DNA from: Qipengyuania nanhaisediminis
GTDB lineage: Bacteria; Pseudomonadota; Alphaproteobacteria; Sphingomonadales; Sphingomonadaceae
Reading direction: 5' to 3'
Length of the DNA: 64,000 nt
Assembly (NCBI RefSeq): GCF_900115585.1
Contig: NZ_FOWZ01000002.1
Location: 558,001-622,000, forward strand
Part shown: positions 1 through 64,000 of the stretch, piece by piece
Layout: every line of letters starts with the position of its first letter
How positions within the stretch are numbered: position 1 is the first letter of the stretch
Notes under the pieces: model-generated
Databases searched by the model: none
What the model was told of the DNA's origin: nothing
What the model saw: the letters and a program-made list of their open reading frames with translations, nothing else
Position numbers and translations under genes: made by a program

Positions 1-831
1 AGCCTCGTTTTCGAGACTCTGCGCTTCTTCGGAATGGTCAACCCGATCGACTTCCTTTTCGGAACGCACTGGGCACCTGACCCGATGAGCAATCCGGAGA
101 ACCCGGATGCCACCCGCTACGGCGCGATCCCGCTCTTCTGGGGCACACTGTTCATCGGTGCGATCATCGCCATGATCGTGGCGATACCGCTCGGCCTGAT
201 GAGCGCTGTCTACCTGACGCAGTATGCCAACCCGCGCCTGCGCGCCTGGGTGAAACCGACCCTCGAAATCCTCGCTGGCGTGCCGACCGTGGTCTACGGT
301 TACTTCGCCGCGCTCACCATCGCCCCTGCGATCCGCGACCTGGCCGTCGACCTAGGCGCATCGAACCCGTCTTCCGAAAGTGCGCTCGCTGCAGGCCTGG
401 TCATGGGTGTCATGATCATTCCGTTTGTGTCTTCCATGGCCGACGATTCCATTGCAGCCGTGCCGCAATCCATGCGCGACGGCAGCCTTGCGATGGGCGC
501 CACCACGAACGAGACCATTCGCCGTGTTCTGGTTCCGGCAGCCCTTCCCGGCATCGTGGCCGGTGTGATGCTCGCGATCAGCCGCGCGATTGGCGAAACC
601 ATGATCGTGGTGATGGCCGCATCGACCGCGGCCAACCTCAGCGCCAACCCGCTCGATTCCATGACCACCGTCACGGTGCAGATCGTGGCCATGCTGACGG
701 GCGAAGGCAGCTTCGACCACCCGGCCACGCTCAGCGCTTTTGCGCTCGGCTTTGTCCTGTTCATGGTCACGCTCGGTCTCAACTTCATCGCCCTGCGCGT
801 CGTTAAGAGGTTCCGCGAAGCTTATGAGTGA
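1..831 (+). CDS. pstC: Phosphate ABC transporter permease PstC (5' end outside window)
   Basis: PstC is one of two inner-membrane permease subunits of the high-affinity PstSCAB phosphate importer. The frame is open from base 1 to the TGA at 829-831, so the visible 276 residues are the C-terminal part and the ATG at 34 is internal. Visible features are several hydrophobic segments and the conserved permease (EAA-type) loop around DGSLAMGATTNETIRRVLVP, followed by an ALPGIVAG stretch. The gene overlaps pstA by 8 bases (ATGAGTGA), which suggests translational coupling. The order pstC-pstA-pstB-phoU-phoB implies pstS, and probably phoR, to the left of the window. Confidence 0.95.
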   Translation, partial: SLVFETLRFFGMVNPIDFLFGTHWAPDPMSNPENPDATRYGAIPLFWGTLFIGAIIAMIVAIPLGLMSAVYLTQYANPRLRAWVKPTLEILAGVPTVVYGYFAALTIAPAIRDLAVDLGASNPSSESALAAGLVMGVMIIPFVSSMADDSIAAVPQSMRDGSLAMGATTNETIRRVLVPAALPGIVAGVMLAISRAIGETMIVVMAASTAANLSANPLDSMTTVTVQIVAMLTGEGSFDHPATLSAFALGFVLFMVTLGLNFIALRVVKRFREAYE

Positions 832-2074
832 GCACATCGCCCCCACGCGTACGCCCGCTTTCGAGGCGCGTCTCAAAAAGCGCTATGCAGCGGAGAAGCG
901 CTTCCGGTCGCTTGGCCTTGCAGCGATCGTTTTCTCGGTCGCCGTGCTGGTTTACCTGCTTGGCACGATGACGCTGAACGGCATCGGCGGCTTCCAGCGC
1001 GCCGAGCTGGAAGTGCCGATCGACTTTACCCAAGCAGGTCTATCCGCAGACCCCGCGACGATGGATTCCCCCCAAGCGCTGCAATCGCTGCAAGGTCAGG
1101 GACTTCCCGAAGTGGTTCAGTACTTCGCGCAGGAATCCTTGGGCGAAGCCGGAGCCGAAGAGCTTGGTGCACAGGCCTGGCGTGACGTCGCGCAGGCAAT
1201 AATCGACGATCCGTCGATCGTTCGCGGACAGGAAACCTTCTGGCTCCCCGCGAGTGCAGACCTCGCGAGCGGATATTCGGGCGAAGGGTCGCAAGACCTG
1301 CAAGCGCTGGCCGCAGAGCTCGATGCAGCGGGTAAGATCGACAAGAATTTCGATGCCGGCTTCTTCTCCCGCGCCGATGCCACCAACCCGCAGCAGGTGG
1401 GCATCTGGGGCGCCCTCAAGGGCTCGATGCTGACGATGATCGTCACGCTCCTGCTGGCCTTCCCGATCGGCGTTCTGGCCGCGCTTTATCTCGAAGAGTA
1501 CGCGCCGAAGAACCGTTGGACCGACCTGATCGAGCTTTCGATCAACAACCTTGCGGCCGTGCCGTCGATCATCTTCGGCCTGCTCGGGCTCGCCGTATTC
1601 CTGACCCTGTTCCCCAACCTGCGTTCCGCCCCCGTCATCGGTGGTATGACGCTCGCGCTCATGACGATGCCGGTCATCGTCATCGCAGGCCGCAACGCGA
1701 TCAAGGCGGTGCCGCCGAGCATTCGCGACGGCGCGCTGGCCGTCGGGGCATCGCCGGTCCAGGTGGTGTTCCACCACGTCCTGCCGCTGGCCTTGCCCGG
1801 TATCCTGACGGGTACGATCATCGGCATGGCCCGCGCGCTCGGCGAGACCGCTCCGCTGCTCATGATCGGGATGCGCGCATTCGTCGCCAGCCCGCCCGAC
1901 GGCTTTACATCGCCTGCCACCGTCCTGCCCATGCAGATCTTCCTCTGGTCGGATGAAATCGACCGCGGTTTCGTGGAACGGACAAGTGCGGCTATCATCG
2001 TCCTATTGCTGTTCCTCCTGCTGATGAACGGCCTCGCCATCTACCTGCGCAACAAGTTCGAGAAAAAGTGGTGA
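824..2074 (+). CDS. pstA: Phosphate ABC transporter permease PstA
   Basis: Second membrane subunit of the phosphate importer, 416 residues from the ATG at 824. That start is preferred because it overlaps the pstC stop; an upstream start would run deep into pstC. One membrane segment lies near residues 37-57, followed by a long polar, probably periplasmic insertion of roughly 150 residues. The permease core begins near [19 protein letters not shown], and the conserved cytoplasmic loop is [20 protein letters not shown]. The long insertion makes it larger than the E. coli PstA and is, as I recall, common in alphaproteobacteria. The gene ends TGG TGA, overlapping the GTG of pstB. Confidence 0.95.
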
Positions 2075-2859
2075 CCGTAGTTCACGAAAACCTGGAAGAT
2101 ACCGACGCCAAGATGAGCGCGCGGGACGTGTCCGTCTACTACGGCGACAAGAAAGCGATCGACGAAGTGTCGATCGATATCCCCACGCGCTACGTCACGG
2201 CATTCATCGGCCCCTCGGGCTGCGGCAAGTCGACTTTCCTGCGCACGCTTAACCGCATGAACGACACCATCCCTTCGGCCCGCGTCGAAGGGGACATCAT
2301 GCTCGACGGCGAAGATATCTACAAATCAGGCATGGACGTGGTGCAGCTGCGCGCCCGCGTCGGCATGGTCTTCCAGAAGCCCAACCCCTTCCCCAAGTCG
2401 ATCTACGAGAACATCGCCTACGGTCCGAAGATTCACGGTCTGGCCGAAGGTAAAGACGAACTGGACGCGGTCGTCGAGAAATCGCTTCGCCGTGCCGGTC
2501 TATGGGAAGAAGTGAAGGATCGCCTGCAGGACAGCGGCACCGCGCTTTCGGGCGGCCAGCAACAGCGCCTGTGCATCGCGCGAGCCATTGCGGTCGATCC
2601 CGAAGTCATCCTCATGGACGAGCCCTGCTCGGCCCTCGACCCGATCGCCACGGCGAAGATTGAGGAACTGATCGACGAACTCAATGGCCGATATGCCATC
2701 GTGATCGTCACGCACTCGATGCAGCAGGCGGCGCGCGTCAGCCAGCGCACGGCCTTCTTCCACCTCGGAAAGATGGTGGAATATGGTCGTACTTCTGACA
2801 TATTCACCAATCCGCTCGAACAGCGGACCCAGGATTACATCACCGGCCGGTACGGATAA
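2068..2859 (+). CDS. pstB: Phosphate ABC transporter ATP-binding protein PstB
   Basis: Cytoplasmic ATPase that drives the Pst importer, up to 263 residues. It has a Walker A motif GPSGCGKST, the Q-loop region [15 protein letters not shown], the ABC signature LSGGQQQR, Walker [14 protein letters not shown], and the switch His in [13 protein letters not shown]. The reading frame starts with GTG at 2068 or 2071, overlapping the pstA stop. An ATG at 2113 ([11 protein letters not shown]) would also give a complete domain, so the exact start is open. Length and motifs match the family with no defect. Confidence 0.96.
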
Positions 2860-2872
2860 GGCTTTGGAAAAG

Positions 2873-3544
2873 ATGCAAGAACATACCGTAAAAGCCTTCG
2901 ACGAAGACATCACGCGCCTGCGCGGCCTGATCGCCGAAATGGGCGGATTGGCCGAAGTCGCGATCCAGCAATCGCTCGACGCACTCGTGCGCGGCGACGA
3001 TGATCTGGCGAAGAAGGTCGTCAAAGGCGACAAGAAGATCGACGCGCTGGAAAGCGAGATCGACAAGCTTGCCGTGCGCATCATTGCCCTGCGCGCACCC
3101 ATGGCGGACGACCTTCGCGAAGTGATCGCCGCGCTCAAGATCGCCGGAGTGGTGGAACGTATCGGCGACTATTCCAAGAACATCGCCAAGGCGAGCCGCG
3201 AGATCGGCGACAATCGCAAGAAGTTCGAACCGCTCACCCTGCTTCCCGCCATGGCCGAAGTCGCCAGCGAGATGGTCCACGATGTGCTGACTGCCTACGC
3301 TGCTCGGGATCCGGAACTCGCCAAGGAAGTCATCCTGGCCGACGAGAAGGTCGATGCCTTCTACAACTCGATCTTCCGCAACCTCGTCAGCCACATGGTC
3401 GAAAATCCCTCGATGATCTCGAGCGCGGCGCAGCTACTTTTTGTAGCCCGCAATCTCGAACGTATAGGGGATCACGCGACTAACGTAGCCGAAATGGTGC
3501 ACTTTGCAGCTACCGGACAATATCCGGTAGACGAGGACGGCTGA
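2873..3544 (+). CDS. phoU: Phosphate signalling regulator PhoU
   Basis: PhoU links the Pst transporter to the PhoR/PhoB two-component system and represses the Pho regulon when phosphate is plentiful. The start at the ATG at 2873, 13 bases after pstB, gives 223 residues, the normal PhoU length. The protein is an all-helical tandem repeat. Both metal-binding helices are recognisable, with a first copy around RIGDYSKNIAKAS and a second around NLERIGDHATNVAEMV. Upstream codons in the same frame overlap pstB and have no PhoU character. Confidence 0.96.
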   Translation: MQEHTVKAFDEDITRLRGLIAEMGGLAEVAIQQSLDALVRGDDDLAKKVVKGDKKIDALESEIDKLAVRIIALRAPMADDLREVIAALKIAGVVERIGDYSKNIAKASREIGDNRKKFEPLTLLPAMAEVASEMVHDVLTAYAARDPELAKEVILADEKVDAFYNSIFRNLVSHMVENPSMISSAAQLLFVARNLERIGDHATNVAEMVHFAATGQYPVDEDG

Positions 3545-3575
3545 CACATTCCTGTAGCCTGGGGGTCATAAAGAC

Positions 3576-4304
3576 GTGTCCAACGAGAAACCACGCTCGC
3601 ATGGAGACGCGAAAGTGCAGGCTGCCAAACTTCTTCTGGTTGAGGACGATCCCGCCCTCTCCGAGCTTCTGGAATACCGCTTTTCGAATGAAGGCTACAA
3701 CGTCCGGACCACGCCGGACGGTGATGAAGCGATCCTGCTTGCGAGTGAGGAAACGCCTGATCTGGTCATCCTCGACTGGATGATCGAGGGGACGAGCGGG
3801 ATCGAGGTTTGCCGCAGGCTGCGACGCGACAAATCGACGGCGCATGTCCCGATCATCATGCTCACCGCGCGCGAGACCGAGGACGACCGAGTGCGCGGCC
3901 TCGAGACCGGCGCCGACGATTACCTCACCAAACCTTTCTCACCGCGCGAACTGCTCGCCCGTGTCGCCGCCGTGATGCGGCGCATCCGGCCGGTTCTGGC
4001 AGGCGAGACCATCGAGGCTGGCGACCTTTCGCTCGATCCGGTCGCGCACAAGGTCATGCGCCGCGGCAAGGTGCTCAAGGTTGGGCCGACCGAATACCGC
4101 CTGCTGAAGTTCTTCATGGAGAGCCCGGGCCGTGTGTTCAGCCGCAACCAGCTGCTCGACGCGGTCTGGGGCACGGAAAGCGATATCGAACTCAGGACCG
4201 TCGATGTGCACATCCGGCGCCTTCGCAAGGCCTTGGAGGTCGAAGGATTGAAAGACCCGATCCGTACCGTCCGCAGCGCCGGATACTCGCTCGAAGCGGT
4301 CTAG
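3576..4304 (+). CDS. phoB: Phosphate regulon response regulator PhoB
   Basis: OmpR-family response regulator that, once phosphorylated by PhoR, binds Pho boxes. The receiver domain covers about residues 19-135, with the acidic pair in LLVEDDP, the phospho-acceptor Asp near residue 67 (VILDWM), a Thr/Ala-type switch in MLTARE, and Lys in YLTKPFSPREL. The winged-helix domain follows (FSRNQLLDAVWG, DIELRTVDVHIRRLRKAL). The start is GTG at 3576, or GTG at 3615, which would remove a short unstructured leader. The gene follows phoU by 31 bases and ends tail to tail with the extensin-like gene. Confidence 0.93.
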   Translation: MSNEKPRSHGDAKVQAAKLLLVEDDPALSELLEYRFSNEGYNVRTTPDGDEAILLASEETPDLVILDWMIEGTSGIEVCRRLRRDKSTAHVPIIMLTARETEDDRVRGLETGADDYLTKPFSPRELLARVAAVMRRIRPVLAGETIEAGDLSLDPVAHKVMRRGKVLKVGPTEYRLLKFFMESPGRVFSRNQLLDAVWGTESDIELRTVDVHIRRLRKALEVEGLKDPIRTVRSAGYSLEAV

Positions 4305-5026
4305 CGACACAGCCCCCCGCGCCGAGCTCCCATGTCGAAGTGGAAGTGATCGGTGTGGGCGGCATTGTAATCGGGTGACAGCACGATGCCGAAGCTGTCG
4401 CAGGCGCGGTCGCGGACTTCGCGCAGGAAGCGGGCCTTGTCCCCCTCCCCCTCCCAGTCGCCCAGAACGCTGATGCGCGTTCCGTCGGCGAGGACGAAGC
4501 CTGCGATATCCAGCGCGTTGCCCGTGGCGTGCTGGCTCCAGGGCCCTTCACCACGACCATAGAGGCGGCGGCAGGAATACGCGCCCAAATGCTCGATCTG
4601 AGCCACTTCGCTGCCGAGAATCTCCTGCGCCGCAGGATCGAGGCCGTCGCGCTTCCATAACTGCAATGCGATTGCGACCGGACATGTCGTGGGTGGCGTG
4701 TCCGGGCTGAGGGGGAAATCCGACAGTTGCGTGCGGTCTTCGCGCCGGCACGGCCCCTCGCCGGCAGGTTCGAGCGCGTTGAACGCAACGGCGCTCCGCT
4801 CCAGCACGGCCCGGCACTGCGGGACATCGCCGCGCAGGGCCAACAGCTTCGCTTCGGTAGCCCAGCCAACCGGGTCGTTCAGGTCTAGCGGTGCCCACGG
4901 ATCATGCTCTGGATGCGCGGCCAGCCAGGCACGGCCAGCAACAGCCAATCCAATCAGGATCAGCAAGGCGATCACCCGCCGGTCTCCTACGAACTTCCCG
5001 ATGTGGCGCGAAAGCGTGAACTTCAA
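4301..5026 (-). CDS. Extensin-like C-terminal domain protein (predicted cell-wall hydrolase)
   Basis: About 241 residues from a TTG at 5026 that overlaps the lysE stop in the arrangement TTGA. A single hydrophobic segment near residues 18-33 (VIALLILIGLAVAG) anchors or exports it. The rest matches the extensin-like C-terminal family, which shares the His/Asp zinc site of D,D-carboxypeptidases of the VanY/M15 fold. The motif SQHATGNALDI and the terminal HTDHFHFD can supply the zinc ligands. Conserved Cys pairs suggest periplasmic disulfides. The substrate is probably peptidoglycan, but this is inferred from the fold. Any longer upstream start would lie inside lysE. Confidence 0.8.
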   Translation of the reverse strand: MKFTLSRHIGKFVGDRRVIALLILIGLAVAGRAWLAAHPEHDPWAPLDLNDPVGWATEAKLLALRGDVPQCRAVLERSAVAFNALEPAGEGPCRREDRTQLSDFPLSPDTPPTTCPVAIALQLWKRDGLDPAAQEILGSEVAQIEHLGAYSCRRLYGRGEGPWSQHATGNALDIAGFVLADGTRISVLGDWEGEGDKARFLREVRDRACDSFGIVLSPDYNAAHTDHFHFDMGARRGGLCR

Positions 5027-5661
5027 ATCTGCGTACCCATGAGATCGACCAGGATGGCGATCGCTATCAGGACGAATACGATTCCGATGCTCCGATCGAT
5101 CCAGACGCGTGTTGCCGCGCGCTCCATCAGGCGGGCGAGCCGCTTTCCCGCTGCAATGTAGAGCCAACCGATCACGAGGTCCGCCACCAGGGCGACCACC
5201 GCCAATACTACGATTTGCATCGGCACACTGCGCGCAGGATCGACGAAGGGCGGGATGATTGCGACCATGTAGACAAGGGACTTGGGATTGCCGATCGCGA
5301 CCGCGATACCGTCACGGAAAGCGTGGTTGGATACCTTGCGCGGCGGCGCTTCGCCCTCGCCTTCGTCCGCGTGAAATGAATGGCGGATAGCCTTGATGCC
5401 GAGCCACGCGAGATAAGCGACGCCGGCAATCGCGAGCAGCCGGAAAGCCAGCGGATAGGCGCTCGCCAAGGCGCCAAGGCCGAGCGCGGCGAAAGCCCAC
5501 CAGACGAAATAGCCGACCTGCATACCCATCAGCGCCGCCCATCCCGAGCGCGGCCCGCGCCAGATGGCCTGTCCCATGACGAACATCATCGACGGGCCGG
5601 GCACTATGCTGGTCGTGGCCGTGACGATCAGGAATGCGAGGAGGGTTTCGGTGCCGATCAC
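5023..5661 (-). CDS. LysE family amino-acid exporter
   Basis: Inner-membrane exporter of the LysE/RhtB family, 212 residues from GTG 5661. The family fingerprint VPGPSMMFVMGQ is near residue 20, followed by GMQVGYFVWW and GNPKSLVYM, with about six hydrophobic segments. The substrate (an amino acid or homoserine-lactone-like compound) cannot be read from sequence. It lies 22 bases after dnaE2 on the same strand and overlaps the extensin-like gene, so it may be co-transcribed with the SOS operon without being functionally part of it. Upstream codons in frame overlap dnaE2 and were excluded. Confidence 0.88.
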   Translation of the reverse strand: MIGTETLLAFLIVTATTSIVPGPSMMFVMGQAIWRGPRSGWAALMGMQVGYFVWWAFAALGLGALASAYPLAFRLLAIAGVAYLAWLGIKAIRHSFHADEGEGEAPPRKVSNHAFRDGIAVAIGNPKSLVYMVAIIPPFVDPARSVPMQIVVLAVVALVADLVIGWLYIAAGKRLARLMERAATRVWIDRSIGIVFVLIAIAILVDLMGTQI

Positions 5662-5683
5662 GCCAGCGCCCTTAACCGCGGCC

Positions 5684-8600
5684 TCAATGGAAGTCGCGCG
5701 ATTTCGGAATGATGCGCACATCGCGCGGGTGGCTGCCATGCCAGCCGCATTCGCGATTGCCCGGCGGCGGTTCCTGCCACGGCTCGACGGGCTGGTAGGG
5801 ATCGTCCCTGCCCTCGCGCAGATTGTCGCGTGGATTGAACTTGTCCGGCAGCGGCGAAGAGACATGGTCCGCACGCGCAAGCGGGGCGTTGAGCATGTCG
5901 TCGGACAGCCTGTGCAACTGGTCGGTCGCATCGGTCATGTGATGCGCGATCACGTGGATCACCTCGTCATCATATTCGACACGCCCGCGCACCTCCATCA
6001 GGCGCGCGCCCATGACCACGCGGCGCTGCTTTTCCTTCAGGTCCGGCCAGACGACGAGATTGATCACGCCCGTCTCGTCTTCCAGCGTGATGAAGCACAC
6101 GCCCTTGGCGCTGCCCGGACGCTGGCGGATCAGCACCACACCTGCGACATGGACCATGGAGCGGAATTTCTTCGCGCGCAGGTCGCAGGCGCGCACGAAG
6201 CCGCGCTCTGCAAGGCTGGCGCGCAGGAAGGCCATGGGATGCGCTTTCAGGCTGAGGCGCGTGGTCTGGTAATCCGCAACGACCTCTTCCGACAGCGGCA
6301 TCTGCGGCAGGCGCGTAGGCTGTTTTTCCGCCCCTTCGTCCCGCGCAACCGCTGCAGCGAACAAGGGCAGGTCCGGTCCGCCGACAAGGCTGCGGGCATC
6401 CCACAGGGCCTGCCGCCGCGTAAGGCCCATCGAGCCGAAAGCATCCGCACTCGCCAGCCGCTCGACATGGGCGGGACCGGTGCGGGCACGGTCGCGCAGG
6501 GCGCGCACATCGGCATAGGCGCCGTTCGCCTCGCGCTCCGCGATCAGCTGCGCCGCCACCGCCTCGGGTAAGCCGTCGATCTGGCGCAGGCCAAGGCGCA
6601 GCGCGATATGCTTGTCGAGCCGTCCGCTATCGCCCGCACCCGCACCGCCTTCGCCGGTCCGCTCCAGCGTGCAGTCCCACTGCGACAGGTTCACGTCCGC
6701 CGGGAGCACACGCACGCCGTGTTCCGCCGCATCGCGCACGATCTGGGCAGGCGCGTAAAAGCCCATGGGCTGCGAATTGAGCAGCGCGCAGGCGAAGGCG
6801 GCGGGGAAGTGGCATTTGAGCCAGCTCGATACGTAGACGAGATGCGCGAAGCTCGCCGCATGGCTCTCGGGAAAGCCGTATTCGCCGAAGCCGCGGATCT
6901 GGTTGAAGCACCGCTGCGCGAAGTCGCGATCATAACCGCGCGTCACCATGCGCTCGACCATCATGTCCTGAAGCTCGTCCACCATCCCGCGGCTGCGGAA
7001 GGTCGCCATGGCCTTCCTGAGCCGGTTCGCTTCCTTGGAGGAGAACTTCGCCGCATCGAGGGCGATCTTCATCGCCTGTTCCTGAAAGATCGGGACGCCC
7101 AGCGTGCGCTCGAGAATGCTCGACAATTCGTCCGGCGGGCCATGCTGCGGACTTGGCGCCGGGATGACCACGGGTTCGGCTCCGCGTCGGCGCTTCAGAT
7201 AGGGGTGGACCATGTCGCCCTGGATCGGCCCGGGACGCACGATGGCGACCTGGATGACGAGATCGTAGAACTGGCGCGGGCGCAGGCGCGGAAGCATGTT
7301 CATCTGCGCCCGGCTTTCGACCTGGAAGACGCCGAGCGAGTCCCCTGTGCGCAACATGGCATAGGTTTCCGGGTCCTCGCGCGGGACATTGGCCAGCGTC
7401 AGCGTGCGGCCGTGATGATCGTCGAGCAAGTCGAGGCATTTCCTGATGCAGGTCAGCATGCCCAGCGCCAGCACATCGACCTTGAGGATGCCCAGTGCCT
7501 CGATATCGTCCTTGTCCCACTCGATGAAACTGCGATCGGGCATGGCGCCATTGCCGACCGGCACCGTCTCGGTCAGTGCGCCTTCGGTCAGGATGAACCC
7601 GCCGACATGCTGCGACAAATGGCGCGGTATTCCAATCATTTGCTCGGTCAGTTTAAGAACCCGCTTCAGGTGCGGATCGGTCACGTCCATGCCGGTTTCC
7701 TGGGCGTGCTTCTCGCTGATCTCGCGGCCCCACCCGCCCCACACCGTCTTGGCGAGCGCGGCGGTGACGTCTTCGGTCAGCCCCATCGCCTTGCCCACTT
7801 CTCGGATCGCCATGCGCGGGCGGTAATGGATGACCGTGGCGCATAGCCCGGCGCGGTGTCGGCCGTATTTGCGGTAGAGATACTGGATCACCTCCTCGCG
7901 CCGCTCGTGCTCGAAATCGACGTCGATATCGGGCGGCTCCTTGCGGTCTTTGGAGATGAAGCGGTCGAAAAGCAGCTGGTGCTGTGCCGGGTCGACATTG
8001 GTGATGCCGAGGCAATAGCAGACGGCCGAATTGGCCGCGCTGCCGCGTCCCTGGCACAGGATCGGCGGGTCGACCTTCTCGCGCGCGAAATCGACGATGT
8101 CCTTGATGGTCAGGAAGTAGCGCGCCAGCTCCATCTTGTCGATCAGCGCGAGTTCCTTGTGCAGCGTTTCGGTGACGCTATCGGGAATGCCTGCCGGATA
8201 GCGCCACTCGGCACCCTTCCACGTTTCGCTTTCGAGATATTCCTGCGGTTCGACGCCGCCGGGATAGAGTTCTTCGGGATATTCGTATTTCAGCTCGTCG
8301 AGGCTGAAATCGCAGGCATCGGCCACTTCGCGCGCGGCGGAAATGGCGTGCGGCCAGCGTTCGAACAGGCGGCACATGGTCTCGGGCGGTTTCAGGTAAC
8401 GCTCGGCATTGCCGTGGAGCAGGTGCCCAGCCCGCGCCACGGTGGTCTTATGCCGGAGCGCGGTCATCACGTCCTGCAGCGGCCGCCTGTCAGGCGTCGC
8501 GTAATGGACATCGTTGGTGGCAAGGATCGACAGGCCGTTCGCACGGGCCAGCGCATCGAGCCGCTCGATCCGCGCGATGTCACTATCGGTATAAAGAAAG

Positions 8601-9223
8601 GCCGCAGCGATATGGCGCAGGGTCGGCAGGCCCGCGGCAAGGTGCGGGATGATGTCCTCGAAGGGGGCGGCGACCAGTTCCTGCACCTTCTCGCCGCCGA
8701 GCCCGACGACATTGCTTGCCCATGCGGGGACGGTGAATTCGCGCGCAAGGTCGCGCGGGGGAAGCAGGATGAGTTGCACGCCCTCGCTATGTCGCGCGAG
8801 CATGAGAAGCGAGATGTCGCACTCGCCCTTCTCCTGCCATTCGCCCGACAGCGTGCGCATGCGCCCGGCGGAAATCAGGCGGCACAGGCGGCCATAGGCC
8901 TTGCGGTTATTGGGATAGGCGAGGAAGGCCAGCCCCTCGACCGTTTCGATCCGGCAGCCGATGCAGGGCTTCAGCTTGAGTGTCTTCGCCTCGGTATGGA
9001 CGCGCACCACGCCTGCCATGGTGTTGGCATCGGCGATCCCGACCGCGTCATAGCCCAGCGCGCGCGCCTGCAGGACGAGGTCGACCGCGTCCGACGCGCC
9101 GCGAAGGAAGCTGAAACAGGATACAAGGCCGAGTTCGACAAAGGGGCTGCGCGGAGGGGCGTCTATGCCCGCAGGGTCGAGATCGATCGTCCGCTTGGGT
9201 ATCTGGAGGTCGTTCTCGGGCAT
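5684..9223 (-). CDS. dnaE2: Error-prone DNA polymerase III alpha subunit DnaE2 (ImuC)
   Basis: Translesion polymerase of the ImuA-ImuB-DnaE2 mutasome, 1179 residues. Order of domains: N-terminal PHP domain from about residue 28 (SCFSFLRGAS), C-family polymerase core with the catalytic PDIDVDF motif, fingers including GFPESHAASFAHLVYVSSWLKCHFPAAF, a helix-hairpin-helix region, and a C-terminal OB fold (VHVAGVVLIRQRPGSAKG). The PHP motif reads GASD where active family members usually have GASH, fitting the inactive PHP expected of this subfamily. It starts 1 base after the stop of the udgX gene and is the third gene of a unit headed by a LexA box. Confidence 0.96.
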   Translation of the reverse strand: MPENDLQIPKRTIDLDPAGIDAPPRSPFVELGLVSCFSFLRGASDAVDLVLQARALGYDAVGIADANTMAGVVRVHTEAKTLKLKPCIGCRIETVEGLAFLAYPNNRKAYGRLCRLISAGRMRTLSGEWQEKGECDISLLMLARHSEGVQLILLPPRDLAREFTVPAWASNVVGLGGEKVQELVAAPFEDIIPHLAAGLPTLRHIAAAFLYTDSDIARIERLDALARANGLSILATNDVHYATPDRRPLQDVMTALRHKTTVARAGHLLHGNAERYLKPPETMCRLFERWPHAISAAREVADACDFSLDELKYEYPEELYPGGVEPQEYLESETWKGAEWRYPAGIPDSVTETLHKELALIDKMELARYFLTIKDIVDFAREKVDPPILCQGRGSAANSAVCYCLGITNVDPAQHQLLFDRFISKDRKEPPDIDVDFEHERREEVIQYLYRKYGRHRAGLCATVIHYRPRMAIREVGKAMGLTEDVTAALAKTVWGGWGREISEKHAQETGMDVTDPHLKRVLKLTEQMIGIPRHLSQHVGGFILTEGALTETVPVGNGAMPDRSFIEWDKDDIEALGILKVDVLALGMLTCIRKCLDLLDDHHGRTLTLANVPREDPETYAMLRTGDSLGVFQVESRAQMNMLPRLRPRQFYDLVIQVAIVRPGPIQGDMVHPYLKRRRGAEPVVIPAPSPQHGPPDELSSILERTLGVPIFQEQAMKIALDAAKFSSKEANRLRKAMATFRSRGMVDELQDMMVERMVTRGYDRDFAQRCFNQIRGFGEYGFPESHAASFAHLVYVSSWLKCHFPAAFACALLNSQPMGFYAPAQIVRDAAEHGVRVLPADVNLSQWDCTLERTGEGGAGAGDSGRLDKHIALRLGLRQIDGLPEAVAAQLIAEREANGAYADVRALRDRARTGPAHVERLASADAFGSMGLTRRQALWDARSLVGGPDLPLFAAAVARDEGAEKQPTRLPQMPLSEEVVADYQTTRLSLKAHPMAFLRASLAERGFVRACDLRAKKFRSMVHVAGVVLIRQRPGSAKGVCFITLEDETGVINLVVWPDLKEKQRRVVMGARLMEVRGRVEYDDEVIHVIAHHMTDATDQLHRLSDDMLNAPLARADHVSSPLPDKFNPRDNLREGRDDPYQPVEPWQEPPPGNRECGWHGSHPRDVRIIPKSRDFH

Positions 9224-9224
9224 G

Positions 9225-10661
9225 TCACGCCAGCTCCTCCAGCCGCGTCTTCACTGCGGCGAGATCGGCATCGAACAGCCGTGCCTGCTCTTCGCGCGCG
9301 GGGCCTTCGAGGCGGAGGAGATAGGAGGGGTGCGCGGTGACCCACAGCTCGCTGCCGTCTTCGAGCGGAATGGGCGCGCCGCGGACCTTGGAAATGCTCA
9401 CCGTCTTGCCGAGCAGCCCCCGCGCCGCACTCGCCCCCATGGCGAGCACCAGTTTCGGTTTTACGATCGCGCGCTCGCTCTCGATCCACCAGCGGCAGGT
9501 GTCGATCTCCTTCGCACCCGGGTTCTGGTGGAGCCGCCGCTTGCCGCGCTGGACATATTTGAAGTGCTTCACCGCATTGGTGACATAAGCAGCGCGCCGG
9601 TCGATCCCGACCTTTTCCAGGTGCACGTCCAGCAGCTGACCGGCAGGACCGACGAAGGGACGGCCGATCTGGTCCTCCTGGTCGCCCGGCTGTTCGCCGA
9701 CAATCATCAGCGCAGCGTCCTGAGGTCCTTCGCCCATGACCGCATGGTTATCGAGGCTGCCGATAGGACATTTGCGGCAGGCATGGATCGCCTTGTCGAT
9801 CGCGGCGAGCGTATCGGGCCGCTCCTCGAATTCGAGCGCGCCTTTCTCGACCATCTTCGCCTCGCGTCCCTGCGCGCCCGCGACCAGCTCGGGGATGAGC
9901 GATGCCTCGGGCATGTTCTTCCAGTATTTCTTCGGCATTTCCTTTAGCATCGCGCCGATTTTCAGACGCGCGGGGTTGAAGATGGAGGCGTAATAGGTGC
10001 GCCAGAGGTCCTCCATCGGATCGCCGCCGGGCGCATCGTGGCGCTCGGCAGGCGGACCTTCGGACATGGTCTCCCCGTCCCAGTGCAGGCTGCCGCGCGG
10101 GGTCAGGATCGACCAGCGCATGTTGGAGAAGCGCCGCATGAAGAAACCCGCATTGGCGCGCAGGATGTGATGCTCGGGCTCGAACCAGGCGACGTAATGC
10201 TCGCCCACTTCCTCGTCCTCGCTCTCCACCAGCCGAAAACGGACAAAGGCGTGCATCTTGTGGCTGTCGCGCCGCACGTTCTTGTCGAGTTCTTCCACGC
10301 GGCGGACATCGGGATCGGCCTTGTCTTCCATCATCCGCGGGGAAGACTGGAGCCGCCAGAGCAGGCGGTAGAGCAGCGCGAACCGCTCGGGGTCGGAATG
10401 CAGGATCGCATTCCTCGCCAGGCTCACGAAGCGCCGGTTGGCGCGCACCGGCTTCGCATCCATCGGCGGCACGGGCATGCGCCGTTCCCCGTGAGCGAAC
10501 AGGTCGCCACTTCCGCCCGGTTCAACCCACGCGATACGATCGGGCGGGACATCGCACTGGACCAGCGCCCGCGCCCTCTCGCGCCAGAAGTCGAAGTCAT
10601 CGGCTTCGGGCAAATGCACCACGTAATAGGTGCCGAGCTTGACGTGCTGGAGCGCAGTCAT
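9225..10661 (-). CDS. udgX: DUF4130 / UdgX-type uracil-DNA glycosylase superfamily fusion
   Basis: 478 residues with two parts. Residues about 1-260 are a DUF4130-type domain. The C-terminal part is a UDG-superfamily domain with motif A GEQPGDQED at 322-330, RPFVGPAG soon after, the R-loop GKRRLHQNP with His near residue 378, and HPSYLLR with His near 444. An early CRKC pair plus a later Cys suit the iron-sulfur cluster of this group. KRR[IL]H is the hallmark of UdgX, which forms a covalent bond to uracil-containing DNA through that His rather than simply excising uracil. Its start overlaps the radical SAM gene by 4 bases (ATGA), and it abuts dnaE2. Confidence 0.9.
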   Translation of the reverse strand: MTALQHVKLGTYYVVHLPEADDFDFWRERARALVQCDVPPDRIAWVEPGGSGDLFAHGERRMPVPPMDAKPVRANRRFVSLARNAILHSDPERFALLYRLLWRLQSSPRMMEDKADPDVRRVEELDKNVRRDSHKMHAFVRFRLVESEDEEVGEHYVAWFEPEHHILRANAGFFMRRFSNMRWSILTPRGSLHWDGETMSEGPPAERHDAPGGDPMEDLWRTYYASIFNPARLKIGAMLKEMPKKYWKNMPEASLIPELVAGAQGREAKMVEKGALEFEERPDTLAAIDKAIHACRKCPIGSLDNHAVMGEGPQDAALMIVGEQPGDQEDQIGRPFVGPAGQLLDVHLEKVGIDRRAAYVTNAVKHFKYVQRGKRRLHQNPGAKEIDTCRWWIESERAIVKPKLVLAMGASAARGLLGKTVSISKVRGAPIPLEDGSELWVTAHPSYLLRLEGPAREEQARLFDADLAAVKTRLEELA

Positions 10662-11902
10662 GCCGCGAACAATTCAAGCTGCTCTGCCTTGGGCGCGAGC
10701 AGGCTGCGCAAGTCGGCGCGGTCGGTCAGCGTGATAGGCCGCCAGTCGACGGTGCAGATGAAAGGTCGCACCTTGGTGATCGACTGGGTGAGCAGTGCCA
10801 CGTCGTCCAGCCGCAGCGCGCGATGGCGGCGGCTGGCGAGGATCTTGCCCACCGCCTTTACCCCGAGACCCGGCACGCGCAGCAATTGCTCCTTGCTCGC
10901 GCGGTTCACGTCGACCGGAAAGGCCTCTCGGAACTTGAGCGCCCAGGCGAGCTTGGGATCGATATCGAGCGGCAGGTTTCCATCCGCCTCGGTCGCCTGC
11001 ATCACGTCGCTGGGCTTGTAGCCATAGAAGCGCATCAGCCAGTCGGACTGGTAGAGCCGGTGTTCGCGGATCAGCGGCGGGCGCTTCAGCGGCAGCACGG
11101 CGCTGGCATCGGGGATCGGCGAGAAGGCGCTGTAATAGACGCGGCGCAGGCGGAAATTGTCGTAGAGCCGGCTGGCCTTGCCCACGATATCGGCATCGGT
11201 CGCGGCATCGGCACCGACGATCATCTGAGTCGACTGGCCCGCGGGCGCGAAACGCGGAGCGTGCTTGAAGCGCTTCCTCGCATCCTTCGCCTCGACGAGG
11301 TCGGATTTTACCTTGCCCATCGCGCCTTCGATCTGGCGCGCATCCTTGTCGGGCGCGAGACGGGTCAGGCCGCTGTCGGTCGGCAGTTCAACATTAATCG
11401 AGACGCGATCGGCATAGAGCCCCGCCTGGTGAACGATTTCCGCATCCGCCTCGGGGATGGTCTTCAGGTGGATATAGCCGCGAAAATCGTGCTCTTCGCG
11501 CAGGATGCGCGCGACTTCGACGATCTGCTCCATCGTGTGATTGGAATTCTTCACGATGCCCGAAGAGAGGAACAGCCCCTCGATATAATTGCGGCGGTAG
11601 AAGGCGAGCGTCAGGTCCACCACCTCCTGCGGCGTGAAGCGCGCCCGCGCCACGTTCGAGCTCTTGCGGTTGACGCAGTAATGGCAGTCGAACACGCAGT
11701 GATTGGTCAGCAGGATCTTGAGCAACGAGATACAGCGGCCGTCGGGCGCATAGGCATGGCAGATGCCCATCCCTTCGGTCGAGCCGATACCCTTCCCGCC
11801 GAGGCTGTTCTTCTTCGCCGTTCCGGACGACGCACAGGAAGCATCGTATTTCGCCGCATCGGCGAGAATCTCGAGCTTCTGGAGGATCGTTTGCGCGGCC
11901 AT
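10658..11902 (-). CDS. Radical SAM protein linked to UDG (putative DNA modification or repair)
   Basis: 414-residue cytoplasmic radical SAM protein of the type found beside UDG-superfamily genes. The 4Fe-4S/SAM cysteines are C69, C73 and C76 in CVFDCHYC, an unusual CX3CX2C order that fits this family. The N-terminus KLEILADAAKYDASCASSG is typical, and a helix-hairpin-helix DNA-binding motif lies near the C-terminus (VNRASKEQLLRVPGLGVKAVGKIL). The substrate is not established. It is first gene of rSAM-udgX-dnaE2. The ATG at 11902 is only 2 bases from a LexA box, so either the transcript is nearly leaderless or the operator overlaps the ribosome site. Confidence 0.9.
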   Translation of the reverse strand: MAAQTILQKLEILADAAKYDASCASSGTAKKNSLGGKGIGSTEGMGICHAYAPDGRCISLLKILLTNHCVFDCHYCVNRKSSNVARARFTPQEVVDLTLAFYRRNYIEGLFLSSGIVKNSNHTMEQIVEVARILREEHDFRGYIHLKTIPEADAEIVHQAGLYADRVSINVELPTDSGLTRLAPDKDARQIEGAMGKVKSDLVEAKDARKRFKHAPRFAPAGQSTQMIVGADAATDADIVGKASRLYDNFRLRRVYYSAFSPIPDASAVLPLKRPPLIREHRLYQSDWLMRFYGYKPSDVMQATEADGNLPLDIDPKLAWALKFREAFPVDVNRASKEQLLRVPGLGVKAVGKILASRRHRALRLDDVALLTQSITKVRPFICTVDWRPITLTDRADLRSLLAPKAEQLELFAA

Positions 11903-11904
11903 AT

Positions 11905-11919
11905 GTTCACTATACGTTC
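11905..11919 (-). promoter_or_regulatory. LexA (SOS) box of the rSAM-udgX-dnaE2 operon
   Basis: GTTCACTATACGTTC is an exact match to the alphaproteobacterial LexA consensus GTTC-N7-GTTC. It lies 2 bases upstream of the ATG of the radical SAM gene, so LexA bound here would block transcription and cover the start region. A second exact copy sits before imuA. Confidence 0.88.
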
Positions 11920-12096
11920 CGCTGTAGGATTCGCAAATATCAAAAGATAACCGAGCGGGAACCTTCGCGCATTATCCTCGTAATTTCACCACGGACCGGG
12001 CCCCTCTGGCGTGCATCCGCACGTGATGTCGGACGTAAGTAACGCCGACGGCCTGTCAGATACGAAACTACGACATCGTCGGCATACCTACATTCA

Positions 12097-12112
12097 GCGA
12101 CCCTCTGGTCGC
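12097..12112 (+). promoter_or_regulatory. Stem-loop upstream of carbonic anhydrase
   Basis: GCGACC-CTCT-GGTCGC is a perfect 6-bp stem ending 16 bases before the carbonic anhydrase ATG at 12129. It may be a leader hairpin or an operator. There is no independent evidence for either role. Confidence 0.25.
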
Positions 12113-12128
12113 CAGTCTGGAGTATGCA

Positions 12129-12851
12129 ATGAAATATCTCGCTTCCCTCGCCCTGATCGGCCTTGCTGCGACGCCTCTCGCTGCGCAGGACAAAGACTGG
12201 AGCTTCAGCGACGGCGTAACACCTGAGCGCTGGGCTACCGTGAACGCGGCCTATGGCATGTGCGATGCAGGCCTGAACCAGTCGCCGATCGATCTCAGTG
12301 CCGCCAATGCCCGCGGCGATCTCGAACTGGAGACGAATTTCGGAGAAACCGAAGGCACGATCGTGCTCGGCAAGGAACAGGTCCAGGTGAACTTTCCCGC
12401 CGGCCTAGGCATGAATTCCGGTGGCAAGGAATTCGCCCTGATCCAGGTTCACTTCCACACACCGTCCGAACACGCGATCAGCGGCAAGCGCTATCCCCTC
12501 GTCGCGCACTTCGTCCACGCCACCGAAAGTGGCGAACTGGGCGTTCTCGGCGTCATGTTCGAAGAAGGCGACGCCAACCCCGCGCTTGAGACGATCGTAG
12601 CCGGTGTCGGTGCCGGCACGGGTGCCGCCGTCGAATTCGACGTGAACGACATGGTGCCCGAAGACACCGGCATCTATCGCTACATGGGCTCGCTCACCAC
12701 GCCGCCGTGCAGCGAAGGCGTGAACTGGCATGTGGCCGACGAGGTCATGACAGCCAGCGCGGACCAGATCGCCGCTATGGAAGCCAATCTCGGCCCCTCC
12801 GCTCGGTCGATCCAGCCGCTGGGAACGCGCCTCCTCGTCGCGCCCGAGTAA
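12129..12851 (+). CDS. Alpha-class carbonic anhydrase, exported
   Basis: Zinc enzyme interconverting CO2 and bicarbonate in the periplasm, 240 residues. A signal peptide covers about residues 1-19 (cut after LAA). The three zinc His are H108 and H110 in QVHFHTPSEH and H127 in VAHFVH. The substrate pocket is in SLTTPPCSEGVNWHV, and C45 with C194 can form the disulfide of bacterial alpha enzymes. The usual Glu two residues before the third His is Val here, a second-shell difference. It stands alone between the SOS operon and a PilZ gene and is followed by a strong terminator hairpin. Confidence 0.93.
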   Translation: MKYLASLALIGLAATPLAAQDKDWSFSDGVTPERWATVNAAYGMCDAGLNQSPIDLSAANARGDLELETNFGETEGTIVLGKEQVQVNFPAGLGMNSGGKEFALIQVHFHTPSEHAISGKRYPLVAHFVHATESGELGVLGVMFEEGDANPALETIVAGVGAGTGAAVEFDVNDMVPEDTGIYRYMGSLTTPPCSEGVNWHVADEVMTASADQIAAMEANLGPSARSIQPLGTRLLVAPE

Positions 12852-12867
12852 CAGCGAATAAACTCTT

Positions 12868-12904
12868 GAAACGGGTCGGAAGCTTGCCGCTTTCGGCCCG
12901 TTTC
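12868..12904 (+). terminator. Intrinsic terminator-like hairpin after carbonic anhydrase
   Basis: A 16-bp stem (12868-12883 with 12889-12904) containing two G-T wobbles and a 5-base loop TTGCC. The outer arms are GAAACGGG and CCCGTTTC. It lies 17 bases after the carbonic anhydrase stop. The trailing T tract is short, so termination efficiency is uncertain. Confidence 0.6.
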
Positions 12905-12984
12905 CTAATGGCGCGGTAATCCTTTCGGGAAGCGCGGCATTTACCCTTCGCAGCGCACAAGGCGGGACCAAGGGGAGAAAACGT

Positions 12985-13383
12985 GTGGGGCTATTCCGCA
13001 GGAACCAGGCCGTAGCGCCACAGGAACGGCGCACGACAGCCCGCTATGCCGTCGATTGTCCTGCTACTCTCAAGATGTTGGGCGGTGACCGGGTCGGGCG
13101 GCTGTCCGATCTATCGGATGCAGGTGCGCGACTGGAAACGAATAATCCTCCGAGCGAAGGCGTGTCGGGCCTGCTTTCGTGGAACGGTCACGAACATTTC
13201 GGCAAGATCGTCTGGGCCAACGACAAGAGCTGCGGCATCATCTTCGAACGCCCCATCCCCATGCATATCGTGGAAGAGACCGTCGAACAGGTGGAAGTCC
13301 AGACCGGCCCCGTGGCCAATTTCGGCAAGATCCCGCTTGGCCAGAAGCGCTCGCGCAGGGCTTCGCTGGTTTCCGAAGGTTGA
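12985..13383 (+). CDS. PilZ domain protein
   Basis: 132-residue cytoplasmic protein made almost entirely of one PilZ domain, the common c-di-GMP receptor. The two nucleotide-binding motifs are present: an RxxxR-like element in RRTTARYAV near residues 15-23, and DLSDAG near 42-47. The GTG start at 12985 is supported by the purine-rich AAGGGGAGAAA just before it. No effector domain is attached, so the output is unknown. It lies between carbonic anhydrase and a small secreted protein on the same strand, and nothing in the context fixes its partner. Confidence 0.85.
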   Translation: MGLFRRNQAVAPQERRTTARYAVDCPATLKMLGGDRVGRLSDLSDAGARLETNNPPSEGVSGLLSWNGHEHFGKIVWANDKSCGIIFERPIPMHIVEETVEQVEVQTGPVANFGKIPLGQKRSRRASLVSEG

Positions 13384-13438
13384 CGGTTCAGGCACGCGAA
13401 AGCGCGCGGCGGTAGAAGACCGCGCGTAGGAGATTTCC

Positions 13439-13756
13439 ATGCGTGCTGCCCTTTTCGTGTCGTCCCTTGCCGTCTTGGCTACCCCGTCGCTTGCCCAGGA
13501 TGCCGATGCCCCGGTCGAGGAAGACAGCCGCGAAGTGCGCAAGTGCATCGCGCCGCAAGTGATCGTGCCGACCTTCAACAACACGCCCGAAGCGATGGAA
13601 CAGTCGCGCATCGCGGCGACGATGTTGGCGGGCGACCTGGTGTGCAAGACCAGTGCGCTCAATCCCGAACTTTCGGAACTCCAGCACGGGCCTGAAGAGG
13701 CCCTGCTCCCGGACGAGGAAGAAGCTGGCGAAGAAGCCGCAGCCGAGCCCGCCTAG
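13439..13756 (+). CDS. Small exported protein of unknown function
   Basis: 105 residues with a clear signal peptide (MRAALFVSSLAVLATPSLAQ, cut near residue 19). The mature part has two Cys (CIAP and VCKT), possibly a disulfide, and an acidic low-complexity tail rich in Glu and Ala. I do not recognise a family. The ATG has the site AGGAG 6 bases before it. It converges with imuB, the two stops overlapping by 4 bases. Confidence 0.75.
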   Translation: MRAALFVSSLAVLATPSLAQDADAPVEEDSREVRKCIAPQVIVPTFNNTPEAMEQSRIAATMLAGDLVCKTSALNPELSELQHGPEEALLPDEEEAGEEAAAEPA

Positions 13757-15342
13757 GCGCACAACCCCTGCAAATACCAGTCGGGTGCGCCGCCGCGCCC
13801 GTCCCCCACGATGCCGAGCCTGTATATCCAGTACCGGCGGCCGCGGTCGTCCTCGATCCGGTAATAGTCCCGCAGCCGCGTGCTGCCGCGTTCGCGCCAC
13901 CATTCCGGCGCGATCCGTTCGGGCCCTTCGACGCGCGTCACCTCATGCACGCCGCCGCGCCAGCGAAAGCGCTTGGGATAGCCGTCGGGCGTTGCGTAGA
14001 GCACCGAAATCCTTTCCGGTTTGTCTAGCATTTTCAATGGCCTCTTGTGGAAAGCCAACTCTCCTTGTGAAGCGGGTTCCGGGTCCAGCGGGGGCTGCCA
14101 GCGCTGTGCGCGTTCGGGGATATGACTGGCAAAAGCGACGGGACGGCTGACCGCCTTCGCCCCGAGCCGCACGGTCAGCCGGTCGATGCAGGCCGACAGC
14201 GATGTGCCATGCGTTTCGACCGCCGCCTCGATATCGCCCTGCTCCAGCGCGAGCGGTTCGGACCAGCTGGCGCGCAGGCGCAGCATCTCGATCCCGAAAC
14301 CCGCATCGACGTCGTCCAGCCGCGCGGCGAAGAGGCGACATATATGCGCCGCTTCGCGCGAGGCAGAGGCCATTTCCAGGCGGCGCACGACGACTTCGCC
14401 ATCGACACGCCACATGCCCAGTTCGAGCCGCCTTGCCCCCTCGCCGCGCCCTTCCAGTTCGCGCGCCATGTCCTGCGCGAGGTCTTCGACGACCTTGTCC
14501 AGCAGCTGGCGGTGGCGGATCGGCTCCATCAGGCGGCGCTGCACCAGCGGCATGTGCTGCGGGACCACGGGCAGCAAGGGCTCCGGCACCCGGCCGAGGA
14601 TCTGGTCGAGACGGATAAGCGGGTTGGCGGCAGGCGACTTGCGGTTGCGAAAGCGGCGCTGGATGGCATCGCGCCCGCTGCCTCCGTTCTCGATGCCGGT
14701 CAGGTCACCCAGCCGCTTGAGGCCGAGCCGCCGCAGGACCGTGAGCACATCGTCGTCGAGCCGTAGCGCTGCGACAGGCAGGTCCGCCAGCCGGGCCTCG
14801 AAATCGCCCTGCCCTTCCAGGATCGCGCCTTGCGGGCCGAAATGCGACAGCGCCCAGGCCGCACCCGCCGTTGGGGCAATGGCACAGCGCAGGCCAAGTT
14901 CGCGCCGCGCGAATGCCGCCTCGACGTCGGCGACCAGCTTCTCCTCGCCGCCGAACAGGTGCGGGACGGCGGTAACGTCGACCAGCAGGCCGTCGGGCGC
15001 GTCCATGGCGGACCACGGCCCCCAGCGCCGCGCCCAGATCGCCAGCTTTTCGAGAAAGGCGAGATCGCCTGCCGGATCGCTCGGCGCGGTGACGATGTCG
15101 GGGCACAGGGTCCGCGCATCGGCCAGCATCATACCGCGACGGGCGCCTGCCGCCATGCCTGCGCTGTTTGCCGCCTCGATCCGCGGTCCGTGTGCGGTAT
15201 CGGCGATCAGGACCAGCGGCCGGCTGTCTAGTGCACGGCGGTCATCGCCCCCCGCATTGCGCCAGCGATCCATCGCCATTGCGGGCAACCAGATCGAGAG
15301 GATGCGGCGGGAAGACACGGCATCCGGCGTCTTCGCGCTCAT
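13753..15342 (-). CDS. imuB: ImuB, catalytically inactive Y-family polymerase-like mutasome hub
   Basis: 529 residues from the ATG at 15342, which overlaps the imuA stop as ATGA. It has the Y-family fold, but the acidic residues that bind catalytic metal are absent: the first strand reads RILSIWLPAMAMDRW instead of the VDMDAF type, and the second site reads LLVDVTAVPHLFGG. A beta-clamp motif QGELAF (QxxLxF) lies at about residues 426-431. In characterised systems ImuB bridges the sliding clamp, ImuA and the polymerase DnaE2. Here dnaE2 is 4 kb away in its own SOS operon rather than directly downstream. Confidence 0.93.
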   Translation of the reverse strand: MSAKTPDAVSSRRILSIWLPAMAMDRWRNAGGDDRRALDSRPLVLIADTAHGPRIEAANSAGMAAGARRGMMLADARTLCPDIVTAPSDPAGDLAFLEKLAIWARRWGPWSAMDAPDGLLVDVTAVPHLFGGEEKLVADVEAAFARRELGLRCAIAPTAGAAWALSHFGPQGAILEGQGDFEARLADLPVAALRLDDDVLTVLRRLGLKRLGDLTGIENGGSGRDAIQRRFRNRKSPAANPLIRLDQILGRVPEPLLPVVPQHMPLVQRRLMEPIRHRQLLDKVVEDLAQDMARELEGRGEGARRLELGMWRVDGEVVVRRLEMASASREAAHICRLFAARLDDVDAGFGIEMLRLRASWSEPLALEQGDIEAAVETHGTSLSACIDRLTVRLGAKAVSRPVAFASHIPERAQRWQPPLDPEPASQGELAFHKRPLKMLDKPERISVLYATPDGYPKRFRWRGGVHEVTRVEGPERIAPEWWRERGSTRLRDYYRIEDDRGRRYWIYRLGIVGDGRGGAPDWYLQGLCA

Positions 15343-16121
15343 CGGGCACGGGGCGAGCGGCGATGCTGCAACCCGGCCGTCCAATCCGCCACCGCGCGAT
15401 CGGTGTCTTCACGCGCCTTGCTGGCGGTTAGCGAAGTTTCTCCGCCACTCAGCGTCCATGTGCCCGGGGCATGGGAGCGCGCGCGGAAAAGCTCCGCCTT
15501 CCAAGCCGGATCGCCGGGAGCCTGCGCATTCCATTCAGGCGGAGCAGACGGCGCGCTGGCCACTTCCCAGCGCATCCGGGCAGACGACAGGTCGTGCGCG
15601 GCATCGATCCGCACGAGGAACAGCGGGATACCATGTCGCTCGCTCGTCAGCGTCAAACGGCGCGAGGCGGTGAAATCGAGCGCCTTGGCATTGCCTGCCA
15701 TCTCGCCGATCACGAAGGCGAAATCACGGCAGCGCAGCCCTTCTTCTAAGGCGAAGAGCGCATCCTCGGCCTTTTCGGCCATGACATGGATGAGCCGCGA
15801 TTGCAGCCCTTGAGGCAGGCCTGCGCGATAGGGCCGCCCGTTCAGGCGCGCCGCATCGCGGGTCTGCACCCACAGCACGTTGCGCCGGTCGTCGGCTTCG
15901 CTGCCATCGGCGCGCGGCAGGTGCTGCAAGTCGTCGAGCGCCAGCGCCAGCGCCACCCCTGCCCCGGCCGCATCGCCCGAAGCGGTGAACACTTCAGTGT
16001 GGTGAGCGGCCCCCTGCACTGCTGCAAGGCCCGGGCGCCAACGCACGCTGCGCCGCGCGGACAGCGCCGCAACGTCTTCGAAGGCCGTTATCGGCAGGGA
16101 GGAAAGATCGGCATGGGACAT
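15339..16121 (-). CDS. imuA: ImuA, RecA-like mutasome accessory protein
   Basis: 260 residues, first gene of imuA-imuB. It resembles the ImuA family: a RecA-like core with a degenerate nucleotide-binding region (EVFTASGDAAGAGVALALAL near residues 43-62) and the pattern DFAFVIGEMAGNAKALD-FTASRRLTLTSERHGIPLFLVR typical of ImuA. It interacts with ImuB and RecA in studied bacteria. The ATG at 16121 is preceded 18 bases upstream by an exact LexA box, so expression is expected only after DNA damage. Confidence 0.88.
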   Translation of the reverse strand: MSHADLSSLPITAFEDVAALSARRSVRWRPGLAAVQGAAHHTEVFTASGDAAGAGVALALALDDLQHLPRADGSEADDRRNVLWVQTRDAARLNGRPYRAGLPQGLQSRLIHVMAEKAEDALFALEEGLRCRDFAFVIGEMAGNAKALDFTASRRLTLTSERHGIPLFLVRIDAAHDLSSARMRWEVASAPSAPPEWNAQAPGDPAWKAELFRARSHAPGTWTLSGGETSLTASKAREDTDRAVADWTAGLQHRRSPRAR

Positions 16122-16139
16122 GAGAGAATCGACTCGTTA

Positions 16140-16154
16140 GTTCTCATTATGTTC
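16140..16154 (-). promoter_or_regulatory. LexA (SOS) box of the imuA-imuB operon
   Basis: GTTCTCATTATGTTC is an exact GTTC-N7-GTTC match, 18 bases upstream of the imuA ATG. The spacing allows normal repression of a promoter overlapping this site. The divergent stress-protein gene starts 115 bases to the right and could share the region. Confidence 0.88.
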
Positions 16155-16268
16155 CAATATCGCCGCTTGCGCAATTCATCCCTTCACGGCTTCGTTCCGA
16201 CGCGCTTCGCGGAACGCAGGACCTCCCCCGAGCGTAGAATAGGCAAACGCAAACACGAGAGGTCACTC

Positions 16269-16754
16269 ATGAAATATTCCGAAGGTAATCCCGACGCGCT
16301 CAAGAAGAAGTTCTGGCTCGCCATGTCCGATTCGCCGTTCGTCTTCCTCGAACTCGACGGTCGTTCCGACACTGCGGTGCCGATGACCGCCCAGCTCGAC
16401 AAGGACGCCGACAGCTCGATCTGGTTCTTCACCCAGAAGAACTCGACCTTCGCCCAGCTCGGCAAGGTCACGGCAAGCTTTGCCGGCAAGGACCACGACA
16501 TGTTCGCCCGCTTCGACGGCACACTCTCGGTCGAAACCAGCAAGGAACGCTTCGACCAGTTCTGGAACAATTTCGTCGAAGCCTGGTACGATGGCGGCAA
16601 GGACGATCCGGACATCCTGTTCCTGCGCATGGATCTCGGCGATGCCGAAATCTGGAGCGGAGACCTTGGCCTCCTCAACACCGCCAAGATGGCGCTGGGC
16701 ATGAACGTCCATGACGAGGCGGAAGAACGCCACGCCGACAAGGTCGACCTCTAA
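16269..16754 (+). CDS. General-stress FMN-binding split-barrel protein (pyridoxamine-phosphate-oxidase-like)
   Basis: 161-residue cytoplasmic protein of the general stress protein 26 / pyridoxamine 5'-phosphate oxidase-like group. The barrel strands are readable in SPFVFLELDGRSDTAVPMTAQLD, DSSIWFFTQKNSTFAQLGKVTASFAGKD and ILFLRMDLGDAEIW. Family members bind flavin; the substrate is unknown. The ATG at 16269 follows an AGGTCA-type site. A much longer frame to the left overlaps imuA and is not coding. A strong terminator follows the stop. Confidence 0.85.
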   Translation: MKYSEGNPDALKKKFWLAMSDSPFVFLELDGRSDTAVPMTAQLDKDADSSIWFFTQKNSTFAQLGKVTASFAGKDHDMFARFDGTLSVETSKERFDQFWNNFVEAWYDGGKDDPDILFLRMDLGDAEIWSGDLGLLNTAKMALGMNVHDEAEERHADKVDL

Positions 16755-16775
16755 GTCGGACTATATCGAAAACGT

Positions 16776-16805
16776 AGAAGGGCCGCCCGCAAAGGCGGCC
16801 CTTCT
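16776..16805. terminator. Bidirectional intrinsic terminator
   Basis: A perfect 12-bp stem (16776-16787 with 16794-16805, arms AGAAGGGCCGCC and GGCGGCCCTTCT) with loop CGCAAA lies between the convergent stress protein and NSS transporter genes. It ends just before the transporter stop region and can serve both strands. Confidence 0.85.
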
Positions 16806-16809
16806 TGCA

Positions 16810-18240
16810 TCAGGCCCCCAGAATGCCGGGGAACAAGCCGGTCACCAGGATAACCGTCACTGCGAGCGGGCACAGCCACGCAAGCAGGAAGCGCCAAACA
16901 TTGAATGCCAGCGGCGACAGACCCGTGGTCGTGCGCAGCAGGTTGGTATCCGCCTTCCAGCCGATGAAGAGCGAGGTCAGCAGTGCGCCGACCGGCAGCA
17001 TCACCTTGCCGGTGAAGCCGTCGACCGTGTCGAGGATGTCGGTATTCTCGAACAGCGACCAGAAACCGAGCGGGCGGACGTCCGACAAGACGTTGTAACC
17101 GAGCAGGCAAAGGATACCGATGAGGAACGCGCCGATGCCGAAGATCAGCGCCGATTTCGTGCGGCTCCACCCACGCTCGCCGATACCCCATGCGGTCGGC
17201 ACCTCGAGCAGAGAGATAGAGCTCGTCACTGCCGCGACGAGGATCAGGACGAAGAACAGGAAGCCAAAGAGAGCACCGCCCGGCATCGTCTGGAATGCGA
17301 AAGGCAGCGTCTGGAAAACCAGCGTCGGACCGGCAGCAGGATCGAGGCCGACGGCAAAGACGATCGGGAAGATCATCAGGCCGGCCAGGAGCGCCACGCT
17401 GGTGTCGGCGACCGCAATCATCGCTGCAGTACTGCCCAGATTGCTCTTTTCCTTGATGTAGGAACCGTAGGTGATGAGACCTGCGACACCCAGTGATAGC
17501 GAGAAGAGGGCCTGCCCAAGTGCGCTATTCATCACCTGCGGGGTCAGTTTCGACCAATCGGGGGTGAACAGGAAGGCCATGGCATCGCCGATGTCGCCCT
17601 CGATCGCCCCGTAGACCACGAGGCCGACAAGCAGCACGAAGAACATCGGCATGAGGTAGGTCGCCGCCTTCTCGATACCCGAGCTTACGCCGCGTGCGAC
17701 GATGTAGAGGGTCAGGCCCATGAAGGCGAAGTGCATGGCCAGAAGCAGGCTCGGGCTGGCGAACATATCGCCGAGGCGCTGCTGGATCTGCTCCTGGCTT
17801 TCGCCCGCCAGCGCACCGCGGAACGGCTCACCAGCGCCGATTGCCTGGATGAGGTCGAGGCCCATTACGCCCGCGTAATAAAGGACCCACCCAGCCACGA
17901 CCGAGTAGAACGAAACGATGAGGAAAGCTGCAATCGCGCCCACACCGCCGAAGATCGACCAGCTCGGCGAAGCTTTCGATTCCTGCGAAACCTTGCGGAT
18001 CGAACCTACGGCATCGGTCTGGCCGACGCGTCCGATGAAGATTTCAGCCAGCACCAGCGGCAGGCCGAGCAGGAAAACGCAGGCGATGTAGAATATGACG
18101 AAGGCCCCGCCCCCGCTTTCGCCGGCTAGCGTCGGGAAACGCCAGATATTGCCGAGACCGACGGCCGCACCCACGGCTGCCAGAATGAATGCGCTGCGCG
18201 AGGACCAACCCTCGCCCGTAGTTTGCGAAGTAGCGACCAT
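16810..18240 (-). CDS. Sodium-dependent transporter, NSS/SNF family
   Basis: 476-residue inner-membrane symporter of the neurotransmitter:sodium symporter family (LeuT fold). The first transmembrane helix carries the signature AAVGLGNIWRFPTLAGESGGGAF, which forms part of the sodium and substrate sites, followed by about eleven further hydrophobic segments. In bacteria these carry amino acids or related small molecules with Na+. The exact substrate is not evident. Divergent from panB with a 130-base gap. Confidence 0.92.
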   Translation of the reverse strand: MVATSQTTGEGWSSRSAFILAAVGAAVGLGNIWRFPTLAGESGGGAFVIFYIACVFLLGLPLVLAEIFIGRVGQTDAVGSIRKVSQESKASPSWSIFGGVGAIAAFLIVSFYSVVAGWVLYYAGVMGLDLIQAIGAGEPFRGALAGESQEQIQQRLGDMFASPSLLLAMHFAFMGLTLYIVARGVSSGIEKAATYLMPMFFVLLVGLVVYGAIEGDIGDAMAFLFTPDWSKLTPQVMNSALGQALFSLSLGVAGLITYGSYIKEKSNLGSTAAMIAVADTSVALLAGLMIFPIVFAVGLDPAAGPTLVFQTLPFAFQTMPGGALFGFLFFVLILVAAVTSSISLLEVPTAWGIGERGWSRTKSALIFGIGAFLIGILCLLGYNVLSDVRPLGFWSLFENTDILDTVDGFTGKVMLPVGALLTSLFIGWKADTNLLRTTTGLSPLAFNVWRFLLAWLCPLAVTVILVTGLFPGILGA

Positions 18241-18370
18241 GTGTCGTTAGATTCCCTTGTGTCCAGCGGCGCTCTCCCGTGCCGCTCCTCGGGGTGGGCT
18301 TAAAGCACGGAAACCCGTCGCTGTCCAAGCGTTGCTTTGCCTTCTTCCCAGCACTTGCTACGGGACGCAT

Positions 18371-19246
18371 ATGTCGACCACTTTCCAGCTCGATACGAGC
18401 ACCAGCCGCGCGAACCCTACCCCGCAGCCGATGAAACGGCTCACGGTGCCGAAGATTCGCGCGCACAAGGCCGACGGTGAAACCAAGCAACCGCTGGTCA
18501 TGCTGACAGCTTACACGGCCCGTCAGGCACAATTGCTCGATGCGCATTGCGACATCCTTTTGGTGGGAGATTCGCTGGCGCAGGTGATCTACGGCCTGCC
18601 TTCGACCATTCCCGTTACGCTCGACATGATGGCCAACCATGCCGCCGCGGTGGTTCGTGGCAGCTATCACGCGGTAGTGGTAGTCGACATGCCATTCGGA
18701 TCCTACGAAGCATCGAAGGAACAGGCATTCGAAAGCGCCTCTCGCCTGCTCAAGGAAAGCGGTGCGGCAGCGGTGAAGCTGGAAGGCGGCGAGCAGATGG
18801 CGGAAACGGTCGCTTTCCTGAACCAGCGCGGCATTCCCGTGATGGGCCATGTCGGCCTCACCCCGCAAGCGGTCAACGTCCTTGGCGGCTATATGGCCCG
18901 TGGACGTGACGATGCGGAGGCCAGGAAGATCGTCGGAGACGCCAAGGCGCTGGATGAGGCTGGCGCGTTCGCCATCGTCCTCGAAGGGGTGCTTGAACCC
19001 ATCGCCATCGAGGCTACCAAGGCAGTCTCCTGCCCCACCATCGGGATCGGCGCCTCGGCGCAGTGCGATGGACAGGTGCTGGTAACCGAAGACATGCTCG
19101 GTATGTTCGAACGTGTCCCGCGCTTCGTGAAGAAATACGAAAACATCGCCGAAGTGATCGACCGCACGGTCGCACAGTATGCAGAGGAAGTGCGCGCACG
19201 CAGCTTCCCCTCCGCAGATCAGACTTACCAGCCCAAGAAGGGCTAA
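18371..19246 (+). CDS. panB: 3-methyl-2-oxobutanoate hydroxymethyltransferase PanB
   Basis: Pantothenate pathway enzyme that adds a hydroxymethyl group from methylene-THF to 2-oxoisovalerate, giving ketopantoate. The start at ATG 18371 gives 291 residues. Conserved motifs are MLTAYTARQAQLLDAHCDILLVGDSLAQVIYG, MANHAAAVVRGS, VKLEGG and PVMGHVGLTPQ. About 25 N-terminal residues are extra relative to short homologs. No panC is adjacent. The next gene starts 16 bases downstream. Confidence 0.95.
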   Translation: MSTTFQLDTSTSRANPTPQPMKRLTVPKIRAHKADGETKQPLVMLTAYTARQAQLLDAHCDILLVGDSLAQVIYGLPSTIPVTLDMMANHAAAVVRGSYHAVVVVDMPFGSYEASKEQAFESASRLLKESGAAAVKLEGGEQMAETVAFLNQRGIPVMGHVGLTPQAVNVLGGYMARGRDDAEARKIVGDAKALDEAGAFAIVLEGVLEPIAIEATKAVSCPTIGIGASAQCDGQVLVTEDMLGMFERVPRFVKKYENIAEVIDRTVAQYAEEVRARSFPSADQTYQPKKG

Positions 19247-19262
19247 GGACCTCAAAAAATCG

Positions 19263-20336
19263 ATGGAAACGCTCCGCAAGTACTACACGTTCTCGCTCGT
19301 CTTCACGGCAATCTGTTTCGCTCTCGCGGGATGGTACGGATGGACCAGCACAGGCTCGATCTCCGCGACGCTCGGCATCCTGTGGATCGTGCTCGTCCTC
19401 TCGATACTGGAGGTGTCGCTCAGCTTCGATAACGCGGTCGTGAACGCCACCGTACTGCGTGACATGGACCCGGTCTGGCAGCAGCGCTTCCTGACCATCG
19501 GCATATTGATCGCCGTCTTCGGCATGCGGATCGTCTTTCCGATCGCGATCGTGGCAATTGCAGCCAAGATCGGCCCCATGGAGGCGATCAACCTGTCGTT
19601 GAACGATCCGAAGGAATACGAACGGCTGGTCTCCGATGCCCACATCGGCATCGCCGGCTTCGGCGGCGCGTTCCTTGCCATGGTCGGCCTGACCTTCTTC
19701 TTCGAAGAGGACAAGGAGATTCACTGGATCGCGGTGCTGGAGCGTACGATCAACAAATTCTCCAACGTGCCCGCAGTGGAGATCGGCCTCGTCCTCATCC
19801 TCGTCTATTTCGTCTCCACGATGCTGGCACCGGACGATGCGATCGTGTTCCTGACGGCGGCGATCCTCGGCCTCGTCACCTTTATCGCAGTCCACGCCAT
19901 TGCCGCCATCATCGAGGCACGCGAGGCCCGCAAGAAAGCCGCTGGCGAGATCGTGAAATCGGGCCTTGGCGGATTCCTCTACCTCGAAGTGCTGGACGCC
20001 AGTTTCAGCTTCGACGGCGTAATCGGTGCATTCGCCCTGTCGAACAACATGATCATCATTGCGCTCGGCCTGTCGGTCGGCGCGATGTTCGTGCGTTCAA
20101 TGACGATCCATCTCGTGCGCACGGGTACACTCGCCCAGTACCGCTACCTCGAACACGGCGCGTTCTGGGCCATCATCGTGCTCGGCATCATCATGCTGCT
20201 GTCAGCGCGCTGGCATATTCCGGAGACGATTACGGGTCTGCTTGGCGCAGTGCTGATCGGGCTCAGCTTCTGGTGGTCGGTGCGTCATAACCGGAAGCAT
20301 CCGGGCGAAGAGCGGACCGAGCTGCCAGCCGAGTAG
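19263..20336 (+). CDS. DUF475 / TerC-like integral membrane protein
   Basis: 357-residue inner-membrane protein from ATG 19263, with about nine hydrophobic segments. Two acidic membrane motifs typical of the TerC superfamily are visible: SLSFDNAVVNA near residue 57 and DASFSFDGVIGAFALSNN in the second half. TerC-type proteins are associated with metal-ion (manganese or tellurite) homeostasis; DUF475 itself is not well characterised. Its 3' end overlaps the end of the converging symporter gene by 74 bases. Confidence 0.85.
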   Translation: METLRKYYTFSLVFTAICFALAGWYGWTSTGSISATLGILWIVLVLSILEVSLSFDNAVVNATVLRDMDPVWQQRFLTIGILIAVFGMRIVFPIAIVAIAAKIGPMEAINLSLNDPKEYERLVSDAHIGIAGFGGAFLAMVGLTFFFEEDKEIHWIAVLERTINKFSNVPAVEIGLVLILVYFVSTMLAPDDAIVFLTAAILGLVTFIAVHAIAAIIEAREARKKAAGEIVKSGLGGFLYLEVLDASFSFDGVIGAFALSNNMIIIALGLSVGAMFVRSMTIHLVRTGTLAQYRYLEHGAFWAIIVLGIIMLLSARWHIPETITGLLGAVLIGLSFWWSVRHNRKHPGEERTELPAE

Positions 20337-21270
20337 CGAGCGGCGCGGCCAGCACCAGCTGGAAGAAATGGTAGAGCAGCAGCGGCAGGACGATGAAGCC
20401 TGCTGCTGCGGGCTCGAACAAAACGGTTGCGAGCGGCGCTCCGATCGCTGCGGATTTCTGCGCACCTGCGAAAAGAAAAGCGACCCGGTCCTGGCGCGCC
20501 AGAGACAGCGCTCCGGATGCCAGCCAGGCTCCGGCATGGCCAACCACGAGGAAAATTGCGACAAGAGCGAGAGTGGCTGCCCATTCTGCCGCGTCGATCC
20601 TTTCCCAGATGCCCTGTTCGACTGCGCCCGAGAAAGCGACATAAACAGCAAAGGCGATCACGAACCGGTCGAGCCAGACGATCCTTGCCTTCTGGCGCGC
20701 GATGAAGGTCGCCGTCCGGCGCTGCAAGATTTGCCCGATTGCGAAGGGCAGGATCAGGATCAGGATGATCTTTATCAGCGCATCGCTCCCCACCATCCCC
20801 TCTCCGCTGCCGCCAAGCGCCAGGAAAATTGGTACGGATATGAACACGCCGAGAATACTCATGGAAGCCGCGGCAATCACCGAGAGTGCTACGTTTCCGT
20901 GGGCGAGCGAGCTGTAGGAAGTGGAGGATTGCACGGTCGTGGGCAGGACCCCAAGGTAGAGAAAGCCGATCGCCACTAACGGAGGTACCATCGCTTGGCC
21001 TCCATGCGATAACCCAAGTCCGACGAGTGCCATCGCGCCGAACATCCACAAGGCCAGCGGCAGGAAGAAGCGCCAGTTTGCGATGCCAGAAGCTATCTCT
21101 GCGCGCGGAATACGCATCCCGTTGGCGAGGAAGAGCGCGAAGATACCCGCGTTTGCAGCCATCTGGGCCACCCCGCGCCACTGGCCTGTCGCCGGCAAGA
21201 GCGCTGCAAGCACCATTGCCAGGAGCAGAAGGCGTAACATCGGATCTTTGGTGATGGTGCGCATGGCCAT
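20263..21270 (-). CDS. Bile acid:sodium symporter-like (SBF/YfeH type) transporter
   Basis: About 335 residues from the ATG at 21270 (21264 is also possible), with around ten hydrophobic segments. Motifs such as FLYLGVLPTTVQSSTSYSSLA and FLFAGAQKSAAIGAPLATVLF match the SBF-like family of sodium-coupled carriers with the ASBT fold. The substrate is unknown. The start is 35 bases after the stop of the TPR lipoprotein on the same strand, so it could be the last gene of the prs unit. Confidence 0.82.
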   Translation of the reverse strand: MAMRTITKDPMLRLLLLAMVLAALLPATGQWRGVAQMAANAGIFALFLANGMRIPRAEIASGIANWRFFLPLALWMFGAMALVGLGLSHGGQAMVPPLVAIGFLYLGVLPTTVQSSTSYSSLAHGNVALSVIAAASMSILGVFISVPIFLALGGSGEGMVGSDALIKIILILILPFAIGQILQRRTATFIARQKARIVWLDRFVIAFAVYVAFSGAVEQGIWERIDAAEWAATLALVAIFLVVGHAGAWLASGALSLARQDRVAFLFAGAQKSAAIGAPLATVLFEPAAAGFIVLPLLLYHFFQLVLAAPLATRLAARSALRPDASGYDAPTTRS

Positions 21271-21304
21271 TGCCTGTCGCACTGCCGCGCTGCGGCAATC
21301 CTGT

Positions 21305-23035
21305 CTAGTTCCCAGCCAGCGCTTGCAGCTTGGCGGCCAGCTCCGAGCGCAACTGGACGTCCTCTTCCGGCAGCGCCGCAAGCAGCGCCGCAGTCGCCGG
21401 CTGGCTCATCCGCTGGGTTTCGTAGGCCTCGATTGCCCAATCCAGTTGATCGACCCCATCGCCCTCGCCCAGTTCCCGCGCAGCCACGCTACGCGCGGCA
21501 AGGACCCATGGGACATCCCGCATCCCGTTCTCCATCGCGCGATCGAGCGAAGCCGCGGCCTCACGCCATTGGCCAGCCGCCGCGTAGCCATCGGCAGCCA
21601 TTGCTGCGGCCTCTGCATCTAGCGGATTCGCTGCGGCATATTCGGCCACGAGCCTGGCTGCCTCGGGCCGGTCGAGAGTAGCAGCCATTCTCAGCACGAG
21701 AGGCCAGTTGCGGCGCATTTGCGCGGCGCGCTGATATGTCTTGCGCGCCTCAACCAGATCGGAACGCATCAGAAGCGCATCTCCCAAGAGCGATGCAGCG
21801 TCGACGGATTGCGGATACTCTTCCGAAAAGCGCCGCGCCTCTTGGACTGCCCGATCGACATTGCCTGCCGACAAGGCTGCGCGAATGCTGTTACGCCTCG
21901 CGAAAGCATCTTTTCCTGCTGCTCTTGCGTCGTCTCCGTCGATCAGGCTGAGCGCCGACTGGTCCGAGGCAGCAAGGTCGAGAAATTCGGCCGCTTCCTC
22001 ACGGTTGTCCTGCGTCTCGTATGCGCGCCCGACCAGAGTGCGAAGCCATGGCGAGCCTTGCGGTCCACGCGCTTGATCGGCGAAACGATAGATCAGCTCG
22101 TCCTCGTTGCCGTTGCGTGAGAGAACATAGGCAAGCAGGTCGCGAACGCGCCTGTTTGCGGGGTGTTCACGAGAGAGTTGGTCGAGATTTTGTGCGGCGC
22201 TTTCGAGGTTGCCCAGTTGCACATCGATTATGGCAGAGAGCAACCGTGCGGCGGCAGTCTGGCGATCGTTCTTGTCAGCCCGCTCCAGCGCTTCGCGGGC
22301 CGCGAAGAAATCGGAAGTGCGCGCCAGAGCAACCGCCTTCAAATATGGATCATCGGTCCGTGACAGGATAGCCTGGGCCTGCTCGAAGTTTCCCGCGTCG
22401 AGGAGGCTCGCTGCATATTCGAGTTCCAACGCCGTATCGCCGCCGGATTTCTCGATCGCCGCTGCAAACCATTTCGCCGCGGGGATCATTCCCTCGATGT
22501 CACGCACAAGCTGCCCGCGAAAACGCAATGCCTCGACATCGTCCGGTCCCAATTCAACCGCTCGCTCGGCTGCTTCGATTGCAGTGCGATGATTGCCGAG
22601 GCGATACCGTAGCCGCCCGATATCCACCCACACTCGCGGGTCGTTGGGAGCTATCGCGCGCGCTTTGGCCAGGGCTCGGGCACTTGCTTCCAGGTTACCC
22701 TCGCGCAGCTCCAGTTCGGCGAGCATCCTGAAACCAAGCGGCGCGGTTTCTCTGTCGAAATTGCCTTCGATTAGCCATTTGCGGGCCTCGACCAAATCGC
22801 CGCGCAGCAGGGCTGCCTCTCCCGCGAATGTGGAGAACGAGCCGCGTTCCACCTTGTTTTCGACCAAGCGATCGATGGTGAGCTCAGCAGCGGCGGCATC
22901 CCCGCGGGCAATCTGCGTTCGCAGCTGTTGCAAATCATTGGCAGGCGTCGCCTCGTCCACGCATGAGACTAGCATGGCGGACGCCGCCGTCAGCCCCAGG
23001 GCAAGGCGCAACGGAAAGCTACGCCTGAAGGTCAT
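21305..23035 (-). CDS. prsT: TPR repeat lipoprotein, probable PrsT of the XrtA/PEP-CTERM system
   Basis: 576 residues starting with a signal sequence and lipobox-like LVSC (Cys about residue 25), so probably a lipoprotein. The rest is a long series of tetratricopeptide-like helical pairs, for example ALAKARAIAPNDPRVWVDIGRLRYRLGNHRTAIEAAERAVELGPDDVEALRF. The position directly after prsK and prsR fits PrsT, the TPR protein of exopolysaccharide loci linked to the XrtA sorting system. Its start overlaps the end of prsR by 17 bases. Confidence 0.75.
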   Translation of the reverse strand: MTFRRSFPLRLALGLTAASAMLVSCVDEATPANDLQQLRTQIARGDAAAAELTIDRLVENKVERGSFSTFAGEAALLRGDLVEARKWLIEGNFDRETAPLGFRMLAELELREGNLEASARALAKARAIAPNDPRVWVDIGRLRYRLGNHRTAIEAAERAVELGPDDVEALRFRGQLVRDIEGMIPAAKWFAAAIEKSGGDTALELEYAASLLDAGNFEQAQAILSRTDDPYLKAVALARTSDFFAAREALERADKNDRQTAAARLLSAIIDVQLGNLESAAQNLDQLSREHPANRRVRDLLAYVLSRNGNEDELIYRFADQARGPQGSPWLRTLVGRAYETQDNREEAAEFLDLAASDQSALSLIDGDDARAAGKDAFARRNSIRAALSAGNVDRAVQEARRFSEEYPQSVDAASLLGDALLMRSDLVEARKTYQRAAQMRRNWPLVLRMAATLDRPEAARLVAEYAAANPLDAEAAAMAADGYAAAGQWREAAASLDRAMENGMRDVPWVLAARSVAARELGEGDGVDQLDWAIEAYETQRMSQPATAALLAALPEEDVQLRSELAAKLQALAGN

Positions 23036-24383
23036 ACTGCTTGAGGAGATCGTAGAGCGTGGGACGGCTTATCCCGAGGATCTTGGCGCTGTTGGAAATG
23101 TTGCCCTGTGTCCTCGCCAGGGCCTTACGGATCATCCTGCGGTCCGCTTCCTCTCGCGCCTGCTTCAGGTTTAGCGCCAGTTCGCCGCCCTCTTCGTCTG
23201 CATCCATATCCAGGTCTTCGGCGCTTACCAGCTTGTCGTCGGCCATGATGACGGCGCGTTTGACCCGGTTTTCAAGCTCGCGGACATTGCCCGGCCAGCC
23301 CCAATTGTCGATCGCTGCCAATGCGTCGGGCGTGAAGCCCTTCACTCGCGAATTCATCTCGCCCGCGAATTTCGCGAGGAAATGCTTGGCCAGGAGCACA
23401 GCATCCCCGGGACGCTCGGTCAGCGAGGGGATCTTCACGACGATCTCTGCCAAACGGTAGAACAGGTCTTCGCGAAAACTGCCCTCGGCAATCATGGCTT
23501 CCAGGTTCTGGTGCGTCGCGCAGACGATCCTTGTATCGACCGAAATTGCCTTGCGTCCGCCGATCCGCTCGATGACGCGTTCTTGCAGGAAGCGCAGCAG
23601 TTTGACCTGCAGCGGAAGCGGGATATCGCCGACTTCATCGAGGAACAACGTGCCGCCATCGGCGAGCTCGATCTTGCCTTCGTTCGTCTTCACGGCACCG
23701 GTGAAGGCACCCTTCTCATGTCCGAAAAGCTCACTCTCCAGCAGGTTTTCGGGAATGGCAGCGCAGTTGATGGCGACAAAAGCGCCATGCTTGCGATCGC
23801 TGGACTCGTGCAGGCCTTTTGCGAGCAATTCCTTGCCGGTCCCGCTGGCACCCAGCAACATGACCGACACGTTCGTCGGCGCGACCCGCTCGATCGTGCG
23901 TGCGACCTTGGCCATTTCGGGCGCCGCAGTGATCATGGAGCCGAGCACCGTTTTCTCTTCACCCACTTTCTCGGCAAGGCGGCGGTTTTCTGCCTCGATC
24001 GTATGTAGCCGGTGAGCCCGATCCACGATCATGCCCAACTGTTCGATGTCGACCGGCTTCTGGTAGAAATCATAGGCCCCGCGCTCGATAGCCTGCAGGG
24101 CGCTCTCGCGTGCGCCATGGCCACTGGCTACGACAACCTTGGTATCAGGCTTCATTTCCATGATCGCGTCGAGCACGGCAAAGCCCTCACTCGTACCGTC
24201 GGGATCCGGCGGCAGGCCCAGGTCCAGCGTAACGACTGCGGGCTCTTCCGCGCGCAGCAATGCGAGCGCCTGGTCGCGGTTGCCGGCGATCAGGACTTCA
24301 TAGTCTTCGTAAGCCCATTTCAGCTGTGCCTGGAGACCCTCGTCGTCTTCCACCACCAGAAGCTTGCGTTTGTCCTCGGCCAT
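23019..24383 (-). CDS. prsR: Sigma-54-dependent response regulator PrsR (PEP-CTERM box)
   Basis: 454 residues. The receiver domain has the acidic pair in LLVVEDDEG, the phospho-acceptor Asp in VVTLDLGLP and Lys in FYQKPVD. The AAA+ domain has Walker [15 protein letters not shown] (sigma-54 contact), and the arginine-finger-type FREDLFYRL. The C-terminal Fis-like HTH is [23 protein letters not shown]. It is expected to activate sigma-54 promoters of exopolysaccharide and PEP-CTERM genes when phosphorylated by PrsK. It starts in a TGATG overlap with prsK. Confidence 0.93.
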
Positions 24384-26488
24384 CAGACCGTCTCCTCGAT
24401 TAGATCTTTCGGGCCGGAGTAAATTGCCTTGGCAGAGCGCAAGGGCAGGCTGACAGCGAAGCGCGTTCCAAGCCCCTCGCGCGATTCCACGTCGAGGCGC
24501 CCGTCCATCGCCCGGATGATTTCGCGCGCTTCATAAGCGCCAATGCCGAAGCCGCCCTCCTTCGACGACACGAACGGCTTGAACAGCCCGTTGCGAACGA
24601 AGGCAGGGCTCATACCCTTGCCGTTGTCGATGACCTGGCATTGCCCACTGATACCGTTGCTGAAGGTTTCGATCATGACAGGGATGTCCGCCTCGCTGGC
24701 ATCGATCGCGTTCTGGACGAGGTGTACAAGGGCCTGCTCCAGCCCTTCCCGATCGCCCACCACTTCGACAGCTTCGCACCGCGCCAGTCTGACCGGGTGG
24801 CTGCCTTCGAAGCGGGCCGCGACCTCGCGCGAAATCTCTGCCAGGTCGAAATGCTGCATCTCTTCGCGGGCCCCGGTGCCATACCGTCCAAGTCGGGCAA
24901 GCAAGAGATTGAGCTTGTCAGCGCTGTTCTTGAGCGTGACCAGCATATCCTTGCGAAATTCCGGTTTGTCGGCGTGCTTCTCGGCGTTCCTGAGAAGCAG
25001 AGACATCTGGCTCGACAGGTTCTTTATGTCGTGCATGACAAACGCCATGCGACGATTGAATTCATCGAAGCGGCTTGCTTCGGACAGCGCTGCCTGACCG
25101 CTTTGCTCGGCGAGATAGCTGGCCAACTGGCGGCCAACGATGCCCAGAAGGTCGAAATCTTCCCAGTCCAGTTCGCGCTCGATCGCGGGCCGGGCAAGGA
25201 TGACTACGCCGACGAGCCGATCGAAGTGAAGGAGGGGCACGGCCGCCCAGACACGCAGTTCTTCGAAGGGCCAGTCGGGCATATGCGCCAGTTCGCCGTG
25301 ATGTTCCTTTCCCGCACGGACTTCGTCGAAATCGATTATCAGCGCCTCTCGCTCAAGGATCGCCGCGAGATCCGAATTCATCGCACTCGAGGGCAAATCC
25401 GCAGTGGGCCAATTCCATTGTGCTCCGAGGGCAAGCGCACCGTCATCTTCAGGCAACAGCAGCAGGCCGCACGGACTGTCGGTAATATCCGCGAGCGCCT
25501 TGATCGCCCGCTCCTGCAGGGTGGTTTCGTCAAATCCCGAACGACCGATAGTATTGGTGAAACGGATCCATTCGTTGCGATAGTCATAGCGGTGCTTGAA
25601 CAGATGCTTCACCGCGGTCACCCGCAACCAGCCGCGCACGCGTTGGGACGGAAGCCAGATCAGCGCCAGAGCCCCTGCCGCCAAGATCAGCCCCACCTGC
25701 GTAAGCGCGCGGATATCGCCGCGCAGCATGTCGAGCGAATTCGCCAGCAGCAGCATAAGGATGAAATAGGCGCCGATGACCAGCAGCGAGAGCGAACGGA
25801 AGGTCAGCGTCCGGGAGGGGCGAAACTCGAGGCCGGCTGCGTTTGAGTTGAAGCCGACAGCGAATGGCACCGCGATAATTGCCGCAGCCAGTCCGCGAAT
25901 GGCCTGCAATTCCACCGGAATCTCTCCGGTGAGGTAGCTCAGCGTGTAGAAGTTCAGCGAAAACGCCCACATCCCCGCCAGAGCCGCAGCATTCCAGCGC
26001 AGGATGCGCCGGGAAGACAGCGCAGCGCCGACATAAAGGTTATGCAGGAGAACCAGAGCACCGACCACCGTCAGCGCTCTCAGGATCGCGGAAGTTTCGA
26101 ATATCAGCGTCGCTGCGCCCGGAGCGTTCGCATTGCGCAAGGCCAGCATGACAAGGACGATCTGGAAGGATTCCACCAGCGCCAGGACAATCGCTGCCGG
26201 TCGCACGAGCCGCAGGGTCTCATCGCGCCCGTCGTTTGCGAACAGCCGCAGCAAGACGTAAATCCAGGCCAGGTTCTTTGCGACTTCGGTCAATGCGACG
26301 ATTGGCTGCTCCGCCCCGAAGCTGGCGGCGGCAAAGCACCAGTTTGCTGTAAGGGCCAAGGCTGCCACTGCAGCCCAGCGATCGGAACGCTCGGCCGCGC
26401 CGGAACGCGCGATCCACAAGGCAGCAAGTCCGCTCACCAGAGCGCCGAGCAGGAAGCTGACCGAGCCGATGTTTGCCAGCCACGTCAT
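24383..26488 (-). CDS. prsK: Membrane histidine kinase PrsK (XrtA/PEP-CTERM system)
   Basis: 701 residues from ATG 26488, in a TGATG overlap with the stop of the sugar transferase gene. The N-terminal half has about ten hydrophobic segments, followed by a GAF-like region. The kinase part has the phosphorylated His in FVMHDIKNLSSQMSLLLRN, and an ATPase domain with N (LVQNAIDAS), D-G (VIDNGKGMSPAFV) and GFGIGAYEAREI. It is the cognate kinase of PrsR. The signal sensed is unknown. Confidence 0.9.
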   Translation of the reverse strand: MTWLANIGSVSFLLGALVSGLAALWIARSGAAERSDRWAAVAALALTANWCFAAASFGAEQPIVALTEVAKNLAWIYVLLRLFANDGRDETLRLVRPAAIVLALVESFQIVLVMLALRNANAPGAATLIFETSAILRALTVVGALVLLHNLYVGAALSSRRILRWNAAALAGMWAFSLNFYTLSYLTGEIPVELQAIRGLAAAIIAVPFAVGFNSNAAGLEFRPSRTLTFRSLSLLVIGAYFILMLLLANSLDMLRGDIRALTQVGLILAAGALALIWLPSQRVRGWLRVTAVKHLFKHRYDYRNEWIRFTNTIGRSGFDETTLQERAIKALADITDSPCGLLLLPEDDGALALGAQWNWPTADLPSSAMNSDLAAILEREALIIDFDEVRAGKEHHGELAHMPDWPFEELRVWAAVPLLHFDRLVGVVILARPAIERELDWEDFDLLGIVGRQLASYLAEQSGQAALSEASRFDEFNRRMAFVMHDIKNLSSQMSLLLRNAEKHADKPEFRKDMLVTLKNSADKLNLLLARLGRYGTGAREEMQHFDLAEISREVAARFEGSHPVRLARCEAVEVVGDREGLEQALVHLVQNAIDASEADIPVMIETFSNGISGQCQVIDNGKGMSPAFVRNGLFKPFVSSKEGGFGIGAYEAREIIRAMDGRLDVESREGLGTRFAVSLPLRSAKAIYSGPKDLIEETV

Positions 26489-27876
26489 CAGCGCGCGCCC
26501 TCCGGCCAGATGATGACCCGAGCCGTTTGCAGCAGGATCAGCAGGTCGAGAAATGGCGAGTAATTTTTCGCGTAGTAGAGGTCGTATTCCAGCTTGCCAC
26601 GGGCGTCCTCGATGCTCGCACCATAGGGGTAGTTGATTTGCGCCCAACCGGTGATGCCCGGTTTGACCATATGGCGTTCGGCATAGAACGGAAGTTTTTC
26701 ATCGAGTTCGGCCACGAATTGCGGACGCTCCGGACGCGGGCCGACGAAGCTCATTTCGCCCTTCAACACGCTCCACAGTTGGGGCAATTCATCGATCCGG
26801 ACGAGACGGATGAAGCGGCCCACGCGGGTGATACGCGGATCGTCTTTTTCCGCCCATTTGATCCCATCCGCCTCGGCGTCCTGACGCATCGAGCGCAGCT
26901 TGGGTATCTGGAAGGTCTGCCCGTAGAGGCCGACCCGTTCTTGCCGGTAGAATACCGGTCCCTTGCTCTCCAGCTTCACCAGCAAGGCAAAGAAACCGAT
27001 AAGTGGAAGGGTGAGCAACAACACGGCCAGGCTTACCACGACGTCGAAGATACGTTTCGCGACCGTAGAGATACGCTGCCCGGCGATGAAACCGTCGGAG
27101 AAGATCAACCAGCTCGGATTGAGCGTGTCGAGATCGAGCTTGCCGGTTTCGCGTTCCAGGAAGCCGGACAGATCGCTGACATCGACGCCCTTGGTCTTGA
27201 CCCGGACCAGGTCTGTCAGCGGCAGGGAATTGCGCCTCTCCTGCATGGCGAGGACGACTTCCTGCGCTCGAATCCGCTCGACATATTTGCCGAGATCGCC
27301 GATCTCTTCGCGCTCGACTGCCCCCGGCACCCGTTCTGTGACGGCGCCGCCCATGGCGACGAAGGTCAGGACGCGAAAGCCGCTGTCAGGCCGGTTGGAA
27401 AGGTCGAGCAGGCGCTGGGCGCGCGGTCCAGCCCCGAGCACCAGTACCCGCCGGCGAAAGACCTTCGCATCGAGCATTCGCGTCGCGATGAAGCGGTTCA
27501 GGACCAGAAACGCCAGACCCAGGGCCATCGCGTAAAGCAGGATCGAACGCCACAGCGCCGTACCCGGCATGACCAGATTGACGAAAGAGATCGTCAGGAT
27601 GCCGAGGCCAAAGGCCACGAACAACCGCGCGGTCGCGAACCGGATCGAGCGCAAGGCAAGCGGCGTATAGGTACCGACCGCAATCACTGCGAGCCAGACA
27701 ATCACGGCGAAACCACAGATCGCCACGGCCCGTTCCGAGAAAGGTCCCGGACCGATCGAAAGCTGGAAAGTCCGCAGCTGCCAGCCTGCTTCCCCCGCCA
27801 GACCAAGCAAGAGCAGGTCGAACAGGCAAAGCAGCATCACCTCCTTGGGGATGTAGTGCTTGAAGACTCTGATCAT
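26488..27876 (-). CDS. Sugar transferase of the PEP-CTERM/XrtA-linked family (polyprenyl glycosylphosphotransferase)
   Basis: 462-residue membrane enzyme that starts exopolysaccharide repeat-unit assembly by moving a sugar phosphate to the lipid carrier. The N-terminal half has about four or five hydrophobic segments and a nucleotide-binding-like stretch RVLVLGAGPRAQRLLDL. The C-terminal catalytic part has KRIFDVVVSLAVLLLTLPL, QERVGLYGQTFQIPKLRSM, RIDELPQLWSVLKGEMSFVGPRPERPQFV and VKPGITGWAQINYPYG. It heads the prs regulatory unit. The rest of the polysaccharide locus is not in this window. Confidence 0.9.
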   Translation of the reverse strand: MIRVFKHYIPKEVMLLCLFDLLLLGLAGEAGWQLRTFQLSIGPGPFSERAVAICGFAVIVWLAVIAVGTYTPLALRSIRFATARLFVAFGLGILTISFVNLVMPGTALWRSILLYAMALGLAFLVLNRFIATRMLDAKVFRRRVLVLGAGPRAQRLLDLSNRPDSGFRVLTFVAMGGAVTERVPGAVEREEIGDLGKYVERIRAQEVVLAMQERRNSLPLTDLVRVKTKGVDVSDLSGFLERETGKLDLDTLNPSWLIFSDGFIAGQRISTVAKRIFDVVVSLAVLLLTLPLIGFFALLVKLESKGPVFYRQERVGLYGQTFQIPKLRSMRQDAEADGIKWAEKDDPRITRVGRFIRLVRIDELPQLWSVLKGEMSFVGPRPERPQFVAELDEKLPFYAERHMVKPGITGWAQINYPYGASIEDARGKLEYDLYYAKNYSPFLDLLILLQTARVIIWPEGAR

Positions 27877-27962
27877 GGCAGGCGGCGATACCCCGAAGGT
27901 TGGTTAAGCCTTTCCTTACCATGCGATTGGTGAACTGTCGGTAAACTTTACAGCAAAGAAAA

Positions 27963-27988
27963 CGGCGCCCCGAATTACCGGAGCGCCG
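27963..27988 (-). terminator. Intrinsic terminator after the small membrane protein
   Basis: The stem CGGCGC/GCGCCG extends through one mismatch with CCG/CGG around a loop AATTAC. On the minus strand it is followed by TTTTCTTT, a good T tract. It ends transcription of the small gene at 28012 before the sugar transferase. Confidence 0.8.
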
Positions 27989-28011
27989 CCTTGAATCGAT
28001 AGGAGCCGGGA

Positions 28012-28305
28012 TCAGTTGTTGACGGCGTCGCCAACCGCTTCGCCAGCGTCCTGGGCAGCATCGCCGACCTGCCCGGCCGCTTCGCCTACCTGGTTGGCGG
28101 CATCGGTGATCGCCTCGTCCTTGGCAACTTCCGCACCGCCCATCTGCGTGAAAACCACGATTGCTGCGATTGCGGCAACCAGGAGAATGATAGCCATAAC
28201 CCAGCCGGAGCCGCCGCTGCGACGCGGTTCGTCAGTGACGACCGTGTGAGTGGTATGCGTGTTGCCGTCGGGCGTGCGCGTTTCGGTAATACGTTCTTCT
28301 GCCAT
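28012..28305 (-). CDS. Small membrane protein with Ala-rich tail, unknown function
   Basis: 97 residues from ATG 28305, with GGAAAGGA about 8 bases upstream. The polar N-terminal part ends with RRSGGSGW, then one transmembrane helix follows (VMAIILLVAAIAAIVVF, about residues 36-52). The tail carries repeated QVGEAAGQVGDAAQDAGEAVGDAV units, a heptad-like amphipathic pattern. The topology suggests a tail-facing periplasmic coil. I recognise no family with certainty. Confidence 0.75.
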   Translation of the reverse strand: MAEERITETRTPDGNTHTTHTVVTDEPRRSGGSGWVMAIILLVAAIAAIVVFTQMGGAEVAKDEAITDAANQVGEAAGQVGDAAQDAGEAVGDAVNN

Positions 28306-28380
28306 GGAAAAATCCTTTCCCATCCATGTCTTACTGCGGCGCAAACGCGCGATGGTTCCGCAGCGTTCCCGGCATCATGG

Positions 28381-29766
28381 TTACCGCTCGCCGAATTCGA
28401 ACGGGGTGTTACCGCGACGCATCCGGTCGAACTGCAATTTCCTGCCGCGCGGGGGCAGCGAACGCTGGCGACAATTCTGCCTCTGACAGGCCGCGCACCC
28501 GGGCCCGATCGGCTGCGCATCGGCGGGATTGAGCGACAATCCCCTCGCCTGCGCAAGGTCCGCGGCCAGCACTGCCTCGATCCCCACTGCGACCACAAAG
28601 CGCGCCTCACCCGGCGCTCCGCTGCCCTCCACGCTACGCATCATCGTCAGCCATCCGCCCGCCTGTCCCTCTCCGGCCTGTTCCAGAGCGACGAATTGCG
28701 TGACGAGTTCGCCGCCGGTTTCGAACGCGCGATGCGCATCCCACAAAGGACACGATACGTCCGCACTGGCGAAATGCGCCGTGCTCGCGCCGATGAAGCT
28801 CTTGGAGAATTGTCCCGCCCGGTCGATGCGGACCATGAAGAACGGCAAGCCCCGCTGCCCTACTCGCTGGAGAGTAGTGAGACGATGCGCCAATTGCTCG
28901 AAGCTCACCGAAAAGCGCCGCTCCAGGACGGGAAGATCATATCCTGTCGCCTCGCAGGCGCGCAGGAAGCGGCCGTAAGGCATCAGCAGGGCCGCCGCGA
29001 AGTAGCCTTCGAGATGGCGCCTGAACAGGGCGCGAGCGGCCTCGTCCTCGAACTCCGCGCCCTGAGCCACCGCTTCGATCTCGTCGCGTTTTTCCAACTG
29101 CGCCACCTTTAGTGCGAGCTGGAAATTGCGCGATGCTGGACCGAGCATTTCCGACAGCTGGATCTGTCTTGCGTGAAGGTCCAAGCGGCTGAGGCTTTCC
29201 GGGAGCACATCGCGAGGCAGGATACGAACCGAAAGCTGGTGGCGCTCACGCAGTCGCTCGGTCAAGGCCAGCCCGATGTCTCCGCGCGACAACCGCATTT
29301 CATCCGCCAGTCCTTCCGCCGAATGGTCGAGGTCGGCGAAGTGGTTGCGCCACCGTTCGATTTCCCGGCGCGACGCCGCCAAGGCATCGTCATGTATATC
29401 GGCACCGGGACCGGCCTTGTCGTACAGCCGGGCGAAGGCCGCCGCGACCTGGGGCGCAGTGGACAGGAACTCTTCTGCCTCGTCGCGGTCGATATCGAGA
29501 TCGGAGAAGCGTTCATCGGCAAGCCGGCGCATAAGGCCATCGAGGCCACCGACCGCCTCATCCTCCCTAAGAGAGCGGGGATCGAAGTCGAATTTCTCGA
29601 CCAATGCCATAACAACACGGGCACTCACCGGACGCTGGTTGCGTTCGATCAGGTTGAGATAGCTCGGCGAGATTGCCAGCCGCGTCGCCATGGCCGCCTG
29701 GGTCAGGTTTTCGCGTTTACGCAGTCGGCGAATAGCCGGTCCTGCCATGAGAGCGGCGTCCGCCAT
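28381..29766 (-). CDS. ScfR/RamB-like transcriptional regulator of acyl metabolism
   Basis: 461 residues. An XRE-type helix-turn-helix covers about residues 10-65 (LRKRENLTQAAMATRLAISPSYLNLIERNQRPVS, with the usual spacing), then a linker and a peptidase M78-like region in which the HExxH zinc motif is not seen, then a C-terminal domain with a cysteine cluster (CAACQRQNC). This architecture belongs to short-chain acyl-CoA responsive regulators (ScfR, RamB, MclR). It is divergent from aceA with a 148-base gap, the classical arrangement for control of the glyoxylate shunt. Confidence 0.85.
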   Translation of the reverse strand: MADAALMAGPAIRRLRKRENLTQAAMATRLAISPSYLNLIERNQRPVSARVVMALVEKFDFDPRSLREDEAVGGLDGLMRRLADERFSDLDIDRDEAEEFLSTAPQVAAAFARLYDKAGPGADIHDDALAASRREIERWRNHFADLDHSAEGLADEMRLSRGDIGLALTERLRERHQLSVRILPRDVLPESLSRLDLHARQIQLSEMLGPASRNFQLALKVAQLEKRDEIEAVAQGAEFEDEAARALFRRHLEGYFAAALLMPYGRFLRACEATGYDLPVLERRFSVSFEQLAHRLTTLQRVGQRGLPFFMVRIDRAGQFSKSFIGASTAHFASADVSCPLWDAHRAFETGGELVTQFVALEQAGEGQAGGWLTMMRSVEGSGAPGEARFVVAVGIEAVLAADLAQARGLSLNPADAQPIGPGCAACQRQNCRQRSLPPRGRKLQFDRMRRGNTPFEFGER

Positions 29767-29839
29767 TTGTAAATTCCTTTACATCATTACACATCGATCT
29801 GGCAGATCAGCACGGTTTAGACAACAAATTCTGTAAATT
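29766..29839. promoter_or_regulatory. Candidate ScfR operators between the regulator and aceA
   Basis: TGTAAA-TTCC-TTTACA is a perfect inverted repeat at 29768-29783, just upstream of the regulator start. TGTAAATT recurs at 29832-29839 nearer aceA. The core TTTGTAAA resembles the TTTGCAAA half-site described for RamB-type regulators. The sites could serve autoregulation and aceA control. Confidence 0.5.
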
Positions 29840-29914
29840 TTCCTGTCGCGGAGCGTCAAATCGCCCCAAGTTCATGAGCAAGGCCACCGCGCCAGAACTT
29901 ACAGGAGATTCGCC

Positions 29915-31513
29915 ATGACCTATCAAAGCCGCATCGCCGAACTCGGCCAGACCATCTCGGAAAACGGCGCGCCGTGGGGCGCGATCGACGCTGCCAGCGC
30001 TGCACGCATGGCCGTCCAGAACCGCTTCCCGACCGGTCTCGACATTGCGCGTTACACCGCCAAGATCATGCGCGAAGACATGGAAGCCTATGACGCCGAC
30101 CCGGCGAACTACACCCAGTCGCTCGGCTGCTGGCACGGGTTCATCGCGCAGCAGAAGATGATTTCAATCAAGAAACATTTCGGCAGCACGAAGCGTCGTT
30201 ACCTCTACCTTTCGGGCTGGATGGTTGCCGCTCTGCGCAGCGAATTCGGTCCCCTGCCCGACCAGTCGATGCACGAGAAGACCAGCGTTCCGGCGTTGAT
30301 CGAGGAACTCTACACCTTCCTGCGCCAGGCCGACGCTCGCGAGCTGGGCGGCATGTTCCGCGAACTCGACGAAGCAAAGGCCAAGGGCGACGCGGTCAAC
30401 ACGCACCGCCTGCTCAAGGAAATCGACGAGCATGAAACGCATGTCGTTCCGATCATCGCGGACATCGACGCAGGTTTCGGTAATGCCGAGGCGACCTACC
30501 TGCTCGCAAAGAAGATGATCGAAGCGGGTGCCTGCGCCCTGCAGATCGAAAACCAGGTGTCGGACGAAAAGCAGTGCGGCCACCAGGACGGCAAGGTCAC
30601 GGTTCCGCACGAGGAATTCCACCAGAAGATCCGTGCGATCCGCTACGCCTTCCTCGAACTCGGCGTTCCCGACGGGATCATTGTTGCCCGCACCGACAGC
30701 CTCGGCGCAGGCCTGACCAAGTCCATCGCCTATTCGAAGGAACCGGGCGATCTGGGTGACCAGTACAACAGCTTCCTCGATTGCGACGAAGTGGACGCAG
30801 CCGACATCAAGAACGGCCAGGTTTTCATCAGCCGCGACGGCAAGCTGCTCGCGCCCAAGCGCCTGCCCAGCAACCTCTACCAGTTCCGCCCCGGAACCGG
30901 TGAAGACCGCTGCGTGCTTGACTGCATCACCGCGCTGGAAGCGGGCGCAGACCTGCTGTGGATCGAAACCGAGAAGCCGCATGTCGAACAGATCGCCGGC
31001 ATGGTCGATCGTGTTCGCGAAGTGATTCCCAACGCCAAGCTGGTCTACAACAACTCGCCCAGCTTCAACTGGACGCTCAACTTCCGCCAGCAGATCTTCG
31101 ACAAGTGGGAAGCAGAGGGCAAGGACGTGTCGGGTTACGACCGCACCAAGCTCATGAGCATCGACTACGACGGCACCGAACTGGCCGCCGAAGCCGACGA
31201 GAAGATCCGCACCTTCCAGGCCGATGCCGCGAAGCGTGCCGGTATCTTCCACCACCTCATCACGCTGCCGACTTACCACACGGCTGCGCTGAGCACCGAC
31301 AACCTCGCGAAGGAATACTTCGGCGAACAGGCGATGCTCGGGTACGTCAAGAACGTGCAGCGCGAGGAAATCCGCCAGGGTATCGCTTGCGTGAAGCACC
31401 AGAACATGGCTGGTTCGGACATCGGCGATGACCACAAGGAATACTTTGCCGGCGAAGCGGCCCTGAAGGCCGGCGGCAAGGACAACACCATGAACCAGTT
31501 CGCTGCAGCCTAA
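29915..31513 (+). CDS. aceA: Isocitrate lyase AceA (long form)
   Basis: 532-residue cytoplasmic enzyme that splits isocitrate into glyoxylate and succinate for growth on acetate or fatty acids. The catalytic motif is DEKQCGHQDGK near residue 222 (Cys as base; the usual KKCGH appears as KQCGH, as in other long-form enzymes). Other matches are IIADIDAGFGN, VARTDSLGAGLTKSI and NNSPSFNWT. A GGAG ribosome site precedes the ATG at 29915. Divergent from an ScfR-like regulator and followed closely by a 63-residue gene. Confidence 0.96.
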   Translation: MTYQSRIAELGQTISENGAPWGAIDAASAARMAVQNRFPTGLDIARYTAKIMREDMEAYDADPANYTQSLGCWHGFIAQQKMISIKKHFGSTKRRYLYLSGWMVAALRSEFGPLPDQSMHEKTSVPALIEELYTFLRQADARELGGMFRELDEAKAKGDAVNTHRLLKEIDEHETHVVPIIADIDAGFGNAEATYLLAKKMIEAGACALQIENQVSDEKQCGHQDGKVTVPHEEFHQKIRAIRYAFLELGVPDGIIVARTDSLGAGLTKSIAYSKEPGDLGDQYNSFLDCDEVDAADIKNGQVFISRDGKLLAPKRLPSNLYQFRPGTGEDRCVLDCITALEAGADLLWIETEKPHVEQIAGMVDRVREVIPNAKLVYNNSPSFNWTLNFRQQIFDKWEAEGKDVSGYDRTKLMSIDYDGTELAAEADEKIRTFQADAAKRAGIFHHLITLPTYHTAALSTDNLAKEYFGEQAMLGYVKNVQREEIRQGIACVKHQNMAGSDIGDDHKEYFAGEAALKAGGKDNTMNQFAAA

Positions 31514-31525
31514 CGGAGAGGAAGG

Positions 31526-31717
31526 ATGACTACGATGACCGAAGACACTCCCAAGACCGAGCCGGGCCGCGCACGCGCCCTGTTCTCGACCGCCGATTTC
31601 CGTCTCCTGCGCACCGCTCTCACGAGTTACGCGCGCCAGACCGAAGACCGCGAGGAGCTGGCGAAGATAAACGCCCTGCACCATCGTCTGGGGACCTACG
31701 TTCCCTCGGACGGTTAA
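31526..31717 (+). CDS. Small conserved-looking protein downstream of aceA
   Basis: 63 residues, starting 12 bases after the aceA stop with a strong site GGAGAGGAAGG before the ATG. It is polar and mostly helical (FSTADFRLLRTALTSYARQTEDREELAKINALHHRLGTY). It contains no membrane segment or recognised domain. It is likely co-transcribed with aceA and ends before a double hairpin. Function unknown. Confidence 0.65.
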   Translation: MTTMTEDTPKTEPGRARALFSTADFRLLRTALTSYARQTEDREELAKINALHHRLGTYVPSDG

Positions 31718-31763
31718 ACCGATCGTCCGCGCTCAAGCAGCGATGCGATAGCGCGGACCATAC

Positions 31764-31783
31764 TTTCTCCTGGGGAGGAGAAA
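31764..31783 (+). terminator. First of two adjacent hairpins after the aceA unit
   Basis: TTTCTCCT-GGGG-AGGAGAAA is a perfect 8-bp stem with a 4-base loop. It directly abuts the next, larger hairpin and shares its last base with it. Confidence 0.55.
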
Positions 31784-31819
31784 CGGCCGTCGCAGCACCC
31801 CCAATGCTGCGGCGGCCGT
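31783..31819. terminator. Second, GC-rich hairpin after the aceA unit
   Basis: A 15-bp stem with one T-G wobble (31783-31797 with 31805-31819; arms ACGGCCGTCGCAGCA and TGCTGCGGCGGCCGT) and a 7-base loop. It lies between the convergent aceA unit and the amidohydrolase gene and can serve both strands. TCAATTTAT follows on the plus strand. Confidence 0.75.
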
Positions 31820-31830
31820 CAATTTATGAG

Positions 31831-33165
31831 TCAGCCTCCGCTGCGTGGCATCAGGTCGAGCGCGGCACCGGCCAGCGCTTCGGCCCCCGTCGCCACCACC
31901 TTCTCTGCATCGGGTGCCCAGAACGGCGAATGCAGCGAGGGAAGCGGTTTGCCTTCCTCGTTGAGCGCGGTCAGCATTTCGTCAGTCGTGCCGCTGATCC
32001 AGAAGATCATGCTCTTCACGTCTTCGGGCGAAGCGCGGCGGAACTGGCTGAAGTCCTCGCCCCCCATAACCGCCGGCCACTGCATCACGCGCTCCTCGCC
32101 GAAACGGGCACGGAAGGATGCGGCGCGTTCTTCGGAGAACTCCGGATCGTTGAAGGTCGAGGGCGTATACGGATCTTCCACCGTCACCACCGGGTGCAGT
32201 TCTTCGGGCAGGCCCGCAGTAATCGCCTCGCCCTTCGCGACGCGGCGAATGCCATCGAGCAGCAGCTGGCGGCTTTCATCCGAATAGCTGCGCACGGTCA
32301 GCTGCAGCTTGGCTTCATCCGAGATGATGTTGTGCTTGGCGCCTGCATGGAAGCTGCCCACCGTGATCACCGCCGGATCGAGCGGCGAGGAATTGCGGCT
32401 CACCACCGTCTGGACCTTCATCACGATGGCGCTGCCGAGCACGATCGGATCGACCGTGGTGTGCGGATAGGCGCCATGTCCGCCGATGCCCTTCACCGTG
32501 ATGTCGACACTGTCGACATTGGCCAGCGCATAGCCCGGCGTATAGCCGATGGTACCTGCCGGAGCGGGCGCGGCGGCGTCGTGGAAGGCCAGCACGTAGT
32601 CCGGCTTGGGAAAGCGCGTGTAGAGCCCGTCCTCGATCATCGCGATCGCGCCAAGGCCCAGCTCCTCCGCCGGCTGCAGGATCATCACCAGCGTGCCCTG
32701 CCATTCGTCCTTATGCTCCACCAGCAGCTGCGCGGCGCCGATGAAGCCGGCCATGTGCGTATCGTGGCCGCAGGCGTGCATGACGCCGGTCGTCACGCCG
32801 CTGGCAGGCGTTGCCGTTTCCTTGCTGGCGAAAGGAAGCCCGGTCTGTTCGATCACCGGCAGCCCGTCCATGTCCGCGCGCAGCATGACCACCGGACCGT
32901 CCCCGTTCTTCATCACCGATACGACGCCGGTCTGGCCGACGCCTTCGGTCACTTCGAAGCCGAGATCGCGCATCCGCTTGGCCAGCTTGGCGGCGGTCTT
33001 GTGCTCTTCGAAGCTCAATTCCGGATGCGCATGCAGGTCGCGGTAAAGCTCCATCAGGCCGGGCATATCCTCGGCCAGCGAAGCGCGCAGATCCTGCGCC
33101 GAGGCGGGCGTTGCGAAAGCCATCACGGCGAGCGCGGCGAGTGTTGGACGCGAGTTGGACTTCAT
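31831..33165 (-). CDS. M20 family metallo-amidohydrolase, exported
   Basis: 444 residues from ATG 33165. A signal peptide ends at about residue 23 (FATPASA), so it is periplasmic. The peptidase M20D/hippurate-hydrolase core has the metal ligands in MHACGHDTHMAGF, catalytic Glu in LQPAEELGLGA, and later His in LAFHDAAA, plus the dimerisation insert (GIGGHGAYPHTTVDPI). The substrate is probably an N-acyl amino acid or similar amide, not fixed by sequence. A longer upstream frame overlaps non-coding sequence and lacks the signal peptide. Confidence 0.9.
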   Translation of the reverse strand: MKSNSRPTLAALAVMAFATPASAQDLRASLAEDMPGLMELYRDLHAHPELSFEEHKTAAKLAKRMRDLGFEVTEGVGQTGVVSVMKNGDGPVVMLRADMDGLPVIEQTGLPFASKETATPASGVTTGVMHACGHDTHMAGFIGAAQLLVEHKDEWQGTLVMILQPAEELGLGAIAMIEDGLYTRFPKPDYVLAFHDAAAPAPAGTIGYTPGYALANVDSVDITVKGIGGHGAYPHTTVDPIVLGSAIVMKVQTVVSRNSSPLDPAVITVGSFHAGAKHNIISDEAKLQLTVRSYSDESRQLLLDGIRRVAKGEAITAGLPEELHPVVTVEDPYTPSTFNDPEFSEERAASFRARFGEERVMQWPAVMGGEDFSQFRRASPEDVKSMIFWISGTTDEMLTALNEEGKPLPSLHSPFWAPDAEKVVATGAEALAGAALDLMPRSGG

Positions 33166-33284
33166 TGGTATCTCCCCCACAGAGTGGAACATGTGGAACA
33201 CGGTCCTGGGAAAGGAATCCCTCGGTCCGCATCCGGCGTTCGGTTGCGCGCCTGTCTGGCACGCCGGGCGTCGGTAGGGAAGGC

Positions 33285-35120
33285 CTACAGCCCGTAAGTG
33301 AAGACCAGCGCGCCCGAGAGCGCGACGACCATGATGATCACCAAGGGCACACCGGTGCGCACGTAATCGAAGAATTCGTAGCTGCCTTCCGACATGATCA
33401 GCATGTTCGTCTGGTAGGCAATCGGCGTAGCGTAGCAAAGGTTGCAGCCGAACAGCACGGCCAGCACCATCGGTTCCGGCGGCAGGCCCAGCTGGGTCGC
33501 AATCGCAAAGGCGATGGGCGTCCCGACCGTGGCCGCCGTGGCATTGGACGCGAAGTTGGTAATCACTGTCATCGTCAGCATGATCACGGCAAGCGCCGCC
33601 GCCGGGCTCAGATATTGCAACCCGCTGGCCATCACGAGGCCGATCCAGTCCGCTGCCCCGCTTTCGAGAATCACACGGCCAAGCGCGATACTGGCCGCGA
33701 CCAGAACGATGACCGAGGCCGACAATGCGCGACCCACGCGGTCGAACTTTACGCATCCGGTCACGAACATCAGGATCGCGCCGAGCAGCGCCGAAATCGC
33801 GATCGGAACCTTCAGCAGGTAAAACCCCTGCGCGCCGTAGAAGGGCAGGCCCACCGATGCGAGAGCCACTGCAGCGCCCATGATCGTGGCAGCCAGCACG
33901 GCTTTCGAACGACGCGGTAATTCCCGCCGGCCTTCGAGGGTAAGCAGGCCGTCGGCGCGTTCGAAGTGCTCGATATCCGCAGGCAGACCCATCACGAGCA
34001 GGACGTCGCCTTCGATCAGGCGCATGTCGCCGCCTTCCGAATACTGGTCCTTTTCGCCCATCAACCGTTCGGGCCTGTGCGTGCCGATCACGGCAACCCC
34101 GTAAAGGTCTGCAATCCCGGAGCTCGGCAGCGTCCGGCCGATGAGGCGCGAATCCGCAGTCACGGTCATTTCAACGACCGCGATGTCGACGCCCTTCTCG
34201 TGCGAATTGCGACGGATACGGTCGATCACCCAGCTGGGCGCCGCGTCGCCGCGAAGGACAGACATAGCTTCTTCGATCGCTTCGTGGGTGCCGGTCATCA
34301 GCAAGCGATGCTGCGGCCTCAGAAGGCCAGGCGGAACATCATGGAACTCGATCCCGTCGGGAAGGCGCGAAGCCACTTCGGACAATTCGCGTCCGTTCAG
34401 GACAGAATTCTCGGTAATACGCAGGCGCGTCTCGAACTTGCGCAGGGCGTGGACCTGCTCGATCCGGTTGCTCTTCAGCATGCGCGGCATGACCAGCCAG
34501 ACATATGGCAAAGCGACCAGGCAGGCGACGATGACGATCGGGGTGAAGTGGAACACGCCCATGCGCTCCATCCCCAGGTCGACCGCGATGGAAACGACGA
34601 GGATGTTGGTCGATGTCCCGATGGTGGTCGCAAGACCGCCGAGCAGCGATGCCGCGTTGAGCGGGATCAGCGTTTTCGATGCAGGCATCAGCCCACGTTC
34701 CGCCAAGGCGACGAAAATCGGGATGAGCAGGACCAGGACAGGCGTGTTGTTGACGCCCATCGAAAGGACGAAGCACACTACCAGCGAGAACAGCAGTCCC
34801 AGCTGCAGGTTTACCTTGAACACCCGCTCGAGAAAGCGCGCTGCGGGCTCAAGTGCGCCTGTAACGACAAGTCCGCGCCCCATGACCATGAGCGCACAGA
34901 TCGTGATCAGGGCGTAATGGCCAAAGCCCGAGAATGCGAGCTGCAGCCCGTCGGTCGGCGCATTGCCTTCGAGCGGGAAGAAATAGAGGCCGACCGCAAT
35001 GACCGCGATTGTCAGCAGCGAGATGATTTCAATAGACATTCGCCCGCGCGCAAAGGCGACGAACATGGCGAGGGTAACCGCCATTGCGGCAATCGCGTGA
35101 TAGGACGGCATGCCGATCAT
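33285..35120 (-). CDS. SLC13/DASS-type permease with two TrkA_C (RCK_C) domains
   Basis: 611-residue inner-membrane anion permease. N-terminal transmembrane block, with the conserved SMGVNNTPVLVLLIP hairpin and GGLATTIGTSTNILV; a central soluble region of about 200 residues holding two TrkA_C-type domains (EVASRLPDGIEFHDVPPG and SRLIGRTLPSSGIADLYGV); then a second membrane block with VITNFASNATAATVG. Proteins of this layout carry sulfate or dicarboxylates, and the ligand is not certain. The start at 35120 or the ATG at 35111 gives the same protein core. Confidence 0.88.
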   Translation of the reverse strand: MIGMPSYHAIAAMAVTLAMFVAFARGRMSIEIISLLTIAVIAVGLYFFPLEGNAPTDGLQLAFSGFGHYALITICALMVMGRGLVVTGALEPAARFLERVFKVNLQLGLLFSLVVCFVLSMGVNNTPVLVLLIPIFVALAERGLMPASKTLIPLNAASLLGGLATTIGTSTNILVVSIAVDLGMERMGVFHFTPIVIVACLVALPYVWLVMPRMLKSNRIEQVHALRKFETRLRITENSVLNGRELSEVASRLPDGIEFHDVPPGLLRPQHRLLMTGTHEAIEEAMSVLRGDAAPSWVIDRIRRNSHEKGVDIAVVEMTVTADSRLIGRTLPSSGIADLYGVAVIGTHRPERLMGEKDQYSEGGDMRLIEGDVLLVMGLPADIEHFERADGLLTLEGRRELPRRSKAVLAATIMGAAVALASVGLPFYGAQGFYLLKVPIAISALLGAILMFVTGCVKFDRVGRALSASVIVLVAASIALGRVILESGAADWIGLVMASGLQYLSPAAALAVIMLTMTVITNFASNATAATVGTPIAFAIATQLGLPPEPMVLAVLFGCNLCYATPIAYQTNMLIMSEGSYEFFDYVRTGVPLVIIMVVALSGALVFTYGL

Positions 35121-35183
35121 TCGCCGCGATGAATTCCACCGCTACGCAGGAATATCAAGGGTTTTCGCGCTTTGGCGCGCTTC

Positions 35184-35780
35184 TCAGGCCTGGCTGTGCG
35201 ACCTTTCCGCCCATAGCAGGGTCAGTGCCAGCAAGGCTGTTGCCGCAGTGCCTGCCCCGCCTGCCGGGAAAGTCCACGCCTTCGCATCCACCAGCGCGAG
35301 AAGGTTGAGGCCTATCGCCCCAAACCCCGCGATTGCCGCCAGTACGCCAAGGCCCTTGCCCCATCCCGATCCGCTGCGCGCGAGGCTTGCCCCTACGCCC
35401 AATGCCGCCGCACCGATAATGAGCTTGGCGAGGAAATAGAGGAAGAACGCGCCTGCCAGGATGGCCGCAAACAATTGCGGTTCGCTCTCGTTGGCTTCCA
35501 TTGCCGGTGCGAACATGGACAGGCCCATGCCCACTTGCAGCAGGTTGAGAATGCCCGAAACACCGATGGCGGCCCACAACACCGATTGCTCTGGTCTGCG
35601 CACCCCCAGCGAAAGCGCGAGGATTGAGACTGCGGCAAAGGCGAAAAGCTCGGTGAACCACGTGAGCGGCCGCAGCATCTCGTTCTCGGATCCCGACACG
35701 ACGGTGATGTAGAATATCTGGCTCGCCACGGTGAGCAGAAGCGCTGCGCCGACAGCGCCTACCAGTGATGGTGTTTTCAT
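35184..35780 (-). CDS. Multi-pass membrane protein of unknown function
   Basis: 198 residues from ATG 35780 with about six hydrophobic segments (LVGAVGAALLLTVASQIFYITVV, LFAFAAVSILALSLGV, SVLWAAIGVSGILNLLQVGM, AAILAGAFFLYFLAKLIIGAAALGVG and further). It may belong to the broad DUF4386-like group, but I cannot confirm that. The upstream neighbour on the same strand is tRNA-Leu. Confidence 0.7.
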   Translation of the reverse strand: MKTPSLVGAVGAALLLTVASQIFYITVVSGSENEMLRPLTWFTELFAFAAVSILALSLGVRRPEQSVLWAAIGVSGILNLLQVGMGLSMFAPAMEANESEPQLFAAILAGAFFLYFLAKLIIGAAALGVGASLARSGSGWGKGLGVLAAIAGFGAIGLNLLALVDAKAWTFPAGGAGTAATALLALTLLWAERSHSQA

Positions 35781-35863
35781 GATCGGTCCCTTCGCCGCCC
35801 CTTGAGGGCTTTCATGCACCACCGTTCGTGCCGGCAGGCAAGAAAGTTACAGCAAAGAGAGAG

Positions 35864-35948
35864 TGGTACCCCCGGCCGGACTCGAACCGGCACTTCGTAA
35901 GAAACTCGATTTTGAGTCGAGCGCGTCTACCAATTCCGCCACGGAGGC
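35864..35948 (-). tRNA. tRNA-Leu(CAA)
   Basis: A complete cloverleaf can be read on the minus strand. Acceptor GCCTCCG pairs with CGGGGGT (one G-T at the first pair); the anticodon stem CTCGA/TCGAG holds the loop CTCAAAA, so the anticodon is CAA; there is a variable arm; the T arm is GTTCGAGTC. CCA is encoded (35864-35866). Confidence 0.95.
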
Positions 35949-36007
35949 CCATGATGGACGGCGGGGATTAGCCCCGCTCGCCCATGCCATCAAGCGCTGT
36001 TTTCGCT

Positions 36008-36826
36008 CTATTTGAGCGCGCCTGCCAGCATCTTGTGCAATTTGGAGTGCAGCACGTCGTTCGCGGCGAGCACCTGCTTCGAATGGATCGGCTGCGAACG
36101 GCCGCGGAAGTCGGAGACGAAGCCGCCCGCTTCGCGCACGATCAGGCAACCGGCTGCAGTGTCCCAATCGTTGAGGCCGCTTTCCCAGAAGCCGTCGAAC
36201 CGGCCTGCGGCAAGCCATGCAAGGTCGAGCGAGGCAGCGCCGAAGCGGCGGATGCCTGCGACATTGGGGCCGATCGCACCGAAAATGCGCGACCATTCGG
36301 AGAAGTCGCCATGGCCCTGGAAGGGAATGCCGGTGGCGATCAGGGCTTCCGACGGGCTGCGGCGCGAAGAAACGCGCAGGCGGCCGTCGTGCAGCCATGC
36401 ACCGCGGCTCTTTTCCGCCCAGAAGGTTTCGTCGGTGACGGGGTTGTAGACGACGGCAGCGGTCACATCGCCCCAGTCGTCGCTGCCCAGCTTGCGTTCC
36501 TGCACCGCGATGCTGATCGCGAAATGCGGAATGCCGTGAAGGAAGTTGCTGGTGCCGTCGAGCGGATCAACGATCCAGCGCGGCATGCCGTCTGCACCTT
36601 CGATGGTGCCGGCTTCTTCCATTTCGAAGCCCCAGTCGGGACGCGCCTGGAGCAGTTCGTCGTAGATCGTACGCTCGGCGCGCATGTCGGCCTTCGACAC
36701 GAAGTCGGCGGGGCCCTTGCGGCTTACCTGGAGGTGTTCGATCTCGCCGAAATCGCGGCGCAGGCGGCCACCCGCCTTGCGCGCGGCTTTCTCCATCACG
36801 CGGATCAGTCCGGAAATTGCGGCCAT
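36008..36826 (-). CDS. suhB: Inositol monophosphatase family protein (SuhB)
   Basis: 272-residue Mg-dependent phosphatase. Metal-binding motifs: EMEEAG near residue 68, IVDPLDGTSNFLHGIPHF near residue 84, and the C-terminal WDTAAGCLIVREAGG. It hydrolyses inositol-1-phosphate or similar sugar phosphates; in enterobacteria SuhB also acts in rRNA transcription. Third gene of efp - unknown 117-aa gene - suhB, with 9- and 3-base gaps. Confidence 0.93.
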   Translation of the reverse strand: MAAISGLIRVMEKAARKAGGRLRRDFGEIEHLQVSRKGPADFVSKADMRAERTIYDELLQARPDWGFEMEEAGTIEGADGMPRWIVDPLDGTSNFLHGIPHFAISIAVQERKLGSDDWGDVTAAVVYNPVTDETFWAEKSRGAWLHDGRLRVSSRRSPSEALIATGIPFQGHGDFSEWSRIFGAIGPNVAGIRRFGAASLDLAWLAAGRFDGFWESGLNDWDTAAGCLIVREAGGFVSDFRGRSQPIHSKQVLAANDVLHSKLHKMLAGALK

Positions 36827-36835
36827 GGGTATCTC

Positions 36836-37189
36836 TTACTCGGTGAGCACGCGGATCGAACGGGCTTGCAGGTGGATGTCTCCCCACTCGCAGGCCATGT
36901 CGAATTTGGTGCCTTCAATGTTGAATTTGTCGATTGCGAAGCGGCGTTGCTTGGCCTCGCTACCGGTTTCGCGGCGGTCGAGGCTAAGCTTGGAAATGCC
37001 CGCGAATTTGAGCATTCCGGGGTGGAAGCAGCATTCCTCGCCCTCACCCGGCGCCTCGTATTCGGGGTGCTCGGGCTCGAGGCAGAAATCCATCTCCAGC
37101 GTCAGTTCGTCATCGTTGATGATGACTGCACGCAGGGTGCTCCTGGCGATATCGACATTGTCGAACCGGCTGGCGATGGACTTGCCCAC
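36836..37189 (-). CDS. Conserved-looking 117-residue protein between efp and suhB
   Basis: 117 residues from GTG 37189, 3 bases after efp, so translation is probably coupled. It reads as a beta-rich small cytoplasmic domain (STLRAVIINDDELTLEMDFCLEPEHPEYE, LSLDRRETGSEAKQRRFAIDKFNIEGTKFDMACEWGDIHLQ), with four Cys. No signal or membrane segment. I recognise no family; the fixed position between two housekeeping genes argues it is real. Confidence 0.75.
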   Translation of the reverse strand: MGKSIASRFDNVDIARSTLRAVIINDDELTLEMDFCLEPEHPEYEAPGEGEECCFHPGMLKFAGISKLSLDRRETGSEAKQRRFAIDKFNIEGTKFDMACEWGDIHLQARSIRVLTE

Positions 37190-37192
37190 GGA

Positions 37193-37756
37193 TCAGGACG
37201 CCTTGCCGACGTAGCTCTGTTCGTAGACGTCGACGATGATGCGCGTGCCGCTTTCGATGTGCGGCGGGACCATGATGCGAACGCCATTGTCGAGCACGGC
37301 GGGCTTGTAGCTGGACGAAGCGGTCTGGCCCTTCACCACGGCATCGGCCTCGACGATTTCGGCTTCGATCTGTGCGGGCAGTTCGACCGAGATCGGCTTT
37401 TCTTCCCACAGCTCCAGCTTCACCTGCATGCCGTCCTGAAGGAACGGGCGGGCATCGCCCAGGAGGTCGCTCGGCAGGTTGATCTGCTCGTAGGTGTTCT
37501 GGTCCATGAAGACGAGCATGTCGCCGTCTTCATAGAGGAACTGGTATTCCTGCGTATCGAGGCGCACCTTCTCGACCGTGTCGGCGCTGCGGAAGCGGAC
37601 GTTGGTCTTGCGGCCATCCTGCAGGTTCTTCATCTCGACCTGCATGTAGGCGCCGCCCTTGCCGGGCTGGGTGTGCTGGATCTTGGCGACCTTCCAGATG
37701 CCGCCTTCGTATTCGATGATGTTGCCCGGACGGATGTCCACGCCGCTGATCTTCAT
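37193..37756 (-). CDS. efp: Translation elongation factor P
   Basis: Relieves ribosome stalling at polyproline. 187 residues from ATG 37756, the normal EF-P length. KOW-like domain I has the tip loop [16 protein letters not shown] with the modifiable Lys near residue 33, followed by two OB domains ([40 protein letters not shown]). First gene of the efp-suhB unit. Confidence 0.97.
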
Positions 37757-37918
37757 GAGGAACCTGCCTTCGATGTGAAAGAGCGCCGCCCCTTGGATGA
37801 CACGCGGATTCGTGCGGGGCGGTCGTGCGCCGCGCGCCTTACCCGAGCCGGGGCCAAGGGGCAAGGCAATGGAAAATTCAGCTTGTCCGCCCTATATGGG
37901 TTGGCGGAGGAATTGGTC

Positions 37919-38290
37919 ATGATACGCCGCATCGCTATCGGCATCGCTACTGCTTCGCTTTGCACGCTCGTCCCCGCCACGGGACAGGCGCAGGGCCGCC
38001 TGGGCCTGCTCGAACAGGGCGAATATGTCTGCGCCCTGCCCGGAAGCGCGACCGGGCCTGCCTGGCAGGAGATGGAAGCGCATAATTTCGCGATAACCGG
38101 GGCCTCCAGCTATCGCACCGACAAGGGCGTCGGCACCTACCTGCTCGAAGGCAAGCGCGTCACCTTTACCCGCGGCCCGATGAAGGGGCATCGCATGATG
38201 CTGCTTTCATCCGGCCTGCTGCAGGAACTGGAACGCGACGGAAAGCTGGGCCGCCTGCGCTGTCACCGCTCCGGCCCGCTCGTAGACTGA
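37919..38290 (+). CDS. Small exported protein of unknown function
   Basis: 123 residues from ATG 37919 with a ribosome site GGAGGAATT. A signal peptide spans residues 1-24 (cleaved after GQAQ). The mature part is compact and beta-rich, with two Cys (EYVCALPG, LRCHRSG) that may pair, and ends GPLVD. Unlike the large frame that overlaps suhB and efp, this short one has its own start signal. Not recognised. Confidence 0.7.
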   Translation: MIRRIAIGIATASLCTLVPATGQAQGRLGLLEQGEYVCALPGSATGPAWQEMEAHNFAITGASSYRTDKGVGTYLLEGKRVTFTRGPMKGHRMMLLSSGLLQELERDGKLGRLRCHRSGPLVD

Positions 38291-38291
38291 C

Positions 38292-38966
38292 CTACTGCTG
38301 TCCGGTGAGCAGCGGATAGGGGTTCACCGCGTTGGCGGGCTCCCACCACTCCGCATCGGCTGTCGTCTGCAATACCGCGAAATGCAGATGCGGCGCCTCT
38401 TCCGAGGCATTGCCGCTGGAGCCGACCGTGCCGAGCCGCTGACCGCGGCGCACGCGCTGGCCCTCTTTCAGCCCTTCCGCATATTCATCGAGATGGGCGT
38501 AGTAATGGATCGTCTCGCCATCGTTCGAGCGTACGTAGATCGTATTTCCGCCCGCATCCGAGCGGAACAGCTTTTCCACCGTACCGGGGGCTGCCGCCAC
38601 GACACTGGTCCCTGTCGGGGCCATGATGTCGATCGCTTCGTGCAGGCGCACGCCTTCCCCGCGCGAATCGCTGAAGGTATCGGTCAGGTCGGATATGCGG
38701 ATGTTCTTGACCGGGATCAGCAGCCTGTTGCTGGCATTCTGCGCCGGTGATGTCGGCATTGCCGTATCGAGGCCGGCGGCTTCTTCCGCAGTTTCATCGC
38801 CGGTGGGAGTGGCCTCCGGGCTCGGCGCGACTTCGGCAGGGCGGGTGTTCTTGCGCTGGCTTTCGCTGGTCGCGTTTTCGATCAGGCTCCCCCCCGCCAC
38901 GATCCAGACGATGCTGGTAATCGTGGCGGTGACGACGATGGTGAGAATGCGGTCGACGATATTCAT
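38292..38966 (-). CDS. M23 family peptidoglycan endopeptidase, membrane-anchored
   Basis: 224 residues. A single N-terminal transmembrane helix (ILTIVVTATITSIVWIVAGG), then a Pro/Glu/Thr-rich linker and an M23 (LytM) domain from about residue 85. Zinc ligands are the His and Asp of HEAIDIMAPTG and the HxH of APHLHFAV. It cleaves peptide cross-bridges in the periplasm. The next upstream gene on the strand is the L,D-transpeptidase, 17 bases away, so two wall enzymes are paired. Confidence 0.9.
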   Translation of the reverse strand: MNIVDRILTIVVTATITSIVWIVAGGSLIENATSESQRKNTRPAEVAPSPEATPTGDETAEEAAGLDTAMPTSPAQNASNRLLIPVKNIRISDLTDTFSDSRGEGVRLHEAIDIMAPTGTSVVAAAPGTVEKLFRSDAGGNTIYVRSNDGETIHYYAHLDEYAEGLKEGQRVRRGQRLGTVGSSGNASEEAPHLHFAVLQTTADAEWWEPANAVNPYPLLTGQQ

Positions 38967-38983
38967 GTCCCCTCCCTAGCCGA

Positions 38984-40195
38984 TCAGGCTTCGAATATCA
39001 CCTGTGTCGACGGCGACACCATTCGCGCAAGCCGAGCAGCGTCCCAATTGGTCAGGCGAACACAGCCGCTGCTCTGCGCGCGGCCGATGGTTTCCGGCTC
39101 CGGCGTGCCGTGGATGCCATAGTGTTCCTTCGACAGGTCGATCCACACGACACCCACCGGGCCATTGGGACCGGGGGGAAGCTGGAAGGTTTCGCCCTCA
39201 CCTTCGCCAAGCACCTCGGGATCGTAGGAATATGGCGGGTTATAGGCTTCACCCAGGATATCCCATTCGCCGATCGGCAGAGGGAACTGGCTGGAGCCGG
39301 AGCTGACGGTGAACATGGCGACCAGCTTGTCGCCCTGGTACGCCTTGAGCGTATCTTCGGACTTGCTCACGACAATGCGATCGACCTCGGGCTGGTCGCT
39401 ACCGACGCCGAGCGCGGCCAGCGTCTGCTGCCAGCCCTTGTCGGTGATCGCACCCGGCTCGATCGCGTCGCCGCCGATATTCGGAACGCGGATTTGCTGG
39501 CCTGCGCGGAAATAGCCATCGCCGGGACGCTTGGTCGGGGGCGCATCGGCCTCTGCATCATTCGTGTTCGACTGGTCCGTATCCGAAGCACCCGCAGGAC
39601 GACCGTTGGGGTTAAGCTGGCGCAGCACCTCGACCGTGGTGTGGAAACGCTCGGCCAGCTTCTCGTCGAGCGAGGTGTAACCGAGGTTTTCCATCTCGGC
39701 CTTCTTGGCCGTGTCTTCGGGAATTTCCTTGAATTCGATATCGCCCCAGCTGGCCGGGATCGTCACGACACGCGTAGCGGGAATGCGGTCCCATTCGGCA
39801 AGGGCGCTCTTGGTCTTTTCGTCGAGCTTGCCGGTCACTTCGAGGTCGTTCGCTTCCTGGAAGCCGGTCAGAGCGTTCTCGGTGCTCATGCCCATCTTGC
39901 CGTCGATCACGCCGGGACCGAAACCGATCCGGTCGAGCACGACCTGTGCCTGCATTACGGGACGATCTTCGGGATCTTCGATCTGCGCGTCGGAATTGCC
40001 TGACGTGTCGCTCGCATCGTCGTTCGATGCCATGCTGTCGGCGTAATTGTCGTCGCTATAGGTCTCGTAGCCCTGGTCGGGCGCGGACCGGGTCTCTGCC
40101 GAAGCGGTGTTCGTATCGGTGTCGTCCTCCGCACCATCCATGCCGCAGGCGGCAAGAGCGAGGGACGAGGCGGCGATAAACAGGAATTGGCGCAT
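38984..40195 (-). CDS. L,D-transpeptidase lipoprotein with peptidoglycan-binding domain
   Basis: 403 residues from ATG 40195. The signal sequence ends in a lipobox LAAC (Cys near residue 17), followed by an acidic Ser/Asp/Asn linker. A peptidoglycan-binding domain (VVLDRIGFGPGVIDGKMGMSTENAL) precedes a C-terminal YkuD domain. The catalytic site is HGTPEPETIGRAQSSGCVRL, with the nucleophilic Cys in SGCVRL. It makes 3-3 cross-links or attaches proteins to the wall. Confidence 0.92.
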   Translation of the reverse strand: MRQFLFIAASSLALAACGMDGAEDDTDTNTASAETRSAPDQGYETYSDDNYADSMASNDDASDTSGNSDAQIEDPEDRPVMQAQVVLDRIGFGPGVIDGKMGMSTENALTGFQEANDLEVTGKLDEKTKSALAEWDRIPATRVVTIPASWGDIEFKEIPEDTAKKAEMENLGYTSLDEKLAERFHTTVEVLRQLNPNGRPAGASDTDQSNTNDAEADAPPTKRPGDGYFRAGQQIRVPNIGGDAIEPGAITDKGWQQTLAALGVGSDQPEVDRIVVSKSEDTLKAYQGDKLVAMFTVSSGSSQFPLPIGEWDILGEAYNPPYSYDPEVLGEGEGETFQLPPGPNGPVGVVWIDLSKEHYGIHGTPEPETIGRAQSSGCVRLTNWDAARLARMVSPSTQVIFEA

Positions 40196-40245
40196 GAGTG
40201 CTCCCCAAAAACGGGGCGCAGACCGCCCCTTTCGGAAGTTACAAC

Positions 40246-40875
40246 TCACGCAGCGGCGATTTGCTCCGCAAAGGCTTGAACTGCCTCGACTTCATCGCCC
40301 GACCAGACCGCGCCCGACACGGCCAGGAAGTCTGCGCCGGCCTCGATCAGGGGCTTGCAATTGGCAGGCGTGATGCCGCCGATCGCGACCGAGGGGATTT
40401 CGACCATCTCGTGCCACCATTCGAGCAGGTCCGTGCCCGCCGTGTGCTCGGTTTCCTTGGTCGTGCTGGGGAAGAAGGCTCCGAATGCGACGTAGTCTGC
40501 ACCGGCTTCGCCCGCTTCCAAGGCAAGGTGGCGAGAGCCATGGCAGGTCACGCCGATCTGCGCGTCGCGGCCCAATTCTTCGCGCGCCTCGCGCGGGTCG
40601 CCATCGCCCTGCCCCAAATGGACGCCATCGACGCGGAGCCGCTTGGCGAGCGCTATGTCGTCATTGACGATGAACGCGACTTCACGCGCCGCGCAGATTT
40701 CCTGCAGCGGCTCTGCCAATGCGGCGGCATCGTGCTGGTCCAGTCCCTTCACGCGGAACTGGAACGCGGTCACGACGCCCTTGCCGGCATCGAGCGCCCG
40801 TTCGAGACGCTGGGGAAAATCCCCGCCCGTTTCGAGCGGGGAGATCAGGTAAAGCTGGCACGGTGTTTCGGTCAT
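40246..40875 (-). CDS. thiE: Thiamine-phosphate synthase ThiE
   Basis: 209 residues from ATG 40875. TIM-barrel enzyme joining the HMP and thiazole moieties of thiamine. Phosphate-binding and active-site motifs: FIVNDDIALAKRLRVDGVHLGQGD, YVAFGAFFPSTTKE, SVAIGGITPANCKPLIEAGADFLAVSGAVW. It sits between the class I aldolase and the wall gene on the same strand; no other thi gene is close. Confidence 0.93.
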   Translation of the reverse strand: MTETPCQLYLISPLETGGDFPQRLERALDAGKGVVTAFQFRVKGLDQHDAAALAEPLQEICAAREVAFIVNDDIALAKRLRVDGVHLGQGDGDPREAREELGRDAQIGVTCHGSRHLALEAGEAGADYVAFGAFFPSTTKETEHTAGTDLLEWWHEMVEIPSVAIGGITPANCKPLIEAGADFLAVSGAVWSGDEVEAVQAFAEQIAAA

Positions 40876-40928
40876 CCAACGCGCTCTATCGCCGCATGAC
40901 CGATAGGCCAAGCAGATCGTCTATCGGA

Positions 40929-41822
40929 TCAGGCGCCGGTGCTGGCGCAGGCGATCTCGTCTATCGCATTGCCCAGCGCCTGGTCGAACTGCTGGTCGTC
41001 CATCTTGGCCTGAAGCACTTCGAGAAGCGCGCGGCTGAAACTGGCGATCATGCCGTCGTTCTTCGCCAGTTCACGGCAGGCGTCCTCGCGGCTGTAACCG
41101 CCCGACAGTGCCACCACGCGCAGCACCTTGGGATGGTCGATCAGCGGCTTGTAGAGGTTCGGCTCGCTCGGGATGGTGAGCTTGAGCATGACCTGCTTGC
41201 CTTCCGGAACGCGCTCCAGCTGGTCGAGCATGTTGGACAGCAGCAGGGCTTCGGCCTGCGGACGGCTGACGCTGTCGAGGCTGACTTCCGGCTCGAGGAT
41301 CGGAACGAGACCGAAGGACAGGATTTCGAGGCCGTAATCCATCTGCTGCGCGACGTTGGCAGCGACGCCTTCGCGGTTCGCTTCGTGGATGACCGAACGC
41401 ATTTTCGTGCCGAAGACGCCCAGTTCCTTGGCGCGCTTGCACATCGCTTCGAGTTCGGGGATCGGCTTCATCAGCTGCGCGCCGTTCTCGACGTCGTGCA
41501 TGCCCTTGTCGACCTTGAGGAAAGGGACCACGCCGCGGCGGCTCAAAAGTTCGGGAATGGGCGAACCTTCGGCGTTGCAGCCTTCCATGGTCTTTTCGAA
41601 CAGGATCGCACCGATCACCTTGCCATTCGAGAAGGACGGGGAATCGACGATCCGGCAGCGCATTTCGTGGATCTTGGCGAACATCTCGTCATCGCCGTCC
41701 CACTCGCCGTCTTCCACGCCATAGGCCCGGAGCGCCTTGGGAGTGGAACCGCCCGACTGGTCGAGAGCCGCGATAAAGCCCTGTCCGTCGCGCATTTTCG
41801 CCGTCATTTCCTCGAAATTCAT
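40929..41822 (-). CDS. Class I fructose-bisphosphate aldolase
   Basis: 297 residues from ATG 41822. Schiff-base type aldolase cleaving fructose 1,6-bisphosphate. Motifs: ALDQSGGSTPKALRAYG near the N-terminus, VPFLKVDKGM, PILEPEVSLDS, and the Lys-bearing MLKLTIPSEPN. Same strand as, but 875 bases from, pgk; the flavodoxin gene on the other strand lies between them. A 120-base gap divides it from that gene. Confidence 0.93.
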   Translation of the reverse strand: MNFEEMTAKMRDGQGFIAALDQSGGSTPKALRAYGVEDGEWDGDDEMFAKIHEMRCRIVDSPSFSNGKVIGAILFEKTMEGCNAEGSPIPELLSRRGVVPFLKVDKGMHDVENGAQLMKPIPELEAMCKRAKELGVFGTKMRSVIHEANREGVAANVAQQMDYGLEILSFGLVPILEPEVSLDSVSRPQAEALLLSNMLDQLERVPEGKQVMLKLTIPSEPNLYKPLIDHPKVLRVVALSGGYSREDACRELAKNDGMIASFSRALLEVLQAKMDDQQFDQALGNAIDEIACASTGA

Positions 41823-41942
41823 GTCCGTCCTCGCTGGTGCATGCATAGGTATGCGCGGCCCATACAAAGGGCTTCGCCCTGCCGCAACGCCCTGCCGGTA
41901 ACTTTACCCGCCCTCGTTCGTAATAGTGGCAAAGGAGAGACA

Positions 41943-42701
41943 ATGCTGGACGATACGCAAGAGCGCCTGTGCGCCGAGAACAAGACGGACTTTTCCGATC
42001 TCAAGGCGCTGACGATCAACTGTACGCTGAAGCGATCGCCCGACGGCTCGCACACGGAGAAGCTGCTTGGCGTGGTCGAGACGATCCTGGTGCGAAACGA
42101 CGTCTCGCTCGAGCAGGTAAGACTGGTCGATCATGACATCGCGCCGGGCGTCTATCCCGACATGACGGAGCATGGCGCACCGAATGACGACTGGCCGGCA
42201 ATCTGGGAGAAGGTCGAGGCCGCCGATATTCTGGTGATCGGCACGCCGATCTGGCTGGGCGAGAAATCATCCGTCTGCCAGCGCCTCATCGAAAGGCTTT
42301 ATGCCCACTCCGGCCAGCGCAACGATCGGGGTCAGTATATCTTCTACGGCAAGGTCGGGGGCTGCATCGTCACCGGCAATGAAGACGGGATCAAGCACGT
42401 CGGCATGGGCGTGCTCTATTCATTGCAGCACGTCGGCTACACTATCCCGCCGCAAGCCGATGCGGGCTGGATCGGCGAGGCAGGGCCCGGTCCGAGCTAT
42501 GGCGACGCGAAGGAAGACGGATCGGGCTATGTCGGTTTCGACAACGACTTCACCAAGCGCAACACGACCTTCATGACCTGGAACCTGATGCACATGGCGC
42601 GCATGCTGAAGGACGCAGGCGGCGTCCCCTGCCACGGCAATTCGGTCGATCTGTGGAACGAGGGCCGCCGCTTCGACGCGCCAAACCCCGAATACCGCTA
42701 G
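41943..42701 (+). CDS. Flavodoxin-like NAD(P)H:quinone/FMN reductase family protein
   Basis: 252 residues from ATG 41943, with AGGAGA 5 bases before it. The flavodoxin-like fold is visible as [21 protein letters not shown] (phosphate loop) and [27 protein letters not shown]. It probably binds FMN and reduces quinone or similar compounds. It converges with pgk, the stops sharing CTAG. A long upstream frame overlaps thiE and aldolase and is not coding. Confidence 0.88.
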
Positions 42702-43900
42702 GCCGTCAGCGCAGCGACGCCGGGAAGGTCCTTGCCTTCCATCCATTCGAGGAAAGCGCCGCCTGCGGTCGAAACGAAGGTAAAATCGTCCTTCACCCCG
42801 GCATGGGCAAGCGCTGCGACGGTGTCGCCCCCGCCTGCGACCGAGGTGAGCGAACCGTCCTGCGTCAGTGCAGCAGCGGTGCGCGCGAGCGCAACGGTCG
42901 CTGCATCGAAAGGCTCAGTCTCGAAGGCCCCAAGCGGGCCGTTCCACACCAGCGTGCGGCAGGTCTTGAGCACATCGCCCAAGGCTTCGACCGCCTGCGG
43001 GCCGACATCGAGGATCATCTCGTCCGGGCCGACCTCGTGGACGTTGCAGGTCCGCAGCGATGCGGGGTTCGCCGCAAATTCCTTCGCCACCACGACATCG
43101 TAGGGCAGGTGCACGGTGCAACCGGCGTGATCGGCCGTGTCCATGATCTTGTTCGCGGTAGCCGTCAGATCATGTTCGCACAGCGACTTGCCGACATCCA
43201 CACCGCGCGCGGCGAGGAAAGTATTGGCCATGCCGCCGCCGATGATCAGGTGCTGGACGCGGCCGACCAGATTTTCGAGAACGTCGAGCTTGGTCGAGAC
43301 CTTGGCCCCGCCCACCACTGCTGCGACCGGCGTTTCCGGGTTGCCGAGCGCGGCGTCGAGGGCCTTGAGTTCGGCCTCCATCGCGCGTCCCGCATAGGCC
43401 GGAAGATGATGCGCCAGTCCCTCGGTCGAGGCATGGGCGCGGTGCGCGGCAGAAAAAGCGTCGTTGACGTAGAAGTCGCCGTGGGCGGCAATGCCCTTGG
43501 CAAATTCGGAATCGTTGGCTTCTTCGCCCGGCCAGAATCGGACATTGTCCAGCAGGCCGATATCGCCATTGCGCAAGATGCCGATCGACTGTTCGACCAC
43601 CGGGCCCATGACCTCGGGGATGAACATGATCTCCTTGCCCAGCACTTCTTCCACGTCGCCTTGCACGAAGCTGGTCGACATGGTCGAATGGCGCTGCCCC
43701 TTGGGACGGCCGTAATGAGCCAGCAGCAGGACCTTCGCGCCCTTCTCGGTCAGTTCGAGAATGGTCGGCTTGACCGCCTCGACGCGCGTCACGTCGGTAG
43801 CGGAGCCGTCCTTCATCGGCAGGTTGAGATCGACGCGCACGAGCGCGACCTTGCCTGCAATGTCGCCGAGGTCGTCGAGGGTCCTGAAGCTGGCCATCAT
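42698..43900 (-). CDS. pgk: Phosphoglycerate kinase
   Basis: 400 residues from ATG 43900. Substrate-binding motif [30 protein letters not shown], hinge [17 protein letters not shown], nucleotide site WNGPLGAFE, and [13 protein letters not shown]. Third gene of tkt-gap-pgk, 8 bases after gap. Central to glycolysis and gluconeogenesis. Confidence 0.97.
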
Positions 43901-43908
43901 CGCGTTCC

Positions 43909-44916
43909 TTAGAGGAACTTCGCCATGACACCGGCGGTGTCGATCATGCGATTGGAGAAGCCCCACTCGTTGTCATACCACGAAACCACGCGGGCCAGCT
44001 TGCCTTCCATGACGCTGGTTTCGAGGCTGTCGATAGTCGAGCTTGCGGGATAGTGGTTGAAGTCGCTCGAGACGAGCGGCTGGTCGGTGTAGTCGAGAAC
44101 GCCTTTCATCGGACCTTCGGCAGCGGCCTTGAGGGCTGCGTTCAGTTCTTCCGCGCTGGTGTCGCGGCCCGGCGTGAAGACGAGGTCGACAAGGCTGACG
44201 TTCGGCGTCGGCACACGGACCGAGCTGCCGTCGAGCTTGCCGGCGAGTTCCGGCAGGACCAGGCCGACCGCGCGGGCAGCGCCGGTGGTGGTCGGGATCA
44301 TGTTCTGCGCACCGCCGCGGGCACGGCGCATGTCGCCATGCATCTGGTCGAGCATGCGCTGGTCATTGGTGTAGCTGTGGATCGTGGTCATGAAACCGCG
44401 CTCGATGCCGACGGTATCGTGCAGCACCTTGGCCATCGGCGAGAGACAGTTGGTGGTGCAGCTGGCGTTCGAGACGATCACGTCTTCGGCGGTCAGGACA
44501 TCGTGGTTCACGCCGTAGACAATGGTTGCCGAAACGCCCTTCGCCGGGGCCGAAATCAGGACACGCTTCGCGCCTGCGTCGAGGTGCGGACGGCAGGCTT
44601 CGTCGGACTGGAAGAAGCCGGTGCATTCGAGGACGATGTCGACGCCCTGTTCGCCATGCGGCAGCTTGCCGGGTTCGCGCTCGGAAGTAACGGCAATCGA
44701 CTTGCCGTTCACGATGATGGCATTGTCGCCGACTTCCACCGTGCCGGGGAAACGGCCGTGCGTGCTGTCGTACTGGAACAGCAGGGCATTCGACTTGGTG
44801 TCGGCCAGATCGTTGATCGACACGAGGTCGAGATCGTGATCGTCACGCTCCAGGATAGCGCGCGCCACCAGGCGACCGATGCGTCCGAAACCGTTGATTG
44901 CAACCTTGGTAGCCAT
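43909..44916 (-). CDS. gap: Glyceraldehyde-3-phosphate dehydrogenase, type I
   Basis: 335 residues. NAD-binding Rossmann start [17 protein letters not shown], catalytic Cys near residue 153 in [13 protein letters not shown], and the phosphate-binding helix motif [22 protein letters not shown]. It lies between tkt (15 bases upstream) and pgk (8 bases downstream) as one operon. Confidence 0.97.
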
Positions 44917-44931
44917 GCGAAAAGCTCCTGC

Positions 44932-46911
44932 TTAACCGTTTAATTTGTTCATGATTTGCGGAACGATATCGTCCGCCGTGAGACCGAATTTCTTGAAGAG
45001 ATCGCCAGCCGGTGCCGATGCGCCGAAGCGGTCGATGCCGATGTTGAGGCCGTCCGTCCCGGTGTAGCGTTCCCACCCGAAGGTGGTGCCCGCCTCGACG
45101 CTGACGCGCAGCGTGTTCGCCGGGATCATGTCGGCGCGATAGTCTGCGGACTGCTCGTCGAAGAGCTGGGTGCAGACAATTGAAACCACGCTGGCGCCGA
45201 TGCCTTCCTTCTCAAGCCGCTCTGCGCATTCGAGAGCGACGTGCACTTCCGAACCGCTGGCCACCAGCGTGACCTTGTGGGCGTTGCTCGATTTCTTGAG
45301 GCGATATGCGCCCTTCGAACACATGTCCGTTTCATCGGGTGCATTGCGTAGCTGCGGCAGGCCTTGACGCGTCAGTGCCAGGACCGTCGGGCGGTCCTTT
45401 TCGCGCAGCGCGATTTCCCAGCACTCCGCCGTTTCGACGACGTCCGCCGGACGCATGACGAGCAGGTTCGGGATCATGCGAAGGCTCTGCACATGCTCGA
45501 TCGGCTGGTGCGTCGGGCCGTCTTCGCCAAGGCCGATACTGTCATGGGTCATGACATAGATCGCGCGGGTCTGCTGCAGGGCCGACAGGCGGATCGCTGC
45601 GCGACAATAATCGGTGAAGACCAAGAAGGTGCCGCCGTAAGGAATCACGCCGCCATGCAGCGCCATGCCGTTCATCGCTGCGGCCATGCCGAATTCGCGA
45701 ATGCCGTAATAGATGTAGCGGCCCGAGTAATCGTCAGCCGTGAGCGGGCCGATCCCGCCTGCCTTGGTGTTGTTCGAACCGGTGAGGTCGGCGCTGCCGC
45801 CGATGGTTTCGGTAAGCTTTCCGTTGATCTGCGCCAGCGCCATTTCGCTGGCCTTGCGGGTGGCGACCTTCTGCGGTTCGGCCATCAGCTTCTGGATGTA
45901 ATTATCGAGGCTGAAGCTTTCGGGCAGGTCGCCAGCCATGCGGCGTTCGAATTCCTTGCGCTGGCCGCTCGCATTGAGGCGATCCTGCCATTCGTCGCGG
46001 GCCTTGGCATGGTCGGCGTTCTTCGCACGCCAGTCGGCATAGACCTGCTCGGGAATTTCGAAGGCCTTGGCATCCCAGCCCAGCACTTCGCGCGCAGCTG
46101 CAATCTCTTCATCGCCAAGCGGCGCACCATGCGTTGCGCTGGTGCCCTGCTTGGTCGGAGCACCCTTGCCGATGACCGTCTTGCAGGCGATCAGCGAGGG
46201 GCGTTCGTCGGCCTGCGCTTCGTCCAGCGCGCGGCGGATATCGTCGAAATCGTGGCCATTACAGGTGGTGACGTGCCAGCCGGTCGCTTCGTAGCGGGCC
46301 TTGATGTCTTCGCTGGTCGACAGGTCGGTCGAACCGTCGATGGTGATATTGTTGTCGTCCCACAGCACGTTCATCCGGCCCAGCTTGAGATGGCCGGCGA
46401 TACCGATCGCTTCGTGGTTGATGCCTTCCATGAGGCAGCCGTCGCCCGCGATCACCCAGGTTTTGTGATCGACCAGCGCATTGCCGAAGGCGGAGTTGAG
46501 GTGACGCTCGGCAATGGCCATGCCGACTGCCATCGCCAGGCCCTGGCCCAGCGGGCCGGTGGTGCATTCCACGCCCGGCAGCAGGAAGTTTTCCGGGTGT
46601 CCGGCGCAGGGGCTGCCGATCTGGCGGAAATTGCGGATGTCTTCGATCTTGGGCTGTTCGTACCCGGCAAGGTGGAGCAGCGAGTAGATCAGCATCGACC
46701 CGTGACCCGCCGACAGCACGAAACGGTCGCGGTCTGCCCAGTCGGGCGCCTTGGGATCGTGGCGGAGGTATTCCGACCACAGCACGGTGGCGGCATCGGC
46801 CATGCCCATCGGCATGCCGGGGTGTCCCGAATTCGCCGCCTGCACCGCATCCATCGAAAGAGCCCTGATGGCGTTGGCCATCTGGACCATGCGGGCAGTG
46901 TCGATTGTCAT
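44932..46911 (-). CDS. tkt: Transketolase
   Basis: 659 residues from ATG 46911. The thiamine diphosphate fold is seen in NSGHPGMPMGMADAATVLW, GHGSMLIYSLLHLAGY, GPLGQGLAMAVG and GDGCLMEGINHEAIGIAGHL, with the pyrimidine domain in TGSNNTKAG and EDGPTHQPIEHV. First gene of tkt-gap-pgk, connecting the pentose phosphate pathway with lower glycolysis. A longer frame upstream overlaps the divergent small gene. Confidence 0.97.
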   Translation of the reverse strand: MTIDTARMVQMANAIRALSMDAVQAANSGHPGMPMGMADAATVLWSEYLRHDPKAPDWADRDRFVLSAGHGSMLIYSLLHLAGYEQPKIEDIRNFRQIGSPCAGHPENFLLPGVECTTGPLGQGLAMAVGMAIAERHLNSAFGNALVDHKTWVIAGDGCLMEGINHEAIGIAGHLKLGRMNVLWDDNNITIDGSTDLSTSEDIKARYEATGWHVTTCNGHDFDDIRRALDEAQADERPSLIACKTVIGKGAPTKQGTSATHGAPLGDEEIAAAREVLGWDAKAFEIPEQVYADWRAKNADHAKARDEWQDRLNASGQRKEFERRMAGDLPESFSLDNYIQKLMAEPQKVATRKASEMALAQINGKLTETIGGSADLTGSNNTKAGGIGPLTADDYSGRYIYYGIREFGMAAAMNGMALHGGVIPYGGTFLVFTDYCRAAIRLSALQQTRAIYVMTHDSIGLGEDGPTHQPIEHVQSLRMIPNLLVMRPADVVETAECWEIALREKDRPTVLALTRQGLPQLRNAPDETDMCSKGAYRLKKSSNAHKVTLVASGSEVHVALECAERLEKEGIGASVVSIVCTQLFDEQSADYRADMIPANTLRVSVEAGTTFGWERYTGTDGLNIGIDRFGASAPAGDLFKKFGLTADDIVPQIMNKLNG

Positions 46912-47087
46912 GCTTTGTATCTCCGCGAGAGGGGTCGATTCGACGCGCGCGCACCCTTCGCGAACGCCGCGCGCGAGGTCAACCTCGGTGCGCCAGAGAT
47001 GCCCCGCCGCCCGGTTTTGGAGCGATTTATCAACAGCACGGTGCAAACCTTTGCGCTGCAACGCCAATCTTGGTATTTCTTCCCGCC

Positions 47088-47279
47088 ATGAGCGAAGCGC
47101 GCATCTTATCTGCCATCGACAGGATTGAAAAAGCGCTCGCGCGAATCGAGACGCAGGCCGCTCTTGCAGGCAGTCCGGGGCAATCCGGCGATCTCGCCGC
47201 GAAGCATGACGCACTGCGCAACCAAGTAAGCGCCAGCCTTGCCGAACTCGACACGCTGATCGCGGAGATGGAGCGATGA
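47088..47279 (+). CDS. Small coiled-coil protein in front of zapA
   Basis: 63 residues from ATG 47088; ends in an ATGA overlap with zapA. It is helical throughout with heptads (ILSAIDRIEKALARIETQAALA, HDALRNQVSASLAELDTLIAEMER) typical of a short coiled coil. Such genes often precede zapA and may take part in cell division. No recognised domain. Confidence 0.75.
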   Translation: MSEARILSAIDRIEKALARIETQAALAGSPGQSGDLAAKHDALRNQVSASLAELDTLIAEMER

Positions 47280-47617
47280 GCGACGTCAAGCTGACCGTCG
47301 GCGAACGCTCCTACACCGTCTCCTGCGCAGACGGGCAGGAACAGCATGTTGAACATCTCGCCGGCATGGTCGACGCCAAGCTCAAGGCCATGGGCGGAAA
47401 CCTCACCGCGAACGAGGCGAAGAATCTCCTGTTCGCTGCACTGATGCTGGCGGACGAAGTGGACGAGGCGGGCAAGAAAGCACCCGTGGAAGCTTCGCCT
47501 GCTTCGGCGAATACCGATGCCGGACAGGGCGATGCCATTGCCGCGCGCCTGGAGCGCCTGGCCACTGCATTCGAAAACGCTGCATCGGCCCTTGAGGGTG
47601 GACCTGCGGCCTCCTAA
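47276..47617 (+). CDS. zapA: Cell division protein ZapA
   Basis: 113 residues. ZapA binds and bundles FtsZ filaments. The N-terminal domain reads KLTVGERSYTVSCADGQEQHVEHLAGMVDAKLKAM, and a helical coiled tail follows (LFAALMLADEVDEA, AARLERLATAFENAASAL). Position in front of a 6S RNA and 5-formyl-THF cyclo-ligase is the classic arrangement. Confidence 0.9.
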   Translation: MSDVKLTVGERSYTVSCADGQEQHVEHLAGMVDAKLKAMGGNLTANEAKNLLFAALMLADEVDEAGKKAPVEASPASANTDAGQGDAIAARLERLATAFENAASALEGGPAAS

Positions 47618-47623
47618 ATAGGC

Positions 47624-47798
47624 GGCGACGGGGCTGCCCGGCACGAGCCGCATGAACATCCCTGAGGCTATAAGCAATCCAAGGGAGCCGTCCCTACCGG
47701 ATTGGCGGGTTCGTCCTGGCGATCTGGATATATGGCGCCCACCTGACGTGAAGGCGTCAGAGGATTTTCCGGCAACGACCCATGGCGGTCCCGTCACC
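47624..47798 (+). ncRNA. ssrS: 6S RNA
   Basis: The gap between zapA and the 5-formyl-THF cyclo-ligase gene holds a structured RNA. Its ends pair as a 15-bp closing stem: 47624-47638 (GGCGACGGGGCTGCC) with 47784-47798 (GGCGGTCCCGTCACC), one mismatch and two wobbles. The middle is a long imperfect bulged helix, as 6S RNA requires to mimic an open promoter and bind sigma-70 RNA polymerase. The location is the usual one in proteobacteria. Ends are approximate. Confidence 0.78.
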
Positions 47799-47876
47799 TG
47801 ATTTGTTGCGCTACCGCTTCGCTGCTTGAGCGCGGATGGGCGCTAAAAATACTGGTCCGGGAAAGCAGGTGGGTAT

Positions 47877-48449
47877 TTGACCAAAGACGAACTTCGCAAG
47901 CATTTGCGGACCGCGCGCCGCGATCAGGTCGCCGCGTTGCCCGACAGCATGCGTGCGCTTGTCTTCCACCGTCCGCCCGCCCCTTTGCTGGAACTCCTCC
48001 CCGAAGGTGCGACGATCGGCCTGTACCGGGCAAACCCGTGCGAGGCACCTGCGGCATCCTACGCCAAGTTCTTTCTCGACAGGGGCCACGAAATCGCGTT
48101 GCCGCGGTTTGCCAGCAGCAATGCACCGATGGAATTTGCCCGCCATTCCGACCCGTTCGACGAAGAAGACCTGGAAGTCGGCCCCTTTGGCCTGCTCCAG
48201 CCCTTCGCCGACGCACCTGTTCTGCAGCCCGACGTATTGATCGTGCCCCTCATAGGCTTCACCGAAACCGGTGAGCGGCTCGGCCAGGGCGGTGGCCATT
48301 ACGACCGCTGGTTGGCGGCACATCCGGACACCCGCACGATCGGCCTCGCCTGGGACTGCCAGCGCGTCGACAGCCTGCCTGTCGAGGAACACGACGCACG
48401 CCTCGACGCTATCGTCACCACGACTCGCTTCTACGGACCCTTCGCATGA
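47877..48449 (+). CDS. 5-formyltetrahydrofolate cyclo-ligase
   Basis: 190 residues from a TTG start at 47877. ATP-dependent enzyme converting 5-formyl-THF to methenyl-THF. Motifs: LRKHLRTARRDQVAAL at the N-terminus, and the C-terminal IVPLIGFTETGERLGQGGGHYDRWL. The neighbouring 6S RNA fits the known linkage of the two. Confidence 0.92.
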   Translation: MTKDELRKHLRTARRDQVAALPDSMRALVFHRPPAPLLELLPEGATIGLYRANPCEAPAASYAKFFLDRGHEIALPRFASSNAPMEFARHSDPFDEEDLEVGPFGLLQPFADAPVLQPDVLIVPLIGFTETGERLGQGGGHYDRWLAAHPDTRTIGLAWDCQRVDSLPVEEHDARLDAIVTTTRFYGPFA

Positions 48450-48679
48450 GAGACGAACCCACCTGGCGCATCTCTGTCGGATTGCTCGGCCTTCTGCTTG
48501 CCCTGCTAGTCTACGGCATCCTGATCGCGCGCTACCTGCCCGGCCTGATCGGTGACTGGAACGCGCTGGTACAGACCGCGATATATCTCTTCCTCGGCCT
48601 GATCTGGCTGATGCCCTTGCGACGTTTCCTCATCTGGATGGAAACCGGCCGCTGGACGGTCCCGCCCGAGAAAGATTGA
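48446..48679 (+). CDS. DUF2842 small membrane protein
   Basis: 77 residues overlapping the previous gene by ATGA. Two transmembrane helices (ISVGLLGLLLALLVYGILIARYL; LVQTAIYLFLGLIWLMPL) and the conserved end RFLIWMETGRW match DUF2842, found in alphaproteobacteria. Function unknown. Confidence 0.85.
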   Translation: MRDEPTWRISVGLLGLLLALLVYGILIARYLPGLIGDWNALVQTAIYLFLGLIWLMPLRRFLIWMETGRWTVPPEKD

Positions 48680-48700
48680 CCTCACGCCCGAGTGCCCTAC

Positions 48701-48718
48701 CCTCCCCGTAACGGGAGG
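48701..48718 (+). promoter_or_regulatory. Hairpin that masks the ribosome site of the symporter gene
   Basis: CCTCCC (48701-48706) pairs exactly with GGGAGG (48713-48718). The latter is the Shine-Dalgarno of the gene beginning TTG at 48727. The hairpin could limit translation unless opened. Confidence 0.35.
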
Positions 48719-48726
48719 AGAGCCCC

Positions 48727-50178
48727 TTGACGCAAGAGACAACGGCGACGGCAGTGCCCGTCGACGCGAGCGAGAAGATGCCGGTCTGGCTGAAGCTGGC
48801 GCATGGTTCCGGAGCCGCGGCATTCGGCATCAAGAATAACGGCTTCGACTATTTCCTGCTGATTTTTTACGGCACGGTCATCGGGCTGGAGCCTTCACTG
48901 GTCGGCCTCGCCATCCTCATCGCATTGGTATTCGACGCAATATCGGACCCGCTGGTCGGCTACTGGTCCGACAATCTGCAATCGCGCTGGGGACGGCGAC
49001 ACCCGTTCATGTATGCGGCCGCGATACCGGTGGCGCTGAGCTATTTCCTGCTGTGGAACCCGCCCGAAATGGGCCAGACCTCGCTGTTCCTTTACCTCAC
49101 CAGCCTCGCGATCCTGATCCGCACCTTCATCACCTTTTACGAGACGCCGAGTTCGGCGCTGATCCCAGAGCTCACGACCGATTACGAAGAACGCACGAGC
49201 CTCCAATCCTATCGCCTGTTCTTCGGCTGGACCTTCGGCGCCTTGATGAGCGTGATCATGTTCGGTGCGCTGCTGACGGGCCCGCAAGGGCTCCTCGATC
49301 GGGATGCCTACGCCACCTACGGCATGATCGGCAGTGCGATGATCTTTATCTTCATCATGATCTCCACAGTCGGCACGCACAGCCGCATCCCGCACCTGCA
49401 TCGCCCCGTAACCCGGTCCGAGAGATACAGCGTCGGCCGGATCTTCCGCGAGATGATCGAGACGCTGAGCGAGAAGAGCTTCATCGCACTGTTTTTCGCG
49501 ACCGTGCTTTTCGCCATCGCGACGGGACTTGCGGCCTCGCTGAACTACCTGCTGCTGACCTATTTCTGGGAATTCTCGTCCTACCAGATCTTCCTGTGGA
49601 CCTGCACGGTGGTCCTGTCGGCCCTGTTCGGCTTCCTGCTGGCACCCTGGGCCACGCGCAAAATTGGCAAGAAGCCGGCGGTCATCGTGCTCGGCCTGCT
49701 TGCTTTCACAATCCAGCCCGCCCCCGTCCTGTTGCGTCTCGTGGGAATGATGCCCGAAAACGGCGATCCGCTGCTGTTCCCGATCGTCCTTGGCGTCAAT
49801 GTCATCGATCTGGCGCTGATCATTGCCGTCCAGGCGGTATCCTTCTCAATGATCGCCGACCTGGTCGAGGCGAACCAGGTGAAAACCGGCCGGCGGTCGG
49901 AGGGCGTCTATTACGCCGCGATGACCTTCACGCGGAAAACCACGCAAGGCCTCGGCGTGCTGGCCGCGGGTCTGATCCTGTCCGGTATCGGCTTCCCCGA
50001 AGGTGCGGACCCCGGCACTGTCGACACGGATACCGTGTGGCAATTGGGCGCCTGGTACGCCCCATCCTTGCTGGTGCTCTATCTCGGGGCCTTGTTCTTC
50101 GTCACGCGCTACAAGATCGACAAGCGCGGGCACGAGGAGAACCTGCGCCGCCTTCGCGAAGGCGCAGCGGCTCGATAG
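48727..50178 (+). CDS. GPH-type (MelB-like) sugar or drug:cation symporter, MFS fold
   Basis: 483 residues from TTG 48727, with twelve hydrophobic segments. It matches the glycoside-pentoside-hexuronide family: NGFDYFLLIFYGTVIGLEPSLVGLAILIALVFDAISDPLVGYWSD near the N-terminus carries the family Asp pair, and RWGRRHPFMY the basic loop. The substrate is not evident; there are no adjacent sugar enzymes. Confidence 0.88.
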   Translation: MTQETTATAVPVDASEKMPVWLKLAHGSGAAAFGIKNNGFDYFLLIFYGTVIGLEPSLVGLAILIALVFDAISDPLVGYWSDNLQSRWGRRHPFMYAAAIPVALSYFLLWNPPEMGQTSLFLYLTSLAILIRTFITFYETPSSALIPELTTDYEERTSLQSYRLFFGWTFGALMSVIMFGALLTGPQGLLDRDAYATYGMIGSAMIFIFIMISTVGTHSRIPHLHRPVTRSERYSVGRIFREMIETLSEKSFIALFFATVLFAIATGLAASLNYLLLTYFWEFSSYQIFLWTCTVVLSALFGFLLAPWATRKIGKKPAVIVLGLLAFTIQPAPVLLRLVGMMPENGDPLLFPIVLGVNVIDLALIIAVQAVSFSMIADLVEANQVKTGRRSEGVYYAAMTFTRKTTQGLGVLAAGLILSGIGFPEGADPGTVDTDTVWQLGAWYAPSLLVLYLGALFFVTRYKIDKRGHEENLRRLREGAAAR

Positions 50179-50189
50179 GCCCAAACGAA

Positions 50190-50213
50190 AAAGCGAGGCC
50201 GAAGCCCCGCTTT
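50190..50213 (+). terminator. Terminator-like hairpin after the symporter gene
   Basis: AAAGCG[A]GGC-CGAA-GCC[C]CGCTTT forms a stem with one A-C mismatch, 11 bases after the symporter stop. It separates that gene from the tRNA-Asp on the other strand. Confidence 0.6.
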
Positions 50214-50242
50214 CGCATTCATCATTCGAAGAATGTCCCAAG

Positions 50243-50319
50243 TGGCGCGAGTGACGGGACTCGAACCCGCGACCCTCGGCGTGACAGGCCGATACTCTAA
50301 CCAACTGAGCTACACCCGC
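50243..50319 (-). tRNA. tRNA-Asp(GTC)
   Basis: Minus-strand cloverleaf: acceptor GCGGGTG pairs with CACTCGC (one G-T), anticodon loop CTGTCAC gives GTC, and T loop GTTCGAGTC. CCA is encoded at 50243-50245. Confidence 0.96.
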
Positions 50320-50496
50320 GCATCTAGGCGCTGTGCCTCTTGGGAGCCGCGCATCTAGGCGGCGGTCCGATTCCTGTCAATGCAGTTTTCTCGCCTTTTT
50401 TCGCTTCTTTTTCCCGCGGTGCAATTTACCCGAAAGTAACCACTCGCGCGCGACAGTGACCCACGCATTTCCACGTGGGGTAACGGGGGAAGTCGC

Positions 50497-50610
50497 ATGT
50501 TGCAGGGCGCATTACTCGCCGCATCGCTGGCGCTGCTTGGAAGCGGCGCGCTGGTCGCGAAATCGGCGATCGATATCCAGTACGACTGTTACCAGGCGCC
50601 CGCGCCCTGA
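50497..50610 (+). CDS. Possible 37-residue small protein
   Basis: ATG 50497 is preceded by GGGGGAAG at a good distance. The product MLQGALLAASLALLGSGALV... has a hydrophobic N-terminal helix, then AIDIQYDCYQ and ends APAP. It could be a tiny membrane or secreted protein. It ends 1 base before the stop of the E2 gene on the opposite strand. Confidence 0.45.
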   Translation: MLQGALLAASLALLGSGALVAKSAIDIQYDCYQAPAP

Positions 50611-51906
50611 TCAGTCGACCAGGATTAATGCAGGCGTTTCGAGGAGCTTCTTGAGCTCCTGGACGAAACTCGCCGCATCGTAACCATCGACGACCCGGTG
50701 ATCGCAGCTGATCGAAATGTTCATCAGCTTGCGCTTCTCGATCCGTTCGCCGCCCGCACCGTCGCTGACATACATCGGGCGTTCGATGATCCGGTTCGGT
50801 CCGATGATCGCGACCTGCGGCCGGTTGATGACCGGTGTGGTCGCCACGCCGCCAAGCGGGCCGAGAGACGTCACGGTGAGCGTGCCGTCCTCCATCTCTT
50901 CCTTCTTGGCCGTGCCGTTGCGGGCCGCCTCTGCAAGCCGCGAAATTTCGTTGGCGAGCTGCCACAGGTTCATGCCCTGGGCATTCTTGATGACCGGCAC
51001 CATGAGGCCCCCGTCGGTCTGTGCCGCCATGCCCATGTTGACCGCACCGAACCGCGTCACCACACCCGCTTCGTCGTCATAGCGGGCGTTGATCATCGGG
51101 AATTGCGGCAAGGTCTTGCAGATAGCCGTGATCAGCAGCGGCAGGATCGTGAGTTTCGGCTTGTCACCGCGATTGGTGTTCAGCTGCGCACGCAGGACTT
51201 CCAGATCGGTGACGTCCACTTCCTCGACATAAGAGAAGTGCGGGATGTTGCGCTTGGAAGCCGCCATGTTCTCGGCGATGCGGCGGCGCATCCCGATGAC
51301 CTTCTTTTCCTCGTCCTCGCGGGTCGGCGCTGCGGCAGAATAGCCGGAGTTATAGGACAGGAACTGGTCGAGATCGCCGTGACGCACGCGGCCATCTTCG
51401 GCAGGCTTCACCTGCGAGAGGTCGACGCCGAGGTCCTTTGCGCGCTTGCGCACGGCAGGCGTGGCGAGAACCTTCGCCGAAGGTGCCGGAGCAGGTTCGG
51501 GCGCGGGCGTCGGTGTCGGAGCCGGCGGCGGGCTGGGATCGGCCGCCATCGCATCGTCGGCATCGCTCGCGTCGGAGGTTTCCACCTCGATGCGCTCTTC
51601 GACCTTCTCAGCCTTCGGAGCAGGCGCAGGTTCGACGTCTTCAGCAACATCTTCGGGCACTTCGCCTTCGACCTCGATCACGACGAGCATCGAGCCGATC
51701 GAAACCATGTCGCCTTCTTCACCGGCGATCTCCACGATCTTGCCGTCTACTGGGCTTTCCATCGGGACGGTCGCCTTGTCGGTCATCATGTCGACGAATT
51801 CCTCGTCCTCACGAACCGTGTCGCCGACCTTCTTGTGCCACTGGACGATTTCCGCCTCGGCAATGCCTTCGCCGATGTCGGGCATGTTGAATACGAACTT
51901 TGCCAT
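50611..51906 (-). CDS. Branched-chain 2-oxoacid dehydrogenase E2 (dihydrolipoyl acyltransferase)
   Basis: 431 residues from ATG 51906. The lipoyl domain at residues 1-80 has the lipoylated Lys 44 in MMTDKATVPM; a Pro/Ala-rich linker follows (PPPAPTPTPAPEPAPAP), then an E1/E3-binding domain (LATPAVRKRAKDLGVDLSQV) and the acyltransferase domain with the catalytic His in SCDHRVVDGYDAA. It transfers acyl groups to CoA. Third gene of the bkd unit; no E3 follows. Confidence 0.93.
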   Translation of the reverse strand: MAKFVFNMPDIGEGIAEAEIVQWHKKVGDTVREDEEFVDMMTDKATVPMESPVDGKIVEIAGEEGDMVSIGSMLVVIEVEGEVPEDVAEDVEPAPAPKAEKVEERIEVETSDASDADDAMAADPSPPPAPTPTPAPEPAPAPSAKVLATPAVRKRAKDLGVDLSQVKPAEDGRVRHGDLDQFLSYNSGYSAAAPTREDEEKKVIGMRRRIAENMAASKRNIPHFSYVEEVDVTDLEVLRAQLNTNRGDKPKLTILPLLITAICKTLPQFPMINARYDDEAGVVTRFGAVNMGMAAQTDGGLMVPVIKNAQGMNLWQLANEISRLAEAARNGTAKKEEMEDGTLTVTSLGPLGGVATTPVINRPQVAIIGPNRIIERPMYVSDGAGGERIEKRKLMNISISCDHRVVDGYDAASFVQELKKLLETPALILVD

Positions 51907-51911
51907 TGCGG

Positions 51912-52973
51912 TTACTCCGCCAGAATCTTGTCGAGGGCCTCGCCGATGCGGATCGGGCCGGGGAAATAGGCCCATTCGAGGCTGTGGGGATAGGGTGTGT
52001 CGAAGCCGGTCACGCGTTCGACAGGGGCTTCGAGATGGTAGAAGCAGCGTTCGGTCACCAGCGCCGAGAGTTCCGCGCCGAAACCGGCGGTGCGGGTCGC
52101 CTCGTGGACGATCAGGCAGCGGCCGGTCTTCTTCACGCTTTCCTCGATCGCTTCGATGTCGAGCGGGACGATCGTGCGAAGGTCGAGGATGTCGGCCTCG
52201 ATGCCCTTCTCTGCGCAGACCGCTTCGACCACGTGAACCATCGTGCCGTAGGCGAGGATGGTGAGTTCCTCGCCCTCTGTCGCGTGCCGCGCCTTGCCCA
52301 GCGGGATTGTGTAGCGGCCTTCGGGCACGATGCTCGCATCGAACTTCTTCCACGGCTGCACGGGCTTGTCGTAATAGCCGGAAAACGGGCCGTTATAGAT
52401 GCGCTTCGGCTCGAAGAAGATGACAGGGTCATTGTCCTCGATGCAGGATATCAATAGGCCCTTCGCATCGTAAGGCGTGGCCGGGATGACCGTTTTCAGG
52501 CCTGACACGTGGGCGAAAATCGCTTCCGGGCTCTGGCTGTGAGTCTGACCGCCGAAGATGCCGCCGCCGAAAGGACTGCGGACCGTCATCGGCGAAGTAT
52601 ATTCGCCTGCCGAACGATAGCGCAGGCGCGCCGCTTCGGAGATCAGCTGGTCGAGACCGGGGTAGATATAATCGGCGAACTGGATTTCGGGCACGGGGCG
52701 CAGGCCGTATGCGCCCATACCGACGGCAGCAGCGATGATGCCGCATTCGGAAATCGGCGTGTCGAAGACCCGGCTCTTGCCGTATTTCTCCTGGAGGCCG
52801 GCGGTACAGCGGAAAACCCCGCCGAAATAGCCGACATCCTCGCCCATCACGACGATATTGTCGTCGCGCGACATGGTCACGTCGAGCGCTTCGTTGATCG
52901 CCTCGATCATGTTGAGGCGGCGTTCAGTGCCCTCTTCCGAAGCAGGCGCAGTCTTGGTTTGCGTGTCGCTCAT
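51912..52973 (-). CDS. Branched-chain 2-oxoacid dehydrogenase E1 beta subunit
   Basis: 353 residues from ATG 52973. Thiamine-dependent E1 partner subunit, with LNMIEAINEALDVTMSRDDNIVVMGEDVGYFGGVFR, PEIQFADYIYPGLDQLISEAARLRYRS, and the C-terminal transketolase domain (EATRTAGFGAEL). ATGA overlap with the alpha subunit gene; 5 bases before E2. Confidence 0.93.
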   Translation of the reverse strand: MSDTQTKTAPASEEGTERRLNMIEAINEALDVTMSRDDNIVVMGEDVGYFGGVFRCTAGLQEKYGKSRVFDTPISECGIIAAAVGMGAYGLRPVPEIQFADYIYPGLDQLISEAARLRYRSAGEYTSPMTVRSPFGGGIFGGQTHSQSPEAIFAHVSGLKTVIPATPYDAKGLLISCIEDNDPVIFFEPKRIYNGPFSGYYDKPVQPWKKFDASIVPEGRYTIPLGKARHATEGEELTILAYGTMVHVVEAVCAEKGIEADILDLRTIVPLDIEAIEESVKKTGRCLIVHEATRTAGFGAELSALVTERCFYHLEAPVERVTGFDTPYPHSLEWAYFPGPIRIGEALDKILAE

Positions 52974-54301
52974 GCGCCCTTCCCTCCGTTCGGGAGTCCT
53001 TCGGGGAATTTGGCCTCGCGTTCGCGGATCGCCTGTTCGCTCTGTTCCTGGAGGTGCCAGGGCAGCTCTTCGAAGACGTCTTCGAACATGGTGCGGAACG
53101 GATGGTGCAGGCCATGGCCGAGGATGCCGTTGGCTTCCGCTTCCTTGGTGACCTTCTTGACGTATTCCGCCGCCTCGAGGTCCATCTTTTCCTGACGCTC
53201 CTCGTCCCACTCGCCGATGGCGATGAGGTGGTTCTTGAGGCGCATGACAGGATCGCCCAGCGGCCATTCCTCGCGCTCCTGCGCGCTGCGATAGCCGCTC
53301 GGATCGTCGGAGGTCGAATGGCCTTCCGCGCGATAGGAGAAGAACTCGATCAGCGTCGGCCCGGCATTGGCGCGGGCGCGATTGGCGGCCCATTGCTCCG
53401 CCGCATAGCAGGCGAGCGGGTCATTACCGTCCACGCGCAGCGATGCGATGCCATAGCCCACCCCGCGCGCTGCGAAGGTCGAACGCTCTGCCCCGGCAAA
53501 GCCGCTGAAGCTGGAAATCGCCCACTGGTTGTTGACGACGTTGAGGATGACCGGCGCGTTATAGACGGTCGCGAACAGGCAGGCGGAATGGAAATCGCCT
53601 TCCGCCGTACTCCCCTCGCCCACCCAAGTGGCGGCGATGCGGCTGTCGCCCTTGATCGCGCTAGCCATCGCCCAGCCGACCGCCTGCGGGGTCTGCGTTG
53701 CGAGATTGCCCGAGATCGAGAAGAAACTGTGTTCGCGGCTGGAATACATGATCGGCAGCTGGCGGCCTTTCAGCTTGTCGCCCCGGTTCGAGTAGATCTG
53801 GTTGATCATCTCGATCATCGGATAGCCGCGCTGGATCAGGATGCCCTGCTGACGATAGCTGGGGAAGATCATGTCGTCCGCGGCAAGCGCCATCGAGGCA
53901 GACACGCTGGTCGCCTCCTCGCCGGTGCACTTCATATAGAAGCTGGTCTTGCCCTGGCGCTGGCCGCGGAACATGCGCTCGTCGAATGCGCGTGTCATGG
54001 CCATGTGGCCAAGCATCGTGCGCAAGGTCTCGGGATCGAGCTTGGGATCCCAGGGACCGTGCGCCTTGTTATCGTCTCCCAGCACGCGGATCAGGTCATG
54101 CGCGAGGTCGAGCATGTCCTTCGGATCAACGGTTTCGTCCGGCCGTGCCTGGGCACCCGCCTCGGGCACCTGGATGTGCGAAAAATCGACCGCATCGCCG
54201 GGGCGGTACTTGGGTTCGGGGACATGGAGCGAAAGCGCAGGGCGGTTGTCGCCCGCGCTCGCGGCATTCCGATCTCCCTCGGCGGGGGGCCGTTCGGCCA
54301 T
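52970..54301 (-). CDS. Branched-chain 2-oxoacid dehydrogenase E1 alpha subunit
   Basis: 443 residues from ATG 54301. The thiamine diphosphate site is TWVGEGSTAEGDFHSACLFATVYNAPVILNVVNNQWAIS (a GxGS...NN motif). The phosphorylation-loop-type sequence YRAEGHSTSDDPSGYR follows. An N-terminal extension of about 60 residues precedes the core. Together with E1 beta and E2 it oxidises valine-, leucine- and isoleucine-derived 2-oxoacids. Confidence 0.92.
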   Translation of the reverse strand: MAERPPAEGDRNAASAGDNRPALSLHVPEPKYRPGDAVDFSHIQVPEAGAQARPDETVDPKDMLDLAHDLIRVLGDDNKAHGPWDPKLDPETLRTMLGHMAMTRAFDERMFRGQRQGKTSFYMKCTGEEATSVSASMALAADDMIFPSYRQQGILIQRGYPMIEMINQIYSNRGDKLKGRQLPIMYSSREHSFFSISGNLATQTPQAVGWAMASAIKGDSRIAATWVGEGSTAEGDFHSACLFATVYNAPVILNVVNNQWAISSFSGFAGAERSTFAARGVGYGIASLRVDGNDPLACYAAEQWAANRARANAGPTLIEFFSYRAEGHSTSDDPSGYRSAQEREEWPLGDPVMRLKNHLIAIGEWDEERQEKMDLEAAEYVKKVTKEAEANGILGHGLHHPFRTMFEDVFEELPWHLQEQSEQAIREREAKFPEGLPNGGKGA

Positions 54302-54378
54302 AAACTCTCTCCAGACGCAATCTTACGCTTGCGCGTTATTTTATTTCACAGGAGTGAAACGGTCAAGTGAGAGCCGGA

Positions 54379-55305
54379 TCACACTGCGACGGGCGCCTTG
54401 ATGGGCCCGTGCGGCGTGTAGTCGTGAACCGCGAAATCCTCAATGCGATAGTCGAAGATCGAGGCCGGACGCCGCAGAATCTCAAAGGTCGGATGCCCTT
54501 GCGGTTCCCGCGACAGCTGCTCTTCCACCAGGTGCTCGTGATTGAGGTAAAGGTGCGTATCCCCTCCGGTCCAGACGAGTTCGCCTGGTTCGAGGTCGAC
54601 CTGCTGCGCGATCATTCGCTGTAACAGGGCCGCCGACCACAGGTTGAACGGGAGGCCCAGCGCGACGTCGCAGCTGCGCTGATACAGCAGGCAGTTCAGC
54701 CGGTCGCCTGCGACATGGAACTGGTAGGTTTTGTGACAGGGTGGCAGCGCCATCGAATCGAGTTCGGCGACGTTCCATCCTTCGATGATGTGGCGTCGGC
54801 TGCCCGGATTTGCCTTAAGCGATTCGACGACCTCGGCGACCTGGTTGACGCTGCCGGTGCGGGCATAGCTGCCATCGCCCGTGGGAGTGTAGACCGGCCA
54901 GTCGACCCATTGCTTGCCATAGACCGGGCCAAGATCGCCCCATTTCGCGGCAAAGTCCTCATCGTCCGCAATGCGCTGGGCAAAGTCCTCTACCGGAATA
55001 TCCTGCCCGGTGGCCTTCACATATTTGGCGTGCGGCCACTCGTTCCAGATCTTCACGCCCTGCTGCACCAGGGGGCGGATGTTGGTGTCCCCGGTGAGGA
55101 ACCACAGCATCTCGCGCGTGGCAGTTTTCCAGTAAACGCGCTTGGTGGTAATCAGCGGCATCGCGCCATCGGCAAGGTCGAAGCGCAGCATCGCACCGAA
55201 CACGGATCGCGTGCCGACGCCCGTGCGATCGCGACGTTCGTCGCCTTCGCGCCAGATGCGGCGCATGAGGTCGAGATATTGCTGTTCGTAATGCTGATGT
55301 GACAC
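54379..55305 (-). CDS. thyA: Thymidylate synthase ThyA
   Basis: 308 residues from GTG 55305. Makes dTMP from dUMP with methylene-THF. Conserved sites: DRTGVGTRSVFG, KTATREMLWFLTGDTN, the catalytic Cys region LPPCHKTYQFHV, QRSCDVALGLPFNLWSAALL and GGDTHLYLNH. It is about 40 residues longer than E. coli ThyA through an insertion near YVKATGQDIPVEDFA. 78 bases downstream of the E1 alpha start, same strand. Confidence 0.95.
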   Translation of the reverse strand: MSHQHYEQQYLDLMRRIWREGDERRDRTGVGTRSVFGAMLRFDLADGAMPLITTKRVYWKTATREMLWFLTGDTNIRPLVQQGVKIWNEWPHAKYVKATGQDIPVEDFAQRIADDEDFAAKWGDLGPVYGKQWVDWPVYTPTGDGSYARTGSVNQVAEVVESLKANPGSRRHIIEGWNVAELDSMALPPCHKTYQFHVAGDRLNCLLYQRSCDVALGLPFNLWSAALLQRMIAQQVDLEPGELVWTGGDTHLYLNHEHLVEEQLSREPQGHPTFEILRRPASIFDYRIEDFAVHDYTPHGPIKAPVAV

Positions 55306-55422
55306 GGCGGAAGCCCTATCCCGATTTTCGGCAAAATGCCTGCTTGCGTGTGCCGCAATCCACACCTATAGGGCGCGCCTGCTTCGCACCCGCAGCGATT
55401 GTTCACTGCGGGCCGATCCGGT

Positions 55423-55499
55423 CGGGGAGTAGCTCAGCCTGGTAGAGCACTGTCTTCGGGAGGCAGGGGCCGGAGGTTCGAATCCTCTCTCCCCGACCA
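55423..55499 (+). tRNA. tRNA-Pro(CGG), probable integration target
   Basis: Cloverleaf: acceptor CGGGGAG/CTCCCCG, anticodon stem CTGTC/GGCAG with loop TTCGGGA, anticodon CGG, T arm GGTTCGAATC, CCA encoded at 55497-55499. The gene is intact. An integrase gene reads toward it 97 bases downstream, which fits integration at its 3' end. Confidence 0.96.
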
Positions 55500-55557
55500 A
55501 TTTTCGTCACGAGAAACAGCAGGAATCCAAGGTTTTCGCCCTGAAATTCTCTCTTTT

Positions 55558-55577
55558 GAGACAGGGGTCGGAGGTTC
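55558..55577 (+). repeat. 20-base near copy of part of tRNA-Pro
   Basis: GAGACAGGGGTCGGAGGTTC matches 55460-55479 of the tRNA (GAGGCAGGGGCCGGAGGTTC) at 18 of 20 positions. This covers the tRNA from the anticodon arm into the T arm. It may be a remnant of an attachment site or of an older integration. Confidence 0.5.
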
Positions 55578-55594
55578 ATTCTGAACCTCCGACC
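55566..55594 (-). terminator. Hairpin next to the integrase stop
   Basis: GGTCGGAGGTTC-ATTCT-GAACCTCCGACC is a perfect 12-bp stem with a 5-base loop. It ends 1 base before the integrase stop codon and probably acts as its terminator, although the T tract is weak. Its left arm is the tRNA-like repeat. Confidence 0.55.
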
Positions 55595-55595
55595 G

Positions 55596-56585
55596 TTAAC
55601 GAGGCCGCCTACGGACTGCGTTCGATACCTTTTTCAGATAGTGGGGCGAGTATCGCGCATAATGTTTTTGCGTCGTTTTATCGTCATCATGGCCCATGTA
55701 CTGAGCCAATTCCGACATCGGGGTGCCTGACTCAGCTGCCCATACAGCGCCCGTATGCCGCAGCATATATGGCGTAACCTTCTTGCCATACCGTTTGCTA
55801 GCCGCTTGAAAGGCTTTCTTGACCGTTCGAATGGGTTTGCCCGCATAATCAATTACATAGTCGCTCTGACGAGCTTTAAACGCAGCTAGCAATGCGTCCA
55901 GAAGTTCGGGATTGATGGGAACTGTCGGACGAATTTTGGCGGTTTGTACGCGACCGTCTTGGTTGAATTCGATCTGTTCCATATCGAATTTCACCTGCTT
56001 CCAGCGCAACTCCAAAATCGCCGATGGTCGCGCCATAGTGTAGAGGCCGATCAGTGCATAAAGCTGCACATGCGGAGCTTTAATAGAGCTATAGAACAGC
56101 TCGAACTCATCTTGTGTCAGGTGGCGCACCTTACGCGGTGGACTTGGAGGCATCCAAATCTCGGCTTGAGAGGCTAAGCGAGCTTCTTTGGGAGCAAAAT
56201 TCAATGAAGTGGATATCAGCTGAAGTTCATAGCGAGCTGTTGCAGCGCTGACTCCGCGTTGTTCGTAATACTCCTTGCACATTTTCTTATCGATGAGCGC
56301 TGGGTGCACTTTTTCCCAAAATGGCTTCATGGCCTTCCACGCATCAATTCTCCTTTGCAGGGAGGGAGGCGAATCCTCTGCCAACGCTTCAATATAACCA
56401 GTAACGGCGCGACCGACTGTCCAAGGTGAGGTGTCGGCATTGGCCCATAATTGCCTGGCTTCAGCTTCTGCACTTTTACGGTCGCGAGAATCCAGCTTGC
56501 GTCGGTGGCGTTGCGAGCCTTCGTACCAAACCAGTGCAAAACCGCCTCTGAGTTTCTGAATCGCATAAGGAAGTTTCACCGACAT
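55596..56585 (-). CDS. Tyrosine recombinase / phage-type integrase
   Basis: 329 residues. N-terminal DNA-binding part, then the catalytic domain from about residue 160: first Arg in TMARPSAILELRW, Lys in VQTAKIRPTVPI, Arg in YMLRHTGAVWAAESG (the usual His two residues before is Tyr), His in MGHDDDKTTQ, and nucleophilic Tyr in KHYARYSP. It is expected to integrate the island at tRNA-Pro. Its start overlaps the excisionase-like gene by 10 bases. Confidence 0.92.
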   Translation of the reverse strand: MSVKLPYAIQKLRGGFALVWYEGSQRHRRKLDSRDRKSAEAEARQLWANADTSPWTVGRAVTGYIEALAEDSPPSLQRRIDAWKAMKPFWEKVHPALIDKKMCKEYYEQRGVSAATARYELQLISTSLNFAPKEARLASQAEIWMPPSPPRKVRHLTQDEFELFYSSIKAPHVQLYALIGLYTMARPSAILELRWKQVKFDMEQIEFNQDGRVQTAKIRPTVPINPELLDALLAAFKARQSDYVIDYAGKPIRTVKKAFQAASKRYGKKVTPYMLRHTGAVWAAESGTPMSELAQYMGHDDDKTTQKHYARYSPHYLKKVSNAVRRRPR

Positions 56586-56956
56586 TCGAACCGCTCCACT
56601 TCACTAGCCCGGATCCGAACCAAGGTTCCGATCCGAAAATGCCCGAGGGTTTCGTTGCGAATTAAGCCGCGAATGATCCCTTCTGAACATTCCCAACGGG
56701 CAGCCAAAGCTGGCACGCTATACGGGCGGGCATCTTCGAGGCCTGCGTCCTGCGGAGGTCCATCGATTTGGCTTCTCCACTCTTGCCTCTCTCTGTCGAG
56801 TGAAACATTTCTGTCGCTTGAAAGCTTCTCTCCGATCGCGCCGGCCCCTTTTACGTTCGAACCGCAAGTGGCGTTGTCGTTTGTGGCTGGCTGAATTTCA
56901 GCTTCGACCGGACGAGATCTATTTTTGCGACTGAGTAGGTTGTCGTGAAAACTCAA
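56576..56956 (-). CDS. Excisionase-like helix-turn-helix protein
   Basis: 126 residues from TTG 56956, with AGGAGG 5 bases upstream. The N-terminal half is polar and disordered. The C-terminal half YSVPALAARWECSEGIIRGLIRNETLGHFRIGTLVRIRASEVERF is a MerR/excisionase type HTH. It overlaps the integrase and probably sets the direction of recombination or represses int. Confidence 0.8.
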   Translation of the reverse strand: MSFHDNLLSRKNRSRPVEAEIQPATNDNATCGSNVKGAGAIGEKLSSDRNVSLDRERQEWRSQIDGPPQDAGLEDARPYSVPALAARWECSEGIIRGLIRNETLGHFRIGTLVRIRASEVERFECR

Positions 56957-57018
56957 TTTTTCCTCCTGGGAGTGACTTCACACACCCCCAGGAAATCATT
57001 TCTCTTTCTTCTCTTGAT

Positions 57019-58332
57019 CTATGCAGTGCGGACTAGAGCTGCGGCGGGTTTCGCCTTTTCCAGATTCCCTGCTCGATTGATCTTAATGTGTCCCTCATTA
57101 GCGAGAGCCTTCAACAAGAACGCCAGATGACCGCGCCTCGTCTTAAATTCTCCCCCTGTTGCTGGGATGATGTCCTGCAGAGCTGGGAACTCAGCCTGTC
57201 TCCGCTTAAATTCGGCCACCAGATCCTGGCTCTTGATGGTTTCCTCTTCGGGGCCCCCGCCAGACATTTCTGAAATTATAGTCAGTACGGCATCCTGACT
57301 ATCCGCTGATGTGAATGTTTGGGGCTTCTGGCCCCTGGGCAATGTAGGATCCCACGAAGCGCATACGTTGGGAAATCTGCCTGTAAGATCCTCAAAGGCT
57401 CCTTCCCGTAGGCGTCGGAGCACTCTCGGTTTAAAATCCGCGTCTTTGGAGTTAGATTTGACGACGTTAGCGATGACGATGTCTCTCCGACCTAGATCCG
57501 GGTATAAGAATTGCAGATCGCCCAGCTGCTCAGTCTCGCCAGCTAATCGTAACTCAACAACGGTGCGAGGGCTTGTCGACCACATGGCCGCACCTCTTAA
57601 CCGATCCACCGCGCCCTCAAGAGGATCGCCCTCCCTGATCACGGCTGCCTTTGGACTGTGACCTACAATCGCCCAGAATACACTTTGGCGCTCAGAGACT
57701 CGGTTGAGGCGGAATAGAAAGTTCGTGGTAGCCTCGCTATTGGATAACTCGAAGCCAGCCATCGATACGGCGGAGTCCATGATGACGCCGATAATCTTGT
57801 CATCTTCTGGTGCTTCGGAGTTCCAATCTTCGATGAACTCTTCGATACCGCTCAACGTCATGGACCCTTGCCATTGTGATGTCTTCCCTTGGTAAAGCGA
57901 TGGATTCTTCTCGCAGAATTCCTCTTCTGACAAACTCAGGAAGGGTATTACATGAAGACGGTCGCAAAGTTTCTGACAGTCAATTTGAGGGAACTCGGAT
58001 TTCAGTCGCCGCGCAATCCCGCCGATGCGAGAGAACAAGTGCTCACGCAAATCTTCCGCAGAGAGCACAAGTATGTGTCCTCGCTTTCTTATGGGCCTCT
58101 CGAGCCATGCCGTTGGACCGGTGTCGCTTGGAGAAGCAAGATTAGCGGCCATCCAAAGCAGGAGTTGCGTTTTCCCGGTGGACCCGGGGCCAAACCACAT
58201 TGAGACACCAGTCGCAGGTAGAAGACCATCGATTGCAAAATTTGGGCATTCGTCAGCGGATGCAGCGGCTCCCGCACGGAACGCGCCGCTCTTCGCCTTT
58301 GATATCCAAAGGTTTCGGCTATTATCAGTCAA
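57019..58332 (-). CDS. RepA-like AAA ATPase (hexameric helicase type)
   Basis: 437 residues from TTG 58332, preceded by GGAGGT. A RecA/AAA-25 type fold: Walker A GPGSTGKTQ near residue 48, Walker B IIGVIMDSAVS, and a later Arg-bearing AMWSTSPRTVVEL motif. Related proteins are replicative helicases of plasmids and mobile elements, so the island may replicate when excised. A short C-terminal domain of about 100 residues has a Lys-rich end. It lies upstream of the excisionase-like gene on the same strand. Confidence 0.82.
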   Translation of the reverse strand: MTDNSRNLWISKAKSGAFRAGAAASADECPNFAIDGLLPATGVSMWFGPGSTGKTQLLLWMAANLASPSDTGPTAWLERPIRKRGHILVLSAEDLREHLFSRIGGIARRLKSEFPQIDCQKLCDRLHVIPFLSLSEEEFCEKNPSLYQGKTSQWQGSMTLSGIEEFIEDWNSEAPEDDKIIGVIMDSAVSMAGFELSNSEATTNFLFRLNRVSERQSVFWAIVGHSPKAAVIREGDPLEGAVDRLRGAAMWSTSPRTVVELRLAGETEQLGDLQFLYPDLGRRDIVIANVVKSNSKDADFKPRVLRRLREGAFEDLTGRFPNVCASWDPTLPRGQKPQTFTSADSQDAVLTIISEMSGGGPEEETIKSQDLVAEFKRRQAEFPALQDIIPATGGEFKTRRGHLAFLLKALANEGHIKINRAGNLEKAKPAAALVRTA

Positions 58333-58949
58333 TATTTACCTCCGCGACCAGCTAGGGGCGCGGGACTTAGCAACCCTCTCTATTGCCTGCAAATTTCTAT
58401 TCGACTGATTTACGACACATTTTGTCGAAAATTTATTGCAAAGAAGGTTTGTCGCTGGTCGGGGCCTCGCCGGTTCCAATCGAACTGCCCTTGGGCTCTG
58501 CTCATTCCGATAACAGCCTAGTTGGCGTATCTGGCGTTTTGATGGTTCAAACGGCAGAACGGCAACAGGGTGTTAGAGCAGAGTACGTCGCTTATCCCAA
58601 TAGCGCCATTTGTTCGACAACCCTCACTTCACACCAGCTCGACCTTACGAGCCCCAATTCCAACTTCAGGCCTATTGGCCTTACATAGATTGGCGACCGC
58701 CGGTCCGCTTTTGGTGCTTTTCGCGTTCCGCGATTACGTCAAGAACTAGGGTGGGAAGCGGAAAGTCCGGTTCTGGAAACGAAACCCGAGAAAGAAGACG
58801 CGTTCGCCATCAAACTGGCATGACTGCAAACGGCCCAGTTTCATCCATTTGCTGGCAAGGACTGCGGCGAGAAGCCGATAATGTTATTGGCTCCATTTCT
58901 CAGACTTTGTTGTTGATTAAGGCTCTGGTATTCATCGGCGTGTAACGCG
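58333..58949. other. Gene-free stretch upstream of the RepA-like gene
   Basis: About 617 bases with no convincing gene. Open frames here are short, poor in codon use, or shadow the next gene. An inverted repeat CGACA-CATTT-TGTCG lies at 58413-58427, 80 bases before the RepA-like start, and could be an operator or part of an origin. Nothing else stands out. Confidence 0.5.
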
Positions 58950-59522
58950 ATGGGAAACAACCCATCAAGGCGAGGAAAGGCCGAATTGCAGCATCGACTA
59001 ATCTTCATCTCTTGTATTTCTGTATTCGCAGCCAGCTGCGCGTCGCTCCAATCGGATTCCGGCTCTTCATCTCTTACTTGGAACGACGTCAAGACGTACC
59101 AGATTGAGATGGGCAAAGATGACGAAATTCTTGCACGCGTTGATCTGCAAATCGCAGGCAAAGAGGATGCCACTTATGATCGAACTTGGCCGCTGATCGC
59201 TGAAGAATTTTGCATCGCAAGGCGAGCTGATTTGCCACGCGACGTCCGGCGTATGGCGGAAACGCAGAGCGTGAGAGTGAGCCTGACACCTCTGCGCCGC
59301 AAACACGAGGAAACCGAGCGTTCGCGGTTAATGAGCGTAAGAGCATCCTGGCGCACCAATAAAGGGATGCCGGAAGGTACCGGGTTGGATACTCCATCGT
59401 GCAAGCGCTTTCCGACCGTGGGATATTCGACTTCGTTCGCGCGCGAGGTCCCTATCGATTTGCAGCAATCAGTGACGCTCTTTGGCGATGAAGGTCTTTA
59501 TCTTAAGGTTACGCCCAAATGA
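58950..59522 (+). CDS. Exported protein, first of three tandem paralogs
   Basis: 190 residues from ATG 58950 (TTG 58986 also possible). A hydrophobic signal LIFISCISVFAASC ends in a weak lipobox. The mature part is beta-rich with two Cys, C88 and C151. From the second Cys to the end is 39 residues, finishing in VTLFGDEGLYLKVTPK. The next two genes show the same pattern. ATGA overlap with the second gene. Function unknown. Confidence 0.75.
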   Translation: MGNNPSRRGKAELQHRLIFISCISVFAASCASLQSDSGSSSLTWNDVKTYQIEMGKDDEILARVDLQIAGKEDATYDRTWPLIAEEFCIARRADLPRDVRRMAETQSVRVSLTPLRRKHEETERSRLMSVRASWRTNKGMPEGTGLDTPSCKRFPTVGYSTSFAREVPIDLQQSVTLFGDEGLYLKVTPK

Positions 59523-60061
59523 TGCGATATCTTGTCCTCTTTGTAGCGCTTAGTTGCACAGCACCTTTCACTGCGACCGCGCAAGATAGCGAGGCAGAGA
59601 TGAGAGCAGCTCCTTTTGGGCATAGGCCGTGGGGACAGACTAACCCGGGTCAAGAACCCATTCAAATTGGCGTTACGATCGAGAAAGACGGGGAGTTTTT
59701 CTGGAGAGGGCAAGTCGACGGAAGACAAGATAGCATTGAGATATCGTCGGGCTTCAGCGAAAATCCAGGCTGCATTATCATTCTGACTGCCCTTGGTGGG
59801 ATCACGCCATCGCACACTCTTGCTGACGCTGGTGTGCCCAAGCTCAAGATCAACATCCGGCCGTATAACTCTAGAGCGGCCAATCCCGAACGCTTTGATT
59901 TTTCCTTTGAATATGAACGTTCAGTGCTGAACGGGAACCCTTGCCACGGTCGATCTGATGTCCGGATCACGACAATGAGCAACAGGCTTTACATCAAGTC
60001 AGGTGAGCGTGTGATCCTTCCGCCTTATTCGGGCTTTCAAATCACATTGGAGCGCAAATGA
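59519..60061 (+). CDS. Exported protein, second of three tandem paralogs
   Basis: 180 residues. Signal peptide to about residue 21 (TATA|QD). Beta-rich mature part with C85 and C142; 38 residues from the second Cys to the end, which reads SGERVILPPYSGFQITLERK. ATGA overlaps on both sides make a coupled operon. No family recognised. Confidence 0.75.
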   Translation: MMRYLVLFVALSCTAPFTATAQDSEAEMRAAPFGHRPWGQTNPGQEPIQIGVTIEKDGEFFWRGQVDGRQDSIEISSGFSENPGCIIILTALGGITPSHTLADAGVPKLKINIRPYNSRAANPERFDFSFEYERSVLNGNPCHGRSDVRITTMSNRLYIKSGERVILPPYSGFQITLERK

Positions 60062-60510
60062 TCGGTTTTCTTGCATTCGTGCTTGCCGCTTCTGCTCCGC
60101 CTCCTCCTGTTCCGAGCCCTGAGCAGCAGCCGTTTTATCTGGTCGATTTCACGGTCACACTCGACGGTGAGACCATCGTCGAGGGTAGCAAAGAGGTCCG
60201 CACGGGCGTTTACGCAACCGAGACACGTACCCGCGTTTTTCCTCCGGCTTGTGACAAGGGGGCGGTTGAATTCGGGTATCGGAAGATCACGCTTTATGTG
60301 AGGGAAAATGGACGCCCGGAGGAAAGGGCTGGTCTCTATTTCAATATCGAAGAGCGAAGGGAAGTCGACGATCACAACAATGATCCATGCGAATGGCAGC
60401 GGCCGAAGGACGTCAACCACAGCTTTCATGGCCACGTTGATCTAGAGCGCGGAGAAGAGAAGGTTGTCGATGTTGGCCATGGTGCCTTGCTCCACATCAA
60501 AAGGCGCTGA
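60058..60510 (+). CDS. Exported protein, third of three tandem paralogs
   Basis: 150 residues. Short signal peptide (MIGFLAFVLAASA) and a Pro-rich segment, then beta-rich sequence such as YLVDFTVTLDGETIVEGSKEV, with C65 and C111, and 39 residues from the second Cys to the end (RGEEKVVDVGHGALLHIKRR). Third gene of the operon. No family recognised. Confidence 0.75.
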   Translation: MIGFLAFVLAASAPPPPVPSPEQQPFYLVDFTVTLDGETIVEGSKEVRTGVYATETRTRVFPPACDKGAVEFGYRKITLYVRENGRPEERAGLYFNIEERREVDDHNNDPCEWQRPKDVNHSFHGHVDLERGEEKVVDVGHGALLHIKRR

Positions 60511-60621
60511 CCGATTTTGGAGGCAAAACCTGGCTCTCAAAAATTTCCGTTTTCACCCCATTCTACGACATTACGACCCAGCCCAATAGCGTCTGCTCTT
60601 AGCAATCAAAGTGTTCCGCAC

Positions 60622-60712
60622 TTATGACGGAGATCGGGTCGCTAGCTGACCGTACGCTCCTGGCACTGCGCAAGCTCGGCAATTCAGTCATAAACTGGGG
60701 TGGTCAGCTGCC
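60622..60712. repeat. Dispersed island repeat, copy A
   Basis: Matches the core ATCGGGTCG-TAGC...CGCTCCTGGCA...GGGTGGT[CT]AG seen in three other places. It ends at the stop codon of the minus-strand gene at 60704. It is the most diverged of the long copies. Confidence 0.7.
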
Positions 60713-61084
60713 GTTCGGTTTAAGCCGCCAGTTTTCTGGTAGATCGGCGAAATAACCCCATGATTGCCAGGAATTTTCGCTGCCGGATGGTCGGCTCGAC
60801 AACCGCCACTCTGGCGGGTCGGGAAAGCCATGCCACGCCAGCTGCATCAGCAACAGGTCTTCGCCATTCTCCGTGGCATAATACTCGACATCGTATCCCG
60901 TCAGCTTTTCTCTTTCGATACCAAACACCGACGATCCAGCTTGTCTTATAGATGCCCAGCGAATGGGCTTGGTCGCTCTTTCTAGAAAACCGGCGAGTTG
61001 GGCGTCCGCTATTTCGTCGGAAGCATCCCATGGGTCAGCTTCCCAAGCGTTTGCAGCGGAATTCATACGGTCGTCTTGCGACAT
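60704..61084 (-). CDS. Hypothetical protein, 126 residues
   Basis: ATG 61084 is preceded by GGAGG. Soluble, acidic and rich in Trp (WEADPWDASDE, WHGFPDPPEWRL, WQSWGYF, ENWRLKPNGS). No signal or membrane segment. Its stop lies in repeat copy A. Unrecognised; possibly an immunity-like small protein, which is a guess from size alone. Confidence 0.65.
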   Translation of the reverse strand: MSQDDRMNSAANAWEADPWDASDEIADAQLAGFLERATKPIRWASIRQAGSSVFGIEREKLTGYDVEYYATENGEDLLLMQLAWHGFPDPPEWRLSSRPSGSENSWQSWGYFADLPENWRLKPNGS

Positions 61085-61120
61085 TCATGCCTCCTGTCTG
61101 ACATTAGTTCGCCACTCGAA

Positions 61121-61208
61121 CGTCCGCAATTGGTTCGTTAGCAGGCCGTCCGCTTCTGGCAGATCGCTATCTCGGTGAAACTGTCGTCAGATGGGTGGTT
61201 AGCGGACA
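61121..61208. repeat. Dispersed island repeat, copy B
   Basis: About 87 bases, roughly 78 percent identical by eye to copy C. GTCCGCT at 61148-61154 and AGCGGAC at 61201-61207 form an inverted pair. The copy contains the stop codon of the gene at 61199. Confidence 0.8.
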
Positions 61209-61519
61209 GCGCATTTACCACCTGACAAGAGACGACTCTTCTCAATTTGATCAGCGGTAACGATGCGATCAAAACGCTTCCAGAATGAGTCCGAATAATG
61301 TGCTTTGATCTCGGATTGTGGGGGGAACCGTCCGGTTCTGTGCATTGCGAGCAACTCCAACTTCAAAGAACGGAATGCTCGTTCACCCTCTGTGTCTTTG
61401 AAGTCGGATAGACCAGCGTCAAAATCTGGATAAAGCTCATCGGCCATCTGGTTCCAATAGCCTTCCATAAAGGTTTCGAACGCAGGTTGATTATCGTTTG
61501 GACTATTTTGCAAAGCCAA
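61199..61519 (-). CDS. Hypothetical protein, 106 residues
   Basis: TTG start at 61519 (61513 also possible). Soluble, with FETFMEGYWNQMADELYPDFDAGLSDF and a helical middle RSLKLELLAMHR. The C-terminal GGKCAVR and stop are encoded within repeat copy B. The N-terminal pattern recalls some toxin immunity proteins, but I cannot support that further. Confidence 0.6.
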   Translation of the reverse strand: MALQNSPNDNQPAFETFMEGYWNQMADELYPDFDAGLSDFKDTEGERAFRSLKLELLAMHRTGRFPPQSEIKAHYSDSFWKRFDRIVTADQIEKSRLLSGGKCAVR

Positions 61520-61561
61520 TCACTCTCTCAGGTACTGGGCTGATTAGTGAGGCCCTGAAAA

Positions 61562-61648
61562 TTCCGCAATCGGGTCGTTAGCCGACGGTCCGCTCCTGGC
61601 ACATCGCTAACTGGGTGAAGCTGTCACAAAGTGGGTGGTCAGGAGACA
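61562..61648. repeat. Dispersed island repeat, copy C
   Basis: Full-length copy of about 87 bases, beginning TTCCGCAATCGGGTCGTTAG. It lies 50 bases downstream of the minus-strand gene at 61699, in the gap before the gene at 61199. Confidence 0.8.
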
Positions 61649-61698
61649 CTGAGATATTTCGAGATCCGACCGCCAAAACTCGAACCCAAGATTAGAAG

Positions 61699-62223
61699 TC
61701 AGGTGCGCGGCAAACCTGCATCCCATCGGCCATCCCTTGGCCGATAGCTCGCCGCGCAGAACGCTTTCTCTCCCGTGATCAAATGGAGAGTTCTCCCTAC
61801 GAGCAGGATGTCCATATCGACCTCGTATTCGAACGGTTGGATATTGCTTGTGCACGAGCTGGTAGGGGCAAAAACCGGAACATAATCGCGCTTCGGGGTC
61901 ATCCAATCCGGCAGCAGGTTGATTAGCCAATTCGTCCAAGGGTTGATCTCGGCGCCAACACCGATGAAGCTGAAGTGGCGCATATTGACCTTCTCTTTGA
62001 AGTCTAATTCGCGAGGCGCTCGCCACTCTTCAAATGCTTTGACTTGATTAGTTAGATGAAAGTGTGTGGCAGTCAGTTCTGCCGGTATGTTTTCAGGCAG
62101 ATCGTGAAAAAGAATTGTCGCGTGATCTCCCGCCCACAGACATGCGCGCAAACCCGAAAACGGTATTAGGGCTAAGGCCCCGAGGCCTGACGCGAGAAAT
62201 GTGCGGCGAGAAGTGGTGCTCAT
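61699..62223 (-). CDS. Tat-exported protein of unknown function
   Basis: 174 residues from ATG 62223. The N-terminus STTSRRTFLASGLGALALIP has the twin-arginine motif SRRTFLA and a hydrophobic stretch, so export in the folded state is expected. The mature part contains ACLWAGDHATILFHD, HFHLTNQVKAFEEW, four Cys in all, and HLITGEKAFCAAS. Tat proteins often bind cofactors, but no binding motif is certain. Confidence 0.7.
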   Translation of the reverse strand: MSTTSRRTFLASGLGALALIPFSGLRACLWAGDHATILFHDLPENIPAELTATHFHLTNQVKAFEEWRAPRELDFKEKVNMRHFSFIGVGAEINPWTNWLINLLPDWMTPKRDYVPVFAPTSSCTSNIQPFEYEVDMDILLVGRTLHLITGEKAFCAASYRPRDGRWDAGLPRT

Positions 62224-62293
62224 CCGCCGAATTTAGGCCTTCATAAATTAATTTATAGACACGGCCTTGCTGTAATAGCCAGCCTATCAAGAT

Positions 62294-62332
62294 GTCCGCA
62301 ATCGGGTCGTTAGCGGAATGTCGGCTTTTGGG
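62294..62332. repeat. Dispersed island repeat, short copy D
   Basis: GTCCGCAATCGGGTCGTTAG followed by CGGAATGTCGGCTTTTGG. It keeps only the left part of the repeat. The rest of the gap 62224-62514 holds no gene that I can see. Confidence 0.7.
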
Positions 62333-62514
62333 TAAAAATCCTTTCTTTCGGACGTTCTCGCCTTAGCTTCTGCATTTCGTCCTATAAGGTCAGAACTTCC
62401 AAATTCTGACCCACCTGTCGTTAGGCAGACCTGGCCGGGTCAGTACCTAGCGGTACCGGTTTTGGCCTAGGACCAGAAGGAAGCAGGTAGGTTTTGAACT
62501 AAGAGGAAAAGTAA

Positions 62515-63096
62515 GTGAGCCGCATTGCCTATTTCCGTGTGTCCACCCGGGATCAATCAATTGAAGCACAGCGCGCTGTATTGGGGGGAAGCTTTGATCG
62601 AGAATTTTCCGATGAGCGGGTAAGCGGCGCCACGTTGGCGGCCGACCGGCCCGGTTTCTCGGCAATGCTCGAGTATGTACGAGAAGGCGACACTTTGTGC
62701 GTTGCGGCGGTTGATCGGCTGGGACGTGATGCGCTGGACGTACAGAAGAACGTTCATGCCCTCATCGGCAAGGGGGTTGTTGTAGACGTTCGCGGAATAG
62801 GCCCCATCGCCAAAGGCGTTGGAGAACTCGTCGTCGCTGTGCTTGCTCAGATAGCACAGATGGAGCGTGACCGAATTCTCGAGCGCTGTGATGCAGGACG
62901 CGCGGCAGCGAAAGCGTCGCTTGCCGAACGAGGTACGACACACCGTGGCAAGAAGAGCTTAGGTCGACAGCCGATCGTCAACCCTAAGGATGTCGCGCAA
63001 TGGCGGATCGCTAACCGTGCCAGCATTTCCGACACGGCACGTCATTTCGACATAAGTGCTTCCACTGTGAAAAGGGCCAGCCGTCTCCACAAGTGA
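62515..63096 (+). CDS. Serine recombinase (resolvase/invertase family)
   Basis: 193 residues from GTG 62515, with AGAGGAAAAG before it. The catalytic domain has the active Ser in YFRVSTRDQS (about residue 10), LCVAAVDRLGRDALDVQ, and the arm helix AVLAQIAQMERDRILERCDAGRAAAK. A C-terminal HTH is VNPKDVAQWRIANRASISDTARHFDISASTVKRA. It could resolve multimers of the excised island or invert a segment. Confidence 0.9.
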   Translation: MSRIAYFRVSTRDQSIEAQRAVLGGSFDREFSDERVSGATLAADRPGFSAMLEYVREGDTLCVAAVDRLGRDALDVQKNVHALIGKGVVVDVRGIGPIAKGVGELVVAVLAQIAQMERDRILERCDAGRAAAKASLAERGTTHRGKKSLGRQPIVNPKDVAQWRIANRASISDTARHFDISASTVKRASRLHK

Positions 63097-63123
63097 GTTA
63101 ATGCGGCAAAGGAGACGCTAGTA

Positions 63124-64000
63124 TCACCTCCCTTTCCCACCTTGGGACGCATGCCACGCCTGTTCGATGATTGTCGCTTCTTCCGGCGCAGCAATAGCCT
63201 TCTCGGGCCGGTTCGCGCGGCTTCGGACCACTACTGCCGCTGGCACAGCCTGGTCGCGATCCTTAGGTGCATTCCGCTGGACCATGGAAGTGTCCCTCTT
63301 AGCGCAGAGCTCGACGTGCTCGGTGATATACTCACGCACTTCCGGATCATTCTGAAGAAGGAGGTGTGCATTTGGACCAACGTTGAGCCGCCGATCCTGG
63401 ACGTCGTAGATAACTTGCTTTCCCTCCAGCTCGACAAGCGGGGAGTCTGTTCCAAGCAGCAAATGCCGCAATGCCACCCTCTCAGGATCGAGCTTCTCCG
63501 AGATACATTCGGCTATCGTGACGGAAAATACATCAGCGAACTGTCGGCGGTCGGCTGGCAGTTGCTCGATCTCAATGTGGAGATTTCCGTTCTCGAACAT
63601 AACCGGAAATGGCTGTCCGGCGTATTCCTCTTCAAACCACGACCTGAACTCCATGATGGCTTCGTCTTGGTCCGACTGGTGACGTCGCGCAGCTTCATCC
63701 TGCAATTGCCGGTAGTGACTTACCGAGTTGGTCAGGGGCACTTCTAATGAGCGGTCTACGACCGGTTGTTTCCCAGCGGCTTGCAGACCGGCCGTCTTCG
63801 ATGAATGGTCCGACGATGAAACAGTTTGTTTTGGTTCACTCCTGGTCGGCTTAACAGCCTCGACAGACCTAGTTTCGGCGCGCTGGCCACGCTGCAGCTT
63901 TCGACGATGGTTCGTCTCGCGAATTTCGAGCAGCGCCTGCAAGCGGGCCTGTGATCGTTTTTTGAAGAAGGGGTGCGTTAACCGCTCCAGATCCTCCTTG
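63124..64000 (-). CDS. Partial gene cut by the right edge, unknown (possible mobilisation protein)
   Basis: The frame stays open to the right edge, so the start is outside and only the last 291 or so codons are visible. The visible part begins with a charged coil (SQARLQALLEIRETNHRRKLQRGQR), a low-complexity linker, and a soluble domain. It ends EEATIIEQAWHASQGGKGR. The position and coil suggest the tail of a relaxase or mobilisation protein, a guess without motif support. Confidence 0.6.
   Translation of the reverse strand, partial: KEDLERLTHPFFKKRSQARLQALLEIRETNHRRKLQRGQRAETRSVEAVKPTRSEPKQTVSSSDHSSKTAGLQAAGKQPVVDRSLEVPLTNSVSHYRQLQDEAARRHQSDQDEAIMEFRSWFEEEYAGQPFPVMFENGNLHIEIEQLPADRRQFADVFSVTIAECISEKLDPERVALRHLLLGTDSPLVELEGKQVIYDVQDRRLNVGPNAHLLLQNDPEVREYITEHVELCAKRDTSMVQRNAPKDRDQAVPAAVVVRSRANRPEKAIAAPEEATIIEQAWHASQGGKGR

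Follow-up and report, generated by a model that had tools for sequence, protein, structure and literature searches.

Gene content of the locus

In the window (the whole 64,000-nucleotide stretch of Qipengyuania nanhaisediminis DNA analyzed here), three minus-strand genes encoding a radical SAM protein (rSAM), a DUF4130-UdgX fusion and the error-prone polymerase DnaE2 are packed as an earlier note on this DNA had claimed, with a 4-nt overlap between the rSAM and fusion genes (10658-10661) and a 1-nt gap between the fusion gene and dnaE2 (9224). The LexA-type box that the note had placed in front of them lies 2 nt before the rSAM ATG (Table 1). An imuA-imuB-like pair with a LexA-type box of its own is found 1.9 kb upstream of the rSAM operon, so that the mutasome genes in the window are split, rSAM-UdgX standing before dnaE2.

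Table 1. Features of the locus and their positions in the window
Feature	Position	Strand	Basis or detail
dnaE2, error-prone DNA polymerase III alpha, 1179 aa	5684..9223	-	profile match, translation
DUF4130-UdgX fusion, 478 aa	9225..10661	-	DUF4130 residues 91-252; UdgX 255-470; GEQPG 322-326; KRRLH 374-378
Radical SAM protein, TIGR03916, 414 aa	10658..11902	-	profile match, CxxxCxxC motif, translation
QLELF, residues 408-412, beta-clamp-binding-like motif at rSAM C-terminus	10667..10681	-	sequence and conservation
LexA-type box GAACGTATAGTGAAC	11905..11919	-	putative -10 inside; conserved position by rSAM
Putative -10 element TATAGT	11909-11914	-	inside box GAACGTATAGTGAAC
Putative -35 element TTGCGA	11931..11936	-	TTG conservation in 79 aligned promoters
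imuB-like gene, 529 aa from ATG at 15342	13753..15342	-	4-nt overlap with imuA-like gene; IMS domain
imuA-like gene, 260 aa	15339..16121	-	weak NF033429 match; next to imuB in related loci
LexA-type box GAACATAATGAGAAC	16140..16154	-	18 nt before imuA-like gene

The rSAM protein matches TIGR03916 with 572.2 bits (curated cut-off, 343.5), and its cluster motif (C69/C73/C76) is invariant across 48 sequences, while residues 329-359 give a helix-hairpin-helix match below the cut-off. Searches against PDB by sequence reached a best E value of 0.28 with the protein alone and 0.075 with a profile. The structure model is weak (mean pLDDT, 66) and gives no substrate; a fold search with it returned many radical SAM enzymes, such as lipoyl synthase, HydE, HydG and biotin synthase, with no single enzyme standing out (best match: Z 11.3 over 222 residues, 3.8 A), and Foldseek with the same model returned no matches at 1e-3. 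Spore photoproduct lyase was absent from the NCBIfam matches at 1e-3 and from the 50 fold matches listed for this weak model. With tblastn, rSAM was matched in 158 plasmid records, the one examined carrying rSAM-UdgX without dnaE2 in the stretch shown. It was also matched in 10 phage records; genes of bacterial appearance were seen in the single phage record examined.

The fusion matches both TIGR03915 (231.5 bits; cut-off, 112.25) and TIGR03914 (319.1 bits; cut-off, 189.95) within the same protein, and UDG matches filled the list in a fold search. Its K374-R375-R376-L377-H378 motif, which the earlier note had read as the mark of UdgX, aligns with KRRIH of Mycobacterium smegmatis UdgX. The UdgX signature includes Arg107/His109 (PMC10359453), and in the window's fusion Q324, R376 and H378 are all present. 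Across 95 full-length fusions, the window's included, motif A with its glutamine (GEQPG) and R376 are found in 95/95 and H378 in 94/95, the alignment of L189 being doubtful owing to an insertion. The assignment of the C-terminal domain to UdgX is thus supported by sequence comparison. A reading of the operon as a defense system was dropped, as its three proteins had no PADLOC match at 1e-3.

DnaE2 is assigned by NF004225, the error-prone polymerase family (1371.5 bits; cut-off, 939), and is one of two DnaE-type matches in the genome, the second being 30% identical. For the imuB-like gene, searched as a longer ORF, the IMS domain (PF00817; 41.3 versus 23.2 bits) and DUF6504 (27 versus 24.2) exceed their cut-offs, and IMS_C (18.9) falls under its cut-off of 20.7. 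The imuA-like gene matches NF033429 at 1.5e-5 with 25 bits, under the cut-off of 150, and is labeled only by its position and its relatives.

LexA-type boxes and the predicted promoter

The motif GAACN7GAAC is by itself weak evidence: four occurrences were found in the window versus 1.93 expected, a number reached in 14 of 100 shuffles, and across the genome there are 80 occurrences versus 67 for the reversed control. Since the genome-wide count lacks a clear enrichment, we rely on the position of the box and its conservation. Among the 80 nearest related loci, 78 have a box no more than 41 nt away from where rSAM starts, the density over those loci being about 0.01 per 100 bp; judged from these sequences, the position of the box by rSAM is more than chance, with the 78 loci not counting as independent cases because they are related. 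In a phylum-wide draw, a box was found within about 90 nt of rSAM in all 14 alphaproteobacterial loci (three of them from the window's own family), and an Escherichia coli-type box was found by rSAM in four of six non-alphaproteobacterial loci (without shuffle control), the search for such a box finding none at the other two (L172 and L181).

A GAACN7GAAC box also precedes the lexA gene of the same genome, at a distance of 33 nt. Nearby ORFs were sought at six more boxed places in the genome and at four other loci, and a RecA-like pattern looked for at the loci L230, L231, L232 and L011 was not found. A box inside the UdgX gene (10278-10292) recurs in 2/80 loci (L065 and L073) and was discounted as a chance product of the coding sequence.

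Alignment of 79 promoters shows T at 94% and G at 95% at positions -18/-16 (TTG), and T and A at 100% at two -10 positions. The conserved TTG sits one base further out than the -35 element of the window, which is shifted by one base and has a 16-bp spacer. This conserved -35/-10 pair suggests, as a prediction from promoter layout, that the mRNA of the rSAM operon is leaderless. At the UdgX-dnaE2 junction (-300/+100), a LexA-type box was found in 0/38 linked loci, and the gene layout and box positions are consistent with a predicted co-transcription of dnaE2 with rSAM-UdgX. The comparison yields a promoter and operon prediction, the box part of which is true for 78 of the 80 nearest relatives.

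Constant and variable parts of the neighborhood

Applying profile cut-offs to a draw of 150 Pseudomonadota genomes, we observe that rSAM and DUF4130 exceed them in the identical 22 genomes, in all of which (in this one draw) the two matches lie on one strand and at most 0.64 kb apart. The earlier note had suggested that the radical SAM enzyme perhaps edits the lesion or the crosslink. Repair or editing of the crosslink between UdgX and DNA would fit the gene order, since rSAM precedes the fusion on its strand in 80/80 loci, though more than 150 nt, often with a gene, lie between them in 18. The constant unit, however, is rSAM with DUF4130: 5 of 20 phylum-wide DUF4130 partners are without a UdgX (UDG) domain, a count that covers the partner protein itself, which argues against crosslink editing as the purpose of rSAM. 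UdgX-like ORFs without DUF4130 also exist, again speaking against this role, which we regard as very improbable.

The same constant pairing (22/22) would be expected if rSAM acted on protein, modifying DUF4130 as the actual DNA-acting enzyme. Against this stand the sub-cut-off helix-hairpin-helix match and the clamp-like tail of rSAM, which are features of a DNA-working protein, and we consider protein modification improbable. A strict-pattern tail is found in 77/79 of the nearest rSAMs and 16/20 phylum-wide rSAMs, and among 2,988 mechanically called ORFs of at least 150 aa in those loci it occurs in 94, of which 93 are rSAMs. QLSLF is given as the full beta-clamp-binding consensus in an excerpt of PMC4549789, and from this short motif match we infer that rSAM may dock on the beta clamp through QLELF. 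The clamp-like tag offers a direct route to the function of the rSAM-UdgX pair.

The three-gene neighborhood put forward in the earlier note recurs in part, the rSAM-fusion order being kept in all 80 of the nearest loci and dnaE2 lying behind the pair in just 39 of them; in the other 41 it was not seen, with L114 and L115 among them ending too soon to tell. This limit on dnaE2 linkage had been overlooked in the note, as had the upstream imuA-imuB pair and the clamp-binding-like tail. In the unlinked genomes searched, DnaE2 is encoded elsewhere in 36/36, and at 25/30 unlinked DnaE2 loci the polymerase gene is preceded on its own strand by imuB, with matches less than 180 nt apart in 24, which is the classical order. 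All three observations (pairs without dnaE2, DnaE2 elsewhere and the classical order) favor neutral operon sharing, in which rSAM-DUF4130-UdgX would be a free-standing SOS repair operon that landed by chance between imuB and dnaE2, with dnaE2 borrowing the operon's LexA promoter and no joint mechanism. On the other side, in 2 of 20 phylum-wide loci, both from one distant genus of another family, the rSAM pair is divergent from imuA-imuB-dnaE2 with a single box between them, a second linkage arrangement; LexA-type boxes occur across classes; and the clamp-like motif on rSAM is common to dnaE2-linked and unlinked loci. We consider neutral sharing less likely than not.

Co-occurrence of rSAM and DnaE2 is not beyond chance within the Alphaproteobacteria (15/16 versus 17/22, P = 0.37), and the phylum-wide signal (17/22 versus 31/128, P = 3e-6) may come from shared ancestry. 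DnaE2 did not exceed the cut-off in 5 of the 22 rSAM genomes, one of which, G188, has DnaE2 in two pieces.

A predicted lesion-processing module and its known relatives

The reading we favor, at about an even chance of being right, is a predicted SOS-induced, clamp-docked lesion-processing module that would be co-expressed with the gap-filling DnaE2 of the mutasome. In other bacteria, ImuB is regarded as the link from DnaE2 to the beta clamp. For Caulobacter, PMC8102061 describes how DnaE2 fills gaps together with ImuB and the clamp. In the organism studied here, cleavage of LexA would fire the promoter with its -10 inside the box, giving a probably leaderless transcript that carries rSAM, DUF4130-UdgX and DnaE2, while the second LexA-type box would release imuA-imuB. 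The rSAM protein would dock via its C-terminal QLELF on the same clamp as ImuB and, with DUF4130 as its constant partner, might direct iron-sulfur/SAM radical chemistry at damaged bases within gaps or beside them. In partners that carry one, the UdgX domain would excise uracil and covalently cap the abasic site through H378, and the capped site would be spared cutting in the single-stranded gap during filling by DnaE2.

More tentatively, rSAM-DUF4130 could be a new class of direct DNA-lesion repair that rides the clamp at gaps and competes with mutagenic bypass, UdgX then serving to cap AP sites left by uracil specifically. If so, a single SOS transcript would bring the means of repair, of protection and of bypass to one clamp. 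Given the conserved clamp-binding-like tail and an SOS transcript probably shared with DnaE2, it becomes a testable question whether a radical enzyme works at the sliding clamp while gaps are filled.

Both the rSAM-DUF4130-UDG pair and a predicted SOS control of such a UDG operon have been described before. In the literature searched, whose scope left aside work on Verrucomicrobia LexA and the Caulobacter SOS regulon, no paper was found joining UdgX with radical SAM or with DnaE2, or a clamp-binding motif with radical SAM. The window's pair resembles the TIGR03916/TIGR03915/TIGR03914 pair of NCBIfam, with the same families over cut-off and adjacent as elsewhere, and differs from it in preceding dnaE2 under one LexA-type box. 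A figure legend of PMC3765255 places DUF4130 with SplB-like rSAM and UDG. The clamp-like tail and promoter layout are absent from the passages on the pair that were consulted.

COG4277 probably corresponds to the family of this rSAM. A two-gene COG1573-COG4277 UDG operon is predicted to be LexA regulated in Bacteroidetes and is cited also for Verrucomicrobia and Alphaproteobacteria in sections of PMC8565304; it is like the window's UDG gene pair in its predicted LexA control and, unlike here, is read in those sections as base excision repair. Four UDG-family genes are noted for Caulobacter in an extract of PMC1839093. The window's UdgX is 41% identical to M. smegmatis UdgX (6ajo, 6iod) across 196 residues (Z 28.6) and has the same Q, R and H signature residues, but it is fused behind DUF4130 and paired with rSAM. 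Finally, DnaE2, ImuB-like and ImuA-like proteins are all present as in the imuA-imuB-dnaE2 mutasome, with a LexA-type box for each half; unlike that one contiguous operon, dnaE2 is here split from imuAB and stands behind rSAM-UdgX.

Operon, fusion protein and split mutasome

The earlier note's proposal that genes for a radical SAM protein (rSAM, TIGR03916), a DUF4130-UdgX fusion and the error-prone polymerase DnaE2 form one operon under a LexA-type box (GAACN7GAAC) is upheld: the operon is real, boxed and kept in near relatives. The rSAM and fusion frames overlap by 4 nt, and a 1-nt gap separates the fusion from dnaE2. Overlooked there was an imuA-like/imuB-like pair; since this pair is boxed and lies upstream on the same strand, the window holds a split mutasome, with genes for a carbonic anhydrase and a PilZ-domain protein on the opposite strand between the halves. 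The genome (2.9 Mb, 12 contigs) has a single fusion match and two DnaE2 matches, the second 30% identical.

Features of the window
Feature	Position	Strand	Remark
dnaE2 ORF	9223-5684	minus	above curated family cut-off
DUF4130-UdgX ORF	10661-9225	minus	above curated family cut-off
rSAM ORF	11902-10658	minus	above curated family cut-off
imuB-like gene	13753-15342	minus	upstream of rSAM; IMS domain over cut-off
imuA-like gene	15339-16121	minus	upstream of rSAM; sub-cut-off match
LexA-type box	16140-16154		near imuA-like gene
Likely integrated element	55423-64000		GC ~0.62 to 0.52
tRNA-Pro	55423-55499
Phage-type integrase gene	55596-56585		after tRNA-Pro
Resolvase-domain gene	62515-63096

The UdgX identity of the fusion, previously read from KRRLH, is borne out by the signature residues GEQPG, R376 and H378. 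Among 95 aligned fusions (proteins >400 aa, window included, five shorter ones excluded), GEQPG and R376 occur in all and H378 in 94, the alignment of R and H being doubtful in L189, which has an insertion. Locus L106 carries a natural crosslinker variant, KRRLN, with the Asn of family-4 UDG at the H378 position. Against UdgX structures the modeled UDG domain scores Z 28.6 (196 residues, 1.8 A; whole-protein mean pLDDT 83), only slightly above its score against a family-4 UDG (Z 26.9), so that residues, not fold, decide.

At the far end of the window, the drop in GC, the tRNA-Pro with its adjoining integrase gene and the resolvase-domain gene together indicate a likely integrated element.

Promoter and dnaE2 linkage in near relatives

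The genome-contig scan gave at least 584 fusion relatives, of which we used the best 80; these loci are mutually related and nearly all named Sphingomonadales (L066, L098, L128 and L130 are named otherwise or more broadly), the closest among them being Qipengyuania polymorpha (96% over UdgX), which makes an Erythrobacteraceae host likely. An rSAM match is found upstream of the fusion, and on the same strand, in 80/80. The rSAM-UdgX gap exceeds 150 nt in 18/80, some gaps containing other genes; in all five Pfam-tested loci (L120, L121, L126, L131 and L142, from Stakelama, Sphingobium, Novosphingobium and Sphingomonas) the insert is a hemerythrin HHE-domain gene, whose product may shield the oxygen-sensitive cluster.

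In 78/80 loci a box is at most 41 nt away from the extrapolated rSAM start (L104 is truncated where its contig stops, and L108 lacks an exact box); in 58 of these 78, exactly 2 nt separate the end of the box from the ATG. Across 79 aligned promoters (window plus 78 loci), 94% have T at -18 and 95% have G at -16, TATA lies within the box, and T and A at +5/+6 are invariant. We read the conserved positions as a putative -35/-10 pair with a 17-bp spacer and the -10 buried in the operator; the transcript would then start at or adjoining the rSAM ATG, giving a leaderless mRNA. The window promoter is off by one base (TTGCGA, 16-bp spacer). A box also lies 33 nt upstream of lexA in the window's own genome.

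The three-gene neighborhood of the earlier note recurs in 39/80 loci (38 by script rule, plus L140, whose UdgX match covers the first part only), but dnaE2 was not seen behind UdgX elsewhere, L114 and L115 ending too early to judge. The estimated UdgX-dnaE2 gap is at most 21 nt in 32 of the 38 script-linked loci, and none of the 38 has a box at that junction; an ImuB match falls within the same locus in 37/80. A DnaE2-like match of at least 47% identity, partial in some, was present in 36/36 unlinked genomes searched (of 41; L108, L114, L115, L125 and L128 left out). At the unlinked DnaE2 loci, imuB is upstream on the same strand in 25/30, with matches less than 180 nt apart in 24 of these and 0.7 kb apart in L224; it is divergent in L200 and was not found at L198, L205, L214 and L220. 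Most simply, an rSAM-UdgX unit carrying its own box would have been inserted between imuB and dnaE2. In L177 and L179 (one genus, another family), rSAM-UdgX is divergent from imuA-imuB-dnaE2 with a single box separating the two; in L177 this box stands 2 nt from the ATG of imuA. Qipengyuania vulgaris (L065, genome G281) has a 91% identical fusion with no dnaE2 behind it, and the best DnaE2 of its genome reaches just 57% identity, a pattern suggestive of replacement of the linked copy.

Phylum-wide co-occurrence and the rSAM tail

A single draw of 150 Pseudomonadota genomes contains 22 with rSAM over cut-off, and DUF4130 exceeds its own in the same 22, the two lying together in all; DUF4130 is over cut-off also in 2/14 control genomes (Caulobacter vibrioides and Bacteroides ihuae). 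DnaE2 is over cut-off in 48 of the 150, namely in 17/22 rSAM genomes versus 31/128 without rSAM (P = 3e-6); five rSAM genomes have no match over that cut-off. Within Alphaproteobacteria (n = 38) the figures are 15/16 versus 17/22 (P = 0.37), which makes common ancestry a possible explanation of the phylum-wide signal; these overlaps were counted by eye from tables. Of the 21 other rSAM genomes, 20 (all but G274) gave neighborhoods, and in 5/20 of these DUF4130 stands alone, without the UDG domain. A GAACN7GAAC-type box lies within about 90 nt of rSAM in 14/14 alphaproteobacterial loci; among the six others, the E. coli-type CTGTN8ACAG occurs in four, with no match in L172 and L181.

The rSAM retains C69, C73 and C76 and ends in QLELF. 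Q-[LMF]-[ED]-L-F closes 78/79 nearest relatives (L104, with no usable rSAM, is outside the 79), the exception being L128, whose frame ends elsewhere. When the motif is defined strictly as Q[LM]x[LM][FLW], it is found in 77/79 nearest and 16/20 phylum-wide rSAMs, the four phylum-wide exceptions having QLGFGF (L177, L179), QGSLF (L181) and QMALAL (L185), versus at most 1/20 shuffled rSAMs with a clamp-like motif. The strict form occurs in the last 12 residues of 94/2988 mechanical ORFs of at least 150 aa from the same loci, 93 of them rSAMs; the only other is a 381-residue minus-strand frame of L097 ending QLSLL. A clamp-docked lesion-processing unit coexpressed with gap-filling DnaE2 is the mechanism that we consider most likely, at roughly an even chance. 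Neutral operon sharing is a strong rival to it, though less likely than not.

Relation to published systems

The literature searched yielded no mention of the clamp motif on this rSAM; the consensus of that motif appears in PMC4549789. Gap filling by DnaE2 with ImuB and the clamp is treated in PMC8102061, and the UdgX mechanism in PMC10359453 and PMC10776899. A figure legend in PMC3765255 lists DUF4130 with SplB-like rSAM and UDG as mutagenesis related, and a passage of PMC8565304 predicts SOS control of a COG1573-COG4277 operon. The rSAM-DUF4130-UdgX pair is already known; to it the analysis adds the union with dnaE2 behind a single box, the arrangement of the promoter and a tail that resembles clamp-binding motifs.
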